This document shows, in pieces, positions 1 to 64,000 of a DNA stretch of 64,000 bases. A model generated the notes under the pieces. It did not search any database. It saw nothing but the letters and a program-made list of their open reading frames with translations, and was not told the DNA's origin. The position numbers and the translations under genes were made by a program. Where the stretch lies: NCBI RefSeq assembly GCF_001952855.1, contig NZ_LPNO01000003.1, positions 47,503 through 111,502 of the forward strand, in the 5' to 3' direction. Each line of letters starts with the position of its first letter. Within the stretch, counting starts at the first letter, position 1. The DNA comes from Pseudomonas sp. ATCC PTA-122608 (GTDB lineage Bacteria > Pseudomonadota > Gammaproteobacteria > Pseudomonadales > Pseudomonadaceae).

Positions 1-141
1 CACACGCAGATCAACTTCGTCTTCAAAACGCTTTTTGGTAGCAGTGGCCAGGGCCAGCTCCAGCGCTTCAAAAATCACGTTTGCCGGTACGCCCTTTTCA
101 TTGGATACCGACTCAACAACCAGCAGTACTTCTTTGCTCAT
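1..141 (-). CDS. nusA: Transcription termination/antitermination factor NusA (N-terminal part)
   Basis: Only the first 47 codons are in the window; the gene runs off the left edge. The reading begins [17 protein letters not shown] and continues with the helix typical of the NusA N-terminal RNA-polymerase-binding domain ([13 protein letters not shown]). NusA binds RNA polymerase and modulates pausing, termination and antitermination. It lies 47 bp downstream of rimP on the same strand, the usual rimP-nusA-infB operon order in gammaproteobacteria. The assignment rests on the N-terminal sequence and this context. Confidence 0.95.
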
Positions 142-188
142 CGTACGCCTCGCCTTTCGCAAGCCATTGGATCCGCGGGATCCGCGTC

Positions 189-647
189 TCAGTCAAAACT
201 GGGAATAATGTTGGCCTTGTCGATCATATCGATCGGCAACAGGAACTCATGGTCTTCTACCTGCACCACGACGTCCTGCTCTTCTACACCGCGCAGAAGG
301 CCCTGAAAGTTGCGTCGCCCTTCAAAGGGAGAACGCAGCTTGATCTTCACTTGTTCACCGGCAAATTTTGCAAACTGATCAATAGTGAACAGTGGGCGTT
401 CCATGCCAGGCGAGGAAACTTCGAGGGTGTATTCAACGGAGATCGGATCTTCAACATCCAGGACACCGCTGATCTGACGGCTGACAATGGCACAATCGTC
501 CACCAGCACGCCGCCCTCTTTATCGATATAAACGCGCAACATTGAGTGGCGACCTTGAGCCGAAAACTCAATACCCCAGCATTCATAGCCTAGGGCCACG
601 ATCACCGGGGCCAACAAGGCCTGCAACTCTTCTAGCTTGCTCGACAC
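189..647 (-). CDS. rimP: Ribosome maturation factor RimP
   Basis: This 152-aa protein fits the RimP family (about 150 aa), which is needed for maturation of the 30S ribosomal subunit. Family landmarks include [10 protein letters not shown] near residue 20, the central [20 protein letters not shown] segment and the C-terminal Sm-like beta domain. A GTG start at 645-647 is chosen because a GAGGGGG Shine-Dalgarno lies about 8 nt upstream. An upstream in-frame ATG at 665 would place that motif inside the coding region. It heads the rimP-nusA operon; two terminator-like hairpins separate it from the upstream initiator tRNA, so its promoter probably lies in the short gap. Confidence 0.95.
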
Positions 648-684
648 CTGAACCCCCTCGTGCATGTATGTGCATGCTGTGCAA

Positions 685-711
685 AATAAAAAAATGGGCG
701 AAACGCCCATC
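685..711 (-). terminator. Rho-independent terminator-like hairpin upstream of rimP
   Basis: On the minus strand ATGGGCG-TTT-CGCCCAT is followed by a T-rich run. It lies between the tRNA-fMet gene and rimP, just before the rimP start, so it could end tRNA transcripts or act as a leader attenuator for rimP-nusA. The sequence alone cannot say which. Confidence 0.6.
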
Positions 712-756
712 CTTGAAACGCCGTCGAACAGCGGCGTTGAAAGTGTCCAGCTAACA

Positions 757-778
757 AAAAGCCCCTTAAAAGGGGCTC
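757..778 (-). terminator. Terminator after tRNA-fMet
   Basis: The minus strand reads AGCCCC-TTTTA-GGGGCT followed by TTTTTG, directly downstream of the tRNA CCA end. This is a canonical intrinsic terminator for the tRNA transcript. Confidence 0.8.
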
Positions 779-787
779 CGCTAAAAC

Positions 788-864
<77 letters not shown>

Positions 865-927
865 ACAAAGCTGGGGCGGAAGTATACGACCGATCCCTTA
901 CAGGGTCAATGTAACCTTCCACCTACA

Positions 928-950
928 AGAAAGCCCGCAACAGCGGGCTC
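928..950 (-). terminator. Terminator-like hairpin after tRNA-Leu
   Basis: The minus strand reads AGCCCGC-TGTT-GCGGGCT followed by TTCTTG, 11 bp after the tRNA-Leu CCA end. It probably separates the two tRNA transcripts. Confidence 0.7.
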
Positions 951-960
951 TCCTGATAAT

Positions 961-1046
961 TGGTACCGAGAAGGGGACTCGAACCCCTACACCCTATGGG
1001 CACAACCACCTCAAGGTTGCGTGTCTACCAATTCCACCACCTCGGC
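961..1046 (-). tRNA. tRNA-Leu (GAG)
   Basis: An 86-nt class II tRNA is read on the minus strand. The acceptor begins GCCGAGG and pairs with TTCTCGGT ahead of an encoded CCA. The anticodon loop CTTGAGG gives anticodon GAG (leucine CUC/CUU). A long variable arm follows the anticodon stem, as expected for leucine tRNA, and the T-loop is GGTTCGAGTCC. It lies 21 bp downstream of secG on the same strand and is probably cotranscribed with tpiA-secG. Confidence 0.97.
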
Positions 1047-1067
1047 AATACAGCGTTTACAACCTTC

Positions 1068-1451
1068 TTACTTCTGCTCTTGAGCTGGAGGTACGTCAGT
1101 CGCTGGAGTAGCCGACTTTTGCTCTTGAAGCACCGGGACATCATCAGAAGCCGGTTTTGCTTTTGGTACTTCCAACACTGCTGGATTTGGGAGACCTACT
1201 TGAGTCAGCACATGAGCTTTCTCTTTAGCAAAGTAACCTAACCCCAAGCTGGTTATGAAGAAACCGGCGGCAAGTATAGCAGTAAACTTACTAAGAAAGG
1301 TAGAGGAACCTTGGCTTCCGAACACAGTATTTGAAGCACCTGCCCCGAAAGACGCACCAGCGTCCGCACCTTTACCCTGCTGCAGCAAAACCAGAGCAAC
1401 TACGCCCAGTGCACCCAGCAGATGAAAAACAACGATGACTGTTTCCAGCAT
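1068..1451 (-). CDS. secG: Protein-export membrane protein SecG
   Basis: A 127-aa small subunit of the SecYEG translocon in the inner membrane. Residues 1-25 form a first membrane span ([21 protein letters not shown]). The conserved cytosolic loop [17 protein letters not shown] follows, then a second span near residues 55-75. The C-terminal tail is rich in Ala, Pro, Gln and Glu and low in complexity, as in other Pseudomonas SecG. The start is the ATG at 1449-1451, 4 bp after the tpiA stop, so the two are cotranscribed; tRNA-Leu follows. Confidence 0.95.
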
Positions 1452-1455
1452 TTTT

Positions 1456-2211
1456 TCAGTTTCCCGCGGCGCGACAAATCGCACCGAACTCATCTGCATT
1501 CAGGGAAGCTCCACCAATGAGCCCCCCATCGATATCCGGCATGCCGAACAGTTCGACCGCATTGGCCGCCTTCACGCTGCCGCCGTATAGAAGCCGCACA
1601 CCTCGTGCGACCTCAGAATTCTCTGCCGCCAACTGCGCGCGGATGGCTGCGTGCACATCCTGCGCCTGTTGCGGCGAAGCAGTCAGCCCGGTGCCAATGG
1701 CCCAGACCGGCTCGTAAGCGATTACTGCATTTGCAAAGGCACCGACTCCCAGCTCCTCGATGATGCTGCCCAGCTGACGCCCGACAACTTCAAGAGTTTT
1801 ACCTGACTCACGCTGCTCAAGGGTCTCCCCTATGCACAACACCGGAATCAAGCCACAAGCCTGTGCCGCTGCGAACTTGCGATTGAGTGTCCCATCACGC
1901 TCGCCCATGATCTGGCGGCGCTCGGAGTGCCCAACAAGCACCAGGGAGCAACCCGCATCAACCAGCTGACTCGGTGCAATCTCACCGGTCAACGCACCTT
2001 GCATGGATTCCACCGCAGAGTTCTGCGCGCCGACCTGAATCGACTTACCTTTCAAGCCATCAATCACTTGATTGATATACAAGCAAGGCGGGAATACCGC
2101 GACATCAACACCGCCAGGCAAGGCCAAGTGACGAAGGCCGTTGATCAGCTCAGCGACACTGGCGCGGGTACCGTGCATCTTCCAGTTACCAGCTACCATA
2201 GTGCGACGCAT
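1456..2211 (-). CDS. tpiA: Triosephosphate isomerase
   Basis: A 251-aa cytosolic glycolytic enzyme that interconverts dihydroxyacetone phosphate and glyceraldehyde 3-phosphate. All catalytic landmarks are present: NWKMHG (substrate-binding Lys) near residue 10, VGHSERR (electrophilic His) near residue 96, and [11 protein letters not shown] (catalytic Glu and the flexible loop) near residue 165, with a C-terminal LYGGSVK phosphate-binding segment. Length is normal for the family. It lies between glmM and secG in the genus-typical order, with 66 bp to glmM and 4 bp to secG. Confidence 0.97.
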
Positions 2212-2277
2212 GCTGTACCTCGTCGGTCAAAGTGGGCGCAGATGTTACCCAACCACATCATCACTGGCAAGCCGAAT

Positions 2278-3615
2278 TCAGGCGCAAACTTCAGTTACCA
2301 GTTTTGCCAGCTCTTCGGCATAGCCGCGAACCTGTGTTTCGTCCTCGCCTTCGACCATGACACGCACCAAAGGCTCGGTACCCGACTTGCGCAACAAGAC
2401 CCGACCACGACCCGCCATCGCAGCAGTGACGCGCTCACTGGCCTCTTTCACGGCCGGATGCTCGATAGGGTTGTCACCGCCCGCAAAGCGCACGTTGAGC
2501 AGTACTTGAGGGCACTTGCGCAGTGCTTGGCGCGCCTGGGCCAGGCTTTCTTCGCGACGACGCAGCGCCAGCAGCACCTGCAGCGCGGCGATGATCGCAT
2601 CTCCGGTAGTCGTGTGCTGGAAGCAGACGATATGACCAGAGTTTTCGCCACCCACTTGCCAATTACGCTCCAGCAGATCAGCAATCACGTAGCGGTCACC
2701 GACATTGGCGCGCACAAACGGAATACCCAGATCTGCCAGGGCCAGCTCCAGCCCTAGATTGCTCATCAAGGTGCCGACGACACCGCCTTGCAGCTTGTTA
2801 CGCTCGTGCAAGTCGCGGGCAATGATGAACAACAGGTCGTCGCCATCAACAATTGCGCCCGTATGGTCGACCATCAAGACCCGGTCACCATCACCATCGA
2901 ACGCGATGCCCAGGTCAGCATGTTCAGCCAGTACAGCCGCCTGCAACTGCCCCATATGAGTCGAGCCGCAGTTGTCGTTGATGTTCAAGCCATTCGGCTG
3001 GGCCGACAGCACAGTAACGTCTGCGCCAAGCTCCTTGAACACACTCGGAGCCACTTTGTAGGTCGCGCCGTGAGCACAGTCGATGACGACTTTCAGTCCG
3101 GCAAAATTGGTACTGCTTGGTACGCTGCTTTTGCAGAATTCGATGTAACGACCAGAAGCGTCGTTAATTCGTGAAACCTTGCCCAGCTTGCTCGATTCAA
3201 CGACGGTCATCGGCGCATCCAGCAACTCTTCGATCATGTGCTCGATCTCGTCCGGCAGCTTGGTGCCCTGGCCCGAGAAGAACTTGATACCGTTGTCATC
3301 GTGAGGATTGTGCGAAGCACTGATCACAATACCGGCTTCAGCGTGGAAGGTACGCGTCAGGTAAGCGATCGCCGGCGTAGGCATCGGCCCCAGCAGCATC
3401 ACATCAGCGCCGGCAGCAGAAAGACCCGCCTCCAGCGCGGACTCAAACATGTAACCCGAGATACGCGTGTCTTTGCCCACCAGGATGCGGCAGGCACCCA
3501 TGCTGCGGAACGCCATCCCGGCAGCCCAGCCCAGCTTGAGCATGAAATCGGGAGTAATCGGAAATTCGCCGACCCGACCGCGAATGCCATCCGTGCCAAA
3601 ATACTTTTTAGTCAT
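2278..3615 (-). CDS. glmM: Phosphoglucosamine mutase
   Basis: A 445-aa enzyme converting glucosamine-6-phosphate to glucosamine-1-phosphate, the step that feeds UDP-GlcNAc for peptidoglycan and LPS. It begins [17 protein letters not shown]. The active-site phosphoserine loop [15 protein letters not shown] is near residue 100, the metal-binding DGDGDR motif near residue 240, and the C-terminal phosphate-binding [15 protein letters not shown] near residue 410. The ATG at 3613-3615 is used rather than an in-frame codon 33 nt upstream because it restores the family N-terminus. It follows folP by 16 bp. Confidence 0.96.
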
Positions 3616-3631
3616 AAGTGCTCCATCATTC

Positions 3632-4483
3632 TTATTCGGCTGATTCAACCGCTGCGATCATTCGCACCACATCTACCGTCTCGGCCACGTCATGGACGCG
3701 CAAGATACGTGCACCCTTGACCACGGCAAGTGCCGCAAGTGCCAGGCCGCCATGCAGCCGCTCACCCACCGGACGATTCAACGCCAGACCTATCATGCTC
3801 TTGCGCGAAACGCCGACCAACAAAGGGCGACCAAGGGCATGCAGGGATTCCATATGCTTGAACAGACTTAAATTGTGCTGCAAGGTTTTGGCAAAGCCAA
3901 ACCCCGGATCGAGGATTATCCGCTCAGGGGCAATCCCCACGGCTGCACATTGAGCCATGCGCTCGGCAAGGAAGCCTTTCACCTCACCGACCAGGTTGTC
4001 GTAATGCGGGTCATCCTGCATCGTCCCCGGCTCACCGAGCATATGCATCAGGCAAACTGGCAGGCCCGTGGCGGCAGCGGCATCCAAGGCACCGTCTCGC
4101 TGCAAGGAACGCACATCGTTGATCAACCCGGCGCCCAGCCGCGCAGTTTCGCGCATGACGGCCGGCGTCGAGGTGTCGACAGAGATGATCACATCCAGCT
4201 CTCGGTGGATGCGCTCGACAATCGGCGCAACCCGCCCCAGCTCTTCCAGAGGAGAAACTGCACGCGCCCCGGGACGGGTCGATTCGCCACCGACATCAAT
4301 CAGGGTCGCCCCGGCAGCCACCATAGCTTCCGCATGGCGCAGCGCAGCATCAAGCTGACTGAAGCGGCCGCCGTCGGAAAAGGAATCAGGGGTTACATTG
4401 AGAATGCCCATGACGTGTGTATGGGCCAAATCAAGAACCCGGCTGCCGCAAGGCAACCGGGTCGAGGACAACGCAGAAGTCAT
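3632..4483 (-). CDS. folP: Dihydropteroate synthase
   Basis: A 283-aa cytosolic enzyme of folate synthesis that condenses p-aminobenzoate with dihydropterin pyrophosphate; it is the sulfonamide target. Motifs seen are [13 protein letters not shown] near residue 27 (pyrophosphate loop), [11 protein letters not shown] near residue 62, ISVDTS near residue 100, [14 protein letters not shown] near residue 192 and [10 protein letters not shown] near residue 224. It lies 8 bp downstream of ftsH and 16 bp upstream of glmM, the conserved ftsH-folP-glmM operon. Confidence 0.96.
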
Positions 4484-4491
4484 TTCAAACC

Positions 4492-6411
4492 TTAATGGTC
4501 AGCAGCCGGGCCGCCGATCGGGGCTTCAGGACGCTCGTTCTGTACTACTGGCGGAGTGCCCGAAGTACCCGAACCACCTTCCCAATCGCGAGGCTCGCGA
4601 GGCGTACGACCGGCCATGATGTCGTCGATCTGCTCGGCATCAATGGTCTCGTACTTCATCAGGGCATCCGCCATGGCGTCGAGCTTGTCACGGTTATCGG
4701 AGAGGATCTGCTTGGCCGTGCCGTAGCACTGGTCAATGATGCTGCGCACTTCGGAATCGATCAGCTTGGCTGTCTCGCCGGAGAAGCTGGCAGCTTGACC
4801 GCCACCACCGCGACCCAGGAACACTTCACCTTCTTCCTCGGCATACATCAAAGGACCGAGTTTTTCCGACAGGCCCCACTTGGTCACCATGTTCCGTGCA
4901 ATCTGGCTGGCACGCATGATGTCGTTGGAGGCGCCGGTGGTAACACCGTCAAAGCCCAAGGTCATCTCTTCCGCGATCCGGCCGCCATACAGCGAGCAGA
5001 TCTGGCTGATCAAGGCACGCTTGGAGAGGCTGTAGCGATCCTCTTCCGGCAGGAACATGGTAACGCCCAGCGCCCGGCCACGAGGAATGATCGACACCTT
5101 GTAGACCGGATCATGCTCAGGCACAACGCGACCAACAATGGCGTGACCGGCTTCGTGATAAGCAGTGTTCTGCTTCTCTTTCTCGGACATGACCATGGAT
5201 TTGCGCTCGGCGCCCATCATGATCTTGTCTTTCGCCAGTTCGAACTCTTTCATTTCGACGATGCGCTTGCCGGTACGCGCGGCAAACAGCGACGCCTCGT
5301 TCACCAGGTTGGCAAGGTCAGCACCGGAGAAGCCTGGAGTACCACGGGCAATCACGGCCGGAGCCACGTCGTCGCCCATTGGCACTTTGCGCATGTGCAC
5401 TTTCAGAATTTGTTCACGACCGCGGATGTCCGGCAGACCAACCACAACCTGACGGTCGAAACGGCCCGGACGCAACAGCGCAGGGTCGAGTACGTCTGGA
5501 CGGTTGGTCGCAGCAATCACGATGATGCCGTCGTTCATTTCGAAGCCGTCCATCTCAACCAGCAACTGGTTAAGAGTTTGCTCACGCTCATCATGACCGC
5601 CACCCATGCCGGCGCCACGATGGCGACCAACGGCGTCGATTTCATCGATGAAGATGATGCATGGCGCGTGCTTCTTGGCCTGTTCGAACATATCGCGAAC
5701 ACGGCTGGCACCGACACCGACGAACATTTCGACGAAGTCGGAACCGGAAATGGTGAAGAAAGGTACTTTGGCTTCGCCCGCAATGGCCTTGGCCAACAGG
5801 GTTTTACCGGTACCTGGCGGGCCAACCATCAGCACGCCGCGAGGAATACGACCACCCAGGCGCTGGAACTTGCCCGGATCCCGCAGGAATTCAACCAACT
5901 CGCCCACTTCTTCCTTGGCTTCGTCGCAACCAGCAACGTCAGCCAGGGTGGTTTTCACCTGATCTTCGGAAAGCAGGCGCGCCTTGCTCTTGCCGAAGCT
6001 CATCGGCCCGCCCTTGCCTCCCGCACCACCTTGCATCTGGCGCATGAAGAACATGAATACGGCGATGATCACCAGGATAGGGAAGCTGGCCACCAGGAGC
6101 TGGGTCCAGATGCTCTGCTGTTCAGGCTGTTTGCCTTCAACGACCACATGGTTATCCACCAGGTCGCCGATCAGGCCATTGTCCTGGATTGCCGGACGAA
6201 TGGTCTTGAAGCTGTCGCCATCGTTGCGTTTGCCGGTAATCACGTAGCCGTCAACTGCTACGCGCTCGACCTTGCCATCCTTAACTTGCTGGATGAAGTC
6301 GGAATAGTTGAGGGTCTGCGGCTCGTTAGGGCTGGAGAAGTTGTTCATCACCGTCACGAGGACAGCCGCGATGATCAACCACAGGATAAGATTCTTTGCC
6401 ATATCGTTCAA
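4492..6411 (-). CDS. ftsH: ATP-dependent zinc metalloprotease FtsH
   Basis: A 639-aa inner-membrane AAA protease for quality control of membrane proteins and short-lived regulators. An N-terminal span (about residues 5-22), a periplasmic domain and a second span (about 100-120) precede the AAA module. That module has Walker [10 protein letters not shown] near residue 195, Walker [10 protein letters not shown] and the SRH segment [18 protein letters not shown]. The zinc-protease motif HEAGH is near residue 418. A TTG start at 6409-6411 has GAGGG 8 nt upstream. The ATG three codons later is the alternative, with poorer spacing. The Gly/Pro-rich tail is usual. Confidence 0.96.
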
Positions 6412-6602
6412 TTAACTACCCTCTGAAGCAAGCTCCGCTACTGGCGCGTGCTTCGCATGATATTCACCGGCCTAACTTACTACATTACCTACAACTCTGG
6501 CAGGCGCCGTCTGTAACCCTTTGTGAAACTTTGACTACACAATATTCGTAAAGCTTCGTGACGAAAGCGATATAAAAAAACCTATCGCCTCCGTCAAATT
6601 TC

Positions 6603-7253
6603 TCAAAAACGCTCTTCACTCGCAGCGCCTTCAATGCCACGGAAGCCGCGACCCAGCAAATACTGCTCACGGGACCTGTCCCGGGAAGAGTCAGGTTTAC
6701 GTGTCTGTACCTTGTCGAACAGCTTGCGGATGTTCTTGTGATACTCGTCGAAGCCTTCACCCTGGAAGACCTTGACCAGAAAATCACCACCCGGACGTAG
6801 TACCCGTCCCGCCAGATCCAGTGCCAATTCGCAGAGGAACATGGCTCGCGGCATATCAACAGCTGGTAATCCACTCATATTGGGGGCCATATCGGAAATC
6901 ACAAGGTCTACCTGCGAATTACCGACGGCTTCCAGTATCTGTGCCAGCACTTCATCCTGGGTAAAATCGCCGTGAACAAAGGTCACGTCCGGGATGCTGT
7001 CCATTTCCAGGATATCGGAAGCAATCAAACGACCTTGTCCACCAATCAGACGACTGGTCACTTGGGACCAGCCACCCGGGGCGGCACCCAGGTCGATAAC
7101 GCTCATGCCAGGGCGGATCAACTTGTCCTTTTCCTGGATCTCCAGCAGCTTGTAGCTGGCCCGGGAGCGGTAGCCATCCTTTTGCGCCATTTTGACGTAA
7201 GGGTCGTTGAAATGCTCTTGCAGCCACTTAAGGCTAGTTTTGGAACGGGCCAC
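6603..7253 (-). CDS. rlmE: 23S rRNA 2'-O-methyltransferase RlmE (FtsJ/RrmJ)
   Basis: A 216-aa Rossmann-fold methyltransferase that modifies U2552 of 23S rRNA in the 50S subunit. The SAM-binding motif [14 protein letters not shown] is near residue 50, [12 protein letters not shown] near residue 120 supplies the catalytic Asp, and [14 protein letters not shown] near residue 160 the catalytic Lys. The start is GTG (7251-7253), giving the family N-terminus [11 protein letters not shown]. It is the usual upstream neighbour of ftsH, here 191 bp away, and is divergent from yhbY. Confidence 0.95.
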
Positions 7254-7358
7254 GGGCCACCTCGAAAATAAAACGGGTCGTGATTAACTGGGCGGTCCCG
7301 GACTCGCTCGGGTAAACTGGCCGCCGCTTTTTACAAGATCAGACGCAGGGGTCAGATT

Positions 7359-7667
7359 ATGCCGCTCACTCAAGAGCAGAAGAAACAGTACAAATCCATT
7401 GGCCACCATCTGAAACCAGTTTTGACTGTGGCTGACAACGGTTTGACTGAAGGTGTGTTAGCCGAACTTGAACGCGCATTGGGCGATCACGAACTGATCA
7501 AAATCAAGGTCAGCATCCTTGATCGCGAGGCGCGCCTGGCAGCCATTGCAGAACTGTGCAAGGCTGGCAAAGCGGACCTGGTTCAGGTCATCGGCAAGAT
7601 GGCGCTGCTGTATCGCAAGAACTTCAGCGTCAACAAGCAACTGTCGAACGTACACCGCTTCAAGTGA
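7359..7667 (+). CDS. yhbY: YhbY-family (CRM domain) ribosome-associated RNA-binding protein
   Basis: A 102-aa single CRM (CRS1-YhbY) domain protein. The characteristic GHHLKPVLTVADNGLTEGV segment contains a GxxG-like nucleic-acid-binding loop, and the C-terminal IGKMALLYRKN helix is conserved. The family associates with pre-50S ribosomal particles. It is transcribed divergently from rlmE across a 105-bp gap, a conserved gammaproteobacterial pair. Length is normal. Confidence 0.93.
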   Translation: MPLTQEQKKQYKSIGHHLKPVLTVADNGLTEGVLAELERALGDHELIKIKVSILDREARLAAIAELCKAGKADLVQVIGKMALLYRKNFSVNKQLSNVHRFK

Positions 7668-7675
7668 AATAAGGG

Positions 7676-8080
7676 TCACGGGCGTGCTTCGCGCGCCCTG
7701 CCACTCCATCCTGGCGCCGGCTGTACAACCAGCACCAACCCGGAAAACCCTAGCACAAGATAGCTGAACAGCTGCCAGCGCAACGCTTCCGGCAGAAAGA
7801 TGCGCACTACGCAAAACATTGCGCACGCATACAGCGCCATCAACAGCAGTTGCCCGCGTATATCCCGCCACAAACTCTCCAAGCCTTCGGCCTTGATCAG
7901 CACCAGCGCCTGAAGCGTCACGCACGCCGCTGCAAACCCCACCAGCAACGCACTCAGTAATCCGCCGACCTCATCGATCAGCAACGGTGCCAGGCCTATC
8001 AGGCCCAGCACCGGCAGAACACCAATGTGTAACAGCCATAGGCCGCCGACCCAAAGCATCTGGGCAAACTGCCAAAGCAT
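7676..8080 (-). CDS. Small multi-pass inner-membrane protein (DUF4149-like)
   Basis: A 134-aa protein with about four hydrophobic segments, near residues 7-30, 38-60, 80-100 and 105-125. Its first span (WVGGLWLLHIGVLPVL) resembles that of DUF4149/TMEM205-like proteins. No catalytic motif is seen and the function is unknown. The position between greA and yhbY is conserved in Pseudomonas. The ATG at 8078-8080 directly follows a strong hairpin (8081-8103) with no visible Shine-Dalgarno; a second ATG seven codons later is an alternative. Gene reality is likely, the start and family less so. Confidence 0.75.
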   Translation of the reverse strand: MLWQFAQMLWVGGLWLLHIGVLPVLGLIGLAPLLIDEVGGLLSALLVGFAAACVTLQALVLIKAEGLESLWRDIRGQLLLMALYACAMFCVVRIFLPEALRWQLFSYLVLGFSGLVLVVQPAPGWSGRAREARP

Positions 8081-8103
8081 GGCGCCCGCATGAAGCGGGC
8101 GCC
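8081..8103 (-). terminator. Strong GC hairpin between greA and the downstream membrane-protein gene
   Basis: Perfect 9-bp arms GGCGCCCGC / GCGGGCGCC enclose a 5-nt loop, 5 bp after the greA stop. No T run follows on the minus strand, so it may be an mRNA-stabilising or attenuating structure rather than a full terminator. It abuts the ATG of the next gene. Confidence 0.45.
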
Positions 8104-8108
8104 GTCTT

Positions 8109-8585
8109 TCAGATGTGACGAACTTCGACAATCTCGTACTCGATCACGCCACCAGGCGTCTTGACGGCCACCACATCCCCCTCTTCCTTGGCAATCAAGG
8201 CGCGGGCGAGCGGCGAACCGACGGAGATCTTGCCGAGTTTGAAGTCGGCCTCATCTTCACCCACGATGTGGTAAACCACGCTTTCGTCAGTCTCGACGTT
8301 GGCGATTTCCACGGTGGTGCCGAAAATCACCTTGCCGGTCTTCGGAATGGTCGTGACGTCGATGATCACCGCATTCTGCATACGGCCTTCAATGTCACGG
8401 ATACGCGCCTCGACCATACCTTGCTGCTCGCGGGCAGCATGGTATTCAGCGTTTTCCTTCAGGTCACCCAGTTCACGGGCCGTACCGATGTCCTGGCTCA
8501 GCTTCGGACGGACGACCTTGGTCAGGTGAGCGTGCTCTTCTTCCAGGGCTTTTGCGCCCTGGACGGTCATTGGGTATTTGATCAT
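8109..8585 (-). CDS. greA: Transcription elongation factor GreA
   Basis: A 158-aa factor that stimulates cleavage of backtracked RNA in RNA polymerase. The N-terminal antiparallel coiled coil (residues 1-75) carries the acidic tip [16 protein letters not shown]. The C-terminal FKBP-like domain includes [17 protein letters not shown]. The ATG overlaps the carB stop as ATGA, so it is translationally coupled to carB, the Pseudomonas arrangement carA-carB-greA. Confidence 0.97.
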
Positions 8586-11500
8586 GCCTTCAATCCTGCG
8601 TGTAGATCCTGCAAGCGACGCACGGTTTTTTCAGGACCGAACTTGAGCGCTTCGCAGATAGCTTCGCCAGCAGCAATGGTAGTGGTGCAGTAGATCTTGT
8701 GCTGCAAGGCGTTACGACGAATGGAGTAGGAGTCCGCGATCGACTGGCGACCTTCGGTGGTGTTGATGATCAGGGTAACTTCGTCATTCTTGATCATGTC
8801 GACCACGTGTGGACGGCCTTCCGTCACCTTGTTCACGCGACGTACTTTCAGTCCGGCAGCCTCGATCAGCTTGGCGGTCCCGGCAGTAGCCACGACTTCG
8901 AAGCCCAAGTTGATCAGATCACGGGCCACGCCCGCAACCAGTGGCTTGTCATCATCGCGCACGCTGATGAACGCAGTACCGCCGGTCGGCAGCACTTCGC
9001 TGGCGCCCATCTGGGCTTTGGCGAACGCTTCACCGAAGGTATCGCCCACGCCCATCACTTCACCGGTGGACTTCATCTCTGGGCCCAGGATCGGGTCCAC
9101 ACCAGGGAATTTGGCGAATGGGAACACCGCCTCTTTCACGCTGTAGAAGTTCGGAATGATTTCCTTGGTGAAACCGATTTCCTTCAAGGTCTTACCGGCC
9201 ATCACACGGGCTGCAATCATCGCCAGGGACACACCGATGCACTTGGAAACAAATGGCACGGTACGCGAAGCGCGCGGGTTGACTTCGATGACGTAGATGT
9301 CTTCGCCTTGCAGCGCCAACTGTACGTTCATCAGGCCAACCACACCCAGTTCCAGGGCCATTTTCTTGACCTGTTCGCGCATCTCGTCCTGGATGTGCGC
9401 AGGCAGCGAGTACGGCGGCAGCGAGCAAGCGGAGTCACCGGAGTGAACGCCAGCCTGTTCGATGTGCTGCATGATCGCGCCGATCACCACATCGGTGCCG
9501 TCGCAGACCGCATCCACGTCCATCTCGATGGCGCAGTTAAGGAAGTGGTCCAGCAGCACCGGGCTGTCGTTGGACACTTTCACCGCATCACGCAGGTAAC
9601 GCTTGAGTTCGTCTTCTTCGTAGACGATTTCCATCGCCCGGCCGCCCAGTACGTAGGACGGACGCACCACCAGCGGGTAACCAATCTTGCTCGCTGCGCG
9701 GATCGCTTCGTCTTCGCTGCGCACAGTGGCGTTTGGCGGCTGACGCAGGTTCAGGCGCTCAACCATCTGCTGGAAGCGCTCACGGTCTTCGGCACGGTCG
9801 ATAGCGTCAGGGCTGGTACCGATGATCGGTACGCCAGCAGCTTCAAGTGCGCGAGCCAGTTTCAACGGGGTTTGGCCGCCGTACTGAACGATCACGCCTT
9901 TTGGCTTCTCGACGCGGCAGATCTCCAGTACGTCTTCCAGCGTTACCGGCTCGAAGTACAGACGGTCGGAAGTGTCGTAGTCGGTGGAAACAGTTTCCGG
10001 GTTGCAGTTGACCATGATGGTCTCGTACCCGTCTTCGCGCAGGGCGAGAGCGGCGTGTACGCAGCAATAATCGAACTCGATGCCTTGGCCGATACGGTTT
10101 GGACCGCCACCCAGGATCATGATTTTGTCGCGGCCCGACGGCGCTGCTTCGCACTCCTCCTCGTAGGTGGAGTACATATACGCCGTGTCGGTTGCGAACT
10201 CGGCCGCACAGGTATCAACGCGCTTGTAGACCGGGAAGATATCCAGCTTGTGGCGATGCGTGCGCAGGTTCTTTTCGGTCACGCCCAGCAGCTTGGCCAA
10301 ACGCATGTCGGAGAAGCCTTTGCGCTTGAGGCGGAACATCAGGTCGCGGTCGATAGAAGACAGACCGAGGGTCTTGACCTTCTCTTCTTCCTTGATCAGA
10401 TCTTCGATCTGTACCAGGAACCACGGGTCGATCATGTTCATGCCGAAGATGTCTTCGACGGTCATGCCGGCGCGGAAAGCATCGGCCACGTACCAGATAC
10501 GCTCGGCACCCGGCACGGTCAGCTCGCGCTTGAGCACGCTCATGCTTTCCGGATTGCTCAGGTCGAGTTTCTCGTCCAGGCCGCAAACACCCACTTCCAG
10601 GCCACGCAGGGCTTTCTGCAGGGACTCCTGGAAGGTCCGGCCGATGGCCATGACTTCACCGACCGACTTCATCTGAGTGGTCAGACGGGCGTCGGCTTTC
10701 GGGAATTTCTCGAAAGCGAAGCGTGGCAGCTTGGTGACGACGTAGTCGATCGACGGCTCGAAGGATGCCGGCGTCGCGCCGCCAGTGATTTCGTTCTGCA
10801 GCTCGTCCAATGTGTAACCGATCGCCAACTTGGCAGCGATGCGCGCAATCGGGAAGCCGGTAGCTTTCGATGCCAGCGCCGAAGAACGCGATACACGCGG
10901 GTTCATCTCGATCACAACCATGCGGCCAGTGTCCGGGCAGATGCCGAACTGGACGTTGGAGCCACCGGTTTCCACGCCAATCTCACGCAGTACCGCCAAA
11001 GAGGCGTTACGCATGATCTGGTATTCCTTGTCCGTCAGGGTCTGTGCCGGCGCAACGGTGATCGAGTCACCGGTGTGCACGCCCATTGGGTCAAAGTTTT
11101 CGATCGAGCAAACGATGATGCAGTTGTCCTTCTTATCGCGGACAACCTCCATCTCATATTCTTTCCAGCCGATCAGGGATTCGTCGATCAGCAGCTCTTT
11201 GGTCGGAGACAAGTCCAGACCGCGGGCGCAGATTTCTTCGAACTCTTCACGGTTGTAGGCGATACCGCCACCGGTGCCGCCCATGGTGAAGGACGGCCGG
11301 ATGATGCACGGGAAGCCAAGCTTCTCGAGGACCGCATTGGCCTCTTCCATGCTGTGGGCGATACCGGAACGCGGGCAATCAAGGCCGATGGACTTCATGG
11401 CCTTGTCGAAACGCGAACGGTCTTCAGCCTTGTCGATGGTGTCGGCATTGGCGCCGATCATCTCTACGCCGAACTTCTCCAGGACGCCTTCGCGCTCAAG

Positions 11501-11803
11501 GTCCAGTGCGCAGTTCAGAGCGGTCTGGCCACCCATGGTTGGCAGCAGCGCGTCCGGACGCTCTTTTTCGATGATCTTGGCAACGGTCTGCCACTTGATC
11601 GGCTCGATGTAGGTGGCGTCGGCCATGTCCGGGTCGGTCATGATGGTGGCCGGGTTGGAGTTCACCAGGATGACGCGATAACCCTCTTCGCGCAGGGCTT
11701 TACAGGCCTGGGCGCCGGAGTAGTCGAATTCGCAGGCCTGGCCGATCACGATCGGGCCAGCGCCGAGAATCAGGATGCTTTTTATGTCTGTACGTTTTGG
11801 CAT
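8582..11803 (-). CDS. carB: Carbamoyl-phosphate synthase large subunit
   Basis: A 1073-aa synthetase making carbamoyl phosphate for arginine and pyrimidines, partnered with CarA. The internal duplication is clear: [19 protein letters not shown] at the N-terminus and [19 protein letters not shown] near residue 560 start the two ATP-grasp halves. [17 protein letters not shown] and [17 protein letters not shown] are the matching later motifs. The C-terminal MGS-like regulatory domain spans about 940-1073. The ATG at 11801-11803 restores the known MPKRTDIKS start; a TTG 15 nt upstream is an alternative. Confidence 0.97.
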
Positions 11804-11908
11804 GGGTTTGTCACTCAAATCCGCAGGTCAGTCGGCAAGCCGTCTTGAACAATCTTTGAAGAGCCCGAGGGGGCCGCCGGTTTCCCGGGCCACCCTCAGG
11901 CCGCTCAC

Positions 11909-13045
11909 TTAGCGTCGCTTGGCCATCTCATTGATGAAACGGTCGAACAGCGGTGCTACGTCGTTCGGGCCCGGGCTTGCTTCAGGGTGGCCCTGGAAGC
12001 TGAACGCGCTCTTGTCGGTGCGCTCGATGCCTTGCAGGGAACCGTCGAACAGCGACTTGTGAATCGCCCGGACGTTGCCCGGCAGCGTCGCTTCGTCCAC
12101 GGCAAAACCGTGGTTCTGGCTGGTGATCATCACAACGCCAGTGTCCAGATCCTGCACCGGGTGGTTGGCACCGTGGTGGCCGTGGCCCATTTTCAGGGTC
12201 TTGGCGCCGGAGGCCAGGGCCAGCAGCTGGTGGCCGAGGCAGATGCCGAATACCGGAATCTCGGTTTCCAGCACTTCCTTGATGGCCTTGATGGCGTAGT
12301 CGCAAGGCTCCGGGTCACCCGGGCCGTTGGACAGGAACACGCCGTCCGGCTGCAAAGCCAGTACGTCGCTGGCCGGGGCTTGCGCCGGCACCACGGTCAC
12401 GCGGCAACCGCGCTCGACCAGCATGCGCAGGATGTTGTGCTTGATACCGTAGTCGTAGGCAACAACGTGGTACGGCAGCTCGGAAGCTTCGATGGTTGCG
12501 TGGCTGTCGGTCTTCAAGTCCCATACAGTGGAGCGCCACTCGTACTTTTCCTTGGTGCTGACGACTTTCGCCAGGTCCATGCCTTTCAGGCCAGGAAAAC
12601 CTTGGGCCGCTGCAATCGCTGCTTCTTCGGAGATGTTGTCACCGGCCATGATGCAGCCGTTCTGCGAACCTTTTTCACGCAGGATGCGTGTCAGGCGACG
12701 CGTATCGATACCGGCGATCGCCACAACGTTGTTGGCTTTCAGGTAATCGGACAGGGACATCGTGTTACGCCAGTTGCTCGCAACCAGTGGCAGGTCACGA
12801 ATGACCAGGCCAGCCGACCAGACACGATCAGACTCGGCATCTTCCGGTGTAGTACCGGTGTTGCCGATGTGCGGATAGGTCAGGGTAACGATCTGTTGGG
12901 CGTAGGAAGGATCGGTAAGGATTTCCTGATAGCCTGTCATGGCGGTGTTGAACACCACCTCTCCAACGGTCTGACCGTCGGCTCCAATGGCTTCGCCGCG
13001 AAAAATGCTGCCATCAGCAAGGGCGAGTATGGCTGGCTTAGTCAA
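11909..13045 (-). CDS. carA: Carbamoyl-phosphate synthase small (glutaminase) subunit
   Basis: A 378-aa class I glutamine amidotransferase that delivers ammonia to CarB. The N-terminal half has the CarA domain with [17 protein letters not shown] near residue 33. The C-terminal half has the triad elbow [12 protein letters not shown] (Cys near residue 268) and the HPEASPGP segment with the catalytic His and Glu near residue 353. It begins [15 protein letters not shown] and has a GGGAGG Shine-Dalgarno. A terminator-like hairpin 46 bp upstream suggests attenuation. The gap to carB is 105 bp. Confidence 0.97.
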
Positions 13046-13090
13046 GAAGACCTCCCGTAAATAAAGCCTGAAAGGGCGATCGCAGGTTGT

Positions 13091-13128
13091 AAAAAAGCGG
13101 AGTGACGTATGGACACGTCACCCCGCTT
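13091..13128 (-). promoter_or_regulatory. Candidate carA leader attenuator (intrinsic-terminator hairpin)
   Basis: On the minus strand AAGCGG-G-GTGACGT and ACGTCAC-T-CCGCTT pair around a 6-nt loop and are followed by TTTTACAA. The T run ends about 45 nt before the carA ATG, and the dapB gene already has its own terminator further upstream. A terminator lying only in the carA leader fits pyrimidine- or arginine-responsive attenuation of carAB. That role is inferred from position. Confidence 0.6.
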
Positions 13129-13256
13129 CTTCACCGAATTATTCTGCGCGCTTTTAGTGGACACACTAAAGCTGTAGCTTACAGAAAAAGGCTTTTTTGG
13201 TCCACCGCTAATGAGCCTTAAAGGCAGGGGAATGCGACAGGACGTCGCTTAGCGGG

Positions 13257-13294
13257 TAAAAACGGGGCCTTAGAATAATCCTGAGGCCCCGTTT
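13257..13294 (-). terminator. Terminator of dapB
   Basis: Minus-strand arms AACGGGGCCTCAG and CTAAGGCCCCGTT surround a loop and are followed by TTTTTACC, 11 bp after the dapB stop. It closes the dnaJ-dapB transcript ahead of carA. Confidence 0.85.
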
Positions 13295-13304
13295 TAGCTA
13301 CTTC

Positions 13305-15246
<1,942 letters not shown>

Positions 15247-15562
15247 AAGTCTTTGCACTCTTAAGGACGTCCGGCAAAACCCTCCTGAGCCTTGCCAAAC
15301 TCGTTGAGCCCCAATACAGGCCCGGACCCAACTCACGTCAATTCAACGATCCTGGTCGTTACTGCTTTCAGCCGGCAACCGGCCAAAAACGCGGTGACTG
15401 TCGTCCGGAAAGCAGGAGCATTCCCGATCACACCGCCAGCATCCGAGCGTTGTCGCATGCTGTAAAAATTCGCGTACCCCAGACACGCCAACGCGGGAGC
15501 AAGCTCCCGCGCGGCGACATCCTACCAGTCACCGCTTGTAAGCGGTCAACCGGGCGACCAAG
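15247..15562. other. dnaK-dnaJ intergenic region
   Basis: A 316-bp gap without a credible gene. It holds a REP-like hairpin near the dnaK end (15492-15511) and the dnaJ ribosome-binding region (GGAGGG near 15285, AAG run before the ATG). I see no sigma-32 box as clear as those before grpE and dnaK, so dnaJ may be read partly through from dnaK or from a weaker promoter. Confidence 0.6.
15492..15511. repeat. REP-like palindrome
   Basis: Perfect 9-bp arms CGCGGGAGC / GCTCCCGCG around AA. The GCGGGAGCAAGCTCCC core matches the common extragenic palindrome of P. fluorescens-group genomes. It lies 51 bp after the dnaK stop and may also serve as its transcript end. Confidence 0.65.
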
Positions 15563-17479
<1,917 letters not shown>

Positions 17480-17558
17480 GATTTACTCTCCCGAAACTTG
17501 GATTTTTTTGCCGCAGCAGTGGTGGCTAACTGCGGCATGACTTAAACGCTTGACTTAT

Positions 17559-17586
17559 AGATGGGGCCGTTACGACTTATTTCAAG
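17559..17586 (-). promoter_or_regulatory. Sigma-32 promoter of dnaK, overlapping the grpE stop codon
   Basis: On the minus strand CTTGAAA is followed after 13 nt by CCCCATCT, a match to the heat-shock consensus CTTGAAA-N11-15-CCCCATNT. The TGA inside the -35 box is the grpE stop codon. It lies about 80 nt upstream of dnaK. Confidence 0.88.
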
Positions 17587-18142
17587 CCTGCTCATCAATC
17601 GAAGGTGCAACAGGTGCAGGAGCCTTGCTCACTACAACCATCGCCGGGCGCAGCAAGCGACCGTTGAGCTGGTAACCCTTCTGGAACACCTTCAATACGC
17701 TGTTCGGCTCAAGATCAGCGTTTTCCTGCATCGCCATCGCTTGATGATGCTCGGCATTGAACGGCTCACCGCCTTGCGGATCGATGGCTTCCAGCTGATA
17801 ACGCTTCAGGGTGTCCTGGAACATTTTCAGGGTCAGTTCGATCCCTTCGCGCATTGGGCGGATGTTTTCGTCGTCCGGGTTGGACAGCTCAAGGCCACGC
17901 TCCAGGCTGTCGATGATCGGCAACAGATCACCGGCAAATTTTTCCAGGGCGAATTTGTGAGCCTTTTCTACATCCTGCTCGGCGCGGCGGCGGACGTTCT
18001 GCAGATCAGCGGCAACACGCAACGATTGATCCTGTGCGCCGGCCAATTGCTCTTCGAGCACTTGCACACGAGCTGCCAGGTCTTCACCTGCTGCCTGGTT
18101 GGCGTCTGGATTTTGCGTATCCTGCGTCTGTTCGTCAGCCAT
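17582..18142 (-). CDS. grpE: Nucleotide exchange factor GrpE
   Basis: A 186-aa co-chaperone that releases ADP from DnaK. It has an acidic, Gln-rich N-terminus ([16 protein letters not shown]). A long coiled coil follows at about residues 25-85, containing [20 protein letters not shown]. The C-terminal beta domain has [20 protein letters not shown]. Length is normal. It heads the grpE-dnaK-dnaJ-dapB group and has its own sigma-32 promoter. Confidence 0.96.
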
Positions 18143-18195
18143 AGATTTCTCCTTTCAAAATCATGCGCGAACTCGACTCGCGCTTCTGTTCCGGT

Positions 18196-18223
18196 ATATG
18201 GGGCCACAATTTTCAGGTTCAAG
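18196..18223 (-). promoter_or_regulatory. Sigma-32 promoter of grpE
   Basis: Minus strand: CTTGAA, 14-nt spacer, CCCCATAT, about 55 nt upstream of the grpE ATG. It matches the heat-shock promoter consensus and lies in the divergent grpE-recN gap. Confidence 0.85.
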
Positions 18224-18395
18224 GGTTGAGGCGTTACCAAAAGTCTTTCACTTGCCCTGGATCAATTCTTCCCGGTCATTCCCCGTCGCACTTAAAAAGC
18301 CAGCCATTCAAGCAAATCGGACTAAGCATCAGGATTGTCACCCCCAAACAAAACACTGTATAAATAACCAGACCTAAAGCCTGGGAGCGGCCGTC

Positions 18396-20069
18396 ATGCT
18401 GGTGCACCTGTCCGTACATAACTACGCCATCGTTGAACATCTGGATCTTGAACTGGATCGCGGGATGAGCGTAATCACAGGCGAAACCGGCGCCGGTAAG
18501 TCGATCATGCTCGACGCCCTGGGCCTGACCCTGGGTGATCGCGCCGACAGCGGCGTGGTTCGCCCGGGCGCCGATAAGGCCGACATCCTCGCCACCTTTG
18601 ACCTGGCCGACATCCCGGAAGCCGAGGTCTGGCTTGCCGAGCGCGACCTTAATAATGAAGGACCGTGCATCCTGCGCCGGGTGATCACTGCCGAAGGGCG
18701 CTCCCGCGGCTATATAAATGGCACACCCTGCCCGCTTGGCGACTTGAAAGCCCTGGGCGAGCTGCTGATCGATATCCATAGCCAGCATGAACACCAATCC
18801 CTGCTGAAAACCGACACCCATCGCCGACTTCTCGACGAGTATGCCGGTGCCACCGACCTTGCACGCCAGGTGCAATTGGCCGCTCAGCGCTGGCGCCAAA
18901 CCCGCCAGGAACTGGAGCGCCTCTCCAACTCCGGCGATGAGCAGCGCGCCCGCCACCAACTGCTCAGCTATCAACTGGAAGAGCTGGAAAGCCTGGGGCT
19001 CGGCGAGACGGAACTGGAGCAACTGGAGCAGGAACACAAAAACCTGACCAACGCCGAAACCCTGCTGGGCATTTGCCGGCAAGTGGTGGAACAGTGCAGC
19101 GAAAGTGATTCCGGCAATGTGCTCAACGCCCTGACGGCGAGCCTCAATCGCCTGTCCAGCGTGAACAATGCCTCCGGCTCACTGAATGAAGCCACCACGT
19201 TGCTGACCAGCGCGCAAATTCAGGTAGAAGAAGCCGTCGGCGAGCTGAACCGCTTTCTCGATCACTTCGATGCCGACCCGGCTCGCCTGCAGGATATAGA
19301 AGAGCGCCTGGACACCATCTACACCCTGGCGCGCAAACACCGGATCCAGCCGACCGAAGTCGCGACCATGCAGCAAAAGCTGCTGGATGAAATCGAAACC
19401 CTGAATGCCAATGATGAATCCATTGAGCGACTGGGCGAAGAGTTGGCGTCCTTTGCTCGCCACTATCAGGAAAAAGCCCGAGAGCTGAGCGACCTGCGTC
19501 ATCAGGCTGCCACTGGCCTGGCCAGTGCGGTAGAACAGGAAATCCAGCGATTGGGCATGCCCGGCGGGCGTTTCACCATCGAGCTGCACACCAACACCAG
19601 CAACGAGCTGCTGCCTAACGGGCTTGAGCAGGTAGAGCTGCTGGTCAGTGCGAACCCAGGCCAACCACTCAAGGCGCTGGCCAAAGTGGCATCCGGCGGC
19701 GAACTGTCGCGGATCAGCCTCGCGATCCAGGTGATCACGGCCCAGACCTCACGCGTGCCAACGCTGGTATTCGATGAAGTGGACGTCGGGATCGGCGGCC
19801 CGACTGCCGAGATTGTTGGTCAACTATTGCGCCGACTGGGCGATCGCGGCCAGGTACTGACCGTCACTCACTTGCCACAAGTGGCTGCTCAAGGGCACCA
19901 GCACCTATTCGTGCACAAGGTACGGGGCAGCGATGCCACTCATACCGCCGTGTCCAAGCTGAACAAGACCGAACGGGTAGAAGAAGTCGCGCGGATGCTC
20001 GGAGGCATTGACCTGACCAAAGAATCCTTGGCTCACGCGAAGAAAATGGTGGTCACCGCGAAGGTCTAA
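18396..20069 (+). CDS. recN: DNA repair protein RecN
   Basis: A 557-aa SMC-like ATPase acting in double-strand-break repair. Walker A ITGETGAGKSIMLDAL is near residue 30. A long coiled-coil-rich centre follows (about residues 160-370), then the signature KVASGGELSRISLAIQ near residue 430 and Walker B PTLVFDEVDVGIGGPTAE near residue 456. The protein begins MLVHLSVHNYAIVEHLDLEL. It is divergent from grpE and convergent with fur across a perfect palindrome. Confidence 0.97.
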   Translation: MLVHLSVHNYAIVEHLDLELDRGMSVITGETGAGKSIMLDALGLTLGDRADSGVVRPGADKADILATFDLADIPEAEVWLAERDLNNEGPCILRRVITAEGRSRGYINGTPCPLGDLKALGELLIDIHSQHEHQSLLKTDTHRRLLDEYAGATDLARQVQLAAQRWRQTRQELERLSNSGDEQRARHQLLSYQLEELESLGLGETELEQLEQEHKNLTNAETLLGICRQVVEQCSESDSGNVLNALTASLNRLSSVNNASGSLNEATTLLTSAQIQVEEAVGELNRFLDHFDADPARLQDIEERLDTIYTLARKHRIQPTEVATMQQKLLDEIETLNANDESIERLGEELASFARHYQEKARELSDLRHQAATGLASAVEQEIQRLGMPGGRFTIELHTNTSNELLPNGLEQVELLVSANPGQPLKALAKVASGGELSRISLAIQVITAQTSRVPTLVFDEVDVGIGGPTAEIVGQLLRRLGDRGQVLTVTHLPQVAAQGHQHLFVHKVRGSDATHTAVSKLNKTERVEEVARMLGGIDLTKESLAHAKKMVVTAKV

Positions 20070-20107
20070 GGCTCAGCTCACTGATCCTTTTCTTTCTATA
20101 GAAAGCA

Positions 20108-20133
20108 CGAAGGCGACCCTAGGGTCGCCTTCG
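20108..20133. terminator. Bidirectional terminator between recN and fur
   Basis: A perfect 26-bp palindrome with half-site CGAAGGCGACCCT sits between the convergent stops of recN and fur. T runs are weak on both sides, but the stem is very stable and the position fits a shared terminator. Confidence 0.75.
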
Positions 20134-20165
20134 ATCGTTTCGCAGAGTGAATCTGCGTAGCTTTC

Positions 20166-20570
20166 TTACTTTTTCTTACGTATGTAGAGAACCAGATTGT
20201 GGTCCACCAAATCGAATCCATGCTGCTCAGCGATCATGTGCTGGAGCTTCTCGATTTCCGGACTGGTGAACTCGATAACCTCATTGGTATCCAGGTCAAC
20301 CATGTGGTCGTGATGACCGCCGTCGGCCAATTCAAACACTGCATGACCGCCGTCGAAATTATGACGAACCACCAGTCCTGCTGCTTCAAACTGGGTCAGT
20401 ACACGGTAAACCGTGGCCAGGCCGACGTCCTCGTTAGACTCCATCAGTGCCTTGTATACATCCTCGGCACTCATGTGGCGCTGCTCAGCAGAATCGAGCA
20501 TTTGTAGAATCTTGACTCGTGGCAGAGTCACTTTAAGACCGGCTTTGCGTAGTTCGCTATTTTCAACCAT
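20166..20570 (-). CDS. fur: Ferric uptake regulator Fur
   Basis: A 134-aa iron-responsive repressor. The winged helix spans residues 1-80 (LKVTLPRVKILQML, recognition helix GLATVYRVLTQFEAAGL). Metal ligands include GGHHDHMVD near residue 88 and the C-terminal His residues. It lacks the C-terminal CxxC zinc site, as in Pseudomonas Fur. The ATG at 20568-20570 gives the known MVENSELRKAGLK start; the frame stays open 96 nt upstream without a better start. It is divergent from bamE, the conserved pair in this genus. Confidence 0.96.
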   Translation of the reverse strand: MVENSELRKAGLKVTLPRVKILQMLDSAEQRHMSAEDVYKALMESNEDVGLATVYRVLTQFEAAGLVVRHNFDGGHAVFELADGGHHDHMVDLDTNEVIEFTSPEIEKLQHMIAEQHGFDLVDHNLVLYIRKKK

Positions 20571-20668
20571 GGTTAGCTTTCTCGCGGATGCTGCTTCGCA
20601 GCTTCTCTTAATACGGGTATGATCGGCGTTTACGTTGTCCCAGCCAAGATAGTGGAAGTCGCCCACCG

Positions 20669-21196
20669 ATGCAAAACACCAAGCTCTTGCTAACCAGTTT
20701 CACCTTTGTGGGACTGCTCGCACTCGCCGGTTGTTCATTCCCCGGGGTTTACAAAATCGACATCCAGCAGGGCAATGTCGTCACGCAGGACATGATAGAC
20801 CAGTTACGCCCGGGAATGACCCGACGGCAAGTACGGTTTATCATGGGCAATCCCCTGCTGACCGACACATTCCATGCCGATCGCTGGGATTATCTCTATA
20901 GCATCCAACCTGGTGGCGGTGAACGCCAGCAGGAGCGGGTCAGCGTCATCTTCAATGGCAATGATCAGCTCACCAGCCTGTCGGGGGACTTCAAACCGGG
21001 CGTAAGCCGCGATGAAGCCTTGCTGGGCAAGGACACCGGCACCACCACTCCTGCGCCCGCGCAGAATGAGGAAAAGCCCAAGTCCGAAGTACCGGCCAAG
21101 CCTGGCTCCTTGCTGGACGAGATCCAGAAAGGCGTCGACGGCGTGCAAACCGTTCCGGTGCCAACTCCAGAACCTCTGGACGCCAGCCCGCAGTAA
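20669..21196 (+). CDS. bamE: Outer-membrane assembly lipoprotein BamE (OmlA/SmpA)
   Basis: A 175-aa lipoprotein of the BAM complex. The signal peptide ends in the lipobox LAGC (Cys near residue 22). The SmpA/OmlA domain follows ([20 protein letters not shown], then [19 protein letters not shown] near residue 47 and WDYLYS). The C-terminal extension is Pro-, Glu- and Ala-rich and probably disordered; it is longer than in E. coli BamE. It is divergent from fur and followed by a good terminator. Confidence 0.95.
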
Positions 21197-21213
21197 GTTT
21201 GTAACGTTCGATC

Positions 21214-21238
21214 AAAAGCCCGGCATGCCGGGCTTTTT
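21214..21238 (+). terminator. Terminator of bamE
   Basis: AAAAGCCCGGC-AT-GCCGGGCTTTTT, 18 bp after the bamE stop. It is a symmetrical A-stem-T structure and could also stop rnfH transcripts coming the other way. Confidence 0.9.
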
Positions 21239-21258
21239 GTTGCCTGCCGTTTCGCAAG

Positions 21259-21573
21259 CTATGAATTCTGCTGTTTTGCCTTGGCAGCCTTCGCCGCACG
21301 CAAGCGACGTATCTCCATCGGATCTGCCAGCAATGGCCGATAGATCTCGATTCGGTCTCCATCCCGCACACAGCGAACATCCGCGTCCGCAACCACCTTG
21401 CCGAAAACCCCCAAAGGGCAACTCTCCAGATTCAGCTCCGGGAATTGCGCGGCCATTCCAGAACCCTGCACCGCCGCCCTGAGGCTTGAACCCGACGCTA
21501 CTGCCAGGCTCATCAACACCTGGCGATCCACCGCGGCGTACACCACCTCGACTTCAACCAATGGCTCAGCCAT
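21259..21573 (-). CDS. rnfH: RnfH-family (UPF0125) ubiquitin-fold protein
   Basis: A 104-aa protein with the RnfH/RatB beta-grasp fold. The hallmarks are VEVVYA at the N-terminus, the central CPLGVFGKVV and the C-terminal DGDRIEIYRPLLADPMEIRR. The Lys/Ala-rich tail is typical. The cellular role is not well defined. The gene overlaps the end of ratA by 8 bp, the conserved ratA-rnfH pair next to smpB and bamE. Confidence 0.9.
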   Translation of the reverse strand: MAEPLVEVEVVYAAVDRQVLMSLAVASGSSLRAAVQGSGMAAQFPELNLESCPLGVFGKVVADADVRCVRDGDRIEIYRPLLADPMEIRRLRAAKAAKAKQQNS

Positions 21574-22000
21574 GCATTTGCTTGGCGCGTTGGCAGAACG
21601 CGTCCACTAGCGTATTGGCCGCTTGATTGAACAACGGGCCCAAGGTGGCACGCACGATAGGGCCGGCATAATCGAACGACAGGTCCAGGCTGATCTTGCA
21701 GGCCTTTTCATTCAAAGCCTTGAACACCCACACGCCATGCAGCTGAGTGAACGGGCCTTCCTCGAGATTCATCTCGATGGACTGCCCGGGCACCAGCGTG
21801 TTGCGCGTGACAAAGTGCTGGCTCAAGCCGCCCTTAGCGACACCCACGCTGGCGAGCATATGCTCATCACTGCTCTCCAATACCTCAGCAGTTGAACACC
21901 AAGGCAGGAACTCCGGGTAACGCGCCACGTCGTTGACCAGGTCATAGAGCGCCTGTGCCGGATAAGGCAGCAGGGCCGAACGTTGAATATGCGTCGTCAT
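21566..22000 (-). CDS. ratA: RatA-like START/polyketide-cyclase domain protein
   Basis: A 144-aa protein of the START-like RatA/Coq10 family, with the N-terminal VNDVARYPEFLPWCSTAEVL and the C-terminal helix ATLGPLFNQAANTLVDAFCQRA. In E. coli RatA has been reported to block 70S formation, while mitochondrial homologues bind coenzyme Q; the role here is inferred from the family only. The ATG at 21998-22000 gives the family start MTTHIQRSALL. It is divergent from smpB. Confidence 0.9.
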   Translation of the reverse strand: MTTHIQRSALLPYPAQALYDLVNDVARYPEFLPWCSTAEVLESSDEHMLASVGVAKGGLSQHFVTRNTLVPGQSIEMNLEEGPFTQLHGVWVFKALNEKACKISLDLSFDYAGPIVRATLGPLFNQAANTLVDAFCQRAKQMHG

Positions 22001-22152
22001 GTGAGCGTTATTTCCACAGCTGAGCGGCAAACATCGCGAAAGGACAACAGGATTCGCGAAAGAAAAAATCAAAAAACAGCCTACATTGTCCGGGATTCAT
22101 TCAACACGCTCAAGCACGCAGGTTGACCGTAGCCGACGCGCTCGCAACTCCC

Positions 22153-22158
22153 TATAAT
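22153..22158 (+). promoter_or_regulatory. Perfect -10 box immediately upstream of smpB
   Basis: TATAAT lies only 9 bp before the smpB ATG. A start of transcription about 7 nt downstream would fall at roughly 22165, leaving almost no 5' untranslated region. A TTGACC at 22123 is too far (24-nt spacer) to be a normal -35. Confidence 0.6.
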
Positions 22159-22167
22159 GCCGCCCCT

Positions 22168-22650
22168 ATGGCTAAACAAAAGAAACACCCAACAGGGACC
22201 ATCGCGCAAAATAAAAAGGCGCGACACGATTACTTCATCGAACATCGGTTCGAGGCTGGTCTGGTCCTGGCCGGCTGGGAAGTAAAAAGTCTGCGTGCCA
22301 GCAAGCTGCAACTGGTCGACAGTTATGTGCTGCTCAAAGACGGTGAGGCATGGCTGCTCGGCAGTCATATCACGCCGCTGATGACAGCCAGCACCCACGT
22401 GATTGCCGATCCGGTGCGCACGCGCAAGCTGCTGCTCAATGCTCGCGAGCTGGAAAAACTCCAAGCTGCGGTGCAGCAAAAAGGCTACGCCTGCATCTGC
22501 CTGTCGTGGTACTGGAGCAAGCACCTGGTCAAGTGCGAGATCGCATTGGGCAAGGGCAAGAAGGAATACGACAAGCGTGACACCGAGCGCGAACGCGATT
22601 CCAACCGGGAATTGCAACGTGCCGTGCGTAACAAGGGCAAGGAAGACTGA
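22168..22650 (+). CDS. smpB: SsrA-binding protein SmpB
   Basis: A 160-aa tmRNA partner for trans-translation. The beta-barrel carries [20 protein letters not shown] and [14 protein letters not shown] near residue 40. The basic C-terminal tail ([20 protein letters not shown]) is the part that occupies the mRNA channel. The ATG at 22168 gives the family start [10 protein letters not shown]. There is no Shine-Dalgarno, and a TATAAT box directly precedes it, so a leaderless or near-leaderless mRNA is likely. The tmRNA gene itself lies 6.2 kb downstream. Confidence 0.96.
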
Positions 22651-22705
22651 TTTTCCTGTGACTTGGTGTGGCCGAGGGCGCCCGCTCCCTCGGCCACAAC
22701 AATCG

Positions 22706-23473
22706 CTATATCCCCTTGCGCCGCTCTGCCCGCGCCATGCGCTGAACCTCCTGACGCACTTCTTCCAGCACTTCCTGCACATACAGCAGGTGACGTGTTG
22801 AAACCTCCCGCGCCTGCTCGGCACGCCCTTCGATAATCGCCAGGTACAGATCACGGTGCTGATTGATCAGCATGTCCCGTGTTTCGGTACGCTGCTGATA
22901 CATGCCACCAATGTTGGTCACCACGTTACGCTTGAGCAGATCGAACAGGCCGCGAATGGTATGCAGCAATACCGCGTTATGACTGGCCTCGGCGATGGCC
23001 AGGTGAAACCTCGCATCCGCCGCGCCCTCTTCCGCCCGGCTCACTTCGTCTGACCGCGTATAGCAATCCTGCAGTTCTTCGAAAGCCGCCGTCAGCCGCT
23101 CTCGGTCCACCTCAGTGGCGCGCAACGCTGCGTAGTACGCGCAGGAAGCTTCCAGGGTCTGACGGAACTCCAAAAGGTCGCGCTGAGCCTCGGGATTATT
23201 TTCCAGCAGATGCAGCAGCGGATCACTGAAGGTTGAACCCAGCGACTCCACCACATAATTGCCACCACCCTGACGACTGATCAGCAAACCTTTGGCCGCC
23301 AGCTTCTGGATCGCCTCGCGCAACGACGGTCGCGACACCCCGAACTGCTCGGCCAGTGCGCGCTCGGCCGGCAAGCGCTCGCCCGACTTCAGCGTGCCCT
23401 CAAGGATCATGCCCTCAAGCTGCTCGACGATATCGTCAGACAAACGGCGCTGACGCACCTGATCAAACCCCAT
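22706..23473 (-). CDS. lldR: FadR/GntR (FCD) family regulator of lactate use, LldR-like
   Basis: A 255-aa regulator. The GntR winged helix (residues 8-75) has RLPAERALAEQFGVSRPSLR, and the FCD ligand domain has metal-binding Asp/His positions such as DARFHLAIAEASHN near residue 148. LldR represses lactate genes and is released by lactate. It is divergent from lldP, and the gap contains a perfect LldR/PdhR-type palindrome. GlcC or another FCD regulator is the alternative, but the context favours LldR. Confidence 0.9.
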   Translation of the reverse strand: MGFDQVRQRRLSDDIVEQLEGMILEGTLKSGERLPAERALAEQFGVSRPSLREAIQKLAAKGLLISRQGGGNYVVESLGSTFSDPLLHLLENNPEAQRDLLEFRQTLEASCAYYAALRATEVDRERLTAAFEELQDCYTRSDEVSRAEEGAADARFHLAIAEASHNAVLLHTIRGLFDLLKRNVVTNIGGMYQQRTETRDMLINQHRDLYLAIIEGRAEQAREVSTRHLLYVQEVLEEVRQEVQRMARAERRKGI

Positions 23474-23665
23474 AACTCACTCTCCACCATCCCGACCACT
23501 CGCCGGGGCCCCTATTCTGGCCTATCGCCGCGCATCCGGCACCTATCAGAACGCTCTCGTTTCATCCGATCAGTACCCGTTTAGGCCGACCTACGACCAA
23601 AGATTCACAAGCGGCAAATTGACACATCCCCCTGAAGGCTTTTAACCTAGCCAACAGCGATTGTA

Positions 23666-23682
23666 AATTGGTAATACCAATT
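23666..23682. promoter_or_regulatory. LldR-type operator
   Basis: AATTGGTAATACCAATT is a perfect 17-bp palindrome matching the PdhR/LldR consensus ATTGGT-N3-ACCAAT. It lies 53 bp before lldP in the divergent lldR-lldP gap, so it can control both genes. Confidence 0.88.
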
Positions 23683-23734
23683 ATCCAAATCGCTAAAGCA
23701 GTGCCTGACCAACAACAATTAGGGGCCACCCCAT

Positions 23735-25429
23735 ATGCAAACCTGGCAACAGCTCTACAGCCCGCTCGGCAGCCTCGGCCTGTCCGCACTGGCCGCCGTC
23801 ATTCCCATCGTATTTTTCTTCCTGGCCCTGGCGGTGTTCCGCCTCAAAGGCCACGTTGCGGGTAGCATCACCTTGGCACTGTCGATCCTGGTGGCGATCT
23901 TTGCCTTCCAGATGCCGGTCGATATGGCGCTCGCCGCCGCCGGTTACGGCTTTGCCTACGGCCTGTGGCCAATCGCCTGGATCATCGTCGCCGCTGTATT
24001 CCTCTACAAACTGACGGTCAAGAGCGGCCAGTTCGAAATCATCCGCAGCTCCGTGCTGTCGATTACCGACGACCAGCGCCTGCAAGTGCTGCTGATCGGC
24101 TTCTGCTTCGGCGCCTTCCTGGAAGGTGCGGCCGGCTTTGGTGCACCGGTGGCGATTACCGCCGCATTGCTGGTAGGCTTGGGCTTCAACCCGCTGTACG
24201 CCGCCGGCCTGTGCCTGATTGCCAACACTGCACCCGTTGCCTTCGGCGCACTGGGGATTCCGATCATCGTGGCGGGCCAGGTGACGGGCATCGACGCTTT
24301 CAAGATCGGCGCCATGGCCGGCCGCCAATTGCCGCTGTTGTCGTTGTTCGTGCCGTTCTGGCTGGTGTTCATGATGGACGGCCTGCGCGGCGTCAAGGAA
24401 ACCTGGCCTGCCGCGCTAGTTGCGGGCCTGAGCTTCGCCGTTACCCAGTTCTTCACCTCGAACTACATCGGGCCTGAACTGCCGGACATCACCTCGGCCC
24501 TGGCCAGCCTGATTTCCCTGACCCTGTTCCTGAAAGTCTGGCAGCCCAAGCGCAGTGCCGGCGCGCAAATCGCTGGCGCAACGTCCGGCACCGCCATCAC
24601 CGCCAGCGCCGGTGGTTTTGGCCTGCCCCGCAATACTGTGGCTTCGCCTTACAGCCTGGGGGAAATTTTCAAAGCCTGGTCGCCGTTCCTGATCCTGACC
24701 GTACTGGTTACCATCTGGACCCTGAAGCCGTTCAAGGCGATGTTCGCCGCTGGCGGCGCGATGTACAGCTCGGTGTTCAACTTTGCGATTCCGCACCTCG
24801 ATCAACTGGTGATCAAGGTTGCACCCATCGTTGCTACGCCAACGGCCATCCCTGCGGTATTCAAGCTTGATCCGATTTCCGCGACCGGCACGGCGATTTT
24901 CTTCTCCGCCCTGGTCTCGATACTGGTGCTGAAGATCGATTTCAAAACTGGTCTGACCACCTTGAAAGAAACCTTTTATGAGCTGCGCTGGCCGATCCTG
25001 TCCATCGGCATGGTGCTGGCCTTTGCCTTCGTCACCAACTACTCAGGCATGTCATCGACCATGGCTCTGGTACTGGCGGCTACCGGCGCGGCATTCCCGT
25101 TCTTCTCGCCATTCCTCGGCTGGCTCGGTGTGTTTCTGACCGGCTCCGACACCTCGTCCAACGCGCTGTTCAGCTCGCTGCAAGCCACCACCGCGCACCA
25201 GATCGGCGTCAGCGACACCTTGCTGGTGGCAGCGAACACAAGCGGCGGCGTGACCGGCAAGATGATCTCGCCGCAGTCGATCGCCGTGGCATGCGCCGCG
25301 ACTGGCCTGGTAGGCAAGGAATCCGACCTGTTCCGCTTTACCCTCAAGCACAGCCTGTTCTTCGCAACGATTGTCGGGCTGATCACTTTGGCCCAGGCCT
25401 ACTGGTTCACCGGTATGCTGGTGCACTAA
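23735..25429 (+). CDS. lldP: L-lactate permease
   Basis: A 564-aa integral membrane transporter of the LctP family with about 12-14 membrane spans. Family signatures are [20 protein letters not shown] near residue 130, [14 protein letters not shown] near residue 167 and the C-terminal [19 protein letters not shown] near residue 470, followed by [19 protein letters not shown]. It imports L- and D-lactate and possibly glycolate with protons. It is preceded by the LldR operator and lies 70 bp before the dehydrogenase gene, so both form one lactate operon. Confidence 0.96.
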
Positions 25430-25499
25430 GACCTGCACGTAATAGGGTAAGAACCGACGCCGGACAGCGATTCCGGCGTCAGCTATTTCTGGAGGACCG

Positions 25500-28310
<2,811 letters not shown>

Positions 28311-28496
28311 AGCCGCCCCTTTTTGGTGCCGAACCTAATGATTTCGGGGTTTTTCGACTAATCCAGTGACAAAACAGAACCCCTGCGCGCCGGCGTAGTC
28401 ATCTGCATAGGCCTCGACAAACGAGGCTCATCAGTGACCTCGCTGGCTGCACGGAAAACCGGCAGCATCGAGCCCTATTTGCACAAGGAGATACCC

Positions 28497-28781
28497 ATGA
28501 AGCGTTCCGCTCTTGCTGGTTTGTTCATTACCGCTGCGATGCTGGCGTCCCCCGCGTTTGCCGCCGGAACAAAAGACGATCTGTGCCAAATCAACCTGGA
28601 CAAAATCAACAACGGGAAAGCGTTGCTCGCCACCGACACCAGCGGCAAATCTGGCGAAATCGACACCGCCGTTTCCCAAGCCAAGGCAGCCCATGCGGCA
28701 GGCGATGACAAAAAATGCATCGAGATCACCTCCAAGGCGCTGCAAAGCCTGCAAGACACGGACAAAGGCGGCAATCAGTAA
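28497..28781 (+). CDS. Small predicted periplasmic protein
   Basis: A 94-aa protein with a clear Sec signal peptide (MKRSALAGLFITAAMLASPAFA, cleaved after AFA). The mature part is helical, contains two Cys residues (DDLCQINLDKINN and KKCIEITSKALQ) that could pair, and has no known catalytic motif. AAGGAGAT lies just upstream of the ATG. A good terminator follows. Similar short proteins occur widely in Pseudomonas; the function is unknown. Confidence 0.8.
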   Translation: MKRSALAGLFITAAMLASPAFAAGTKDDLCQINLDKINNGKALLATDTSGKSGEIDTAVSQAKAAHAAGDDKKCIEITSKALQSLQDTDKGGNQ

Positions 28782-28795
28782 CCCGCTGACTGCTC

Positions 28796-28820
28796 AGGCC
28801 AACCTTCGGGTTGGCCTTCT
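28796..28820 (+). terminator. Terminator of the small periplasmic gene
   Basis: AGGCCAACC-TTCG-GGTTGGCCT with a UUCG tetraloop, 15 bp after the stop. The TTGGCC of its right arm could also serve as -35 of a ssrA promoter, with TACACT at 28835 as -10 (18-nt spacer). Confidence 0.85.
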
Positions 28821-28883
28821 GTGAGCGATTGGCGTACACTGCACAGGCTTGTCACTCACTAAGAAACAACGAGTTACAAGCAC

Positions 28884-29281
28884 GGGGCCGTTTAGGATTC
28901 GACGCCGGTCGCGAAACTTTAGGTGCATGCCGAGTTGGTAACAGAACTCGTAAATCCACTGTTGCAACTTCTTATAGTTGCCAATGACGAAACCTACGGC
29001 CAGGAATTCTCTCTCGCTGCGTAAGCAGCTTTAGATCCTGAGCTTCTGGTACCTTCGGGTCCAGCAATCACCAGGGGATGTCTGTAAACCCAAAGTGATT
29101 GTCATATAGAACAGAATCGCCGTGCAGTACGTTGTGGACGAATCGGCTAAAACTTACACAACTCGCCCAAAGCACCCTGCCCTTCGGGTCGCTGAGGGTT
29201 AACTTAATAGATACGGCTAAGCATGTAGTACCGACAGCGGAGTACTGGCGGACGGGGGTTCAAATCCCCCCGGCTCCACCA
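28884..29281 (+). ncRNA. ssrA: Transfer-messenger RNA (tmRNA, SsrA)
   Basis: A 398-nt one-piece tmRNA. The 5' end GGGGCCG pairs with CGGCTCCACCA at the 3' end to form the tRNA-Ala-like acceptor, including the G-U identity pair. The 3' part has a T-arm GGGGGTTCAAATCCCCC. The tag reading frame (28980-29024) encodes ANDETYGQEFSLAA then TAA. tmRNA with SmpB rescues stalled ribosomes and tags the nascent chain for proteolysis. The 5' end is presumably made by RNase P; a possible promoter overlaps the preceding terminator. The 3' end is the probable integration site of the downstream island. Confidence 0.98.
29262..29281 (+). other. Presumed attL core at the ssrA 3' end
   Basis: tmRNA 3' ends are established targets of tyrosine integrases, and an integrase gene starts 184 bp downstream in the same orientation. 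The crossover segment is inferred to lie in the T-arm/acceptor part of ssrA. I did not find the matching attR copy in the rest of the window by eye. Confidence 0.6.
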
Positions 29282-29292
29282 AACTTACATCT

Positions 29293-29317
29293 AAAGACGT
29301 CCACGGACGTCTTTTTT
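29293..29317 (+). terminator. Terminator of ssrA
   Basis: AGACGTCC-AC-GGACGTCT followed by TTTTT, 14 bp after the CCA end. Because it lies beyond the presumed crossover it may have been brought by the element. Confidence 0.85.
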
Positions 29318-29393
29318 GTGCCTAAAACCCAGCAAAATCAAGGCTTTTGGGTCTACCGGCGTCCATGGACGTCCGGCACAATCCACGACATCG

Positions 29394-29443
29394 GGTATTC
29401 CAGATGGTATTCCAAGCCCTTCAGTGGTAATTTTTGGAATACC
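29394..29443 (+). repeat. Triplicated GGTATTCCA motif upstream of the integrase
   Basis: GGTATTCCA at 29394-29402, GGTATTCCAA at 29406-29415 and the inverted TTGGAATACC at 29434-29443. The two direct copies are 12 bp apart, about one helical turn. They lie between ssrA and the integrase start, where integrase arm-type or excisionase sites are expected. Confidence 0.65.
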
Positions 29444-29465
29444 AATTGATGTCATGGAACACCTC

Positions 29466-30719
29466 ATGTGCGCCCAAGCCACCCGCCTCTCTGACCGCCA
29501 ACTCAAAGCGGTAAAGCCGAAAGACAAGGACTACGTACTCAGTGATGGAGACGGTCTACAGCTGCGTGTGAGGGTTAATGGCTCTACGCTATGGAACTTC
29601 AACTACCGGCAGCCGATTACCAAAAACCGCATCAATATGGGCCTCGGAACCTACCCAGAACTCTCGCTCGCGCAAGCCAGGAAGAAAACGGTCGAAGCCA
29701 GAGAGCTTCTCGCCCAGGGCATCGACCCGAAAGAACAACGTAGCGAGTTGGAGCAGACAAAAAGGCAGGCAACCGAGCACACATTCGAGAACGTGGCGTC
29801 TGCCTGGTTTGAACTGAAAAAGGATTCTGTAACCCAGGCTTATGCCGAGGACATCTGGCGCTCGCTCACACTGCATGTTTTTCCCACACTGGGAACAACA
29901 CCTATCTCGCAGATCAATGCCCCAACGGTCATCGAACTGCTGCGTCCTCTTGAAACCAAAGGCAGCCTGGAGACAGTGAAGCGACTGACCCAACGGCTCA
30001 ACGAGATCATGACCTACGGCGTGAACTCGGGAATGATCTTTGCCAACCCGCTCAGCGGCATTCGGGCTGTGTTCAAAAAGCCGAAAAAGCAAAACATGGC
30101 TGCCCTACGCCCCGAAGAGCTGCCAGAGCTAATGGTCGCCATCGCCAATGCGAGTATAAAAAGAACAACACGCTGCCTGATCGAATGGCAGCTCCATACC
30201 ATGACCCGTCCTGCGGAAGCCGCCACGACCTCCTGGGCTGACATCGATCTAGACAAGAAAACCTGGACGATCCCAGCGGAACGGATGAAGAAGCGACGCG
30301 CTCACGTCATACCACTCACCGAACACGCACTGGCTCTACTTGAGACGATCAAACCCTACAGCGGCCACAGAGAGTATGTGTTCCCCGCCGATAGAGACCC
30401 GCGGACTCACTGCAACAGCCAGACAGCAAACATGGCCCTGAAGCGAATGGGCTTTGAAGGGCGCTTAGTGAGCCACGGCATGCGTTCGATGGCTAGTACT
30501 ATCCTGAACGAACAAGGATGGGATCCGGAGCTGATCGAGGTCGCACTTGCACACGTGGACAAAGACGAAGTGCGTAGCGCCTACAATCGTGCGGATTACA
30601 TTGAGAGAAGACGCCCGATGATGGCTTGGTGGAGCGAGCATATACAGCAAGCGGGGACGGGGAGCCTTTCACTGTCCGCAATCCAAGCCCATAAAAGAGG
30701 CAGGCTAGCACTCGTATAG
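29466..30719 (+). CDS. P4-type tyrosine recombinase (island integrase)
   Basis: A 417-aa integrase. The N-terminal DUF4102 domain (LSDRQLKAVKPKDKDYVLSD) is followed by a SAM-like core-binding domain (about residues 100-200) and a catalytic domain with Arg in TMTRPAEAATTSW near residue 248, HxxR in SHGMRSMAS near 337, His in ALAHVDKDE near 362 and Tyr in SAYNRADY near 372. The full R-H-R-H-Y set suggests it is active. The ATG at 29466 has GGAA upstream; an ATG four codons earlier is possible. Its place next to the ssrA 3' end indicates a tmRNA-targeting genomic island. Confidence 0.93.
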   Translation: MCAQATRLSDRQLKAVKPKDKDYVLSDGDGLQLRVRVNGSTLWNFNYRQPITKNRINMGLGTYPELSLAQARKKTVEARELLAQGIDPKEQRSELEQTKRQATEHTFENVASAWFELKKDSVTQAYAEDIWRSLTLHVFPTLGTTPISQINAPTVIELLRPLETKGSLETVKRLTQRLNEIMTYGVNSGMIFANPLSGIRAVFKKPKKQNMAALRPEELPELMVAIANASIKRTTRCLIEWQLHTMTRPAEAATTSWADIDLDKKTWTIPAERMKKRRAHVIPLTEHALALLETIKPYSGHREYVFPADRDPRTHCNSQTANMALKRMGFEGRLVSHGMRSMASTILNEQGWDPELIEVALAHVDKDEVRSAYNRADYIERRRPMMAWWSEHIQQAGTGSLSLSAIQAHKRGRLALV

Positions 30720-31049
30720 TCCGCAGGACTAAAGAGAAGATACTCACGTGCAGTTTACAGTTACTCCTCATTCGGGTTTGTGTCCCAGATACATCGCAGG
30801 CGGCTATGAGGCTTGACCACCGCGAGTGTTCAACTCAGTCAAGCCGCTAATCAACGGTTAGCCAGATTGCCGCGAAGCTGTTCACTGCTGAAAAACTCAT
30901 AGTGCTCACTCCCTGCGGACAGATAAAAACAATCGCAGCGCACTGTAAACCCGGACTCAAAACACTCAACCCGCGTGCCAAGCCATGATCATGCTCTCGC
31001 CAACCCCATACAAGTTATCTTCAGGGGCCGGTGGAGAGCTGAGACCGAT
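30720..31049. other. Gene-free gap between integrase and helicase operon
   Basis: This 330-bp stretch has no open frame with a ribosome-binding site. A hairpin formed by TTTTTCGCC / GGCGAAAAA (31053-31076) spans the end of the helicase gene and could terminate that transcript. Otherwise I see nothing definable. Confidence 0.5.
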
Positions 31050-33683
31050 TTAAATTTTTCGCCCCAACGGCGAAAAACAAGGCGCTCCGGCCTTCAATTC
31101 CGTCAACACTTCCTCATACTCCAAGTCCCCCTCCGCCTCACGAGCAGGAATCACTTCTCCATGTAACTGAGCACGCAGGTCATCCCAACGTTCCAACAGG
31201 ACCTGCCAGTTATGCTCGTCGTAAGTCCCTCGAAAGATCACTGGATGCACATCAATGCGCGGCAGCTCTGACGCTGGACTCCCCCTATCCAGCGCTTCAC
31301 CCAACCGGCGACTCCAATGACTGCCCACTCGATCGACTCGGCCGATCTGTTGTTCGACCACACCGGGGTTCCACTCCGGGTGCATGAGGATGACGGTCTT
31401 GCATGCCTGATGCAGGTTGAGGCCTTCGCGGCCGACGGTGGATTGGGCCACGAGAACACGGGGAAAGCTGTTCGGGCGGTTGAAGGCCAGTTGCAACAAG
31501 CGGCGGGTAGATTGTTCAGTGCCGCCGTACATCAGGCGAGCGAAACCACCCTCCTGGTGGGAAAACTCGGGCTGCAGACGGGCGAGTAGCAGCTCCCATT
31601 GCAACGCAATTTCGCCGATATCCGGTGTGTGGGGATTGTCGTCCGTGTGCTGGTCGCCGGCAGCGCTCAGCAGTTGGCAAAAGGCGGTGCACGCTTGCTC
31701 AGGCGTCAGATGTTCGACGTCCCCGCCAGTGAAGTCGAGGATTGCCCGGGTAAACAGCGCCACGGGATGTTTCTCGGCGGTGCCCACCAGCTCCTTGTTG
31801 AGCTCGGCCTCCTGAAGGTGTTTGAACATCGCGCGGGGTACCTGCTCATGTTCGGGCAGTCCCGCATCCAGCCAGCCGAGCAGACGCCGGCGTAGCTGCT
31901 CCCGACGTGTGCTGTGGGTGCTGTATTGATTGGCCAGCAGCTCAGGGATGGAGTTGAGTTTCAGCCGGCAATTCAGCTGACGGTGCGCAATCTCCACTGC
32001 TGCCCATTCCGAATGGTCATCGGGCTCGTCGGCACGAGCCTGGATTACGCTTTGCGGCCAGTAACGGCCGGCCTCAAGGCTGCGAAGCATTTCACGTGCG
32101 TTCAGCAGCCGGACCAAGGCTCGCATGGGTGCGGTGAAACTGCCGAACACCAGCACCTTTTCCTCTTGCTCGTGTGCGGCTTCAATGGCCGTGATGGTGG
32201 CCAGAATTGCCGGGTGCTCAAACAAGTGGTGGGGATGCTGAAACGCCTGCGCAGCCGTCTTCAACCACCACTGCACGCGTTGCTGGCGCTTGTCATCCAC
32301 CGCGCTGGACTGTCCGTAATTCGGCAGGGTAGAAGGCTCCGCTGGTTCATTAATTTGCGCTAGGAGGTCAGCGATTCCATGCCCATTGGCCAGGGTCAAT
32401 CGCAAGCGTTTGGCTGTTGAGTTTTCGTCCAGTCGCGAGGCCACGGACAGCGCCTCGGTTGCGCACACGGCCTGTCGCCAAGGTAACTTCAGCGTGCGTA
32501 CATCCACACTGACGGGCTTTTGGGTGTTGCGATAGCTTTCCCCCTGAGTTTCTTGGGCGAAGCGTGAAACGTCGGCGTCTTCACGTTTATCCCGGCGCAG
32601 CAGATAAGGGCTCAACGTCGATTGAAAGGCACTGGCAGCTGCCTGATATTGTTGACGGGCCGTGTCGCTGGAACGCCAATGAACGCGCAGATGACGGATG
32701 GCCTGCGCAAAGTCGTTGATCACAGGCTGAAGTTGATCGCGCACTTTTTCGTCGAGACCAAGCCGTTCGAAGGTTTGCCGCCATTGCTCGACATCCAGCT
32801 CCACAGGAGTCGCTGTCATGCACAAGCGACGGCTGTGCTGAGTTCCCTGCACCAGGTTATCGAGCAACCGGCTCAGGCCGCTGTCGGTGCCGCGACTTTT
32901 GTGGGCTTCGTCGATCACCAGCAGGTCGAAGGAGCCCAGGCCAAACCCGACCACCTGTTCAAGCCAACTCCGGTGAGGAGTACCGCGGCGGTAATTGGTG
33001 TGAGTATCAGGGTTTGGCCAGGCATGCCCGGTCGTGACGTCAGTCAACCAGGTGTAAGCGGGTTGCGCGGCGTCTTCGCTGATACGCCCCACAATACTGG
33101 CGGCGGCTCGCTTGACCCTTTCATCATCAGAGCCTGACAGGTGGTAGCCATTTGGATACTTGAAACCTGTCTCTTTGCGCCAGCGTGCGAAGACTTCCGG
33201 CACCAACTCTCTGCGCCAGGGCGTTGCGTTCTCGCCCATACGCCAGTTGGCAAAGGTATGGGACAGCACCAGGGTGGACTCCTGAAACCATGGCTTTTGA
33301 TCAAGGACCTCTTCGGCACTCCAGGCTTCAAAGTAGCCGAGCAGACCACGCAATATCGCGGGAGTTGCGACGCCTCCCAGCTTCAGCTCTGCCTGCCACT
33401 GATAGCCCAGCCCTGGCGGGGCGATGACGGCGGCTCGACCGCCAGCGTCCTTGACTGCGCGAATCAGCTCGACAGCGATACGGGTCTTGCCCATTCCCAC
33501 TTCGTCGGCCAGCACTACCCCGTGTTCGCCAATACGATCGGCCAACGCATGCAGGCTGGCTCGCTGGCCTGGATTCAGGTGCGCAGCCGCCTCACCTGCG
33601 TCATCTGCAAGTTGTTGCTGTTGCATCGCCCGTTCGCGCAGTGAAGCCGCAACGGTTGCCCAACTGAAGGCTATCCGCTTCAT
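31050..33683 (-). CDS. SNF2-type DEAD/DEAH helicase of a defence-like operon
   Basis: An 877-aa superfamily 2 ATPase. Motif I is ADEVGMGKTRIAVEL near residue 60, motif II LLVIDEAHKS near 255 and motif III CMTATPVEL near 285. The C-terminal RecA lobe contains VLVFGSFTAPMRALVRL near residue 510. Motifs V/VI are VGREGLNLHQA and PGVVEQQIGRVDRVGS near 775-805, the SNF2/RapA style. It probably translocates on nucleic acid. The ATG overlaps the stop of the PLD gene as ATGA, so translation is coupled. DISARM also pairs a SNF2 helicase with PLD, but no DUF1998 or methylase gene is present here. Confidence 0.88.
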   Translation of the reverse strand: MKRIAFSWATVAASLRERAMQQQQLADDAGEAAAHLNPGQRASLHALADRIGEHGVVLADEVGMGKTRIAVELIRAVKDAGGRAAVIAPPGLGYQWQAELKLGGVATPAILRGLLGYFEAWSAEEVLDQKPWFQESTLVLSHTFANWRMGENATPWRRELVPEVFARWRKETGFKYPNGYHLSGSDDERVKRAAASIVGRISEDAAQPAYTWLTDVTTGHAWPNPDTHTNYRRGTPHRSWLEQVVGFGLGSFDLLVIDEAHKSRGTDSGLSRLLDNLVQGTQHSRRLCMTATPVELDVEQWRQTFERLGLDEKVRDQLQPVINDFAQAIRHLRVHWRSSDTARQQYQAAASAFQSTLSPYLLRRDKREDADVSRFAQETQGESYRNTQKPVSVDVRTLKLPWRQAVCATEALSVASRLDENSTAKRLRLTLANGHGIADLLAQINEPAEPSTLPNYGQSSAVDDKRQQRVQWWLKTAAQAFQHPHHLFEHPAILATITAIEAAHEQEEKVLVFGSFTAPMRALVRLLNAREMLRSLEAGRYWPQSVIQARADEPDDHSEWAAVEIAHRQLNCRLKLNSIPELLANQYSTHSTRREQLRRRLLGWLDAGLPEHEQVPRAMFKHLQEAELNKELVGTAEKHPVALFTRAILDFTGGDVEHLTPEQACTAFCQLLSAAGDQHTDDNPHTPDIGEIALQWELLLARLQPEFSHQEGGFARLMYGGTEQSTRRLLQLAFNRPNSFPRVLVAQSTVGREGLNLHQACKTVILMHPEWNPGVVEQQIGRVDRVGSHWSRRLGEALDRGSPASELPRIDVHPVIFRGTYDEHNWQVLLERWDDLRAQLHGEVIPAREAEGDLEYEEVLTELKAGAPCFSPLGRKI

Positions 33684-35671
33684 GGCAGGACTCCCAGGGG
33701 ATGTGAGGTGTCGAGTTTCCAGTGGGCCTCGATATTGCTCAGTGCGGTTTCGTAGCGCTGCCCTTGCGGATGGTCCGCTGTCTCGGCAAAACAAGGCCTG
33801 AACGCAGGTTGGCGCAAGGCATGGATGGGGTTGATTTCGAGTGTCAGAAACTGCTGCAACAACCCACAACCGGCGGCCTGAATGAGTGATTGCTCCAGTC
33901 GGGCACACCACACCGGCCAATCCCGAGGCTCCAGCGCAGTTTGTTTCGCGGCGATACCTTCGATCAGTTCCATCATTTGCCGGATCGGGTAACGCGCCGC
34001 TTCTTTTCCTGGCGCAATGGTTCCCTGTTTGTCGGCAGAGCGCTTGCTATCGTCGAATGCGTTGGGCAGTTCTTCTTCACCGGGCGAGTGTGGAAAACTG
34101 TCGAGTTGCATCCACGCATCCTCCAGGCTGATTTCTGGCAGCTCGGTGGCCGCCAATCGGCCAAACCCATCCAGCACCGGCACCGTCATGACATGCGTTG
34201 CACCCGCCTCTTGCCAACTGACAACCACCTGCCGCGGTCGTGGTCCGCACCAGGCGAAGCCTTGACCCTCAACATATGCACAAGGCTGTTGCGACGTATC
34301 CAGCACTGAGTAATTGCCGAGCGAGCGATCATCGGCGCTCAACCAGCCTTGCTCTGATGCATCCGAGTCGCGCCACATCAAGTAAGCCACGGGCGCTGCG
34401 CTGAACACCTCGCTCCCCACCTCAAGATCCTTGCCTTGCTGCAGCGTCTCAGGGACGCATTCCTGCTCCCACTGAATCGGCAGGTAATAGCCAATCGATT
34501 CGGGATCAGCGCCCCCCAATTTTGCCGGGTACCAGTTCAACGGCGTCGGAGCGAATACCACCCCGGCCTCAAGGTTGCCCGTCGATCGCCCCATCTTCAG
34601 GGTGAAGCCCTGCCGAGTAAGATTGCCCGAGCCAAGGTACAGCCATGGGCTGGCTGTTTTTTCCGAATGCCCAGTCTCGCTGGCGCTGAAAATGAACTTG
34701 GCATGCAAGGTGCGTTTTTGCACGTCAGGAAAGTAGGCCGGCTGAGCCGCAGGTCGTACGCTGACGCTGGCAGCCGTCAAGGTCGCGGCTGCCGCTGCAA
34801 TGCCCTGGCAGCTCGCCTCGTTGACAAACAGATCTACAGTGCTGGTCGCCGTCAGCAGACGCGGCTCTCCCGCTTCACCGCGCAAGCACCTGATGATGCT
34901 CAACGGGACCGATGCATGCTCACCGGGCATTGAAGATTCATAAAAACCCGAGCCCATGGCCAAGTAGTTACGCGCAGTTTCTCGACCCGAGGCATAAACG
35001 ACTTTGGCTGGCAGCTGGGCGAGCAGCGACGCTTTTCGGTTATCGAAGAAACGGGCGTTCAATCCGCAAGCTTTCGGCTTGACCTGCTTGTGCAGGATCG
35101 CGTCAATATCCGCCACAGCCTTGGCTGTCAGCGGGTTGGCGAGCAGCGCACGGCAGTCGTAATGCTCCCGTAGCCACAGCAGTAGACTCCAGGCGCTGCA
35201 GATATCTGTCCGTACCTGCTGCGTTGCCTCGGTGGGTGCTGCCAGTTCGTCGCTGCACAGGTCCAGGCGCCAGATCAGGTCAAGGCTCTGCTCTAATGTC
35301 TGCCGGGTCCAGTTGCCGGTGGACACAAGCAAACGCAAGCACCAGGCGTCGCTCTTGTCAGTGCTGCGGTAACCCAGCACCGCGACCTTGGCGTGCATCA
35401 GGTTGAATGGCAACTCAGCTTTCGCCCAGGGTAAATGCAACAGGCCCGGCACTTCGACCGGGGTAATCTGGATCGCGCGCGGGTCCAGCATCAGTGCCAA
35501 TAGCGTTTCCCCGGCATAGGCACGCTGATTGGCTTGCTGGTGGCTGAAACGCTCAATCGCATCGTTGAGAAACATGTCGTCAGCCGAGAAGCCGCACAGC
35601 CAACCGAAGTGGCCAGTAAAACCGTCCGGCGTTTCGAAGTGTTGGGCCAGAGAGGCAGGAGCATGACTCAT
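33680..35671 (-). CDS. PLD-superfamily (HKD) putative nuclease
   Basis: A 663-aa protein with two degenerate phospholipase D motifs. The first is MHAKVAVLGY near residue 93 followed by STGNWTRQ. The second is LHAKFIFSA near residue 325 followed by GSGNLTRQGF. Two H-x-K...G-S/T-G-N sets form one active site in PLD-type nucleases. The rest is unassigned. It is the middle gene of a three-gene operon with ATGA overlaps on both sides, which suggests a complex of fixed stoichiometry with the SNF2 helicase. Nuclease action is inferred from the fold and partner. Confidence 0.82.
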   Translation of the reverse strand: MSHAPASLAQHFETPDGFTGHFGWLCGFSADDMFLNDAIERFSHQQANQRAYAGETLLALMLDPRAIQITPVEVPGLLHLPWAKAELPFNLMHAKVAVLGYRSTDKSDAWCLRLLVSTGNWTRQTLEQSLDLIWRLDLCSDELAAPTEATQQVRTDICSAWSLLLWLREHYDCRALLANPLTAKAVADIDAILHKQVKPKACGLNARFFDNRKASLLAQLPAKVVYASGRETARNYLAMGSGFYESSMPGEHASVPLSIIRCLRGEAGEPRLLTATSTVDLFVNEASCQGIAAAAATLTAASVSVRPAAQPAYFPDVQKRTLHAKFIFSASETGHSEKTASPWLYLGSGNLTRQGFTLKMGRSTGNLEAGVVFAPTPLNWYPAKLGGADPESIGYYLPIQWEQECVPETLQQGKDLEVGSEVFSAAPVAYLMWRDSDASEQGWLSADDRSLGNYSVLDTSQQPCAYVEGQGFAWCGPRPRQVVVSWQEAGATHVMTVPVLDGFGRLAATELPEISLEDAWMQLDSFPHSPGEEELPNAFDDSKRSADKQGTIAPGKEAARYPIRQMMELIEGIAAKQTALEPRDWPVWCARLEQSLIQAAGCGLLQQFLTLEINPIHALRQPAFRPCFAETADHPQGQRYETALSNIEAHWKLDTSHPLGVLP

Positions 35672-36969
35672 AAACTTACCTCTTCAAGGGCTACTGCTGG
35701 AGCCGAGGTGAGCCAGGCGCTCAATTGGCCCCGGAGATCCAGGTCCAGTCGATGCAAACGACCTACACGATGGGAAATCCAGGCTGGCAAAGCGGCGTGG
35801 GAAGCCTCGCCTTGGGCCTCGATAACGGCTTGGCCAGTATCGACCTCCAAAACCTGATGCTGGAACGCACCGCCAGGCAGAATGTCCTTGCCTTGCAGAC
35901 GCAGAACCCGACCGTCGCGGCTCACCAGACTGGCCAACAGGCTCGAACTATCAGGATCCATACACTCATGGCAGAAGGTCGAGGCGACAGGATCGATTCG
36001 CTGCCGCTGAGGGTTATCCAAAAACAATCGGGCCATTTCGCGCAAATGAGTGATTTGCGTCGAGATGCGTTCGGGCAGGACACGCCCTAACTCGAACCGC
36101 TGCGTGCTCAACACCGCCATGTGCTGCTCCACCGCGTTCAGCACGTCGTAGGCGGCATCCTGCACTTGAAAAAACAGAGCGCCATAATGCAAGTCGTTCC
36201 AGTGTTCGGTATCGATTTCATCGGGTCGCTCGGCCCAATCGAACACGGCTTCCGGTTTGGCGTGACGAGCCCGTACCCAGCCACGTATGGCTGCACGTCG
36301 CAAGCCACCGCTGGCTGGCGAGAGTTCCGCATCGATGCGGCGAGACAACAGCGCACGGGCCTGTGCGGGTAATACTTGCAGAGGCGAGAGCAGCCCGGAA
36401 ACGGGGCCTTTCAACCTATCTACAGAATCGCCTCGTTGTGCCCACTGCACCAACTCCTCTAACAGCGCTCCGTCATCCCCACAGCAGGCGTTAACGAATT
36501 CATGACCAAAGGCCGTGCAGGCAAAGGCATTAAATCGCTCACCCTGCGCGCGCACCAGCCCCAGGGCCAACAATGCCTGGCCGGTCCCCATTCGCATCGG
36601 TTGGCTGACATAGAACCCTGGCTTGCACAGGGTCTTGAAGTTGAAATTCGCCTTGCCGCGCAGTTTCTCCGAACCCCGCACCCGGGCATCACCCTGGCCT
36701 TTGTTCTGTTTGAGCGCGTAGTAGCAGCCCAACGCTTCAATGGCGTTGGCCGCGTCAATGTTCGAGACATTCGATTTGCGCTCGCGCAACTTCTGCGCGA
36801 CCGCGATACCCAGCATCGCCAAAAACAGCTGTTTGGCGTACCACACGCCGCCCATGCCAGGGACAGCGCGCTCGTTGTACTCACGCACTGCGGCGCCAAT
36901 ATCAAGCGTGCGGGTGCGTCTCTCGCCATCCAATTGTTCAGGACCAGAGAGTCCCCAGGTCATGCTCAT
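35668..36969 (-). CDS. Unknown protein, first gene of the helicase-PLD operon
   Basis: A 433-aa soluble protein that I do not recognise. It opens MSMTWGLSGPEQLDGERRT, has a helical N-terminal half and a possible metal-binding CHEC near residue 335. No catalytic motif is evident. The ATG at 36967-36969 has GGAAG 7 nt upstream; a second ATG two codons on is possible. The stop overlaps the PLD start (ATGA). As the first gene of the unit it may be the recognition or scaffold subunit, which is inference. The 431-bp region upstream separates it from the divergent dynamin operon. Confidence 0.8.
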   Translation of the reverse strand: MSMTWGLSGPEQLDGERRTRTLDIGAAVREYNERAVPGMGGVWYAKQLFLAMLGIAVAQKLRERKSNVSNIDAANAIEALGCYYALKQNKGQGDARVRGSEKLRGKANFNFKTLCKPGFYVSQPMRMGTGQALLALGLVRAQGERFNAFACTAFGHEFVNACCGDDGALLEELVQWAQRGDSVDRLKGPVSGLLSPLQVLPAQARALLSRRIDAELSPASGGLRRAAIRGWVRARHAKPEAVFDWAERPDEIDTEHWNDLHYGALFFQVQDAAYDVLNAVEQHMAVLSTQRFELGRVLPERISTQITHLREMARLFLDNPQRQRIDPVASTFCHECMDPDSSSLLASLVSRDGRVLRLQGKDILPGGAFQHQVLEVDTGQAVIEAQGEASHAALPAWISHRVGRLHRLDLDLRGQLSAWLTSAPAVALEEVSL

Positions 36970-37400
36970 AAAAGGCTTCCTTTGCGTTTGCAGCGAGTCA
37001 GCATGTGAGCTGGCGCATGGCCGTCGACGGTAGCAAAATGCCATAATCTCGTCCACGTCGGCTTCGCAGGGATCTTCATGATCGACCTTGCAAGTCCCAA
37101 CTAAAGCTTGTCTGCCCCATGCCGATATCGTGCAGTAGATCTCTCTCGCAGGCACTCACGCCTACACGCACAAGGAAGTTGCGAATGTCTGTGGCCATTC
37201 TGATTTATCCACGCCTCATCTCTCTTCTCGTACCCCGCTGCCCTGCCGCTGAACGACTGGCCACAACCCGGCTGACTTCCCGGTGAGTACTACACACCGC
37301 TGCTCATACGATCCAGATGTCGCGCACGACACAATATGTCGTGGGCATGTTCGACATTTACTTGTCTTGTTTTACATCTGAACCAGCGAGAGATATCCCC
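36970..37400. other. Divergent regulatory region between helicase and dynamin operons
   Basis: A 431-bp gap with no supported gene. It must contain the promoters of both divergent operons and holds a perfect CGACA-N5-TGTCG operator 58 bp before the 140-aa gene. No convincing sigma-70 boxes stand out. Confidence 0.6.
37325..37343. promoter_or_regulatory. Island operator site 1 (CGACA-N5-TGTCG)
   Basis: CACGACA-CAATA-TGTCGTG, perfect 7-bp arms (core 37327-37341). It lies 58 bp upstream of the 140-aa gene that leads the dynamin operon. The same core recurs at 45380, 49213 and 56647. Confidence 0.75.
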
Positions 37401-37823
37401 ATGCATGAGTCCTTCTATCCGTCGCAGAAACGCTCGAAGCAGCCCACCTTGTTCCTGGCCATCGATATGTGGGGGATTGAAGGTGAGTACGCCGACGGAA
37501 ACTGGCATGTCCTGCTTCACAAGTTCGCTCTGGACTGGAGCAAGAAACATCCAGACCAGGCAACGGCGACGTTATGGTCAAGCGTTCAACCCTGCAGCCT
37601 TTTCGCCAATGGATCGTCTTGCTACGTCTCCGGCAGCTCCAGGTTGCCCGATGCGTTTTATCAGCAACTAGAGAGTTTTCTACGCTCAGAGTTCGGTAAC
37701 TGCGCCCGTATTGGTGGAGAAATCCAGGTCAATCCGGATGAGTGGCGGGTGTACTTGCACTTTGAGAACGGCGCAGTCTGGGAGAAATACAACGGCTATG
37801 AATGGAGGGAGCTCAAGTTGTGA
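37401..37823 (+). CDS. Unknown 140-aa protein leading the dynamin operon
   Basis: A 140-aa protein without a recognised domain: no signal peptide and no membrane span, with several aromatic residues near the C-terminus (VYLHFENGAVWEKYNGYEW). It looks like a small alpha/beta cytosolic protein. The ATG at 37401 has GAGAG about 10 nt upstream; an in-frame upstream extension would run into operator site 1. It is followed after 71 bp by the first dynamin gene, so it is probably the first gene of that transcript. Confidence 0.7.
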   Translation: MHESFYPSQKRSKQPTLFLAIDMWGIEGEYADGNWHVLLHKFALDWSKKHPDQATATLWSSVQPCSLFANGSSCYVSGSSRLPDAFYQQLESFLRSEFGNCARIGGEIQVNPDEWRVYLHFENGAVWEKYNGYEWRELKL

Positions 37824-37894
37824 AACGACTGCAGCCCCTCACCCACAACGATGCCCATAAACTATTTTGATATACGCAAGGATTCGTACTGATC

Positions 37895-39652
37895 ATGTTG
37901 AAAACCCAAAGCACCTACCTCAACTATCTGAAATCCATTCTGCCGCTCATTGTAGAAACCTCGATTCAGCCCGATGAGGTGACGCGGCTGCAGAACGATA
38001 TCGAACATACCGAACTGCTCGTCCCCGTCATTGGTGCGTTCAGCGCTGGCAAGAGCAGCTTGCTGAACGCTTTCCTTGGCGAAAACGTCCTGGGTATTGG
38101 CCTGACACCCGAAACCGAGTTGGCCACTGAGTTGCGTTACAGCAATGACCCGCATCTGCTGGCTATTCGCCTGGATGGCGGCAGTGAACGCCTGGACGTC
38201 AGCGCTATTGCCGGTATCAAGACTCGCGCCAAAGAATTCACCCACCTTCAGTTGTACCTGGATAACCCGCGACTCAAAGCCTCGCCCTCACTGGTGCTGG
38301 TTGACATGCCCGGGTTCGGCTCCTCATTGGCCAACCACAACAAAGCAATCGCGTACTACCTGCCCCGCGGCGTGCACTTCATCGTGGTGACCAGCGTGGA
38401 AGACGGCAACATCACTCAGTCGATGTTGCGTCAACTGGATGACCTGCAGACTTACGGGCGTGATTTCACCTTCCTGCTGAACAAGGTCAACCTGCGCTCG
38501 GACGAGCAAGTGCAAGAAGTCGCGGAACTGGTCGACGAGCAGATCCGGATTAACTTTGTCGACACGCGTCCCCTGGTCAAGGTAGGACTCGATGGTGATG
38601 CCCGGCTAGGCGAAGTGCTTGCACGCCTGCAACCCGAACAAATCGTTCGCCAGGTGTTTGAAGATCGATTGAAAGATCTGACCCATTCGCTGCTTAGCCA
38701 GATCAACCTTGCGCTGACCTCACTGAAAAAGAACCAGGCCGAAAATCAACATGCCCTGAGCGAGCTGGCCAATGGTATTCGACAGATTGAGCGCAAACGC
38801 GACGGCATTCTGGAAGACCTTCGCGACAAGCAGCTGGACCGCGCTGTAGATAGCTGCCTCAATGCTGTCGGCCGTGAACTTGATAATGCTCAGTCGGAAT
38901 TGGTCAGCGCCGGCCTGGCGGGTAATCAGGACGCTTTCTCGCGGATCGTATCTGAAGTGGTTCGAAGCTCGATGACCCGTACTATCAAGGAGCAGATGGA
39001 CATTCTCAGCCGCTCAGTCGTCACCGACTTTGCTCAAGCCGTGGGTGACCTAGGCAAAAGCATGGGCCAGTTCAGCAGTGATCCTAACTGGCTGGACCAG
39101 ATCACCGACAGGATCAACCGCACCCTGCAAAAAACCGGAGAGACCCTGGGCCATTGGAGCAAATCGCTGGCCGACCGCAATACACACGAACTGGAAAGAC
39201 TGAAAAAAGAAGGCGGCTGGAAGGAAGGAAACCCGCTACCCAGAGTGAGCTATCAAGGCCTGGCCACCGTGCTTGCAGTCACTACGTCGGTAGTCAATCC
39301 GCTGATCGAGTTGGCCATCATCTTTCTTCCCCAGATTCTGGCCTTCTTCAATGAGGGGCGCCAACGCGAGCAACTCCGGCAAAAAGTGATCAATGAAATC
39401 ATTCCTTCGGTTAAACGGGAATTGCGGGATCGTCTGCCCGTTTTGCTCGCCGAACAGATGGAAGTGCTGGTGACACAAGTCAGCGCGGAGTTCGAGCGCG
39501 AAATCGGTGAAAAGCAGAAGCTCATTGATGAACTGGTCGCCAGTCGCAATCACGATGCCGAGGCCTCCGAGCATCAGATCGCGCTGCTGACCCGCGCCAG
39601 AGAACAACTGCAACAACTCGCCAAACAAGCCCTCTACGAGTCGCAGCAATGA
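37895..39652 (+). CDS. Dynamin-like GTPase 1 with hydrophobic membrane segment
   Basis: A 585-aa dynamin-family GTPase. G1 is GAFSAGKSS (residues 47-55), G2 lies in TPETELATELRY near 71, G3 is VDMPGFGSS near 137 and G4 is LNKVN near 193. A helical stalk follows. A strongly hydrophobic stretch near residues 452-485 (TVLAVTTSVVNPLIELAIIF) could be a membrane paddle. A coiled coil closes the protein. The next gene starts inside its stop (ATGA). The three-dynamin layout recalls LeoABC/Eleos. Confidence 0.88.
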   Translation: MLKTQSTYLNYLKSILPLIVETSIQPDEVTRLQNDIEHTELLVPVIGAFSAGKSSLLNAFLGENVLGIGLTPETELATELRYSNDPHLLAIRLDGGSERLDVSAIAGIKTRAKEFTHLQLYLDNPRLKASPSLVLVDMPGFGSSLANHNKAIAYYLPRGVHFIVVTSVEDGNITQSMLRQLDDLQTYGRDFTFLLNKVNLRSDEQVQEVAELVDEQIRINFVDTRPLVKVGLDGDARLGEVLARLQPEQIVRQVFEDRLKDLTHSLLSQINLALTSLKKNQAENQHALSELANGIRQIERKRDGILEDLRDKQLDRAVDSCLNAVGRELDNAQSELVSAGLAGNQDAFSRIVSEVVRSSMTRTIKEQMDILSRSVVTDFAQAVGDLGKSMGQFSSDPNWLDQITDRINRTLQKTGETLGHWSKSLADRNTHELERLKKEGGWKEGNPLPRVSYQGLATVLAVTTSVVNPLIELAIIFLPQILAFFNEGRQREQLRQKVINEIIPSVKRELRDRLPVLLAEQMEVLVTQVSAEFEREIGEKQKLIDELVASRNHDAEASEHQIALLTRAREQLQQLAKQALYESQQ

Positions 39653-41886
39653 ACGCACAACACGTCCTGGATCTGAACCAACGTCTCCATCAATGGATGG
39701 AAAAGTACAACCCGGAGCTGGAAAAAGACATCGCTCAATGGCTGCGCAAGCATGCCATCGACCGCAGCGAATATCTGGAAAAAGCCTTCGCCAAGCTGGT
39801 CGAGGAAAATCGTCTGCTGCAGATCGGTGTCGTGGGGCGAGTCAAGGCCGGCAAATCCTCATTGCTCAATGCCCTTATTTTCGACGGTCACGCCATTCTC
39901 CCGCGGGCGGCCACTCCGATGACCGCGGCGCTGACCACCCTGACCTATGGCGATACATTCGGCGCTGAAGTCCAGTTCTACAGCGAGGATGACCGAAAGA
40001 ACATCGAGCAAAACGCCCTGCGGTATGAGCAACGACTTCGCGAAGAAAAGTCTCGCGCCCACGAAACGCTGAGCCAGCGCCGTCAGCGCAGTGGCCGACA
40101 CGTAGAAGACGAGCAGTTCCATGCTGACGTCGAGAAAACGGCCCGGCGAGCCCTGCAAGGGGAACATGCGCTGGCGGCTGCCCATGACCAGTGGCAGAGC
40201 ATTCGCAGCTCCAATGTCGATTTCAGATCCCTCGACAGCCTGGGTCGCCTGCAGGCAACTGATGCTCAATCATTAGCCGACAAGTTGCTCGACTATGTCG
40301 GCGTCGGCGGCAACTACATGCCGTTGACCAAAAGCGTCGATATCTTCCTGCCGCTGGACTCGTTGCGTAACGTGCGCATCATTGACACCCCGGGCCTGAA
40401 TGACCCCGTGCAATCCCGCGAAGAACGCACGACAGCCTTGCTCAAGAATTGCGATGTGGTCTTTATCGTCAGCCCTGCCGGCCAGTTTCTTAGTGAGCAG
40501 GACATCGAGATGATGAGCCGGATCACCCAGAAAGAGGGTGTCCAGGAACTGGTGTTGATCGCCAGCCAGGTCGATAACCAGCTGTATGGCAGCGACACGC
40601 GTCAACCCACACTTCAGGGATCGCTGGACAAGATCACCCAGACGCTCAGCGTACACATGGTCGATACCCTGCAACGCTTGAAGGTCCAGCATCCGGAGAT
40701 CGGTGCGACTTTCGACAACTTAATTGATAAAGGCGCCGGCAAGGTCCTGCATACCTCAGGCATGTGCCACAGCCTCTCGGTACGTTTTGGCCAACAGAAC
40801 GAATGGGACAGTGGCGAGCAGAAGGCGTGGGAAAACCTTAAAGCAAATTACCCTGACTTCTTTACGCCAGAGCATGCCGAACGCTGCCGAGGCAATCTGG
40901 ACCTGCTAGCCAACACCGAAGCGTTGCGGGCGGTGCTGGACAGCGTGCGTGCGCAGAAGGACCGCATTATCGAAGATCGACACGAGGAGCTCATTCGCGC
41001 CAAGTCCTCGGCACTGGAAGCGTTCCGGGCCGACTTGCTGAACTTTACCCAGGCCAAGTATCAGGAAGTCCGCAATGCCGATATTGAAGACCTGAAGGCT
41101 CAGCGGCGCAAGCTGGACAGTCTGATGGTAGTGGGCACCTACGAGCTCGATAGCGTATTGAACAATTGCGCAAAAGAGTTTTGCGAGGATCTGAAAAAGG
41201 ACCTCACAAAGGAACTTGAGTCTGCCTATCGCTCCACGCTTAAGGAAGTCGGTGCATCAGCTACTGAAGAGGAGAAATCCAGAGAGGTGGTGCGCGACAG
41301 CATCGTGGCAAAATTTGCCAACTGGGGTTGGGGGGGCGGCACGGAAACTCACCACTACACCGTATTCAAGTTGTACTGGCGCCAGGTCTGCAACGAGCTG
41401 GAGGAGTTTGCCGAAGGTCTGACAGGCAACCTGAAGAGCACAAGCGATGCCCTGACCAAAAAGTTTCGCGATAACCTGGTCAAGGAGTCGACTTCAGTCG
41501 CCAGGCGTCACCTTGGTGATGATCTGGACACGGCGTTGATCATCCGAACCAACCAGGGTCTGGCTGCCCGCCTCAAGCTCCCTGTCTTTGAACTCAGCAG
41601 CCAGGAACTCAGCAAACTCAAAGGCACTGGCAGTTACCTGTTGGACGATGAGGCACGAGATTTCCTGCACAAAGCCCGGCATCTTCTGGACGACCTCAAG
41701 GGACAGGCCAAAAAACAAATCCGTCATTTGATGGATGACGTGACTGAAAAGCTTCCAGACTCCTACGGCAGCGCATTTTTCCAAGATATGCAGGCGCGGA
41801 TGGAACAGCTGGAAGAACAGGTCGAAAATGCTCTTCTGACCCTGGACCGCCTGCAACGCATGGCCAAGGAACTGGAGGCGGCATGA
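39649..41886 (+). CDS. Dynamin-like GTPase 2
   Basis: A 745-aa dynamin-family GTPase. G1 is GRVKAGKSS (residues 63-71), G2 lies in RAATPMTAALTTLTYG near 86, G3 is IDTPGLNDPV near 245 and G4 is ASQVDNQ near 305. A long insertion rich in charged residues (about 110-180) sits between G2 and G3, as in other bacterial dynamins. The rest is helical stalk with a Gly/Trp loop NWGWGGGTE near 560 and a C-terminal coiled coil. No obvious transmembrane span is present. ATGA overlaps couple it to both neighbours. Confidence 0.87.
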   Translation: MNAQHVLDLNQRLHQWMEKYNPELEKDIAQWLRKHAIDRSEYLEKAFAKLVEENRLLQIGVVGRVKAGKSSLLNALIFDGHAILPRAATPMTAALTTLTYGDTFGAEVQFYSEDDRKNIEQNALRYEQRLREEKSRAHETLSQRRQRSGRHVEDEQFHADVEKTARRALQGEHALAAAHDQWQSIRSSNVDFRSLDSLGRLQATDAQSLADKLLDYVGVGGNYMPLTKSVDIFLPLDSLRNVRIIDTPGLNDPVQSREERTTALLKNCDVVFIVSPAGQFLSEQDIEMMSRITQKEGVQELVLIASQVDNQLYGSDTRQPTLQGSLDKITQTLSVHMVDTLQRLKVQHPEIGATFDNLIDKGAGKVLHTSGMCHSLSVRFGQQNEWDSGEQKAWENLKANYPDFFTPEHAERCRGNLDLLANTEALRAVLDSVRAQKDRIIEDRHEELIRAKSSALEAFRADLLNFTQAKYQEVRNADIEDLKAQRRKLDSLMVVGTYELDSVLNNCAKEFCEDLKKDLTKELESAYRSTLKEVGASATEEEKSREVVRDSIVAKFANWGWGGGTETHHYTVFKLYWRQVCNELEEFAEGLTGNLKSTSDALTKKFRDNLVKESTSVARRHLGDDLDTALIIRTNQGLAARLKLPVFELSSQELSKLKGTGSYLLDDEARDFLHKARHLLDDLKGQAKKQIRHLMDDVTEKLPDSYGSAFFQDMQARMEQLEEQVENALLTLDRLQRMAKELEAA

Positions 41887-43991
41887 AGACTGAATTGTTT
41901 CCGCCGGCGCTGATGACCCAACTGGACAAACTCGGCCAGTTGTTCATCCGGCGTCGCAAGCTGCTGCGTGACGGTGTGGTCGAAACACTCCAGGCTGCGG
42001 ATGATCAGTACGATGCGTTGACCCGACAATATCAGGGCACAGTGGCGCGTTTTGAGGCGCTGACCGCCGACCATAGGCAACTGACCGAGCGCCAGGCCAG
42101 CACCGCCGCCGAGCTGACCGACACCCGGCAAGCCTTGCAGGGGGTGCAGCAGTCGCTGGAGCAGGCCAATACTGAGCATATGCATGCTCAGCAGACAGCG
42201 CGGCTACGCTTCGACACCTTGTCGACGCGTCATGCGCAACTGGTGCAGGAACGTAACAGCATTGAAGACGCTCGCCAGGTCCTCGAACAAAACATCGAGC
42301 AAGCGCGCCTTGAACTGCAAGCCGGTGCCGAAGCGCTCAAGACGGCGGATGAGCGTCACGAGGCACTGACCCAAGAGCACCAGAACACCCTGGAACGCCT
42401 TGAAACACTGACAGCGGAACATGGACAACTGACCGAGCGTCAGGCCAACACCGCTGCCGAGCTGACCAACACCCGGCAGACACTCGAAGGTATGCAGCAG
42501 TCGCTAGAAGATGCCATTGACCAGCATCAGCGCGACCAGGAACAGGCCCGCGAACGCTTCGACAACCTGTCGATGCAACATGCCCGACTCGAACAGGAAC
42601 GCAACACCATAGAGTCGCAACGCCAGGCTCTTGAGCAGACGCTGGAACAGATGCGCCTGGAACTGCAGGTCAGCCTCAAGGCGCACGAAACACTGCAGCA
42701 GCGCCATGAAGAGGAACAACAACAGCACGCTCAGTTGGCGGACGAGTTTCAGGCGTTGAATCAACGCCACGGGGACACCTGGACGCGCTTCCAGCTCATC
42801 TCCCGGCTGCTCGCCGCTCGCCCACGGGAAAGTGCTAGCCTGGCCCGTTTCAGAGAGTTGCTGGCGAACGATTACATGGTGTTCGCAGACAATGAATCGT
42901 CCCTGGCTGCTGAAGCCAAGGCCCTCACGATGTTGCAGTCGATCCAGCAGGAACTGGCCTTACTCGTAGGCTTTCCAGACGTTCATGAGCGCACCATCGT
43001 CGGCATTGTCGGTGGCTTCAGCAGCGGCAAGTCCGAGTTCATCAACAGTTTTATCCGTGATCCAGAAGTACGCCTGGCAGTCGGCATGCAGCCAGTTACC
43101 GCGATCCCTAGCTACGTGCTGGCGACTGACGAGCGGATGATTCGCGGGTACTCGGCAAACGGCGGCCATATCAACCTGGATGTGGACTTCTACAAAAGCA
43201 TTTCCCATGCCTTCATCAACTCATTCAGCTTCGACTTGAAGAGCTTGATGCCATTCATGTGTGTGGGTGTTCAGATGGACCCTGAATACTTCCGCGACAT
43301 TTGCTTCATCGATACCCCCGGCTATAACCCACCGGCGACGGCAGCCGAACACAGCCAGGGTGACAAACGCACCGCCATCCAGTTTGCGCAGCAGTCCGAC
43401 GCGATCATCTGGCTGATCGGCCTGGATTCCAACGGCACGGTGCCTGACTCAGACCTGGATTTTATCCAGCAGATCGGCGTCGAGCAGCGGCCGGTGTATA
43501 TCGTTTTGACCAAGGCCGACCTCAAGTCCGAAGACGACATCGAGTACGTCATGGATGAGGTCCAGGACATCCTGCAATCGGAGGGAATTTCGGTTGTCGG
43601 GATCAGCGCATACAGCTCTACCCTGCGCAACGAAGTGGCTTATCGCGACGTACCGCTGCTGGAGTTTTTTTCCCAGATCAACCAGCAGGGTGATGCACGG
43701 CAGCATCTGGATGGGCGTCTGCGGGAGGTTTTCTCGATGTATGACGAAGCCATCAAGGCGGATATCGCCACGATACGCGCGCAAAAAACAGCCATTAACG
43801 GACTTCGGCTCGACAGCCTGGAAATTGGTGGCAAGGACGTCTACGAGCGAATGCTCGGCCCCATCGATAAGCTCGACAGCAAGCTGGACATCGCGCCTCT
43901 GGAGCGCTGGCTCAAGGAGTCACGACGACTGTTCGAGGCCTTCAGCGATGCGGTTCGGCTGACCGCAGAAATACCTGAAACAGAGGTGTGA
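41883..43991 (+). CDS. Dynamin-like GTPase 3 with N-terminal coiled-coil repeats
   Basis: A 702-aa protein with an unusual order. Residues 30-290 are coiled coil containing two tandem copies of a 116-residue unit (residues 39-154 and 155-270), each with LTERQA(S/N)TAAELT and a Leu/Gln/Glu-rich helix. The GTPase domain follows: G1 GGFSSGKSEF near 377, G3 DTPGYNPP near 477 and G4 LTKADLKSEDD near 541. A short helical end completes it. Carrying the coiled coil before the GTPase rather than after it is atypical. It may tether or space the other two dynamins. Confidence 0.85.
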   Translation: MKTELFPPALMTQLDKLGQLFIRRRKLLRDGVVETLQAADDQYDALTRQYQGTVARFEALTADHRQLTERQASTAAELTDTRQALQGVQQSLEQANTEHMHAQQTARLRFDTLSTRHAQLVQERNSIEDARQVLEQNIEQARLELQAGAEALKTADERHEALTQEHQNTLERLETLTAEHGQLTERQANTAAELTNTRQTLEGMQQSLEDAIDQHQRDQEQARERFDNLSMQHARLEQERNTIESQRQALEQTLEQMRLELQVSLKAHETLQQRHEEEQQQHAQLADEFQALNQRHGDTWTRFQLISRLLAARPRESASLARFRELLANDYMVFADNESSLAAEAKALTMLQSIQQELALLVGFPDVHERTIVGIVGGFSSGKSEFINSFIRDPEVRLAVGMQPVTAIPSYVLATDERMIRGYSANGGHINLDVDFYKSISHAFINSFSFDLKSLMPFMCVGVQMDPEYFRDICFIDTPGYNPPATAAEHSQGDKRTAIQFAQQSDAIIWLIGLDSNGTVPDSDLDFIQQIGVEQRPVYIVLTKADLKSEDDIEYVMDEVQDILQSEGISVVGISAYSSTLRNEVAYRDVPLLEFFSQINQQGDARQHLDGRLREVFSMYDEAIKADIATIRAQKTAINGLRLDSLEIGGKDVYERMLGPIDKLDSKLDIAPLERWLKESRRLFEAFSDAVRLTAEIPETEV
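41997..42692 (+). repeat. Tandem 348-bp coding duplication in dynamin 3
   Basis: Two in-frame copies (41997-42344 and 42345-42692) encode 116-aa coiled-coil units that align throughout, for example LTERQASTAAELT against LTERQANTAAELT. The copies have diverged, so the duplication is not recent. Confidence 0.8.
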
Positions 43992-44071
43992 AGCCGGTTT
44001 GGCGAAAACTGCCCCAACGCCCCTACTAATCACACACCTCGTCAAAACCAAAAAATCGTGGAGAGCAAACC

Positions 44072-44410
44072 ATGTCAGGCAGCGCATTTGAAAAGGATTA
44101 CTCAGACGACTCGTTCTGGGACAAAGTAAAAAACTATGCGAAATCCGCCGGCGAGGCAGCACTGGAACCGGCGTTGAAGATGTACTACGCCGCAACCGAC
44201 TCAGATACCCCGACCTGGGCAAAAACCACCATCTATGGTGCGCTCGGCTATTTTATCTCTCCGATCGACGTCATACCCGACATCACGCCAATCGTGGGCT
44301 ATTCCGACGACATCGGTGTTTTGTGCGCAGCGTTGGCAGCGACCGCTACCCATATCAAAGCCGAACACGTGGCTAAGGCGAAGGAAACATTGAATCAGTG
44401 GTTTTCCTGA
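44072..44410 (+). CDS. YkvA-family (DUF1232) small membrane protein
   Basis: A 112-aa protein. The DUF1232 core is ALGYFISPIDVIPDITPIVG near residue 57 followed by YSDDIGVLCAALAAT. This family usually has one or two short membrane-inserted segments and occurs both in core genomes and in defence islands. AGAG precedes the ATG. It is 80 bp after dynamin 3 and ends in a strong hairpin, so it is probably the last gene of the dynamin transcript. The mechanism is unknown. Confidence 0.85.
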   Translation: MSGSAFEKDYSDDSFWDKVKNYAKSAGEAALEPALKMYYAATDSDTPTWAKTTIYGALGYFISPIDVIPDITPIVGYSDDIGVLCAALAATATHIKAEHVAKAKETLNQWFS

Positions 44411-44418
44411 TATGAGTG

Positions 44419-44455
44419 GAAGCCTTACTTCGGTCCCGTTTGGAAGTAAGGCTTC
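44419..44455 (+). terminator. Strong hairpin after the YkvA gene
   Basis: Perfect 13-bp arms GAAGCCTTACTTC / GAAGTAAGGCTTC with an 11-nt loop, 8 bp after the stop. No T run follows, so termination strength is uncertain. Confidence 0.6.
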
Positions 44456-44534
44456 ACTATGAACAGATACAACCATCAGCGTCATGGCATGGCCCTGAAC
44501 CATGCCCCCCCACTCCTCCTGTAGAGTCAGCCCC

Positions 44535-45185
44535 ATGGATTACCAAACCCTCAAGGCGCGTCACCGACTTGAACGCGACAACCATCACGTTAACCTGACA
44601 TTGCGTGTACACCGATCCTTGAGCTGGTTGCAACGCGCCGAACAAGCTGACGATCCGGACGGTCGCTTCGTGTTCCTATGGATTGCCTTCAACGCCGCTT
44701 ACGCAACTGACATCGACGAGAACTATCGGCTATCCGAACAGGAAACCTTCCGCGCCTTTCTGCGCAAGCTTTGCGATCTGGATCGCGAACGGCAGATAGA
44801 GAAACTGGTCTGGTCCGAGTTTTCGGGAAGCATCCGCGTGCTGCTGGATAACCCGTACGTTTTCCAGAGCTTCTGGGATCATCAGAACGGCAAGATCACC
44901 GAGCAACAATGGAGCGAGCGTTTCGCCGACGGCCGACGCAGAGCGCAGTCTGCCCTGGCACAACGCGATACCGCCGATGTACTTGCGGTGCTTTTCAATC
45001 GCATCTACACCCTGCGCAATCAAATCATGCATGGCGGTGCGACCTGGGATAGCAGTATCAACCGACCACAATTGCGCGATTGCGGCAAACTGCTCGGCAA
45101 GCTGGTGCCATTGATTATCCATCTGATGCTGGAAAATCCCGATACGCTCTGGGGTGACGCCTGCTATCCAGTCGTGCAGTCCTGA
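44535..45185 (+). CDS. HEPN-like protein with RN-x3-H motif
   Basis: A 216-aa helical protein. The segment TLRNQIMHGGATW (residues 159-171) matches the R-x4-6-H RNase motif of HEPN domains in Apea/Abi-type proteins. The preceding FVFLWIAFNAAYA near residue 47 is the first HEPN helix commonly seen in the same families. A toxin-like RNase role is therefore plausible but not shown. The ATG at 44535 is chosen as the first with family-like sequence; only a weak ribosome-binding site is visible. Its stop faces that of microprotein A, 13 bp away. Confidence 0.75.
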   Translation: MDYQTLKARHRLERDNHHVNLTLRVHRSLSWLQRAEQADDPDGRFVFLWIAFNAAYATDIDENYRLSEQETFRAFLRKLCDLDRERQIEKLVWSEFSGSIRVLLDNPYVFQSFWDHQNGKITEQQWSERFADGRRRAQSALAQRDTADVLAVLFNRIYTLRNQIMHGGATWDSSINRPQLRDCGKLLGKLVPLIIHLMLENPDTLWGDACYPVVQS

Positions 45186-45198
45186 GTGTCAGGGTTAA

Positions 45199-45330
45199 TC
45201 AATCCCTGCCACTGGCTGCCTTGCGCCAAACATCGTTCTCTCGCTCCATCTGCTTGTACTTCTGGTAAAGATCAAAGCTCTTTTTGAGTACCACGACCAA
45301 ACCCACGGTTGCCAGTACGTTCTTTAGCAT
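45199..45330 (-). CDS. Microprotein A (43 aa, single membrane span)
   Basis: A short reading frame on the minus strand: MLKNVLATVGLVVVLKKSFD then YQKYKQMEREND and a basic end. Residues 3-15 are hydrophobic, followed by KK and an amphipathic charged tail. GAGAGATGG lies just before the ATG. It is clearly related to microprotein B at 49003-49122 (shared pattern M-x-KN-x2-A-x2-G-x2-VVV-KK, then Y-x2-M). The promoter region contains operator site 2, shared with the divergent AAA gene. The conservation between the two copies makes it a real gene despite its size. Confidence 0.75.
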   Translation of the reverse strand: MLKNVLATVGLVVVLKKSFDLYQKYKQMERENDVWRKAASGRD

Positions 45331-45377
45331 TGCCCATCTCTCTGGTCCATTTTGTGGATTTCAGATTAAGACTCAGG

Positions 45378-45396
45378 CACGACAGATTGTGTCGAG
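45378..45396. promoter_or_regulatory. Island operator site 2 (CGACA-N5-TGTCG)
   Basis: CACGACA-GATTG-TGTCGAG (core 45380-45394, perfect 5-bp arms) in the divergent gap between microprotein A and the AAA gene. A degenerate copy, CGACA-CATTT-TGACC, lies 45 bp downstream at 45425-45439. Confidence 0.75.
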
Positions 45397-45485
45397 CCTG
45401 GATCATCACTGGCCACAATTACCACGACACATTTTGACCACCCCTCGCCCCATCCTGTCGCCTCCACAGCATCAGGACATTCAGC

Positions 45486-47576
45486 ATGGGAACCCGCCTC
45501 ACCCCCTTCGCCCACGACAGCCGCCGCGCTTGCGACACTTGTGCACTCTCGCTGAAGTGGAGTTTCCAACTGCTGCTGGACCTGGGGGGGCATCGGAATT
45601 TAATCAGTCGACATGGGTTCAACGATGATGATCTGGCCCGTGGGCTAGGCCTGGCTAAATGGGTAGACCGAGACGAGTACAGCCCGCTGCAGGCCTTATC
45701 GGCCCTGCGTCGAGCCGCTCGCGCTTTCGAGGCAAGCCATCCGGATACCCCCTACCCGGATCGCCTGGGGAGCAATCTTGAAGCATTGGGGACTTTATTG
45801 GGGCTGGGAGAGTCAGAGTTGCGGGTACTGGGGTTCTGCGTACTGATTCATATCGACCCGGTGCTCAGTGATGCTACCGATCAGTTGGGCATGGTGGGAT
45901 TCAATCGCGCCATGAAAGTGCTGGCGGTATTGTTGGGCCTGGAGCTCCCCGAGGTCGAGGCTTGCCTGGCGAGTAACAGCCCCCTGATCCGGGCAGGCTT
46001 GCTGGAGGTGGGGAGCAATTCCCGCGCCTCTACAGCGCTGAGCTCGATGTTATCGGTGAGCAATCAGGAGCTTCCTGGACTGCTGCGATTCAGCAAGGGC
46101 ACATCGCTGGAGTTGTTTGCTTATGCCTTCCGTCTGAGTCCGCCAGGCAGCCTGAGCCTGGAGCACTACCGACACATCAAGCAGCCACTGAACATCGCTG
46201 AACGCTACCTGGCCAAAGCCTTGGCACAGGGCCGTCAAGGCGTAAACATTCTGCTTTATGGCCCACCAGGCACCGGCAAGACTCAGCTCAGTCGACTGCT
46301 CGCAAAGAGCCTGAACAGCGCGCTTTATGAAGTGGCCTGCACGGACAGCGATGGCGACCCCGTGCAGGCAAAACAGCGCCTGTGTTCCCTGCGTGCAGCC
46401 AATAGCGTACTGCGCTCGCAGCGGGCCCTGCTCGTACTGGATGAGATTGAGGACATCTTTCAAACCTCCAGCACCGACACTCATAGCCGCTCGCAGAAGG
46501 GTTGGATCAATCGCATGCTGGAGGAGAATGCGCTGCCGTGTTTCTGGTTGAGCAATAGCATTGAGGCTATCGACGCGGCACATATACGTCGCTTCGATCT
46601 AGTGATCGAGATCCCCAACCCGCCCTTGGCGCAGCGCAAACAGATGCTGCGTGAGTGTGGCGGGGGCAAGTTGAGTGATCAGTTGATCGAGCACCTCAGT
46701 GCCCATGAACAAGTAACACCGGCGGTGCTGGAGCGAGCCGTGCGAGTAGGCCGCAGCGTAGGAAACCGCGCGAGCAAGACGCTGGATACGACGATCCGTT
46801 GCATCGTCGACGGAACGTTGAAAGCACAGGGTCTCGAGAAGCTGCAACATGACGGCGGTAGCAGCTTGCCCACCTTCTACTCTCCGCAATGGATCAACGC
46901 AGACCATGCTCTTGACGGCCTGGTTGACGGACTACGTGTCCATCCCCAGGCACGCCTGTGCTTCTACGGTCCGCCAGGCACCGGTAAAACTGCCTTTGGC
47001 CAATGGCTGGCGCAAGAGCTGGGCAAGCCGTTGATGGTCAAGCGCGTCTCCGACCTGGTTTCACCCTATGTCGGAATGACGGAGCAGAATCTGGCGGGCG
47101 CCTTCGAGCGCGCACAACAGGAAGACGCAGTGCTGCTGCTCGATGAGGTTGACAGTTTTTTGCAGGACCGGCGCAAGGCGCGGCAGAGCTGGGAAGTGAC
47201 CGCGGTCAATGAAATGCTCACGCAAATGGAGAGCTATCAAGGGCTGTTCATTGCCTCGACAAACCTGATCCGAGACCTGGACGAGGCTTCCTTGCGGCGC
47301 TTCGATCTGAAGGTACATTTCGGCTACCTGGCCACCGCCCAGGCCCAGGCGTTATTTGCCGCACACTTGAAAGCGCTGGCCTTGAAAGACCCGCAGCACA
47401 GCGCAGCTAATCGCTTGCGAGGTGAGGCGCATCTGACCCCGGGTGACTTTGCGGCAGTGGCGCGCCGAGGGCGTTTCAAGCCATTCGCCAGTGCCGACGA
47501 GCTGGCGGAGGCGTTGCTGGCCGAGTGCCGGCTCAAATCCGCCGGGCAGCAGCGCCCAATCGGTTTCATACATTAA
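45486..47576 (+). CDS. Tandem AAA+ ATPase
   Basis: A 696-aa protein with two AAA modules. The first has Walker [16 protein letters not shown] near residue 257 and Walker B LLVLDEIEDIF near 317. The second has [15 protein letters not shown] near 494 and LLLDEVDSFLQDRR near 550, then SRH-like NLIRDLDEASLRRFDLK. Both retain the catalytic Glu. The N-terminal 230 residues are helical and unassigned; CDTCALSLKW near residue 16 might bind metal. Cdc48/FtsH-like remodelling of a protein target is inferred. It has operator sites upstream and the WYL regulator gene downstream. Confidence 0.88.
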   Translation: MGTRLTPFAHDSRRACDTCALSLKWSFQLLLDLGGHRNLISRHGFNDDDLARGLGLAKWVDRDEYSPLQALSALRRAARAFEASHPDTPYPDRLGSNLEALGTLLGLGESELRVLGFCVLIHIDPVLSDATDQLGMVGFNRAMKVLAVLLGLELPEVEACLASNSPLIRAGLLEVGSNSRASTALSSMLSVSNQELPGLLRFSKGTSLELFAYAFRLSPPGSLSLEHYRHIKQPLNIAERYLAKALAQGRQGVNILLYGPPGTGKTQLSRLLAKSLNSALYEVACTDSDGDPVQAKQRLCSLRAANSVLRSQRALLVLDEIEDIFQTSSTDTHSRSQKGWINRMLEENALPCFWLSNSIEAIDAAHIRRFDLVIEIPNPPLAQRKQMLRECGGGKLSDQLIEHLSAHEQVTPAVLERAVRVGRSVGNRASKTLDTTIRCIVDGTLKAQGLEKLQHDGGSSLPTFYSPQWINADHALDGLVDGLRVHPQARLCFYGPPGTGKTAFGQWLAQELGKPLMVKRVSDLVSPYVGMTEQNLAGAFERAQQEDAVLLLDEVDSFLQDRRKARQSWEVTAVNEMLTQMESYQGLFIASTNLIRDLDEASLRRFDLKVHFGYLATAQAQALFAAHLKALALKDPQHSAANRLRGEAHLTPGDFAAVARRGRFKPFASADELAEALLAECRLKSAGQQRPIGFIH

Positions 47577-47591
47577 CCAGACTAAAGGTTG

Positions 47592-47622
47592 CCGGGTTGT
47601 CGCCGATAGGCAGACAACCCGG
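47592..47622 (+). terminator. Hairpin between AAA and WYL genes
   Basis: CCGGGTTGTC / GACAACCCGG 10-bp arms, 15 bp after the AAA stop, followed by AAAATTC rather than a T run. It may attenuate rather than stop transcription into the WYL gene. Confidence 0.5.
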
Positions 47623-47671
47623 AAAATTCGCTAGCCACAGGCCAGCTTCAACACTACAAGGATGATTTCTC

Positions 47672-48703
47672 TTGCCATCAGCCAAGACCCATACCGCGTT
47701 GAGTCGTCAATGGGAGTTGCTGCAACAGCTTCCCAAACGCGCCCCTGGTATCACAGTGAGTGAGTTGCTGACCCGCCTGACGAGCGCAGGCTACTCCATC
47801 AGCCGCCGCAGCATCGAGCGCGACCTGCGTGACCTGTCCCTGGTGTTTCCGTTGCAGTGCAACGATGGAGGAACGCCCTTCGGTTGGTATTGGAAACCGG
47901 GCGTGAGCGTCGAGTTGCAGGGCATCACCTTGACTGAAGCCGTAAGTCTGGCGCTGGTCGAAGATGCCGTGCGCCCGCTACTTCCGGGCAGCATGTTGAG
48001 CGTGCTGGAACCGCGCTTTGAGCATGCCCGGCAAAAACTCAAAGGCCTCGAAGACGGCAACCCCGCCGCCCGCTGGCCCGACAAAGTTGCGAGCGTTCGG
48101 CCGGATTTCAATCTTCGAGCTCCGGAAATCCAGGCAGAAACGTTGGAGGCACTGCAGCACGCCCTGATCAGCGAGCAGCAAGTTCATTGTCAGTATTACT
48201 CGGCACACACCGACAAACTCAGCGAACTGACTCTCAACCCCCTCGCGATTGTCCAGCGTGGGCTGATCACCTATCTCATCGCCACCGCTGCGCCCTATAC
48301 CGATGTCCGTCAGTTCGCGGTGCATCGCTTTCGCGCGGTAACGGTACTCGACACGCCGTGCCAAGGGCTGGATACGTTCGAACTGCAAACCTACCTGGCC
48401 ACCGACGCCTTGCAGTTTGGCAAACCGGAGAAAATCCGGCTCAAGGCCTGGGTGAGCGAACACCAGGCAAGGATGATTCGTGAAACGCCCTTGAGCACGG
48501 ACATGGTGCTGGAGGTGCTGACGGATGGTTTTCAGGTGCAGGCGACCGTCAACAATACCTGGCAGCTGCACTGGTGGATTTTGTCTTTGGGTGATTCGTT
48601 GGTCGTGCGGGAACCGCCGGAGTTGCGCCAACAGATGGGAGACACACTGCGGCGGGCGGCTGCAGCGTATGAGCATGAGGAAGGCAAGGCGAGCCTGGTG
48701 TAA
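47672..48703 (+). CDS. HTH-WYL transcriptional regulator
   Basis: A 343-aa regulator. The N-terminal DeoR-like winged helix has GITVSELLTRLTSAGYSISR and the recognition segment RRSIERDLRDLSLVFPL (residues 25-70). A WYL domain spans about 165-235 (LNPLAIVQRGLITYLIAT and VRQFAVHRFRAVTVLD). A WCX dimerisation domain follows to about 335. The start is TTG at 47672 with AAGGA 10 nt upstream. It lies 95 bp after the AAA gene. It is one of two candidates for the protein that reads the CGACA-N5-TGTCG sites. Confidence 0.88.
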   Translation: MPSAKTHTALSRQWELLQQLPKRAPGITVSELLTRLTSAGYSISRRSIERDLRDLSLVFPLQCNDGGTPFGWYWKPGVSVELQGITLTEAVSLALVEDAVRPLLPGSMLSVLEPRFEHARQKLKGLEDGNPAARWPDKVASVRPDFNLRAPEIQAETLEALQHALISEQQVHCQYYSAHTDKLSELTLNPLAIVQRGLITYLIATAAPYTDVRQFAVHRFRAVTVLDTPCQGLDTFELQTYLATDALQFGKPEKIRLKAWVSEHQARMIRETPLSTDMVLEVLTDGFQVQATVNNTWQLHWWILSLGDSLVVREPPELRQQMGDTLRRAAAAYEHEEGKASLV

Positions 48704-48750
48704 CTCGCCAGGAGGGCTCCAGCCTGGCGGATCAATGCACTTTGCCGACT

Positions 48751-48951
48751 CTAGCGAAGCGGTCGCGCCAGCCTGGCCTTGAAAATTTCCAGACGCGTAG
48801 CCGGCCGGACATCCAATGCAGTGTGTCGGCATGAGGGGCAATTGGAAAACCAGTCGATCCCCTCACGCAGCGCATCGCTGGGCGGCACCGTTGTTTTTTT
48901 CCAGTGGCATTGGGGGCAGGTGAAAGTGAAGGGATGGGGCGGCCAAGGCAT
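48751..48951 (-). CDS. Small zinc-ribbon protein
   Basis: A 66-aa protein with two CxxC knuckles, TCPQCHWKK near residue 11 and NCPSCRH near residue 38, spaced as in a zinc ribbon. The tail is basic (RLEIFKARLARPLR). It lies 51 bp downstream of microprotein B on the same strand and is probably cotranscribed from the promoter with operator site 3. The function is unknown; RNA, DNA or protein contact is possible. Confidence 0.7.
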   Translation of the reverse strand: MPWPPHPFTFTCPQCHWKKTTVPPSDALREGIDWFSNCPSCRHTALDVRPATRLEIFKARLARPLR

Positions 48952-49002
48952 GGAGATAACCCGTCAGTCGTAGAAAAATAAAATCGTCGACGCTACACGG
49001 CG

Positions 49003-49122
49003 TCAGGCCGAATCACCGGCGCGTTTGTCCAATTCCTGTTTCATCTCGTTGTATTCACGGAAGAACTCGTAGCCTTTTTTTACAACGACGATGACGCCAA
49101 TAATTGCGAACAGATTTTTCAT
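49003..49122 (-). CDS. Microprotein B (39 aa, single membrane span)
   Basis: The frame reads MKNLFAIIGVIVVVKKGYEF then FREYNEMKQELDKR. A hydrophobic N-terminal span is followed by KK and an amphipathic charged tail. AAGGGA lies 9 nt before the ATG at 49120-49122. It is a diverged paralogue of microprotein A (45199-45330) with the same length class, topology and upstream operator. An in-frame extension to 49218 has no ribosome-binding site and would cover operator site 3, so the short form is preferred. Confidence 0.75.
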   Translation of the reverse strand: MKNLFAIIGVIVVVKKGYEFFREYNEMKQELDKRAGDSA

Positions 49123-49210
49123 GCTGCGGTCCCTTATGGTTGCCTGACTCAAGCGGTTCGGTTCGGTGTAAACCATTCGTCCTGCTGATGAGGCGAGCAT
49201 GAGGGCGAAG

Positions 49211-49229
49211 GGCGACAAGACGTGTCGTG
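49211..49229. promoter_or_regulatory. Island operator site 3 (CGACA-N5-TGTCG)
   Basis: CGACA-AGACG-TGTCG (core 49213-49227), 90 bp upstream of microprotein B and downstream of the 186-aa gene on the same strand. It shows that microprotein B has its own regulated promoter. Confidence 0.75.
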
Positions 49230-49276
49230 ACCGGATGACTCATCGGCGCTTTGCTGAAGACTGCACCCTGCGCGGA

Positions 49277-49837
49277 CTACTCCAGCAAGAGCCCATTGAC
49301 CAATCGATAAGCCTCAGGCAACGCCAGCTTTCCGCCTTCCACCGCCTCGATCAGCCGTAGCGCCTTATCGGCACTGATGACATCTTTCTCGATCACCTCA
49401 CGAAGTGACGAAATAAAACCGGACTTGTCCAACAGCGTGACCGCCCCCATGCGCTCCTTGGCCTCCATCTCGGCCAACCGCTCCTGGTAGACCAACAACA
49501 ATTCCTGCTTGCGCCCCTCTGACATCGCACCGCCGCGAATCCAGCGCGAGACGCCGTAGGCCAGAACACCACCGGCCGCCGCAACGCCGAGAGCCCAGCC
49601 TAGTGGCGTCGCCGCCACGGCAGTAACACCGACCCAACCGGCGGCCGTCGTGAGGACCGGAATACTGGTCGCACCCGCGATACCCGCCACAGTGCCAGCT
49701 GCGGCGGCACCGAGGCCGATACCGAGCGTGCTGATGCCCACCTCCCCCAGAATGCGAACACGGTCTTGGGGGGCTCGTTCAAGCTCATCGATGACCTTGA
49801 GCAGCTGCTTTTTGCTGACCTTCGGTGGCCGACTCAT
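49277..49837 (-). CDS. Glycine/alanine-rich membrane protein (186 aa)
   Basis: Residues about 30-100 are a continuous Gly/Ala-rich hydrophobic region (GIGLGAAAAGTVAGIAGA, TPLGWALGVAAAGGVLAYG) that could form two or three membrane helices with glycine-zipper packing. A helical cytosolic end follows, containing GFISSLREVIEKDVISADKA. No known family is recognised. The ATG overlaps the stop of the 171-aa gene (ATGA), and it is the last gene of the McrBC-like operon. A membrane effector role is an inference from composition. Confidence 0.75.
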   Translation of the reverse strand: MSRPPKVSKKQLLKVIDELERAPQDRVRILGEVGISTLGIGLGAAAAGTVAGIAGATSIPVLTTAAGWVGVTAVAATPLGWALGVAAAGGVLAYGVSRWIRGGAMSEGRKQELLLVYQERLAEMEAKERMGAVTLLDKSGFISSLREVIEKDVISADKALRLIEAVEGGKLALPEAYRLVNGLLLE

Positions 49838-50349
49838 GATGTTTTCGCCGAAGAAAATTCAGCCATGATGATCTGGAGCGTCTCAATGAACAGATCAAAG
49901 TACGTCCGGGCCATTTCGATCAGGTTCTGCGGAAGCTCCTCCAGGCTCACCCCTCTGCCGTTCCGGTCCGGATGCTTATCGCGTTGATGACCGGTGGCCG
50001 CGATCGTCACGCCAAGCAGTGCCCCCAATGGCGCCAATATCGAACCGAGCAACGGAATCGCAGCGACCAGCGAAGCGATAGCAGCACCCAAAACGGTGCC
50101 AATGGCCAGATTCTTATGCGCCGTAATGAAGTCGCGCAACTTCATTACGATCAGCTTGCCGATGGAAACAACCTTGTTACCGATGCGCTGAGTCACGTTG
50201 AGCAGCTCTTTGACTCGGACGGCGATTTCGGGCGACAGTCCGCATTCGCGCAACCAGATATAAAGATCGCTGCTGGCCATGGAATCACTTTCGGCTTGCA
50301 TGAGTGCAAGCTCCAACTCGGCTTGGGCCTTTGTAATTATTGTTGTCAT
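49834..50349 (-). CDS. Membrane protein with hydrophobic hairpin (171 aa)
   Basis: The N-terminal half is helical and charged. Residues about 80-115 (IGTVLGAAIASLVAAIPLLG, then ILAPLGALLGVTIAAT) form a Gly/Ala-rich hydrophobic hairpin, followed by a soluble end. It resembles the neighbouring 186-aa protein in design but not closely in sequence. It starts 30 bp after the McrC-like gene and overlaps the next gene, so it is translated with the McrBC-like pair. The function is not known. Confidence 0.75.
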   Translation of the reverse strand: MTTIITKAQAELELALMQAESDSMASSDLYIWLRECGLSPEIAVRVKELLNVTQRIGNKVVSIGKLIVMKLRDFITAHKNLAIGTVLGAAIASLVAAIPLLGSILAPLGALLGVTIAATGHQRDKHPDRNGRGVSLEELPQNLIEMARTYFDLFIETLQIIMAEFSSAKTS

Positions 50350-50379
50350 TGCGCTTCCTTTTTGAGCGTTACGTAAGTT

Positions 50380-51984
50380 TCAGTTCAGTGGCAAAGGAGT
50401 TGCGGCCCTAGGAAGCTCTACTGATTCTGAATCTGTGCAGCCCCTTGCAAAGGGTTTTAACACCGCTTGCAATCCGTTGTGTTCAACGCTCAGCACCGCG
50501 ACGCCAACCCCATTGGCTTTCTGGTACGTCATCGTCTCCAACAAGGGAGCACCTCCTGCACGAGGCACCAGCAATATCGATAAATCCGGCTTGCGGCCCT
50601 TCCAGCGCAAGCAGTCCCGGTACAAATGCGCAGACACCATGCCCTCCAGCACCCACTTGCGCTCAACCCGGTACTTGGCGTCCATCACAAGGAACGAGCT
50701 CCCCGCCGGGCTTTCCACGGTGACAACAATGTCGGGGTAACGCGCCCCGGAAATGCTGGAAAATCCGTGACTAGCTCGCTGGTCGAACGCTGGACAGTGT
50801 ACCTGCAGCCAGACATCGACCTGTGTATCGATACCTCGCCCGGTACAACGTATGTAGTCCAGACTCGTGCCGGGCCAACGATCACGCCACTGCAGGTCGG
50901 GATAGATCGACTTCATCATGGCCACCACCTGGAGGTAGCACCAACGCTCGTATATCTCCCATGTCGGGCTGATCCATAAGCGCTCTCCCTCGCTACTGCC
51001 GTCAATACCAGGACGCAGCACGTACCATCCATGACGATAGGCCCGAGCGTAAGCAGGATGAGCGGAAACCGCGTTGAGCCCGGCAGCGGAAATTCGAGGC
51101 TGGCGCAGAGAGCAGAACGGCTCCCTGCGTTGAATTCTACGAAGGTCACTTTGCAAGCCTTCGAGGAACTCGATCCGCCGTCCAAGCCGAGGAGTCAACG
51201 CGGAGCGAGCCCCCGTATCGCCCTCCCCATCAATGATCTTTTGCAAGGCGGCAATGACGTAACGGCTGCGTCGCAGGATTTCGCCAAGGACAACAGCCAA
51301 CGCCTGATTGGCCGGATTATCGAGGTCCTCGAACACAGTGGGCACATCAAAGTGCAACACCTCACCGCTGGTATTGGCCTGTTCGAGGTTATAGAGCAAC
51401 GCCGTCGCCGCAGGGTCTTGCAAGGCGCGTCGCAGGGTCTGGCGATCAATACGACGCAATTGATGCGCTGGCCGTAATGTTCGCTCTCGGTGCAGCCGTG
51501 TCAGCGGCTTGCGCAAGACTTCGATAAACGCTGACAACAACGCCGGGCCATAACGTTTCAGTCGGGCATATTGCAGGTGCGGGTTGCTGGTCAGACCTTC
51601 ACGACCCACCTCCAAACGGGCGTATTCGTTGCCCATCAGCAAACGTATATCGAAGGCAAGGAGCTCGTCGAACATCGCGGCAAACGAAGTCTCGCCGAGC
51701 TTGTTTTGATCCGGAGCCACATCAAAGTGGTAGCTCGCTAAAACCTTGCCGTCAGTATCAATCAACTCAGCGACGACTTTGCCCGCATAAAAACCCGGCT
51801 CCCATCGCCATGCATCAAATGCCTCATGGCGCGAGCTCTCCAACGGTTCATCATCAACAAACAAGCGGGACTCGGGGACAATCTCGAAATAATAAGTGCC
51901 GCGCTCCATGAACCCCGAAGCCAAGGCTTCGGGGCTGACGTTAAACATGCTGCCTTGTTTGTCAACGCATCGGATAATCGCCAT
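50380..51984 (-). CDS. McrC-like protein, DUF2357 with PD-(D/E)XK nuclease
   Basis: A 534-aa protein. The N-terminal beta-rich DUF2357-like region is followed by a helical middle. The C-terminal nuclease fold has ARYPDIVVTVES near residue 414 and FLVMDAKYRVER near residue 430, the D...DxK pattern of PDDEXK_7. This is the partner type usually found with McrB-like motors, where it cuts DNA. The start is 3 bp after the McrB-like stop. Modified-DNA specificity cannot be read from the sequence. Confidence 0.85.
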   Translation of the reverse strand: MAIIRCVDKQGSMFNVSPEALASGFMERGTYYFEIVPESRLFVDDEPLESSRHEAFDAWRWEPGFYAGKVVAELIDTDGKVLASYHFDVAPDQNKLGETSFAAMFDELLAFDIRLLMGNEYARLEVGREGLTSNPHLQYARLKRYGPALLSAFIEVLRKPLTRLHRERTLRPAHQLRRIDRQTLRRALQDPAATALLYNLEQANTSGEVLHFDVPTVFEDLDNPANQALAVVLGEILRRSRYVIAALQKIIDGEGDTGARSALTPRLGRRIEFLEGLQSDLRRIQRREPFCSLRQPRISAAGLNAVSAHPAYARAYRHGWYVLRPGIDGSSEGERLWISPTWEIYERWCYLQVVAMMKSIYPDLQWRDRWPGTSLDYIRCTGRGIDTQVDVWLQVHCPAFDQRASHGFSSISGARYPDIVVTVESPAGSSFLVMDAKYRVERKWVLEGMVSAHLYRDCLRWKGRKPDLSILLVPRAGGAPLLETMTYQKANGVGVAVLSVEHNGLQAVLKPFARGCTDSESVELPRAATPLPLN

Positions 51985-51987
51985 GTT

Positions 51988-54252
51988 TCAGCGCCAGAAC
52001 CGGGCGGAACCCAAAGAACGCAAATCATCCAGCAACTCGCCGACTTTGGTTGCCGATTCCTCCAGCTTCATATCCCGCAACAAGGTACGGCTGTCTGCGA
52101 ATGCAGCCTGAACCCGAGGTGTGTCTTCACCGCGCAGTTTGGGCAGGACTTTGGCGTAGATGGCTTGATCCAGTGCCGCATCAAAATCAATCACACCGCC
52201 GCGTCCGGCCTGCTCGATGTAACCAATGACATCGTGGATGGTGCGCCAACCGAAATGCAGGCGTGCCGGGCGCAAGGCCTTGACCAGCCCCTTGAGCGTG
52301 TCACGGACTTTGGTAATTTTTGCCTCAGGCAAAGCACTGGTTTTCCAGCCGGGGAACGCTTCAACGTCGATCTCCCAGAACTCAATCACTGCCGCCCGGT
52401 CGAGCACCTTGTCGCTCAGGCCGTGTGTCGTTTCATCCATATTCACGGTACCAATGATCACCAGGTTACTCGGGTACGTGATGGTCGCCGGCACGCCGCT
52501 GATGTCATTATCCTGAGCATGGAGCTCAATGTGGCCACCTGTCTCCATGGCCGAAAGCAGCGGTGCCAGATATTGCTCCGGGTGCGACAGGTTCATTTCG
52601 TCCAGCACAACCGTATATGGACGTTCGGAGTCGGCACTGGCCCTAAGCAGGAAATCGATGAATGCAGTGCGTACGTAGCTCTCGCTATTCAATGGATTGA
52701 CGTAACCCAGCAGGCAAGAGGGATCATGCCAGCCAGGCTGGACAGGGACTGTAAGCAGTCCCTCTGATGGCTGGCTTTGCCCCTCGTGCAACGCCAGCGC
52801 ATAACCCCGAGCCAGTACCGTTTTACCGGCGCCACTGAGCCCGGTAAGGACAGCAAAATGGCGGCGCGGATGACTCCAGAGTCCTGCATCAAGACGAGCC
52901 ACCAGGCTGATCGGAAAGGCGATATCTTCGGGAAAACTACGCTGGATGGTTTCCAGCGAGGGACGCTCAAACGGCACAGCGTCGCCACTGGATGGCACCA
53001 GGCTGGTTGAAACAGCCACAGGGTCTGGAGTAAGTGATTGGGGTTCCCAGTGGATTTGCGCTGCCCAGGCCTCACCGAGCTCGGTCAGGTGCTGCAGTTT
53101 GTCTGCACGGGTTTCGACCAATTGCAGGGCACGCAGCCAAAAGGTCAAACTGGTCAATGCCCGATCGCTGGTCCACCCGGTGTTTACCTTTCTCAACGCT
53201 TCATTCAACGCACTGACGGACATTGGAGCGCTGTGCAATGCATAGAGCATGTGATCAAACCCAAGAACGCGGGTCAGCAGCCAGTCCGATACTTCATCAG
53301 GCTCGCCAGTCTCCAGCAGTCCCTCACCTCGCGGCGTCAGATAGATCTCGTCGCCTAGAGCACGCAGAACACCCCATTCGGCAATGAGTGAGTTGAGTTG
53401 CGTTCGGATACTCGACGTCGCGTGACTTGGGTTGATCGAGCGCATGTGCTCCACCAGGTCTTCTCGTTTGCACCCTTCTTTGGCGAACTCAATGATCGCC
53501 CTGATGGTCGCGATACCACCACCAATGGCGAGCATGCCTCGGCGGCGACGCTCAGCAGGTAATGGATTCAAGCGCTCCTGGCCTGTTGTGGGGTCAGCGA
53601 TCTCCGTGGCTTCGGCTTCCTGCTCCTGTACGAATTTCCTGTAGAGCAGCCAAGGCAGAGTCATGCGCTCCAGCGACGGAGTTGACAGTCCTTTTTCCCG
53701 CTTACCCAAAACATCGTCCAGACGCTCAAGCACACGCTGATGCAGAGAAAGCTCACGCTCTGCGCTTCCCACACCTATCAACGACGCCAAAGTACGCAAT
53801 TTCGGATAGTGCGCAAGCGTGGTCAGTTCAGTTGGGCACAGCGCGGCGAACAGACGATATTTTTTAAGCCGAGGGTTGCGCCGTACAAGGGGTGGGGCCA
53901 CTAGTTGGTTCAACTCGCGCCAGCCTTCCTTGAGCACTTGATCATGAAGGTGAGCATCACCCGTTTTAAGCGATGCCCGAATACTCCAAAGGCATTTGGC
54001 GACGAGAGGGTCGGCGATTACCTCGGACACCTTGACCGTTCCCATGCCCGTTTTAGTGATGACCTCACTTTCCCATAGCTGCTCCTGAAACGCGGGGCTG
54101 CAAAACTCGTCTTGATCGGCGTCCTGAACCTTGCGCAGGAACTCCGACAGCTTTTTCAACCAGTTTTGATACCACGACAACTCACGATGCTGAGCCAACA
54201 CTGCTTCACAGGCTGCCTTGAGATTTGCGTCATCCTTCAGATCTACCGCCAC
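51988..54252 (-). CDS. McrB-like AAA+ NTPase
   Basis: A 754-aa protein. Its AAA domain has Walker A LTGLSGAGKTVLARG near residue 468, Walker B VLDEMNLSHPEQY near 545 and IGTVNMDETTHGLSDKVLDR near 598. The last lies at the McrB NTAD position but with altered residues. The N-terminal 430 residues differ from the E. coli McrB methyl-binding domain; they contain winged-helix-like segments (around residues 240-400). A GTG start at 54250-54252 has AGGGG upstream. It leads an operon with the McrC-like nuclease and two membrane proteins. Confidence 0.85.
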   Translation of the reverse strand: MAVDLKDDANLKAACEAVLAQHRELSWYQNWLKKLSEFLRKVQDADQDEFCSPAFQEQLWESEVITKTGMGTVKVSEVIADPLVAKCLWSIRASLKTGDAHLHDQVLKEGWRELNQLVAPPLVRRNPRLKKYRLFAALCPTELTTLAHYPKLRTLASLIGVGSAERELSLHQRVLERLDDVLGKREKGLSTPSLERMTLPWLLYRKFVQEQEAEATEIADPTTGQERLNPLPAERRRRGMLAIGGGIATIRAIIEFAKEGCKREDLVEHMRSINPSHATSSIRTQLNSLIAEWGVLRALGDEIYLTPRGEGLLETGEPDEVSDWLLTRVLGFDHMLYALHSAPMSVSALNEALRKVNTGWTSDRALTSLTFWLRALQLVETRADKLQHLTELGEAWAAQIHWEPQSLTPDPVAVSTSLVPSSGDAVPFERPSLETIQRSFPEDIAFPISLVARLDAGLWSHPRRHFAVLTGLSGAGKTVLARGYALALHEGQSQPSEGLLTVPVQPGWHDPSCLLGYVNPLNSESYVRTAFIDFLLRASADSERPYTVVLDEMNLSHPEQYLAPLLSAMETGGHIELHAQDNDISGVPATITYPSNLVIIGTVNMDETTHGLSDKVLDRAAVIEFWEIDVEAFPGWKTSALPEAKITKVRDTLKGLVKALRPARLHFGWRTIHDVIGYIEQAGRGGVIDFDAALDQAIYAKVLPKLRGEDTPRVQAAFADSRTLLRDMKLEESATKVGELLDDLRSLGSARFWR

Positions 54253-54405
54253 AAGCCATGCCCCTTATTGTCCTGTTGGGCGACCGCGCCCAATATCGTC
54301 TTTGCTATATATTTGCATGCGGAGTTACACCAACCCCAGGAGAATCCAGCCTGTGACACGGGCTCCTGACCCATCATCATTCGGGCAAACGATTAACACG
54401 AGCGA

Positions 54406-55236
54406 CTAGCCACTGAATACGTGCTCACGATGCCAAGCCAAGTAGTTCAAATGACGGTCATGAAGGCTCCGCAACCGGCATTGCGGGTTAATACCAAGTG
54501 CCAGTTGCAGTTCAGCTGTCAAGGTTTGCGCAATAATAATATCGCCCTCGTCGGTGAAGCTGATCAGCCCCTGGTCAAAGGCTTGATCCAGGTTGGGCAC
54601 CAGAAGCAGTCCGTTAAAGGGATCGAGGCGCTCCGGATGCGTCGCGTCACGCCAAGGCTTGATGTGAGAAGCACGCAACATGGAAGCGAGCGCTATACCG
54701 CTGACGGCGCAACCTTGCCAATGCTTGAGCAGAGCTTGGCGATAAACGCCTTGTCCTACTCGCGCTCGAATAATGGCTTCGCGCTCGGTACTCTCAATTT
54801 GCTGCCCAAATGATGATTGCTCGAATATCTCAATCAGGCTGAATTCATCTTCCAATCGTTGCTCGATGGCCGTCGATTCGCCGGTAAGCACTGCGAACAG
54901 GCTGCGCAAGTCTTCATCATCCGCACAATTGACCGCGATACCGGTATTGCTAGTTGAATCCAGCGCGAGCGGAAATACTTCCAGGCTGGTGCTTTTATAG
55001 GTCTCATTGGGAGCGCCCTGCGTCAATGCCTTGATTTGCTCCCAATGCACTGATTTGCGATATGCCGGGTGCAAAACCAATGGTTGGAGTCCGACAGCGC
55101 CGATAGCTTTATGCTTGACGAATAGCGGGTACTCAAGCGCAGGGTGCTCATAGCCTCTAGCGTAGGCCTTTTCTTTGTACTTCAAGCTGCAACCATGGCC
55201 TTCCAGAAGCCTGCAAATTTCCAGCGAATCGAGCAT
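54406..55236 (-). CDS. HNH endonuclease
   Basis: A 276-aa protein. The C-terminal HNH_2-type domain begins CAVSGIALASMLRASHIKPW near residue 177 and continues with HPERLDPFNGLLLVPNLDQAFD and GLISF. The SHIKPW and N-rich LVPNLDQ elements match restriction-type HNH enzymes found in many islands. The N-terminal 170 residues (EGHGCSLKYKEKAYARGYE) are a probable specificity domain. AGGAGG lies directly before the ATG at 55234-55236. It is a single gene, 153 bp upstream of the McrB-like operon on the same strand. Confidence 0.88.
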   Translation of the reverse strand: MLDSLEICRLLEGHGCSLKYKEKAYARGYEHPALEYPLFVKHKAIGAVGLQPLVLHPAYRKSVHWEQIKALTQGAPNETYKSTSLEVFPLALDSTSNTGIAVNCADDEDLRSLFAVLTGESTAIEQRLEDEFSLIEIFEQSSFGQQIESTEREAIIRARVGQGVYRQALLKHWQGCAVSGIALASMLRASHIKPWRDATHPERLDPFNGLLLVPNLDQAFDQGLISFTDEGDIIIAQTLTAELQLALGINPQCRLRSLHDRHLNYLAWHREHVFSG

Positions 55237-55309
55237 GCGCCCTCCTGATGTTAATACCGTATCGGCGCCAATCACGAGAACCTCGAATCAAGGCCCTCGT
55301 GCCTCACAC

Positions 55310-55585
55310 TTAAGGCAACAAAGCCTGCAGAATCTCCACCTTGCGCTGCAACTGCTCCACATGAGCCTTCTCCGCCCGAAGCGCCGATTTCAACTCGCGA
55401 TTCTCTTCGGCGTGCCAGCTCAGCCGCTGCTGGCGCTCCTTCGTGGTCGCATGCCAATGCTCGAGCAATCTCCAGGCTTTGTTTGTCTGCAGATACTGCA
55501 CCAAAAGCATCAGCAGGATCATCAACAGCATCAGCATCGCTACCGACGCCGTCCAATCCCAACCATCCATAAACATGTCCCTCAT
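55310..55585 (-). CDS. Small membrane-anchored coiled-coil protein
   Basis: A 91-aa protein. A hydrophobic span at residues 13-31 (SVAMLMLLMILLMLLVQYL) is followed by a charged coiled coil to the end (RQQRLSWHAEENRELKSALR and on). The ATG at 55583-55585 has GGAG upstream. It is divergent from the BrxR-like gene and separated from it by 102 bp, so both may be controlled by the same sites. The topology resembles that of the two island microproteins, though no sequence relationship is evident. Confidence 0.7.
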   Translation of the reverse strand: MRDMFMDGWDWTASVAMLMLLMILLMLLVQYLQTNKAWRLLEHWHATTKERQQRLSWHAEENRELKSALRAEKAHVEQLQRKVEILQALLP

Positions 55586-55636
55586 GTCGTCAACTCCAAA
55601 CTTGCCAGAGTCACGATATGTAGTGTTAAACGACAC

Positions 55637-55651
55637 GTCTAGAATGTAGAC
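55637..55651. promoter_or_regulatory. Candidate autoregulatory site of the BrxR-like gene
   Basis: GTCTA-GAATG-TAGAC is a 15-bp inverted repeat with the same 5+5+5 geometry as the island operators but a different half-site. It is 36 bp before the BrxR-like ATG. A CGACA half-site lies next to it at 55631-55635. Confidence 0.5.
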
Positions 55652-55687
55652 TTATACAGGTAAAGTATTCACTCACATGGAGGCGAC

Positions 55688-56563
55688 ATGAAACGCAAGC
55701 AAACCATCGAGCAGGTCCGTTGGGACCTCGCCCTTCGCTACCGACTGATCGAAACCGTCGCGTGGTGGGAAGGCCGGCTGACTACGGTGCACTTGACGCA
55801 GAGCTTCGGCATTAGCCGTCAGCAAGCATCCAAGGACATCAATACCTATATCACCGAGCATGCGCCTAAAAACCTTACATATGATCGACAGATCAAGGGT
55901 TACGTGCCGAGCAAACAGTTCAAGCCACTGTTCATCGATGACAGCGCCAGCGCCTACCTACACCTGCTTTACCAGAACAATGCTCGGGCGCCACACGTTG
56001 AGGGGCTGGCGTTAGCCTACGCCCACACCAAAGTACTGGAGGTGCCTGATCGCTCGATCAAGGCCGAGATACTGCGCCCACTGCTCAAGGCTTGCCGGGA
56101 GCATCTACGCCTGGACATCGACTACGTTTCGCTCAACAGTCCCGAACCTGAAGGGCGAACCATTGCACCACATACGCTGGTTTACACAGGCATGCGCTGG
56201 CATGTGCGCGCCTACTGCGAAAAAAACCGCGAGTACCGGGACTTTGTACTGAGCCGACTGCGTGGGGTTCCTGAACTGATGGACGGCGAGACCGAGAATG
56301 GCCTCTCGGACGACGACCAGTGGAATAGCGAAGTCAAAGTCATCATCAAACCCGATGAGCGTCTGACGGTGATGCAAAAAGCGATAATCCAGGAGGATTT
56401 CGGGATGGTCGATGGGCGACTGCAGATTCCCTGTCGCCAGGCGTTGGTCAAGTATGTGTTGCAGCGCTATCAGATTGATCCAAAGAACATGGACCCGAAA
56501 CCAGAGGCGCAACAGATCGTGGTGGAGAACCTGAAGGAGTTGAAACCCTGGCTGTATGACTGA
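55688..56563 (+). CDS. BrxR/CapW-like WYL transcriptional regulator
   Basis: A 291-aa protein. The N-terminal winged helix (residues 1-70) includes LIETVAWWEGRLTTVHLTQS and the recognition part ISRQQASKDINTYI. The WYL domain near residues 155-200 has MRWHVRAYCEKNREYRDFVL, close to the WYL signature. A WCX-type C-terminal dimer domain follows. Proteins of this build (BrxR, CapW) repress phage-defence loci, which fits this context. GGAGG precedes the ATG. It is divergent from the coiled-coil gene and upstream of the unknown 224-aa gene. Confidence 0.9.
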   Translation: MKRKQTIEQVRWDLALRYRLIETVAWWEGRLTTVHLTQSFGISRQQASKDINTYITEHAPKNLTYDRQIKGYVPSKQFKPLFIDDSASAYLHLLYQNNARAPHVEGLALAYAHTKVLEVPDRSIKAEILRPLLKACREHLRLDIDYVSLNSPEPEGRTIAPHTLVYTGMRWHVRAYCEKNREYRDFVLSRLRGVPELMDGETENGLSDDDQWNSEVKVIIKPDERLTVMQKAIIQEDFGMVDGRLQIPCRQALVKYVLQRYQIDPKNMDPKPEAQQIVVENLKELKPWLYD

Positions 56564-56643
56564 TACCGGTCCCTTTCGACTGCCCTGTTCGCGACAACCT
56601 TGCCGCTGGCACACGACTCCAAAAAATACCGAGCCCTGACGCA

Positions 56644-56664
56644 GTGCGACATGATCTGTCGCAC
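56644..56664. promoter_or_regulatory. Island operator site 4 (CGACA-N5-TGTCG)
   Basis: GTGCGACA-TGATC-TGTCGCAC, perfect 8-bp arms (core 56647-56661), the best of the four sites. It lies 44 bp before the TTG start of the 224-aa gene and 80 bp after the BrxR-like stop. Confidence 0.78.
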
Positions 56665-56708
56665 GAGTGAATCAAGCTCTGTATCAGACCCCACGAGAGA
56701 ACGCGATA

Positions 56709-57383
56709 TTGAATAATCTGGAAGCCCTGAAGCTGGTGGAAACCACGTTCACCGAGATACTGAACGCCGACAAAGTGTCCGACCTGCAAAAGATACTGAC
56801 GTCCGATTCCCTGCTGGAAAAATGGCAGATGGACCGCAACAAGTACCCAGAATTGCAGTTGAAGTTGACGGACCACGACATCAGTTCCCTCATGACTAAG
56901 GTTGGCAACGATCTTCGCTTGCATGCGGACCTCAGCGCCAAACTGGAAACTCCTCTGGAAAAGCTGCTCTACGCCCTGGTCTGGAAAAATGGCGACCTGC
57001 AAAAGGTGGCGCACATCATCAAAGGTGCAGCCGATGTCAGACCAACATCGCTGACTAACGGCCCAGGCCAGGTATTCAGACAGTTCGGCCGGCACCTGGC
57101 TGATCGCTCGGAATCCATTGTCGATCAGCACGTGCTTCGTGCCTTCGAACTCTATGAGCAGATCAACGACCCAGACTTTTCCAAGATCAAGACCATTCGC
57201 AAGAAGATCAACTGGGACAAGGATGTCGCCTGCATCGAACGCTACAAACGCTGGCTCTGCGAGCACTTCAAAGAGCGTCAGGATGCCGAACCTGGATTCG
57301 TGGTGAACATCGACATGGCGCTCTTCGCGCTCGGTCGAGCGGTAAAGATCACCAGCAAACGCGGCAACGGTGAAGCAGCGTAA
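56709..57383 (+). CDS. Unknown 224-aa island protein
   Basis: A largely helical cytosolic protein that I do not recognise, with no catalytic motif or membrane span (for example LEALKLVETTFTEILNADKV at the start and KKINWDKDVACIERYKRWL near residue 170). The TTG at 56709 is chosen because GAGAGA lies 8 nt upstream. A GTG at 56667 would leave only 2 bp after operator site 4. The operator puts it in the island regulon. A 54-aa gene follows after 25 bp. Confidence 0.7.
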   Translation: MNNLEALKLVETTFTEILNADKVSDLQKILTSDSLLEKWQMDRNKYPELQLKLTDHDISSLMTKVGNDLRLHADLSAKLETPLEKLLYALVWKNGDLQKVAHIIKGAADVRPTSLTNGPGQVFRQFGRHLADRSESIVDQHVLRAFELYEQINDPDFSKIKTIRKKINWDKDVACIERYKRWLCEHFKERQDAEPGFVVNIDMALFALGRAVKITSKRGNGEAA

Positions 57384-57408
57384 TACCATCACCATCGAGG
57401 ACAGCGCC

Positions 57409-57573
57409 ATGAAAACCTACAAAGCCTTTATGCAACGTGTGGTTGCCACCGCCGGCCCCCAAGCCAACTTCACCATCACGATTCAAGCGGTGACCTCTGC
57501 CATGGCAAAGGTCACCGCTGAAGCCCAGTACCCAGGCTACAAATGCCTGAACGCCCCCACTCAGGTGCGTTGA
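57409..57573 (+). CDS. Small unknown protein (54 aa), overlapping the recD end
   Basis: The frame MKTYKAFMQRVVATAGPQAN then TAEAQYPGYK has GAGGA 8 nt before the ATG. It looks like a small beta-alpha-beta protein; similar MKTYK...AQY proteins of unknown role are known to me from integrative elements, a weak comparison. It shares 13 bp with the convergent recD 3' end. It is the last island-like gene before recDBC. Confidence 0.6.
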   Translation: MKTYKAFMQRVVATAGPQANFTITIQAVTSAMAKVTAEAQYPGYKCLNAPTQVR

Positions 57574-59654
57574 AGTTTTGCCAGCTCATCTTGCAGTTGC
57601 AGCGCCAGCCCACTGGTTCGCTGCACATTGCGACTCACCGCACCTTCAAATACGCCCGGACTGGCTTCGACCAGGCTGAACCATTGCTTGGCACGGGTGA
57701 TGGCGGTGTACAACAGCTCCTTGGTCAGCACAGGGTTAAGCGCATCGGGCAATACCAGAGCCGTATGGTTGAACTCCGACCCCTGGGACTTGTGCACCGT
57801 CATGGCGAAAACGGTCTCAACCTCCACCAGCCGACTCGGCATCACGAAACGTACGCCGCCGCTGCCATCGTTTCGCGGGAAGGCCACACGTAGAACACGC
57901 TCTGCAGAGGGGCCTGGTACCCAGAGTGCAATGCCAATGTCACCATTCATCAAGCTCAGGCTGTAATCATTGCGGGTGACCAGTACCGGTCGCCCTTCGT
58001 ACCAACCCTGATCCCCCGACAACAACTCACAGCGGCGCAGTTCGGCGGCCACTCGCTGGTTCAGCCCTTCAACCCCCCAGGGCCCGCGACGCAGCGCACA
58101 GAGCAGGCGGAACTCATCGAACGCGCCCAATACTTTGCCAGCCCAACCGGCCCAGAGGGCACTGTCCCAGGGAGTGTCTTTCGCAGGACGCTGGTCTCGT
58201 AGCTGCTCAAGGTAATGGCGATAACCAGGAGCATCGCCTTTGCCGTTGATAATCAACTCGGTGAGTGCGGCATCATGCTCGCCTCGCAACTTGAGGTTGA
58301 ACAGCTGAGGCAATTGCTGATTAAGCAGGCTTCGTGCTTCGGCGGCATTTTTCTCATTGACCAGTTTGGCCAGACGCCCAATGCCCTGCTGGGCGTCGAA
58401 GCGTCGGGAGTAGCGCAGCATGACGGTTTGCTGGGCCAGCGGATCGCCGGCACCGACTGCCGTTTGCAACCCCGGAGCGCTGACCGACTCGCCACTGTGG
58501 GCTTCCAGCCAGGCCACTGTTTGCTCGCTATAGCCGCCGGCTTCAGCGTTGCGACAAAGGTCGCCCAACACGGAGCCTGCATCCACCGATGCCAACTGAT
58601 CCTTGTCACCCAGCAGGATCAAGCGCGCCTGGCGAGGCAAGGCATCGAGCAGGCAAGCCATCATTTCCAGGTCAATCATCGACGCTTCATCGACCACCAA
58701 TACATCCAGTTCCAGTGGCTTATCCCGGTGGTGAATGAAGTTGCGCGAGTCCGGTCGACTGCCCAGCAATCGGTGCAAAGTAGAAACATCGGTCGGAATC
58801 GCCTCACGCACCGGGACGCTCACAGGCAATTCACGGACTGCCTTGCCGATGGATTCGGACAAGCGTGCTGCTGCCTTGCCGGTGGGGGCGGCGAGGCGAA
58901 TGCGTAGCGGTTTTCCTTCCTCCACGGCCGGTGTTTGCAGCAGCCCCAGCAAGCGCACGACCGAAGTGGTCTTGCCGGTGCCGGGGCCGCCGGTGATGAC
59001 ACTGAAATTGCCTCGTGCCGCCAGCGCACAGGCAATTTTTTGCCAGTCGCTGCGGCGTTCACCGTTAACTTCGAAGGTGTCAGGGAACAAGGCATCGAGC
59101 CGACTGGAAAGTTTTTCCGGTGTTACCGCGTCCACGCTCAAGCGGGCACTCAACGCCTGGGCAATGTTGCGCTCGTAGTTCCAGTAACGACGCAGGTACA
59201 GGCGCTGTCCGGTCAACACCAACGGCCGTTGCGGAAAACGCTGTGCCCCGTCCCGATCCTCCACCAGCGGGCTCAAGGCCAACGCCCGGCGCCATTGCGC
59301 GACATCCAGGCCCAGCAACCATTGCGACGGTAATTGGCCGCCCTCCTCCCCTTCAGGAGGTAACGACAACACAAAGTCAGGCGCTTGCAGGGTAGCGACC
59401 AGATCTAGGCAGGAATGCCCGCGACCCAGTTGATGACTGGTCATCGCGGCGGCCAACAACACACTGGCCTGGGCCTGAGGATCCTGTTCAAAAATGAAGG
59501 TGGCGAATGAGCGATCCAGTGCGCGCAACCAGCCTCGGCTCACCCAATTGTCGAGTTGATGCAGCAGCTCGCTGCTGTCGGCATCGCCAACGAACAACGG
59601 CGGGTGATCAACGTTGCGCTGGCTGTTGCTCAGTTGCTTAAGGGTCTGGCTCAT
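57561..59654 (-). CDS. recD: Exodeoxyribonuclease V alpha subunit RecD
   Basis: A 697-aa SF1B helicase, the 5'-3' motor of RecBCD. Walker A is VITGGPGTGKTTSVVRL near residue 215 and motif II VVDEASMIDLEMMACLL near 320. The C-terminal motifs include NGDIGIALW and AMTVHKSQGSEFNHTALVL near 635. The ATG overlaps the recB stop (ATGA). The length is in the normal range for a Pseudomonas RecD. The convergent 54-aa gene overlaps its last codons by 13 bp. Confidence 0.95.
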   Translation of the reverse strand: MSQTLKQLSNSQRNVDHPPLFVGDADSSELLHQLDNWVSRGWLRALDRSFATFIFEQDPQAQASVLLAAAMTSHQLGRGHSCLDLVATLQAPDFVLSLPPEGEEGGQLPSQWLLGLDVAQWRRALALSPLVEDRDGAQRFPQRPLVLTGQRLYLRRYWNYERNIAQALSARLSVDAVTPEKLSSRLDALFPDTFEVNGERRSDWQKIACALAARGNFSVITGGPGTGKTTSVVRLLGLLQTPAVEEGKPLRIRLAAPTGKAAARLSESIGKAVRELPVSVPVREAIPTDVSTLHRLLGSRPDSRNFIHHRDKPLELDVLVVDEASMIDLEMMACLLDALPRQARLILLGDKDQLASVDAGSVLGDLCRNAEAGGYSEQTVAWLEAHSGESVSAPGLQTAVGAGDPLAQQTVMLRYSRRFDAQQGIGRLAKLVNEKNAAEARSLLNQQLPQLFNLKLRGEHDAALTELIINGKGDAPGYRHYLEQLRDQRPAKDTPWDSALWAGWAGKVLGAFDEFRLLCALRRGPWGVEGLNQRVAAELRRCELLSGDQGWYEGRPVLVTRNDYSLSLMNGDIGIALWVPGPSAERVLRVAFPRNDGSGGVRFVMPSRLVEVETVFAMTVHKSQGSEFNHTALVLPDALNPVLTKELLYTAITRAKQWFSLVEASPGVFEGAVSRNVQRTSGLALQLQDELAKLQRT

Positions 59655-62600
59655 GCGCTGACCTCCGCGTGTTGGCCCATGAAGAGTTGGTCCAGTTGTT
59701 CAATCAACTGCCGTGGCGGTCGTTCGAAATGCACACCATGGGTGGGCGCCTGGTGCCCACGGACGAACAGGTATACCGCCCCGCCCATGTGCTGTTCGTA
59801 GTCATACCCCGCAAGGCGCAGCTTGAGCTGACGATGCAACGCCAGCAGGTAGAGGCACAACTGCAGGTCGTAACGTTTGTTCAGCATGGTCTCGGCCATC
59901 GCCTCGGCGTCGTAGGCCTGATCGTTACCGCCCAGCCAGTTGGACTTGTAGTCCGCCACGTAGTAGCGCCCTTGATGCTCAAAGGTCAGGTCGATGAAGC
60001 CCTTGAACATGCCGTTCAACTCGTTGGCGGCCAGTACTGGACGCGGTGCACCACCCAACGTGTATTGGCGCACCAGTGCATCAAGGCGCTGAACGTTCAC
60101 TGACCGGCTGGAAAACCAGAACTCCATCTCCACCTGATAGGTGCTCAGGGTCGAGAGTTTGCATTGGGTACCGTTGAACCGCAGCGGTGCATTCAGATAG
60201 CTGCCCAGCCAGGCGGACAGTGGCTCGATCCAGGTTTCCCAGTCGCGCAGGTTGCAGCGTCGGGCAACGGTGTTATGGAGGGTTATTGGATCTCCAGCGG
60301 TCTTGGCAAAACCTTCGCGACCGGCCCATTCGAACAGTCCATGGAGAAAGGTGCCAGGTCCTGCGCCCCGAGGGAAACCGTGAATCCCGGCCCCTGCCGG
60401 CAAGGCTTCAGCTTCGTCCTCTTCCTGCAAGTTGGCTTCCAGCGCGGTCGCCGGCTCCAGGCTGATACCCGGCTCCGCCCCCATCAGGACATATCCGTCG
60501 GCAATGGCCAAGGCCGAGTAACTGGCAATCCACCAATTTGCCGCGAGCTTGTGCAAGGGCCGCAAGGCTGGCCCCACCGGTGGTGGAGTGGGTGCCGTGT
60601 GGACATTTTCCGATGGTGCTGGCGCTGCGCACACCTCAATGTCCGGGCAGCCACTGGCCAGTGCCTCGACCACGCCGGGCAGACTCTCTGGGGCTATCGG
60701 CTTCTCCCCCGCCAGCATGTAACCCAGGCCTGCCTTATGCAGATCTGTCGATTTTCCTCCGGTCTTAAATCCCTTGGGCGCTACGCAGATCCAGGTGGCG
60801 TAACGGGCTCGGGTCAGGGCAACGTAAAGCAGGCGCATTTCTTCGCCCATGCGCTCATCGTTGGCACACCCTTGTGCCGTCTCGGCCTGTTTACCTTTGG
60901 CCAGCTCGATGACCAGATCCATGTTGTCGTGAAACATCGGCGGTGTTGTGCTTTTGCCATCGATCTCCCTTGCGCTACAGGCGAACGGCAGCAGCACCAA
61001 GGGGTATTCCAGGCCTTTGGATTTGTGCACGGTGATGACCTTGATCAGGTCCGAATCGCTTTCCAGGCGCAGAATTTCTTCTTCGCTCTGGCCATCCACC
61101 TGCTCGGCCAGATGACGGATCAGCGCATGCTCGCCATCGAGTTCGGCGGCGCTGCGCTGCAACCACTCGGCCAGGTGCAACAGGTTGGTCAGGCGACGCT
61201 CCCCCTGGTCTTCCAGAAGCAAACGGGCCGGGACCTTGAACGTGGCAAGCAGTTTTCGCAGCATCGGCAGCACGCCCTGTTGCTGCCACAACACGCGAAA
61301 ATCCCTGAACAGCAGAACCTGTTGTTCCCAGAACAGCTCATCCTGATTCAATTGCTCCAGGGTCTGCCATGTCAGCCCGACGCTGCGGGTCGCCATTGCC
61401 GCTCGCAGCAGCCGATCGCTGGTGGGTTGAGCGCAGGCACGCAAGATATACAAAAGGTCCTTGGCCTCTTCGCTTTCAAAGACCGAGTCTCTGTCGGAGA
61501 GATAGACGCTGGCCAGTTGCCGATGGGCCAGGGCTTTACGGATGGCTTCGGCCTCCTTGCGATTGCGCACCAGAATGGCGATATCGGCGGGCCGCAGAGC
61601 AACGAATTCACCGTTGCCCTTCAGTAAACCGGAACGCTGGGTTGCAGCGGGATCAAGCCAGGCCTGAATCGCCGACGCCGAAGCTTCAGCGGCTTTACGC
61701 AAGTAGGTGGCGTTATTGATCACACCCTCGGTTTTCAGCTGCCAGAACGTGAGGGCCTGTTGATTCGTACCGATGACCTGCAGCACATCCTCGCGCCCAT
61801 TGGCATGGACGCTGATGAACGGTACCGGGTTGTCCTGATCTTGCGTGGCAAACCGAAACGCGCCCCGAGGCTGGGCTTCGGCGTAGCGGAAGCAATGGTT
61901 GGCCGCCTCGACCATCGCCTTGGTGGAACGATAGTTGGTCCCCAGTGTGTAGTGACGGCCAGCCGTGGCTTTTCGCGCCTGGAGGTAGGTGTAAATATCC
62001 GCACCGCGAAAGGAATAGATCGCCTGTTTCGGGTCGCCAATCATGAACACGCCGCAGTCATCCAGGTTGTCGGGAATGCGGTAAATGGTTTCGAAGATCC
62101 TGTACTGAACCGGGTCGGTGTCCTGGAATTCATCGATCAGGGCGACCGGATACTGCCTGCGAATGGTCTCGGCCAGACGCGGGCCCGACGGGCCTTGCAA
62201 GGCCTGGTCAAGGCGATTGAGCAGGTCGTCGAAACCGATTTGCGCCCTGCGCACTTTCTCGGCATTGAACGAACATTGCACCTCACGCAGTGCATGCAGC
62301 AGCAGTTGCGCGCGCACCTCGGTTTTTGACTCCAGATGATCGACCCACGTATCGATGGCCTGAAAAGCGGGGTGCACGCTGACAACGCCGCCTTTGTTAA
62401 CACTGAACCGGGTTTGCCCACACTTGCGAACATGAGCACAGGCTTCGTCTCCCAGGCTCCATTTCGCGATTTCACCAAGCATCTGCTCGAAAGTTTCGGG
62501 AGTCTTGGTTGGATAGGATTTTCCGCTCAACTTCGTTCGTACATCACGCAGCAGCGTATTTATCCCGGCGACATCTCGCGACCACTCAGCTCTGGCACGG

Positions 62601-63322
62601 TCCTCAAGCGCAACACATCGCTGCTCCCAATCGATAGGGGACTGCAGAAGCGCATCCAATCGTGCCGGAGCGCTGATCGATGCCCCTGCCTGCCGGAACT
62701 CCGCGTCTGCCCGCGATAGAAGAGGACTGAGCGCCTTCTGTAGATCAGTCGGGGTTTTGAAGCAATCGGCCACCACCTTGGAGAGCGCCGGTGACAAGGC
62801 ATAGAAATGCCGACGCCAATAATCCCTGACCACCTCCGCCAGCAGCTCGCTCTGGTCGGTTTCCAGTGTTTGAGTAAACAGGCTGCCACTGTCGAAGGCG
62901 TGCTCACGCAACATCCGATAACACCAGCCATGAATGGTCGAGACCGCCGCCTCGTCCATCCACTCACCTGCCAGTTGCAACCGGCGCGCGCAATTGGGCC
63001 ATTCCTGCGGCGGGTAATCGGCACGCAGTTGCTCCAGTAAATTGTCGTGTTCGTGATCAGGCTCCAGGAAGCACAGCGCCGCTTCGGTCAAGCGCGCACG
63101 AATACGGTCGCGCAGTTCCTGGGTCGCGGCATCAGTAAAGGTTACGACCAGAATCTGCGGAGGTGTCAGCTGATCCTTGAAGGCGGCCTCGCCTCCATGA
63201 CCCAACACAAGGCGCACGTACAACAAGGCGATGGTGAAGGTTTTGCCGGTACCGGCACTCGCTTCGATCAGTCGGCTGCCATGCAAAGGAAAGTCGAGGG
63301 GGTTCAGATTCAGCGGATTCAT
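59651..63322 (-). CDS. recB: Exodeoxyribonuclease V beta subunit RecB
   Basis: A 1223-aa helicase-nuclease. The SF1A motor has IEASAGTGKTFTIALLYV near residue 20, VALIDEFQDTDPVQYRIF near 390 and TVHKSKGLEYPLVLLPFA near 760. The C-terminal RecB nuclease domain shows the GRYYVADYKSNWLGG motif near residue 1130 (catalytic Asp and Lys). The ATG at 63320-63322 gives MNPLNLNPLDFPL. The start overlaps the recC stop and the end overlaps the recD start (both ATGA). Confidence 0.96.
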   Translation of the reverse strand: MNPLNLNPLDFPLHGSRLIEASAGTGKTFTIALLYVRLVLGHGGEAAFKDQLTPPQILVVTFTDAATQELRDRIRARLTEAALCFLEPDHEHDNLLEQLRADYPPQEWPNCARRLQLAGEWMDEAAVSTIHGWCYRMLREHAFDSGSLFTQTLETDQSELLAEVVRDYWRRHFYALSPALSKVVADCFKTPTDLQKALSPLLSRADAEFRQAGASISAPARLDALLQSPIDWEQRCVALEDRARAEWSRDVAGINTLLRDVRTKLSGKSYPTKTPETFEQMLGEIAKWSLGDEACAHVRKCGQTRFSVNKGGVVSVHPAFQAIDTWVDHLESKTEVRAQLLLHALREVQCSFNAEKVRRAQIGFDDLLNRLDQALQGPSGPRLAETIRRQYPVALIDEFQDTDPVQYRIFETIYRIPDNLDDCGVFMIGDPKQAIYSFRGADIYTYLQARKATAGRHYTLGTNYRSTKAMVEAANHCFRYAEAQPRGAFRFATQDQDNPVPFISVHANGREDVLQVIGTNQQALTFWQLKTEGVINNATYLRKAAEASASAIQAWLDPAATQRSGLLKGNGEFVALRPADIAILVRNRKEAEAIRKALAHRQLASVYLSDRDSVFESEEAKDLLYILRACAQPTSDRLLRAAMATRSVGLTWQTLEQLNQDELFWEQQVLLFRDFRVLWQQQGVLPMLRKLLATFKVPARLLLEDQGERRLTNLLHLAEWLQRSAAELDGEHALIRHLAEQVDGQSEEEILRLESDSDLIKVITVHKSKGLEYPLVLLPFACSAREIDGKSTTPPMFHDNMDLVIELAKGKQAETAQGCANDERMGEEMRLLYVALTRARYATWICVAPKGFKTGGKSTDLHKAGLGYMLAGEKPIAPESLPGVVEALASGCPDIEVCAAPAPSENVHTAPTPPPVGPALRPLHKLAANWWIASYSALAIADGYVLMGAEPGISLEPATALEANLQEEDEAEALPAGAGIHGFPRGAGPGTFLHGLFEWAGREGFAKTAGDPITLHNTVARRCNLRDWETWIEPLSAWLGSYLNAPLRFNGTQCKLSTLSTYQVEMEFWFSSRSVNVQRLDALVRQYTLGGAPRPVLAANELNGMFKGFIDLTFEHQGRYYVADYKSNWLGGNDQAYDAEAMAETMLNKRYDLQLCLYLLALHRQLKLRLAGYDYEQHMGGAVYLFVRGHQAPTHGVHFERPPRQLIEQLDQLFMGQHAEVSA

Positions 63323-64000
63323 TGGTCGCTCCCTGCGCGGCTCGAAGAAAGATGATTGAACAGGCCGCCATACAGGCGCTTGGCCCATGAGGTGAAATGA
63401 CCGGAGGCGCACAGTTGGTCGAAATCCGCGTACGCACGGCGCAAGGCGAAGGAGCTATCTGCCTCGCCAGAGCGCATGTACCCGCCCTCGAACGTCTCGC
63501 GGGCCTTTTCGGACGCCGAGTCGTTGTCTTCCCCGCCCTCCTTCGCTTCTTCGAGCCAGGCGAATGCGCTTTTACAGGCGATCGGCAGCGGTTCACGCAT
63601 GCCCGCCACCCAGGCCTCGAGCAGCGACTTCAACTGCTTCTGCGCGTCTTGCGGGGCCATTGGCCGGAACACCACGTCTCCATTCAAGCTGACCAGAATC
63701 GAGGTGCAGCCCGGCTCACTCAGCTGCAACGCCAGATGGCGCACCCAGGGACGAACCAGGTTGTGCCAGCGCCAACTGTCGTCGTTGCACAGCTTCTTGC
63801 TGTCCAGCTGCAAGTAGGCACGCTCACCTTGGGCATTGCGGCGAATACCGCCCAGCCAGTCACTCAATCCCGGGGCCGATTCGTGGGCGGCGATCGTTGC
63901 GGCGGTTTGGCCCTCCTCGACCTCCGGCCACGCCTGCAACTGCACGTGGTAACGCTCGAGCATATCCGGCAGCGGCTCGGCCAGGGCCGATGCGCTCAAC
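63319..64000 (-). CDS. recC: Exodeoxyribonuclease V gamma subunit RecC (C-terminal part)
   Basis: About 227 C-terminal codons are present; the gene continues beyond the right edge. The segment includes AWVAGMREPLPIACKSAFAW and the C-terminal FTSWAKRLYGGLFNHL, typical of RecC ends. RecC is the inactive-nuclease scaffold that recognises Chi. The stop overlaps the recB ATG. The assignment rests on sequence and on the recC-recB-recD order. Confidence 0.93.
   Translation of the reverse strand, partial: LSASALAEPLPDMLERYHVQLQAWPEVEEGQTAATIAAHESAPGLSDWLGGIRRNAQGERAYLQLDSKKLCNDDSWRWHNLVRPWVRHLALQLSEPGCTSILVSLNGDVVFRPMAPQDAQKQLKSLLEAWVAGMREPLPIACKSAFAWLEEAKEGGEDNDSASEKARETFEGGYMRSGEADSSFALRRAYADFDQLCASGHFTSWAKRLYGGLFNHLSSSRAGSDQ

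Follow-up and report, generated by a model that had tools for sequence, protein, structure and literature searches.

The two small frames analysed here are genuine genes of a family of small proteins that has been found so far only in Pseudomonadaceae in the genomes sampled, that is under purifying selection and that is often accompanied by an inverted-repeat operator, by genes for WYL-domain regulators and by varied defence cargo. The frames lie in the window, i.e., the whole stretch of 64,000 nucleotides from Pseudomonas sp. ATCC PTA-122608 that was analysed. The family is best filed with a WYL-linked defence cassette, in which the small proteins would be accessories. It is new to the libraries searched, the two window peptides having no Pfam, NCBIfam or PHROGs model above threshold and none or only weak matches below it. 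In a literature search, in which most subscription journals were outside the scope, four fragments of the peptides were found in no paper and no title or abstract opening described the family. Proteins of less than 50 residues are easily missed in the annotation of islands. Here, diverse defence modules have their operator in common with a conserved small protein and with a zinc-ribbon partner; this is a small set of testable parts, through which the switching-on of such modules, or their action at the membrane, can be approached.

As an explanation we propose that many of the family genes are expressed under the operator, to which WYL-domain repressors of the same island would most likely bind, and that release of the repressor would lead to production of the small protein together with the defence cargo. 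At the inner membrane, the protein could then have the role of adaptor or trigger towards defence proteins associated with the membrane, with its C-terminal helix probably on the cytoplasmic side. We give this account as a whole an even chance of being right; the binding and repression by the WYL proteins, the membrane location and the role as adaptor or trigger are the parts of it that we infer.

The Two Small Frames and Their Island

An earlier note on this DNA had claimed two frames on the minus strand with common residues, and both (Micro A and Micro B in Table 1) are present. The peptides are MLKNVLATVGLVVVLKKSFDLYQKYKQMERENDVWRKAASGRD (A) and MKNLFAIIGVIVVVKKGYEFFREYNEMKQELDKRAGDSA (B), with 36% identity and 14 invariant columns out of 43 in their alignment. 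The VVV, the KK, the Y-x2-M and the charged tail are indeed shared, but the M-x-KN start is not, since B begins with M-K-N. For the ribosome-binding sites claimed for both frames there are stretches of that kind, GAGAG (A) and AAGGGA (B), each 7 nt before the start, and the operator of a common type is in both cases an exact CGACA-N5-TGTCG, located 90 nt upstream of B and at the distance given in Table 1 for A. When the whole genome was searched with B as query, B itself and A (E 1e-4) were recovered, and no third family member appeared with E up to 10.

The island follows the tmRNA gene and a tyrosine integrase. In a search for the island end, no direct repeat of at least 15 bases of the 160-base stretch at the 3′ end of ssrA was found in the window or rightwards in the contig. 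The operator that heads the dynamin genes falls inside a 168-aa frame when this is counted from its first start, so that the real start is probably later.

Table 1. Features of the island in the window, with positions counted from the first letter of the window.
Feature	Position	Strand	Remarks
tmRNA gene (ssrA)	28884-29281		island follows
Tyrosine integrase	29316-30719		island follows
Operator CGACACAATATGTCG	37327..37341	.	head of dynamin genes
Dynamin-like GTPase 1	37895..39652	+	LeoA 1.1e-14
Dynamin-like GTPase 2	39649..41886	+	LeoBC 3.9e-9
Coiled-coil dynamin-like GTPase 3	41883..43991	+	
DUF1232 protein	44072..44410	+	
216-aa protein, no Pfam domain	44535..45185	+	recurs near family
Micro A	45199..45330	-	43 aa, family member of type A (YKxMExE tail); exact operator 49 nt upstream
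Operator CGACAGATTGTGTCG	45380..45394	.	exact; between Micro A (-) and AAA gene (+), arranged alike in L034
Double-AAA ATPase	45486..47576	+	best PADLOC match IetA, AAA region only
WYL + WCX domain regulator	47672..48703	+	WYL 1.1e-14, WCX 1.4e-15; putative operator binder
66-aa zinc-ribbon-like protein	48751..48951	-	downstream of Micro B; zinc-ribbon matches all sub-threshold
Micro B	49003..49122	-	39 aa, family member
Operator CGACAAGACGTGTCG	49213..49227	.	exact; upstream of Micro B
Second WYL-domain protein, 291 aa	55688..56563	+	recurs near family
Operator CGACATGATCTGTCG	56647..56661	.	no target gene assigned

Spread and Conservation of the Family

A model built from A and B found 35 places, spread over 31 of the 298 Pseudomonas genomes sampled, and one built from 36 members found the family in 29 of 198 Pseudomonadaceae genomes belonging to 10 of the 19 genera, the two samples overlapping in part and both including the own genome. 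No member was detected outside the Pseudomonadaceae in a sample of the class (368 other genomes, E 0.001). At phylum level (E 0.01), there were weak matches in 13 genomes out of 398, the own one not counted (E 4.4e-4 to 8.8e-3); nine of the 13 cover only about the first 18 positions, within frames of 83–257 aa. We have not accepted these 13 matches as family members and read them as chance or signal-anchor likeness.

The comparisons that follow were carried out over a set of 66 members, from which L001-L032 (short pieces whose places were fetched again), L040, L041 and L047 are omitted, as are rows that duplicate both the peptide and the upstream sequence. L034, L035, L037 and L039 entered by way of the AAA gene. 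For the first two, the peptide searches recovered the places as well, and as L037 and L039 were found through the AAA gene alone, their neighbours count by construction. The family consensus (about 40 aa) is LKNLLAAIGLVVVAKKGYELYREYSELKRE and that over the 66 members is LKNLLAAIGLVVVAKKGYELYREYSELKREKEEREKAAA. Four residues (K2, A6, G9 and V12) vary nowhere in the 36-row alignment.

The pN/pS ratio was 0.26, uncorrected, over 25 non-overlapping close pairs (taken closest first, with pN below 0.25 and at least four differences) and 0.31 when 332 pairs were pooled, indicating purifying selection. Among the 66, L118 (25 aa) is the lone clearly shortened one. Double members within one fetched locus were also found in L100, L105 and L108. 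The earlier suggestion that the two window frames are diverged copies under one type of operator and under selection is supported. A near-identical copy of Micro B, with about four synonymous and two nonsynonymous differences, is carried by L042. A single pair can be flat, as in L043-L099 (pN 0.034, pS 0.037).

The Operator

An exact operator was found within 150 bp upstream of 29 of the 66 members, and 38 have one with at most one mismatch. Base-shuffled upstream sequences gave means of only 0.005 (exact) and 0.295 (at most one mismatch) out of 66, and random 150-bp stretches from the same loci 0.57 and 0.93. The distance to the start is nearly fixed, with a median of 46 nt and 31 of the 38 between 42 and 61 nt. 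Read in the direction of the gene, the spacer starts with C in 34 of these 38 operators, and the flanks tend to lengthen the half-site to GCGACA (preceding G in 25, trailing C in 31). Among the 28 members that lack an operator within 150 bp, nine have one within 700 bp and 19 have none; in L071, L094, L104 and L118 the operator comes before a zinc-ribbon gene, which in turn is followed by the peptide. When inverted repeats were counted upstream of the 28, no alternative motif emerged (best 3/28).

The own genome contains six exact operators, as many as there are copies of the reversed control pattern, but four of the six fall within 19.3 kb at the island. In ten other genomes the operator is not in excess over the whole genome either (64 versus 66 of the reversed control), and therefore the signal of the operator is one of place and not of number. 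With two mismatches allowed the window holds 31 sites, no more than its shuffled versions (mean 35.85), so that weight is put on the exact sites alone.

WYL Regulators and the Zinc-Ribbon Partner

WYL genes are the commonest partners of the family. A model derived from both WYL proteins in the window detected them within 10 kb of 60 of the 66 members, in 33 cases within 600 bp and in 27 only at 0.6–10 kb. For the six members where no WYL gene was detected within 10 kb, the contig ends inside the flank in four (L048, L065, L074 and L113) and not so in L060 and L112. A WYL gene within 600 bp accompanies 28 of the 38 members with an operator versus 5 of the 28 without. Seen by places, 31 of the 35 in the 31 genomes have a WYL gene at a distance of up to 10 kb, and 38 of the 78 WYL genes of these genomes are within 10 kb of a member, when about 0.36% would be expected. 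Two of the 35 places have neither a WYL gene nor a Dynamin_N match within 10 kb.

A relative of the zinc-ribbon gene of the window is located within 600 bp of 29 of the 66 members. The operator lies 39–51 nt upstream of 14 (12 of them exact) of the 28 distinct zinc-ribbon matches with a recognized start, out of 49, that were taken for this scoring.

The small protein might also act on the input side. It would then be a sensor in the membrane, passing a signal of membrane damage or of the entry of a phage on to the WYL repressor, directly or via the zinc ribbon, and so derepressing the cargo. The WYL gene being the commonest partner across unrelated cargo, and so often next to the peptide gene, is consistent with this, as is a correspondence of subtypes: the best WYL protein of the locus has 70% identity or more with the one in the window for all seven type A members (A itself and six others), versus 2 of the 59 others, both of which come from an island or contig where type A is present too. 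The pairing is still complete (5/5) without the AAA-fetched L037 and L039. However, it was scored per locus, with distances up to about 9 kb, and may merely reflect joint descent of the cassette. In addition, the WYL gene is distant or absent in half of the members, and a sensor under repression by the very protein it targets would have to be expressed at a basal level. We regard this alternative as possible but improbable. A wider version of it would make one small membrane protein the common trigger, which senses damage to the inner membrane and, with its zinc-ribbon partner, frees WYL repressors from one type of operator, so that a single signal switches on unrelated systems of the Pseudomonadaceae (dynamin-like, Leo, Bunzi, HerA and AAA). 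This is a speculative idea that we consider rather doubtful. To our knowledge, the signal answered by the WYL repressors of defence islands is an open question.

Form of the Protein and the Membrane

For the small protein AlphaFold2 predicted one helix over residues 2-38 (mean pLDDT 87.8, pTM 0.43). The build is that of a short, lysine-flanked hydrophobic N-terminal segment that continues into a charged amphipathic helix. The longest uncharged run has a median of 11 residues (range 7–12), which is short for a membrane-spanning helix. The mean net charge is about +2 overall, about +1 ahead of the uncharged run and +1.4 over the 15 residues that follow. By the positive-inside rule the positive side of a spanning helix is the cytoplasm, and with these charges the C-terminal helix would more likely be cytoplasmic, were the helix spanning. 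A membrane location is plausible as a prediction, but the uncharged run is short.

The earlier note had thought of membrane sensors, triggers or holins, each of them a candidate role here. A membrane-damaging toxin or holin-like effector, held off by the repressor and released during infection to stop growth, would agree with the small size, the hydrophobic N-terminus, the net positive charge, the control by an operator and the defence genes adjoining, and phage holins and type I toxins are likewise tiny proteins with a hydrophobic N-terminus and controlled expression. The family differs from them in having one short hydrophobic run and a long charged helix conserved under purifying selection, which speak against a classical holin. 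Besides, positions 30000 to 64000 of the window have no Rfam match over the gathering score, and hence no known antitoxin RNA, although an undescribed one is conceivable. We consider a toxin unlikely.

Cargo of the Cassettes

In the window the complete set of LeoA, LeoB and LeoC was not found, the matches being partial or remote. Neighbours of members in other loci match LeoA, LeoB, LeoC, HerA, Bunzi BnzA, the candidate systems PDC-M09A and PDC-M40B, and GmrSD, and LeoC-, LeoB- and LeoA-like genes are found together in three loci (L046, L048 and L064). Two gene orders recur. In L044, L055, L057, L058 and L063 the peptide is followed by WYL, two dynamin-like genes, a gene of 244–296 aa and a HerA-like gene (the HerA match tested on L057). 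In L049, L061, L067, L069 and L070 the order is peptide, WYL, c19 and c18, with no Dynamin_N match within 20 kb, and the two cargo proteins tested (L061 and L067) have no Pfam domain.

The peptide could in principle be an anchor or adaptor dedicated to dynamin-like GTPases. Dynamin_N matches are found within 10 kb of 20 of the 35 places. The 31 genomes with a member have 55 such matches, 35 of them at most 10 kb from a member, where only about 0.36% of the genome is so placed, versus 8 in 31 genomes without, which were consecutive (G001-G007 and G009-G032) and not randomly drawn. A span of 645 bases, apparently one core gene, is shared by 10 of the 55 and 6 of the 8; after its removal the difference becomes 45 versus 2. 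Against a dedicated anchor stand the c19/c18 loci free of Dynamin_N and the lack of profile similarity to the dynamin-like clusters compared, and we find it quite unlikely.

A partnership with dynamin or AAA proteins as the sole role we have rejected. In the c19/c18 loci the peptide goes with WYL and cargo free of Dynamin_N, and three of the seven strong relatives of the island AAA gene (L033, L036 and L038) have no peptide in the 14–22 kb examined. Since the cargo varies among loci, and WYL is the commonest neighbour, the peptides are not parts of one dynamin/AAA machine, and that claim of the note finds no support in its original form.

We have also considered, and tentatively set aside, that the peptide might be a domain split off from a neighbouring protein. 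HMM hits were weak, both on the C-terminal stretches of LeoA-like proteins and on c78-type cargo at its N-terminus (E 11–58), and profile comparison with 47 neighbour clusters of at least three members each gave nothing (best probability 3.7%; LeoA cluster 1.1%). The c78 type has two members only and is outside the 47 clusters; when six N-termini of this type, chosen for their motif, were compared, the probability reached 14%, a likeness that may be taken as a lead and not as a relation shown. Finally, that the frames are non-functional or due to chance, as their short length and the one clearly shortened relative could suggest, is hardly conceivable and is contradicted by the breadth of the family, its pN/pS and the near-fixed distance of the operator.

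Comparison With Known Systems

Parts of the literature describe similar elements: passages of two papers (PMC9122601, PMC9122589) give the sites of BrxR as inverted repeats that precede the regulated genes and have a spacer of 5 bp, and passages of two others place WYL proteins next to Pseudomonas defence genes (PMC10270631) and dynamins within a Pseudomonas island hotspot (PMC12629846). As far as these passages go, the arrangement found here resembles a BrxR-like WYL regulon, with a WYL regulator beside varied defence systems and an inverted repeat with a 5-bp spacer upstream of the targets; in the window the WYL gene is beside the targets and the repeat is exact at both genes. It differs in that frequent targets are the gene of a helical protein of about 40 aa and a zinc-ribbon gene and that the half-site is GCGACA; binding by the regulator is putative here. 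The three dynamin-like genes of the window and the LeoA, LeoB and LeoC matches near members elsewhere recall LeoABC (Eleos), but the window genes match the Leo models remotely or in part. We know of no named Leo component that corresponds to the family peptide.

KdpF, AcrZ and CydX are small bitopic accessory proteins of larger membrane complexes. The family peptides are like them in size and in having a single hydrophobic segment, a likeness by description, but were found here only in Pseudomonadaceae.

Among mobile elements, one 37-aa member used as query gave no match in plasmids, and six close members found no relative in viral contigs; 108 stretches of viral contigs had a stricter form of the operator, and the peptide, zinc ribbon and WYL model were in none of them. 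In phages the 37-aa member found a single record, MT835507, an unverified faecal scaffold. In the 10 kb examined of this record the zinc ribbon and WYL were not found; present are a member of type A, the operator in its exact form and an AAA gene that matches IetA models, and the record is perhaps a piece of a bacterial island.

Gene content of the island

At the island start, the tmRNA gene is immediately followed by that of a tyrosine integrase, and no direct repeat matching the ssrA end was found as far as the contig end. Among the remaining genes (listed in the table), the 754-aa protein matches the candidate defence model PDC-M26A. Both the RecD-like protein and the UvrD-type helicase are kept in one of the loci compared with the island (L033), and RecD in another (L042).

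Coordinates of island features in the window
Feature	Position	Strand
Island start, tmRNA gene then tyrosine integrase	28884-30719	
CxxC...CxxC zinc-ribbon-like protein, 66 aa	48751-48951	-
PD-(D/E)XK/DUF2357 protein and adjoining 754-aa protein	50380-54252	-
RecD-like protein and adjacent UvrD-type helicase with PD-(D/E)XK domain	57561-63412	-

Small proteins and operator sites

The zinc-ribbon-like protein represents a second small family, adjoining the small peptide and often preceded by the same operator (CGACA-N5-TGTCG); against named families it gave only matches below threshold. The unverified faecal phage scaffold MT835507 (locus L130) contains a type A peptide, i.e., one with the YKxMExE tail, together with the exact operator and an AAA gene that matches IetA models. 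This scaffold may be a bacterial island wrongly assigned to phage.

In six loci (L045, L050, L066, L095, L098, and L102) we found a cargo protein with AKKGYDGYQ(K/R)HSEAD in its N-terminal part, after a hydrophobic run. This layout resembles that of the small peptide; the profile comparison between them gave 14%, which is not significant.

An operator variant, CGACAGATTATGTCG / CGACATAATCTGTCG, was detected once per genome, outside the fetched loci, in five genomes (G000, contig C14, position 88664; G067, C1; G139, C1; G171, C1; and G191, C21), possibly a single conserved core site.
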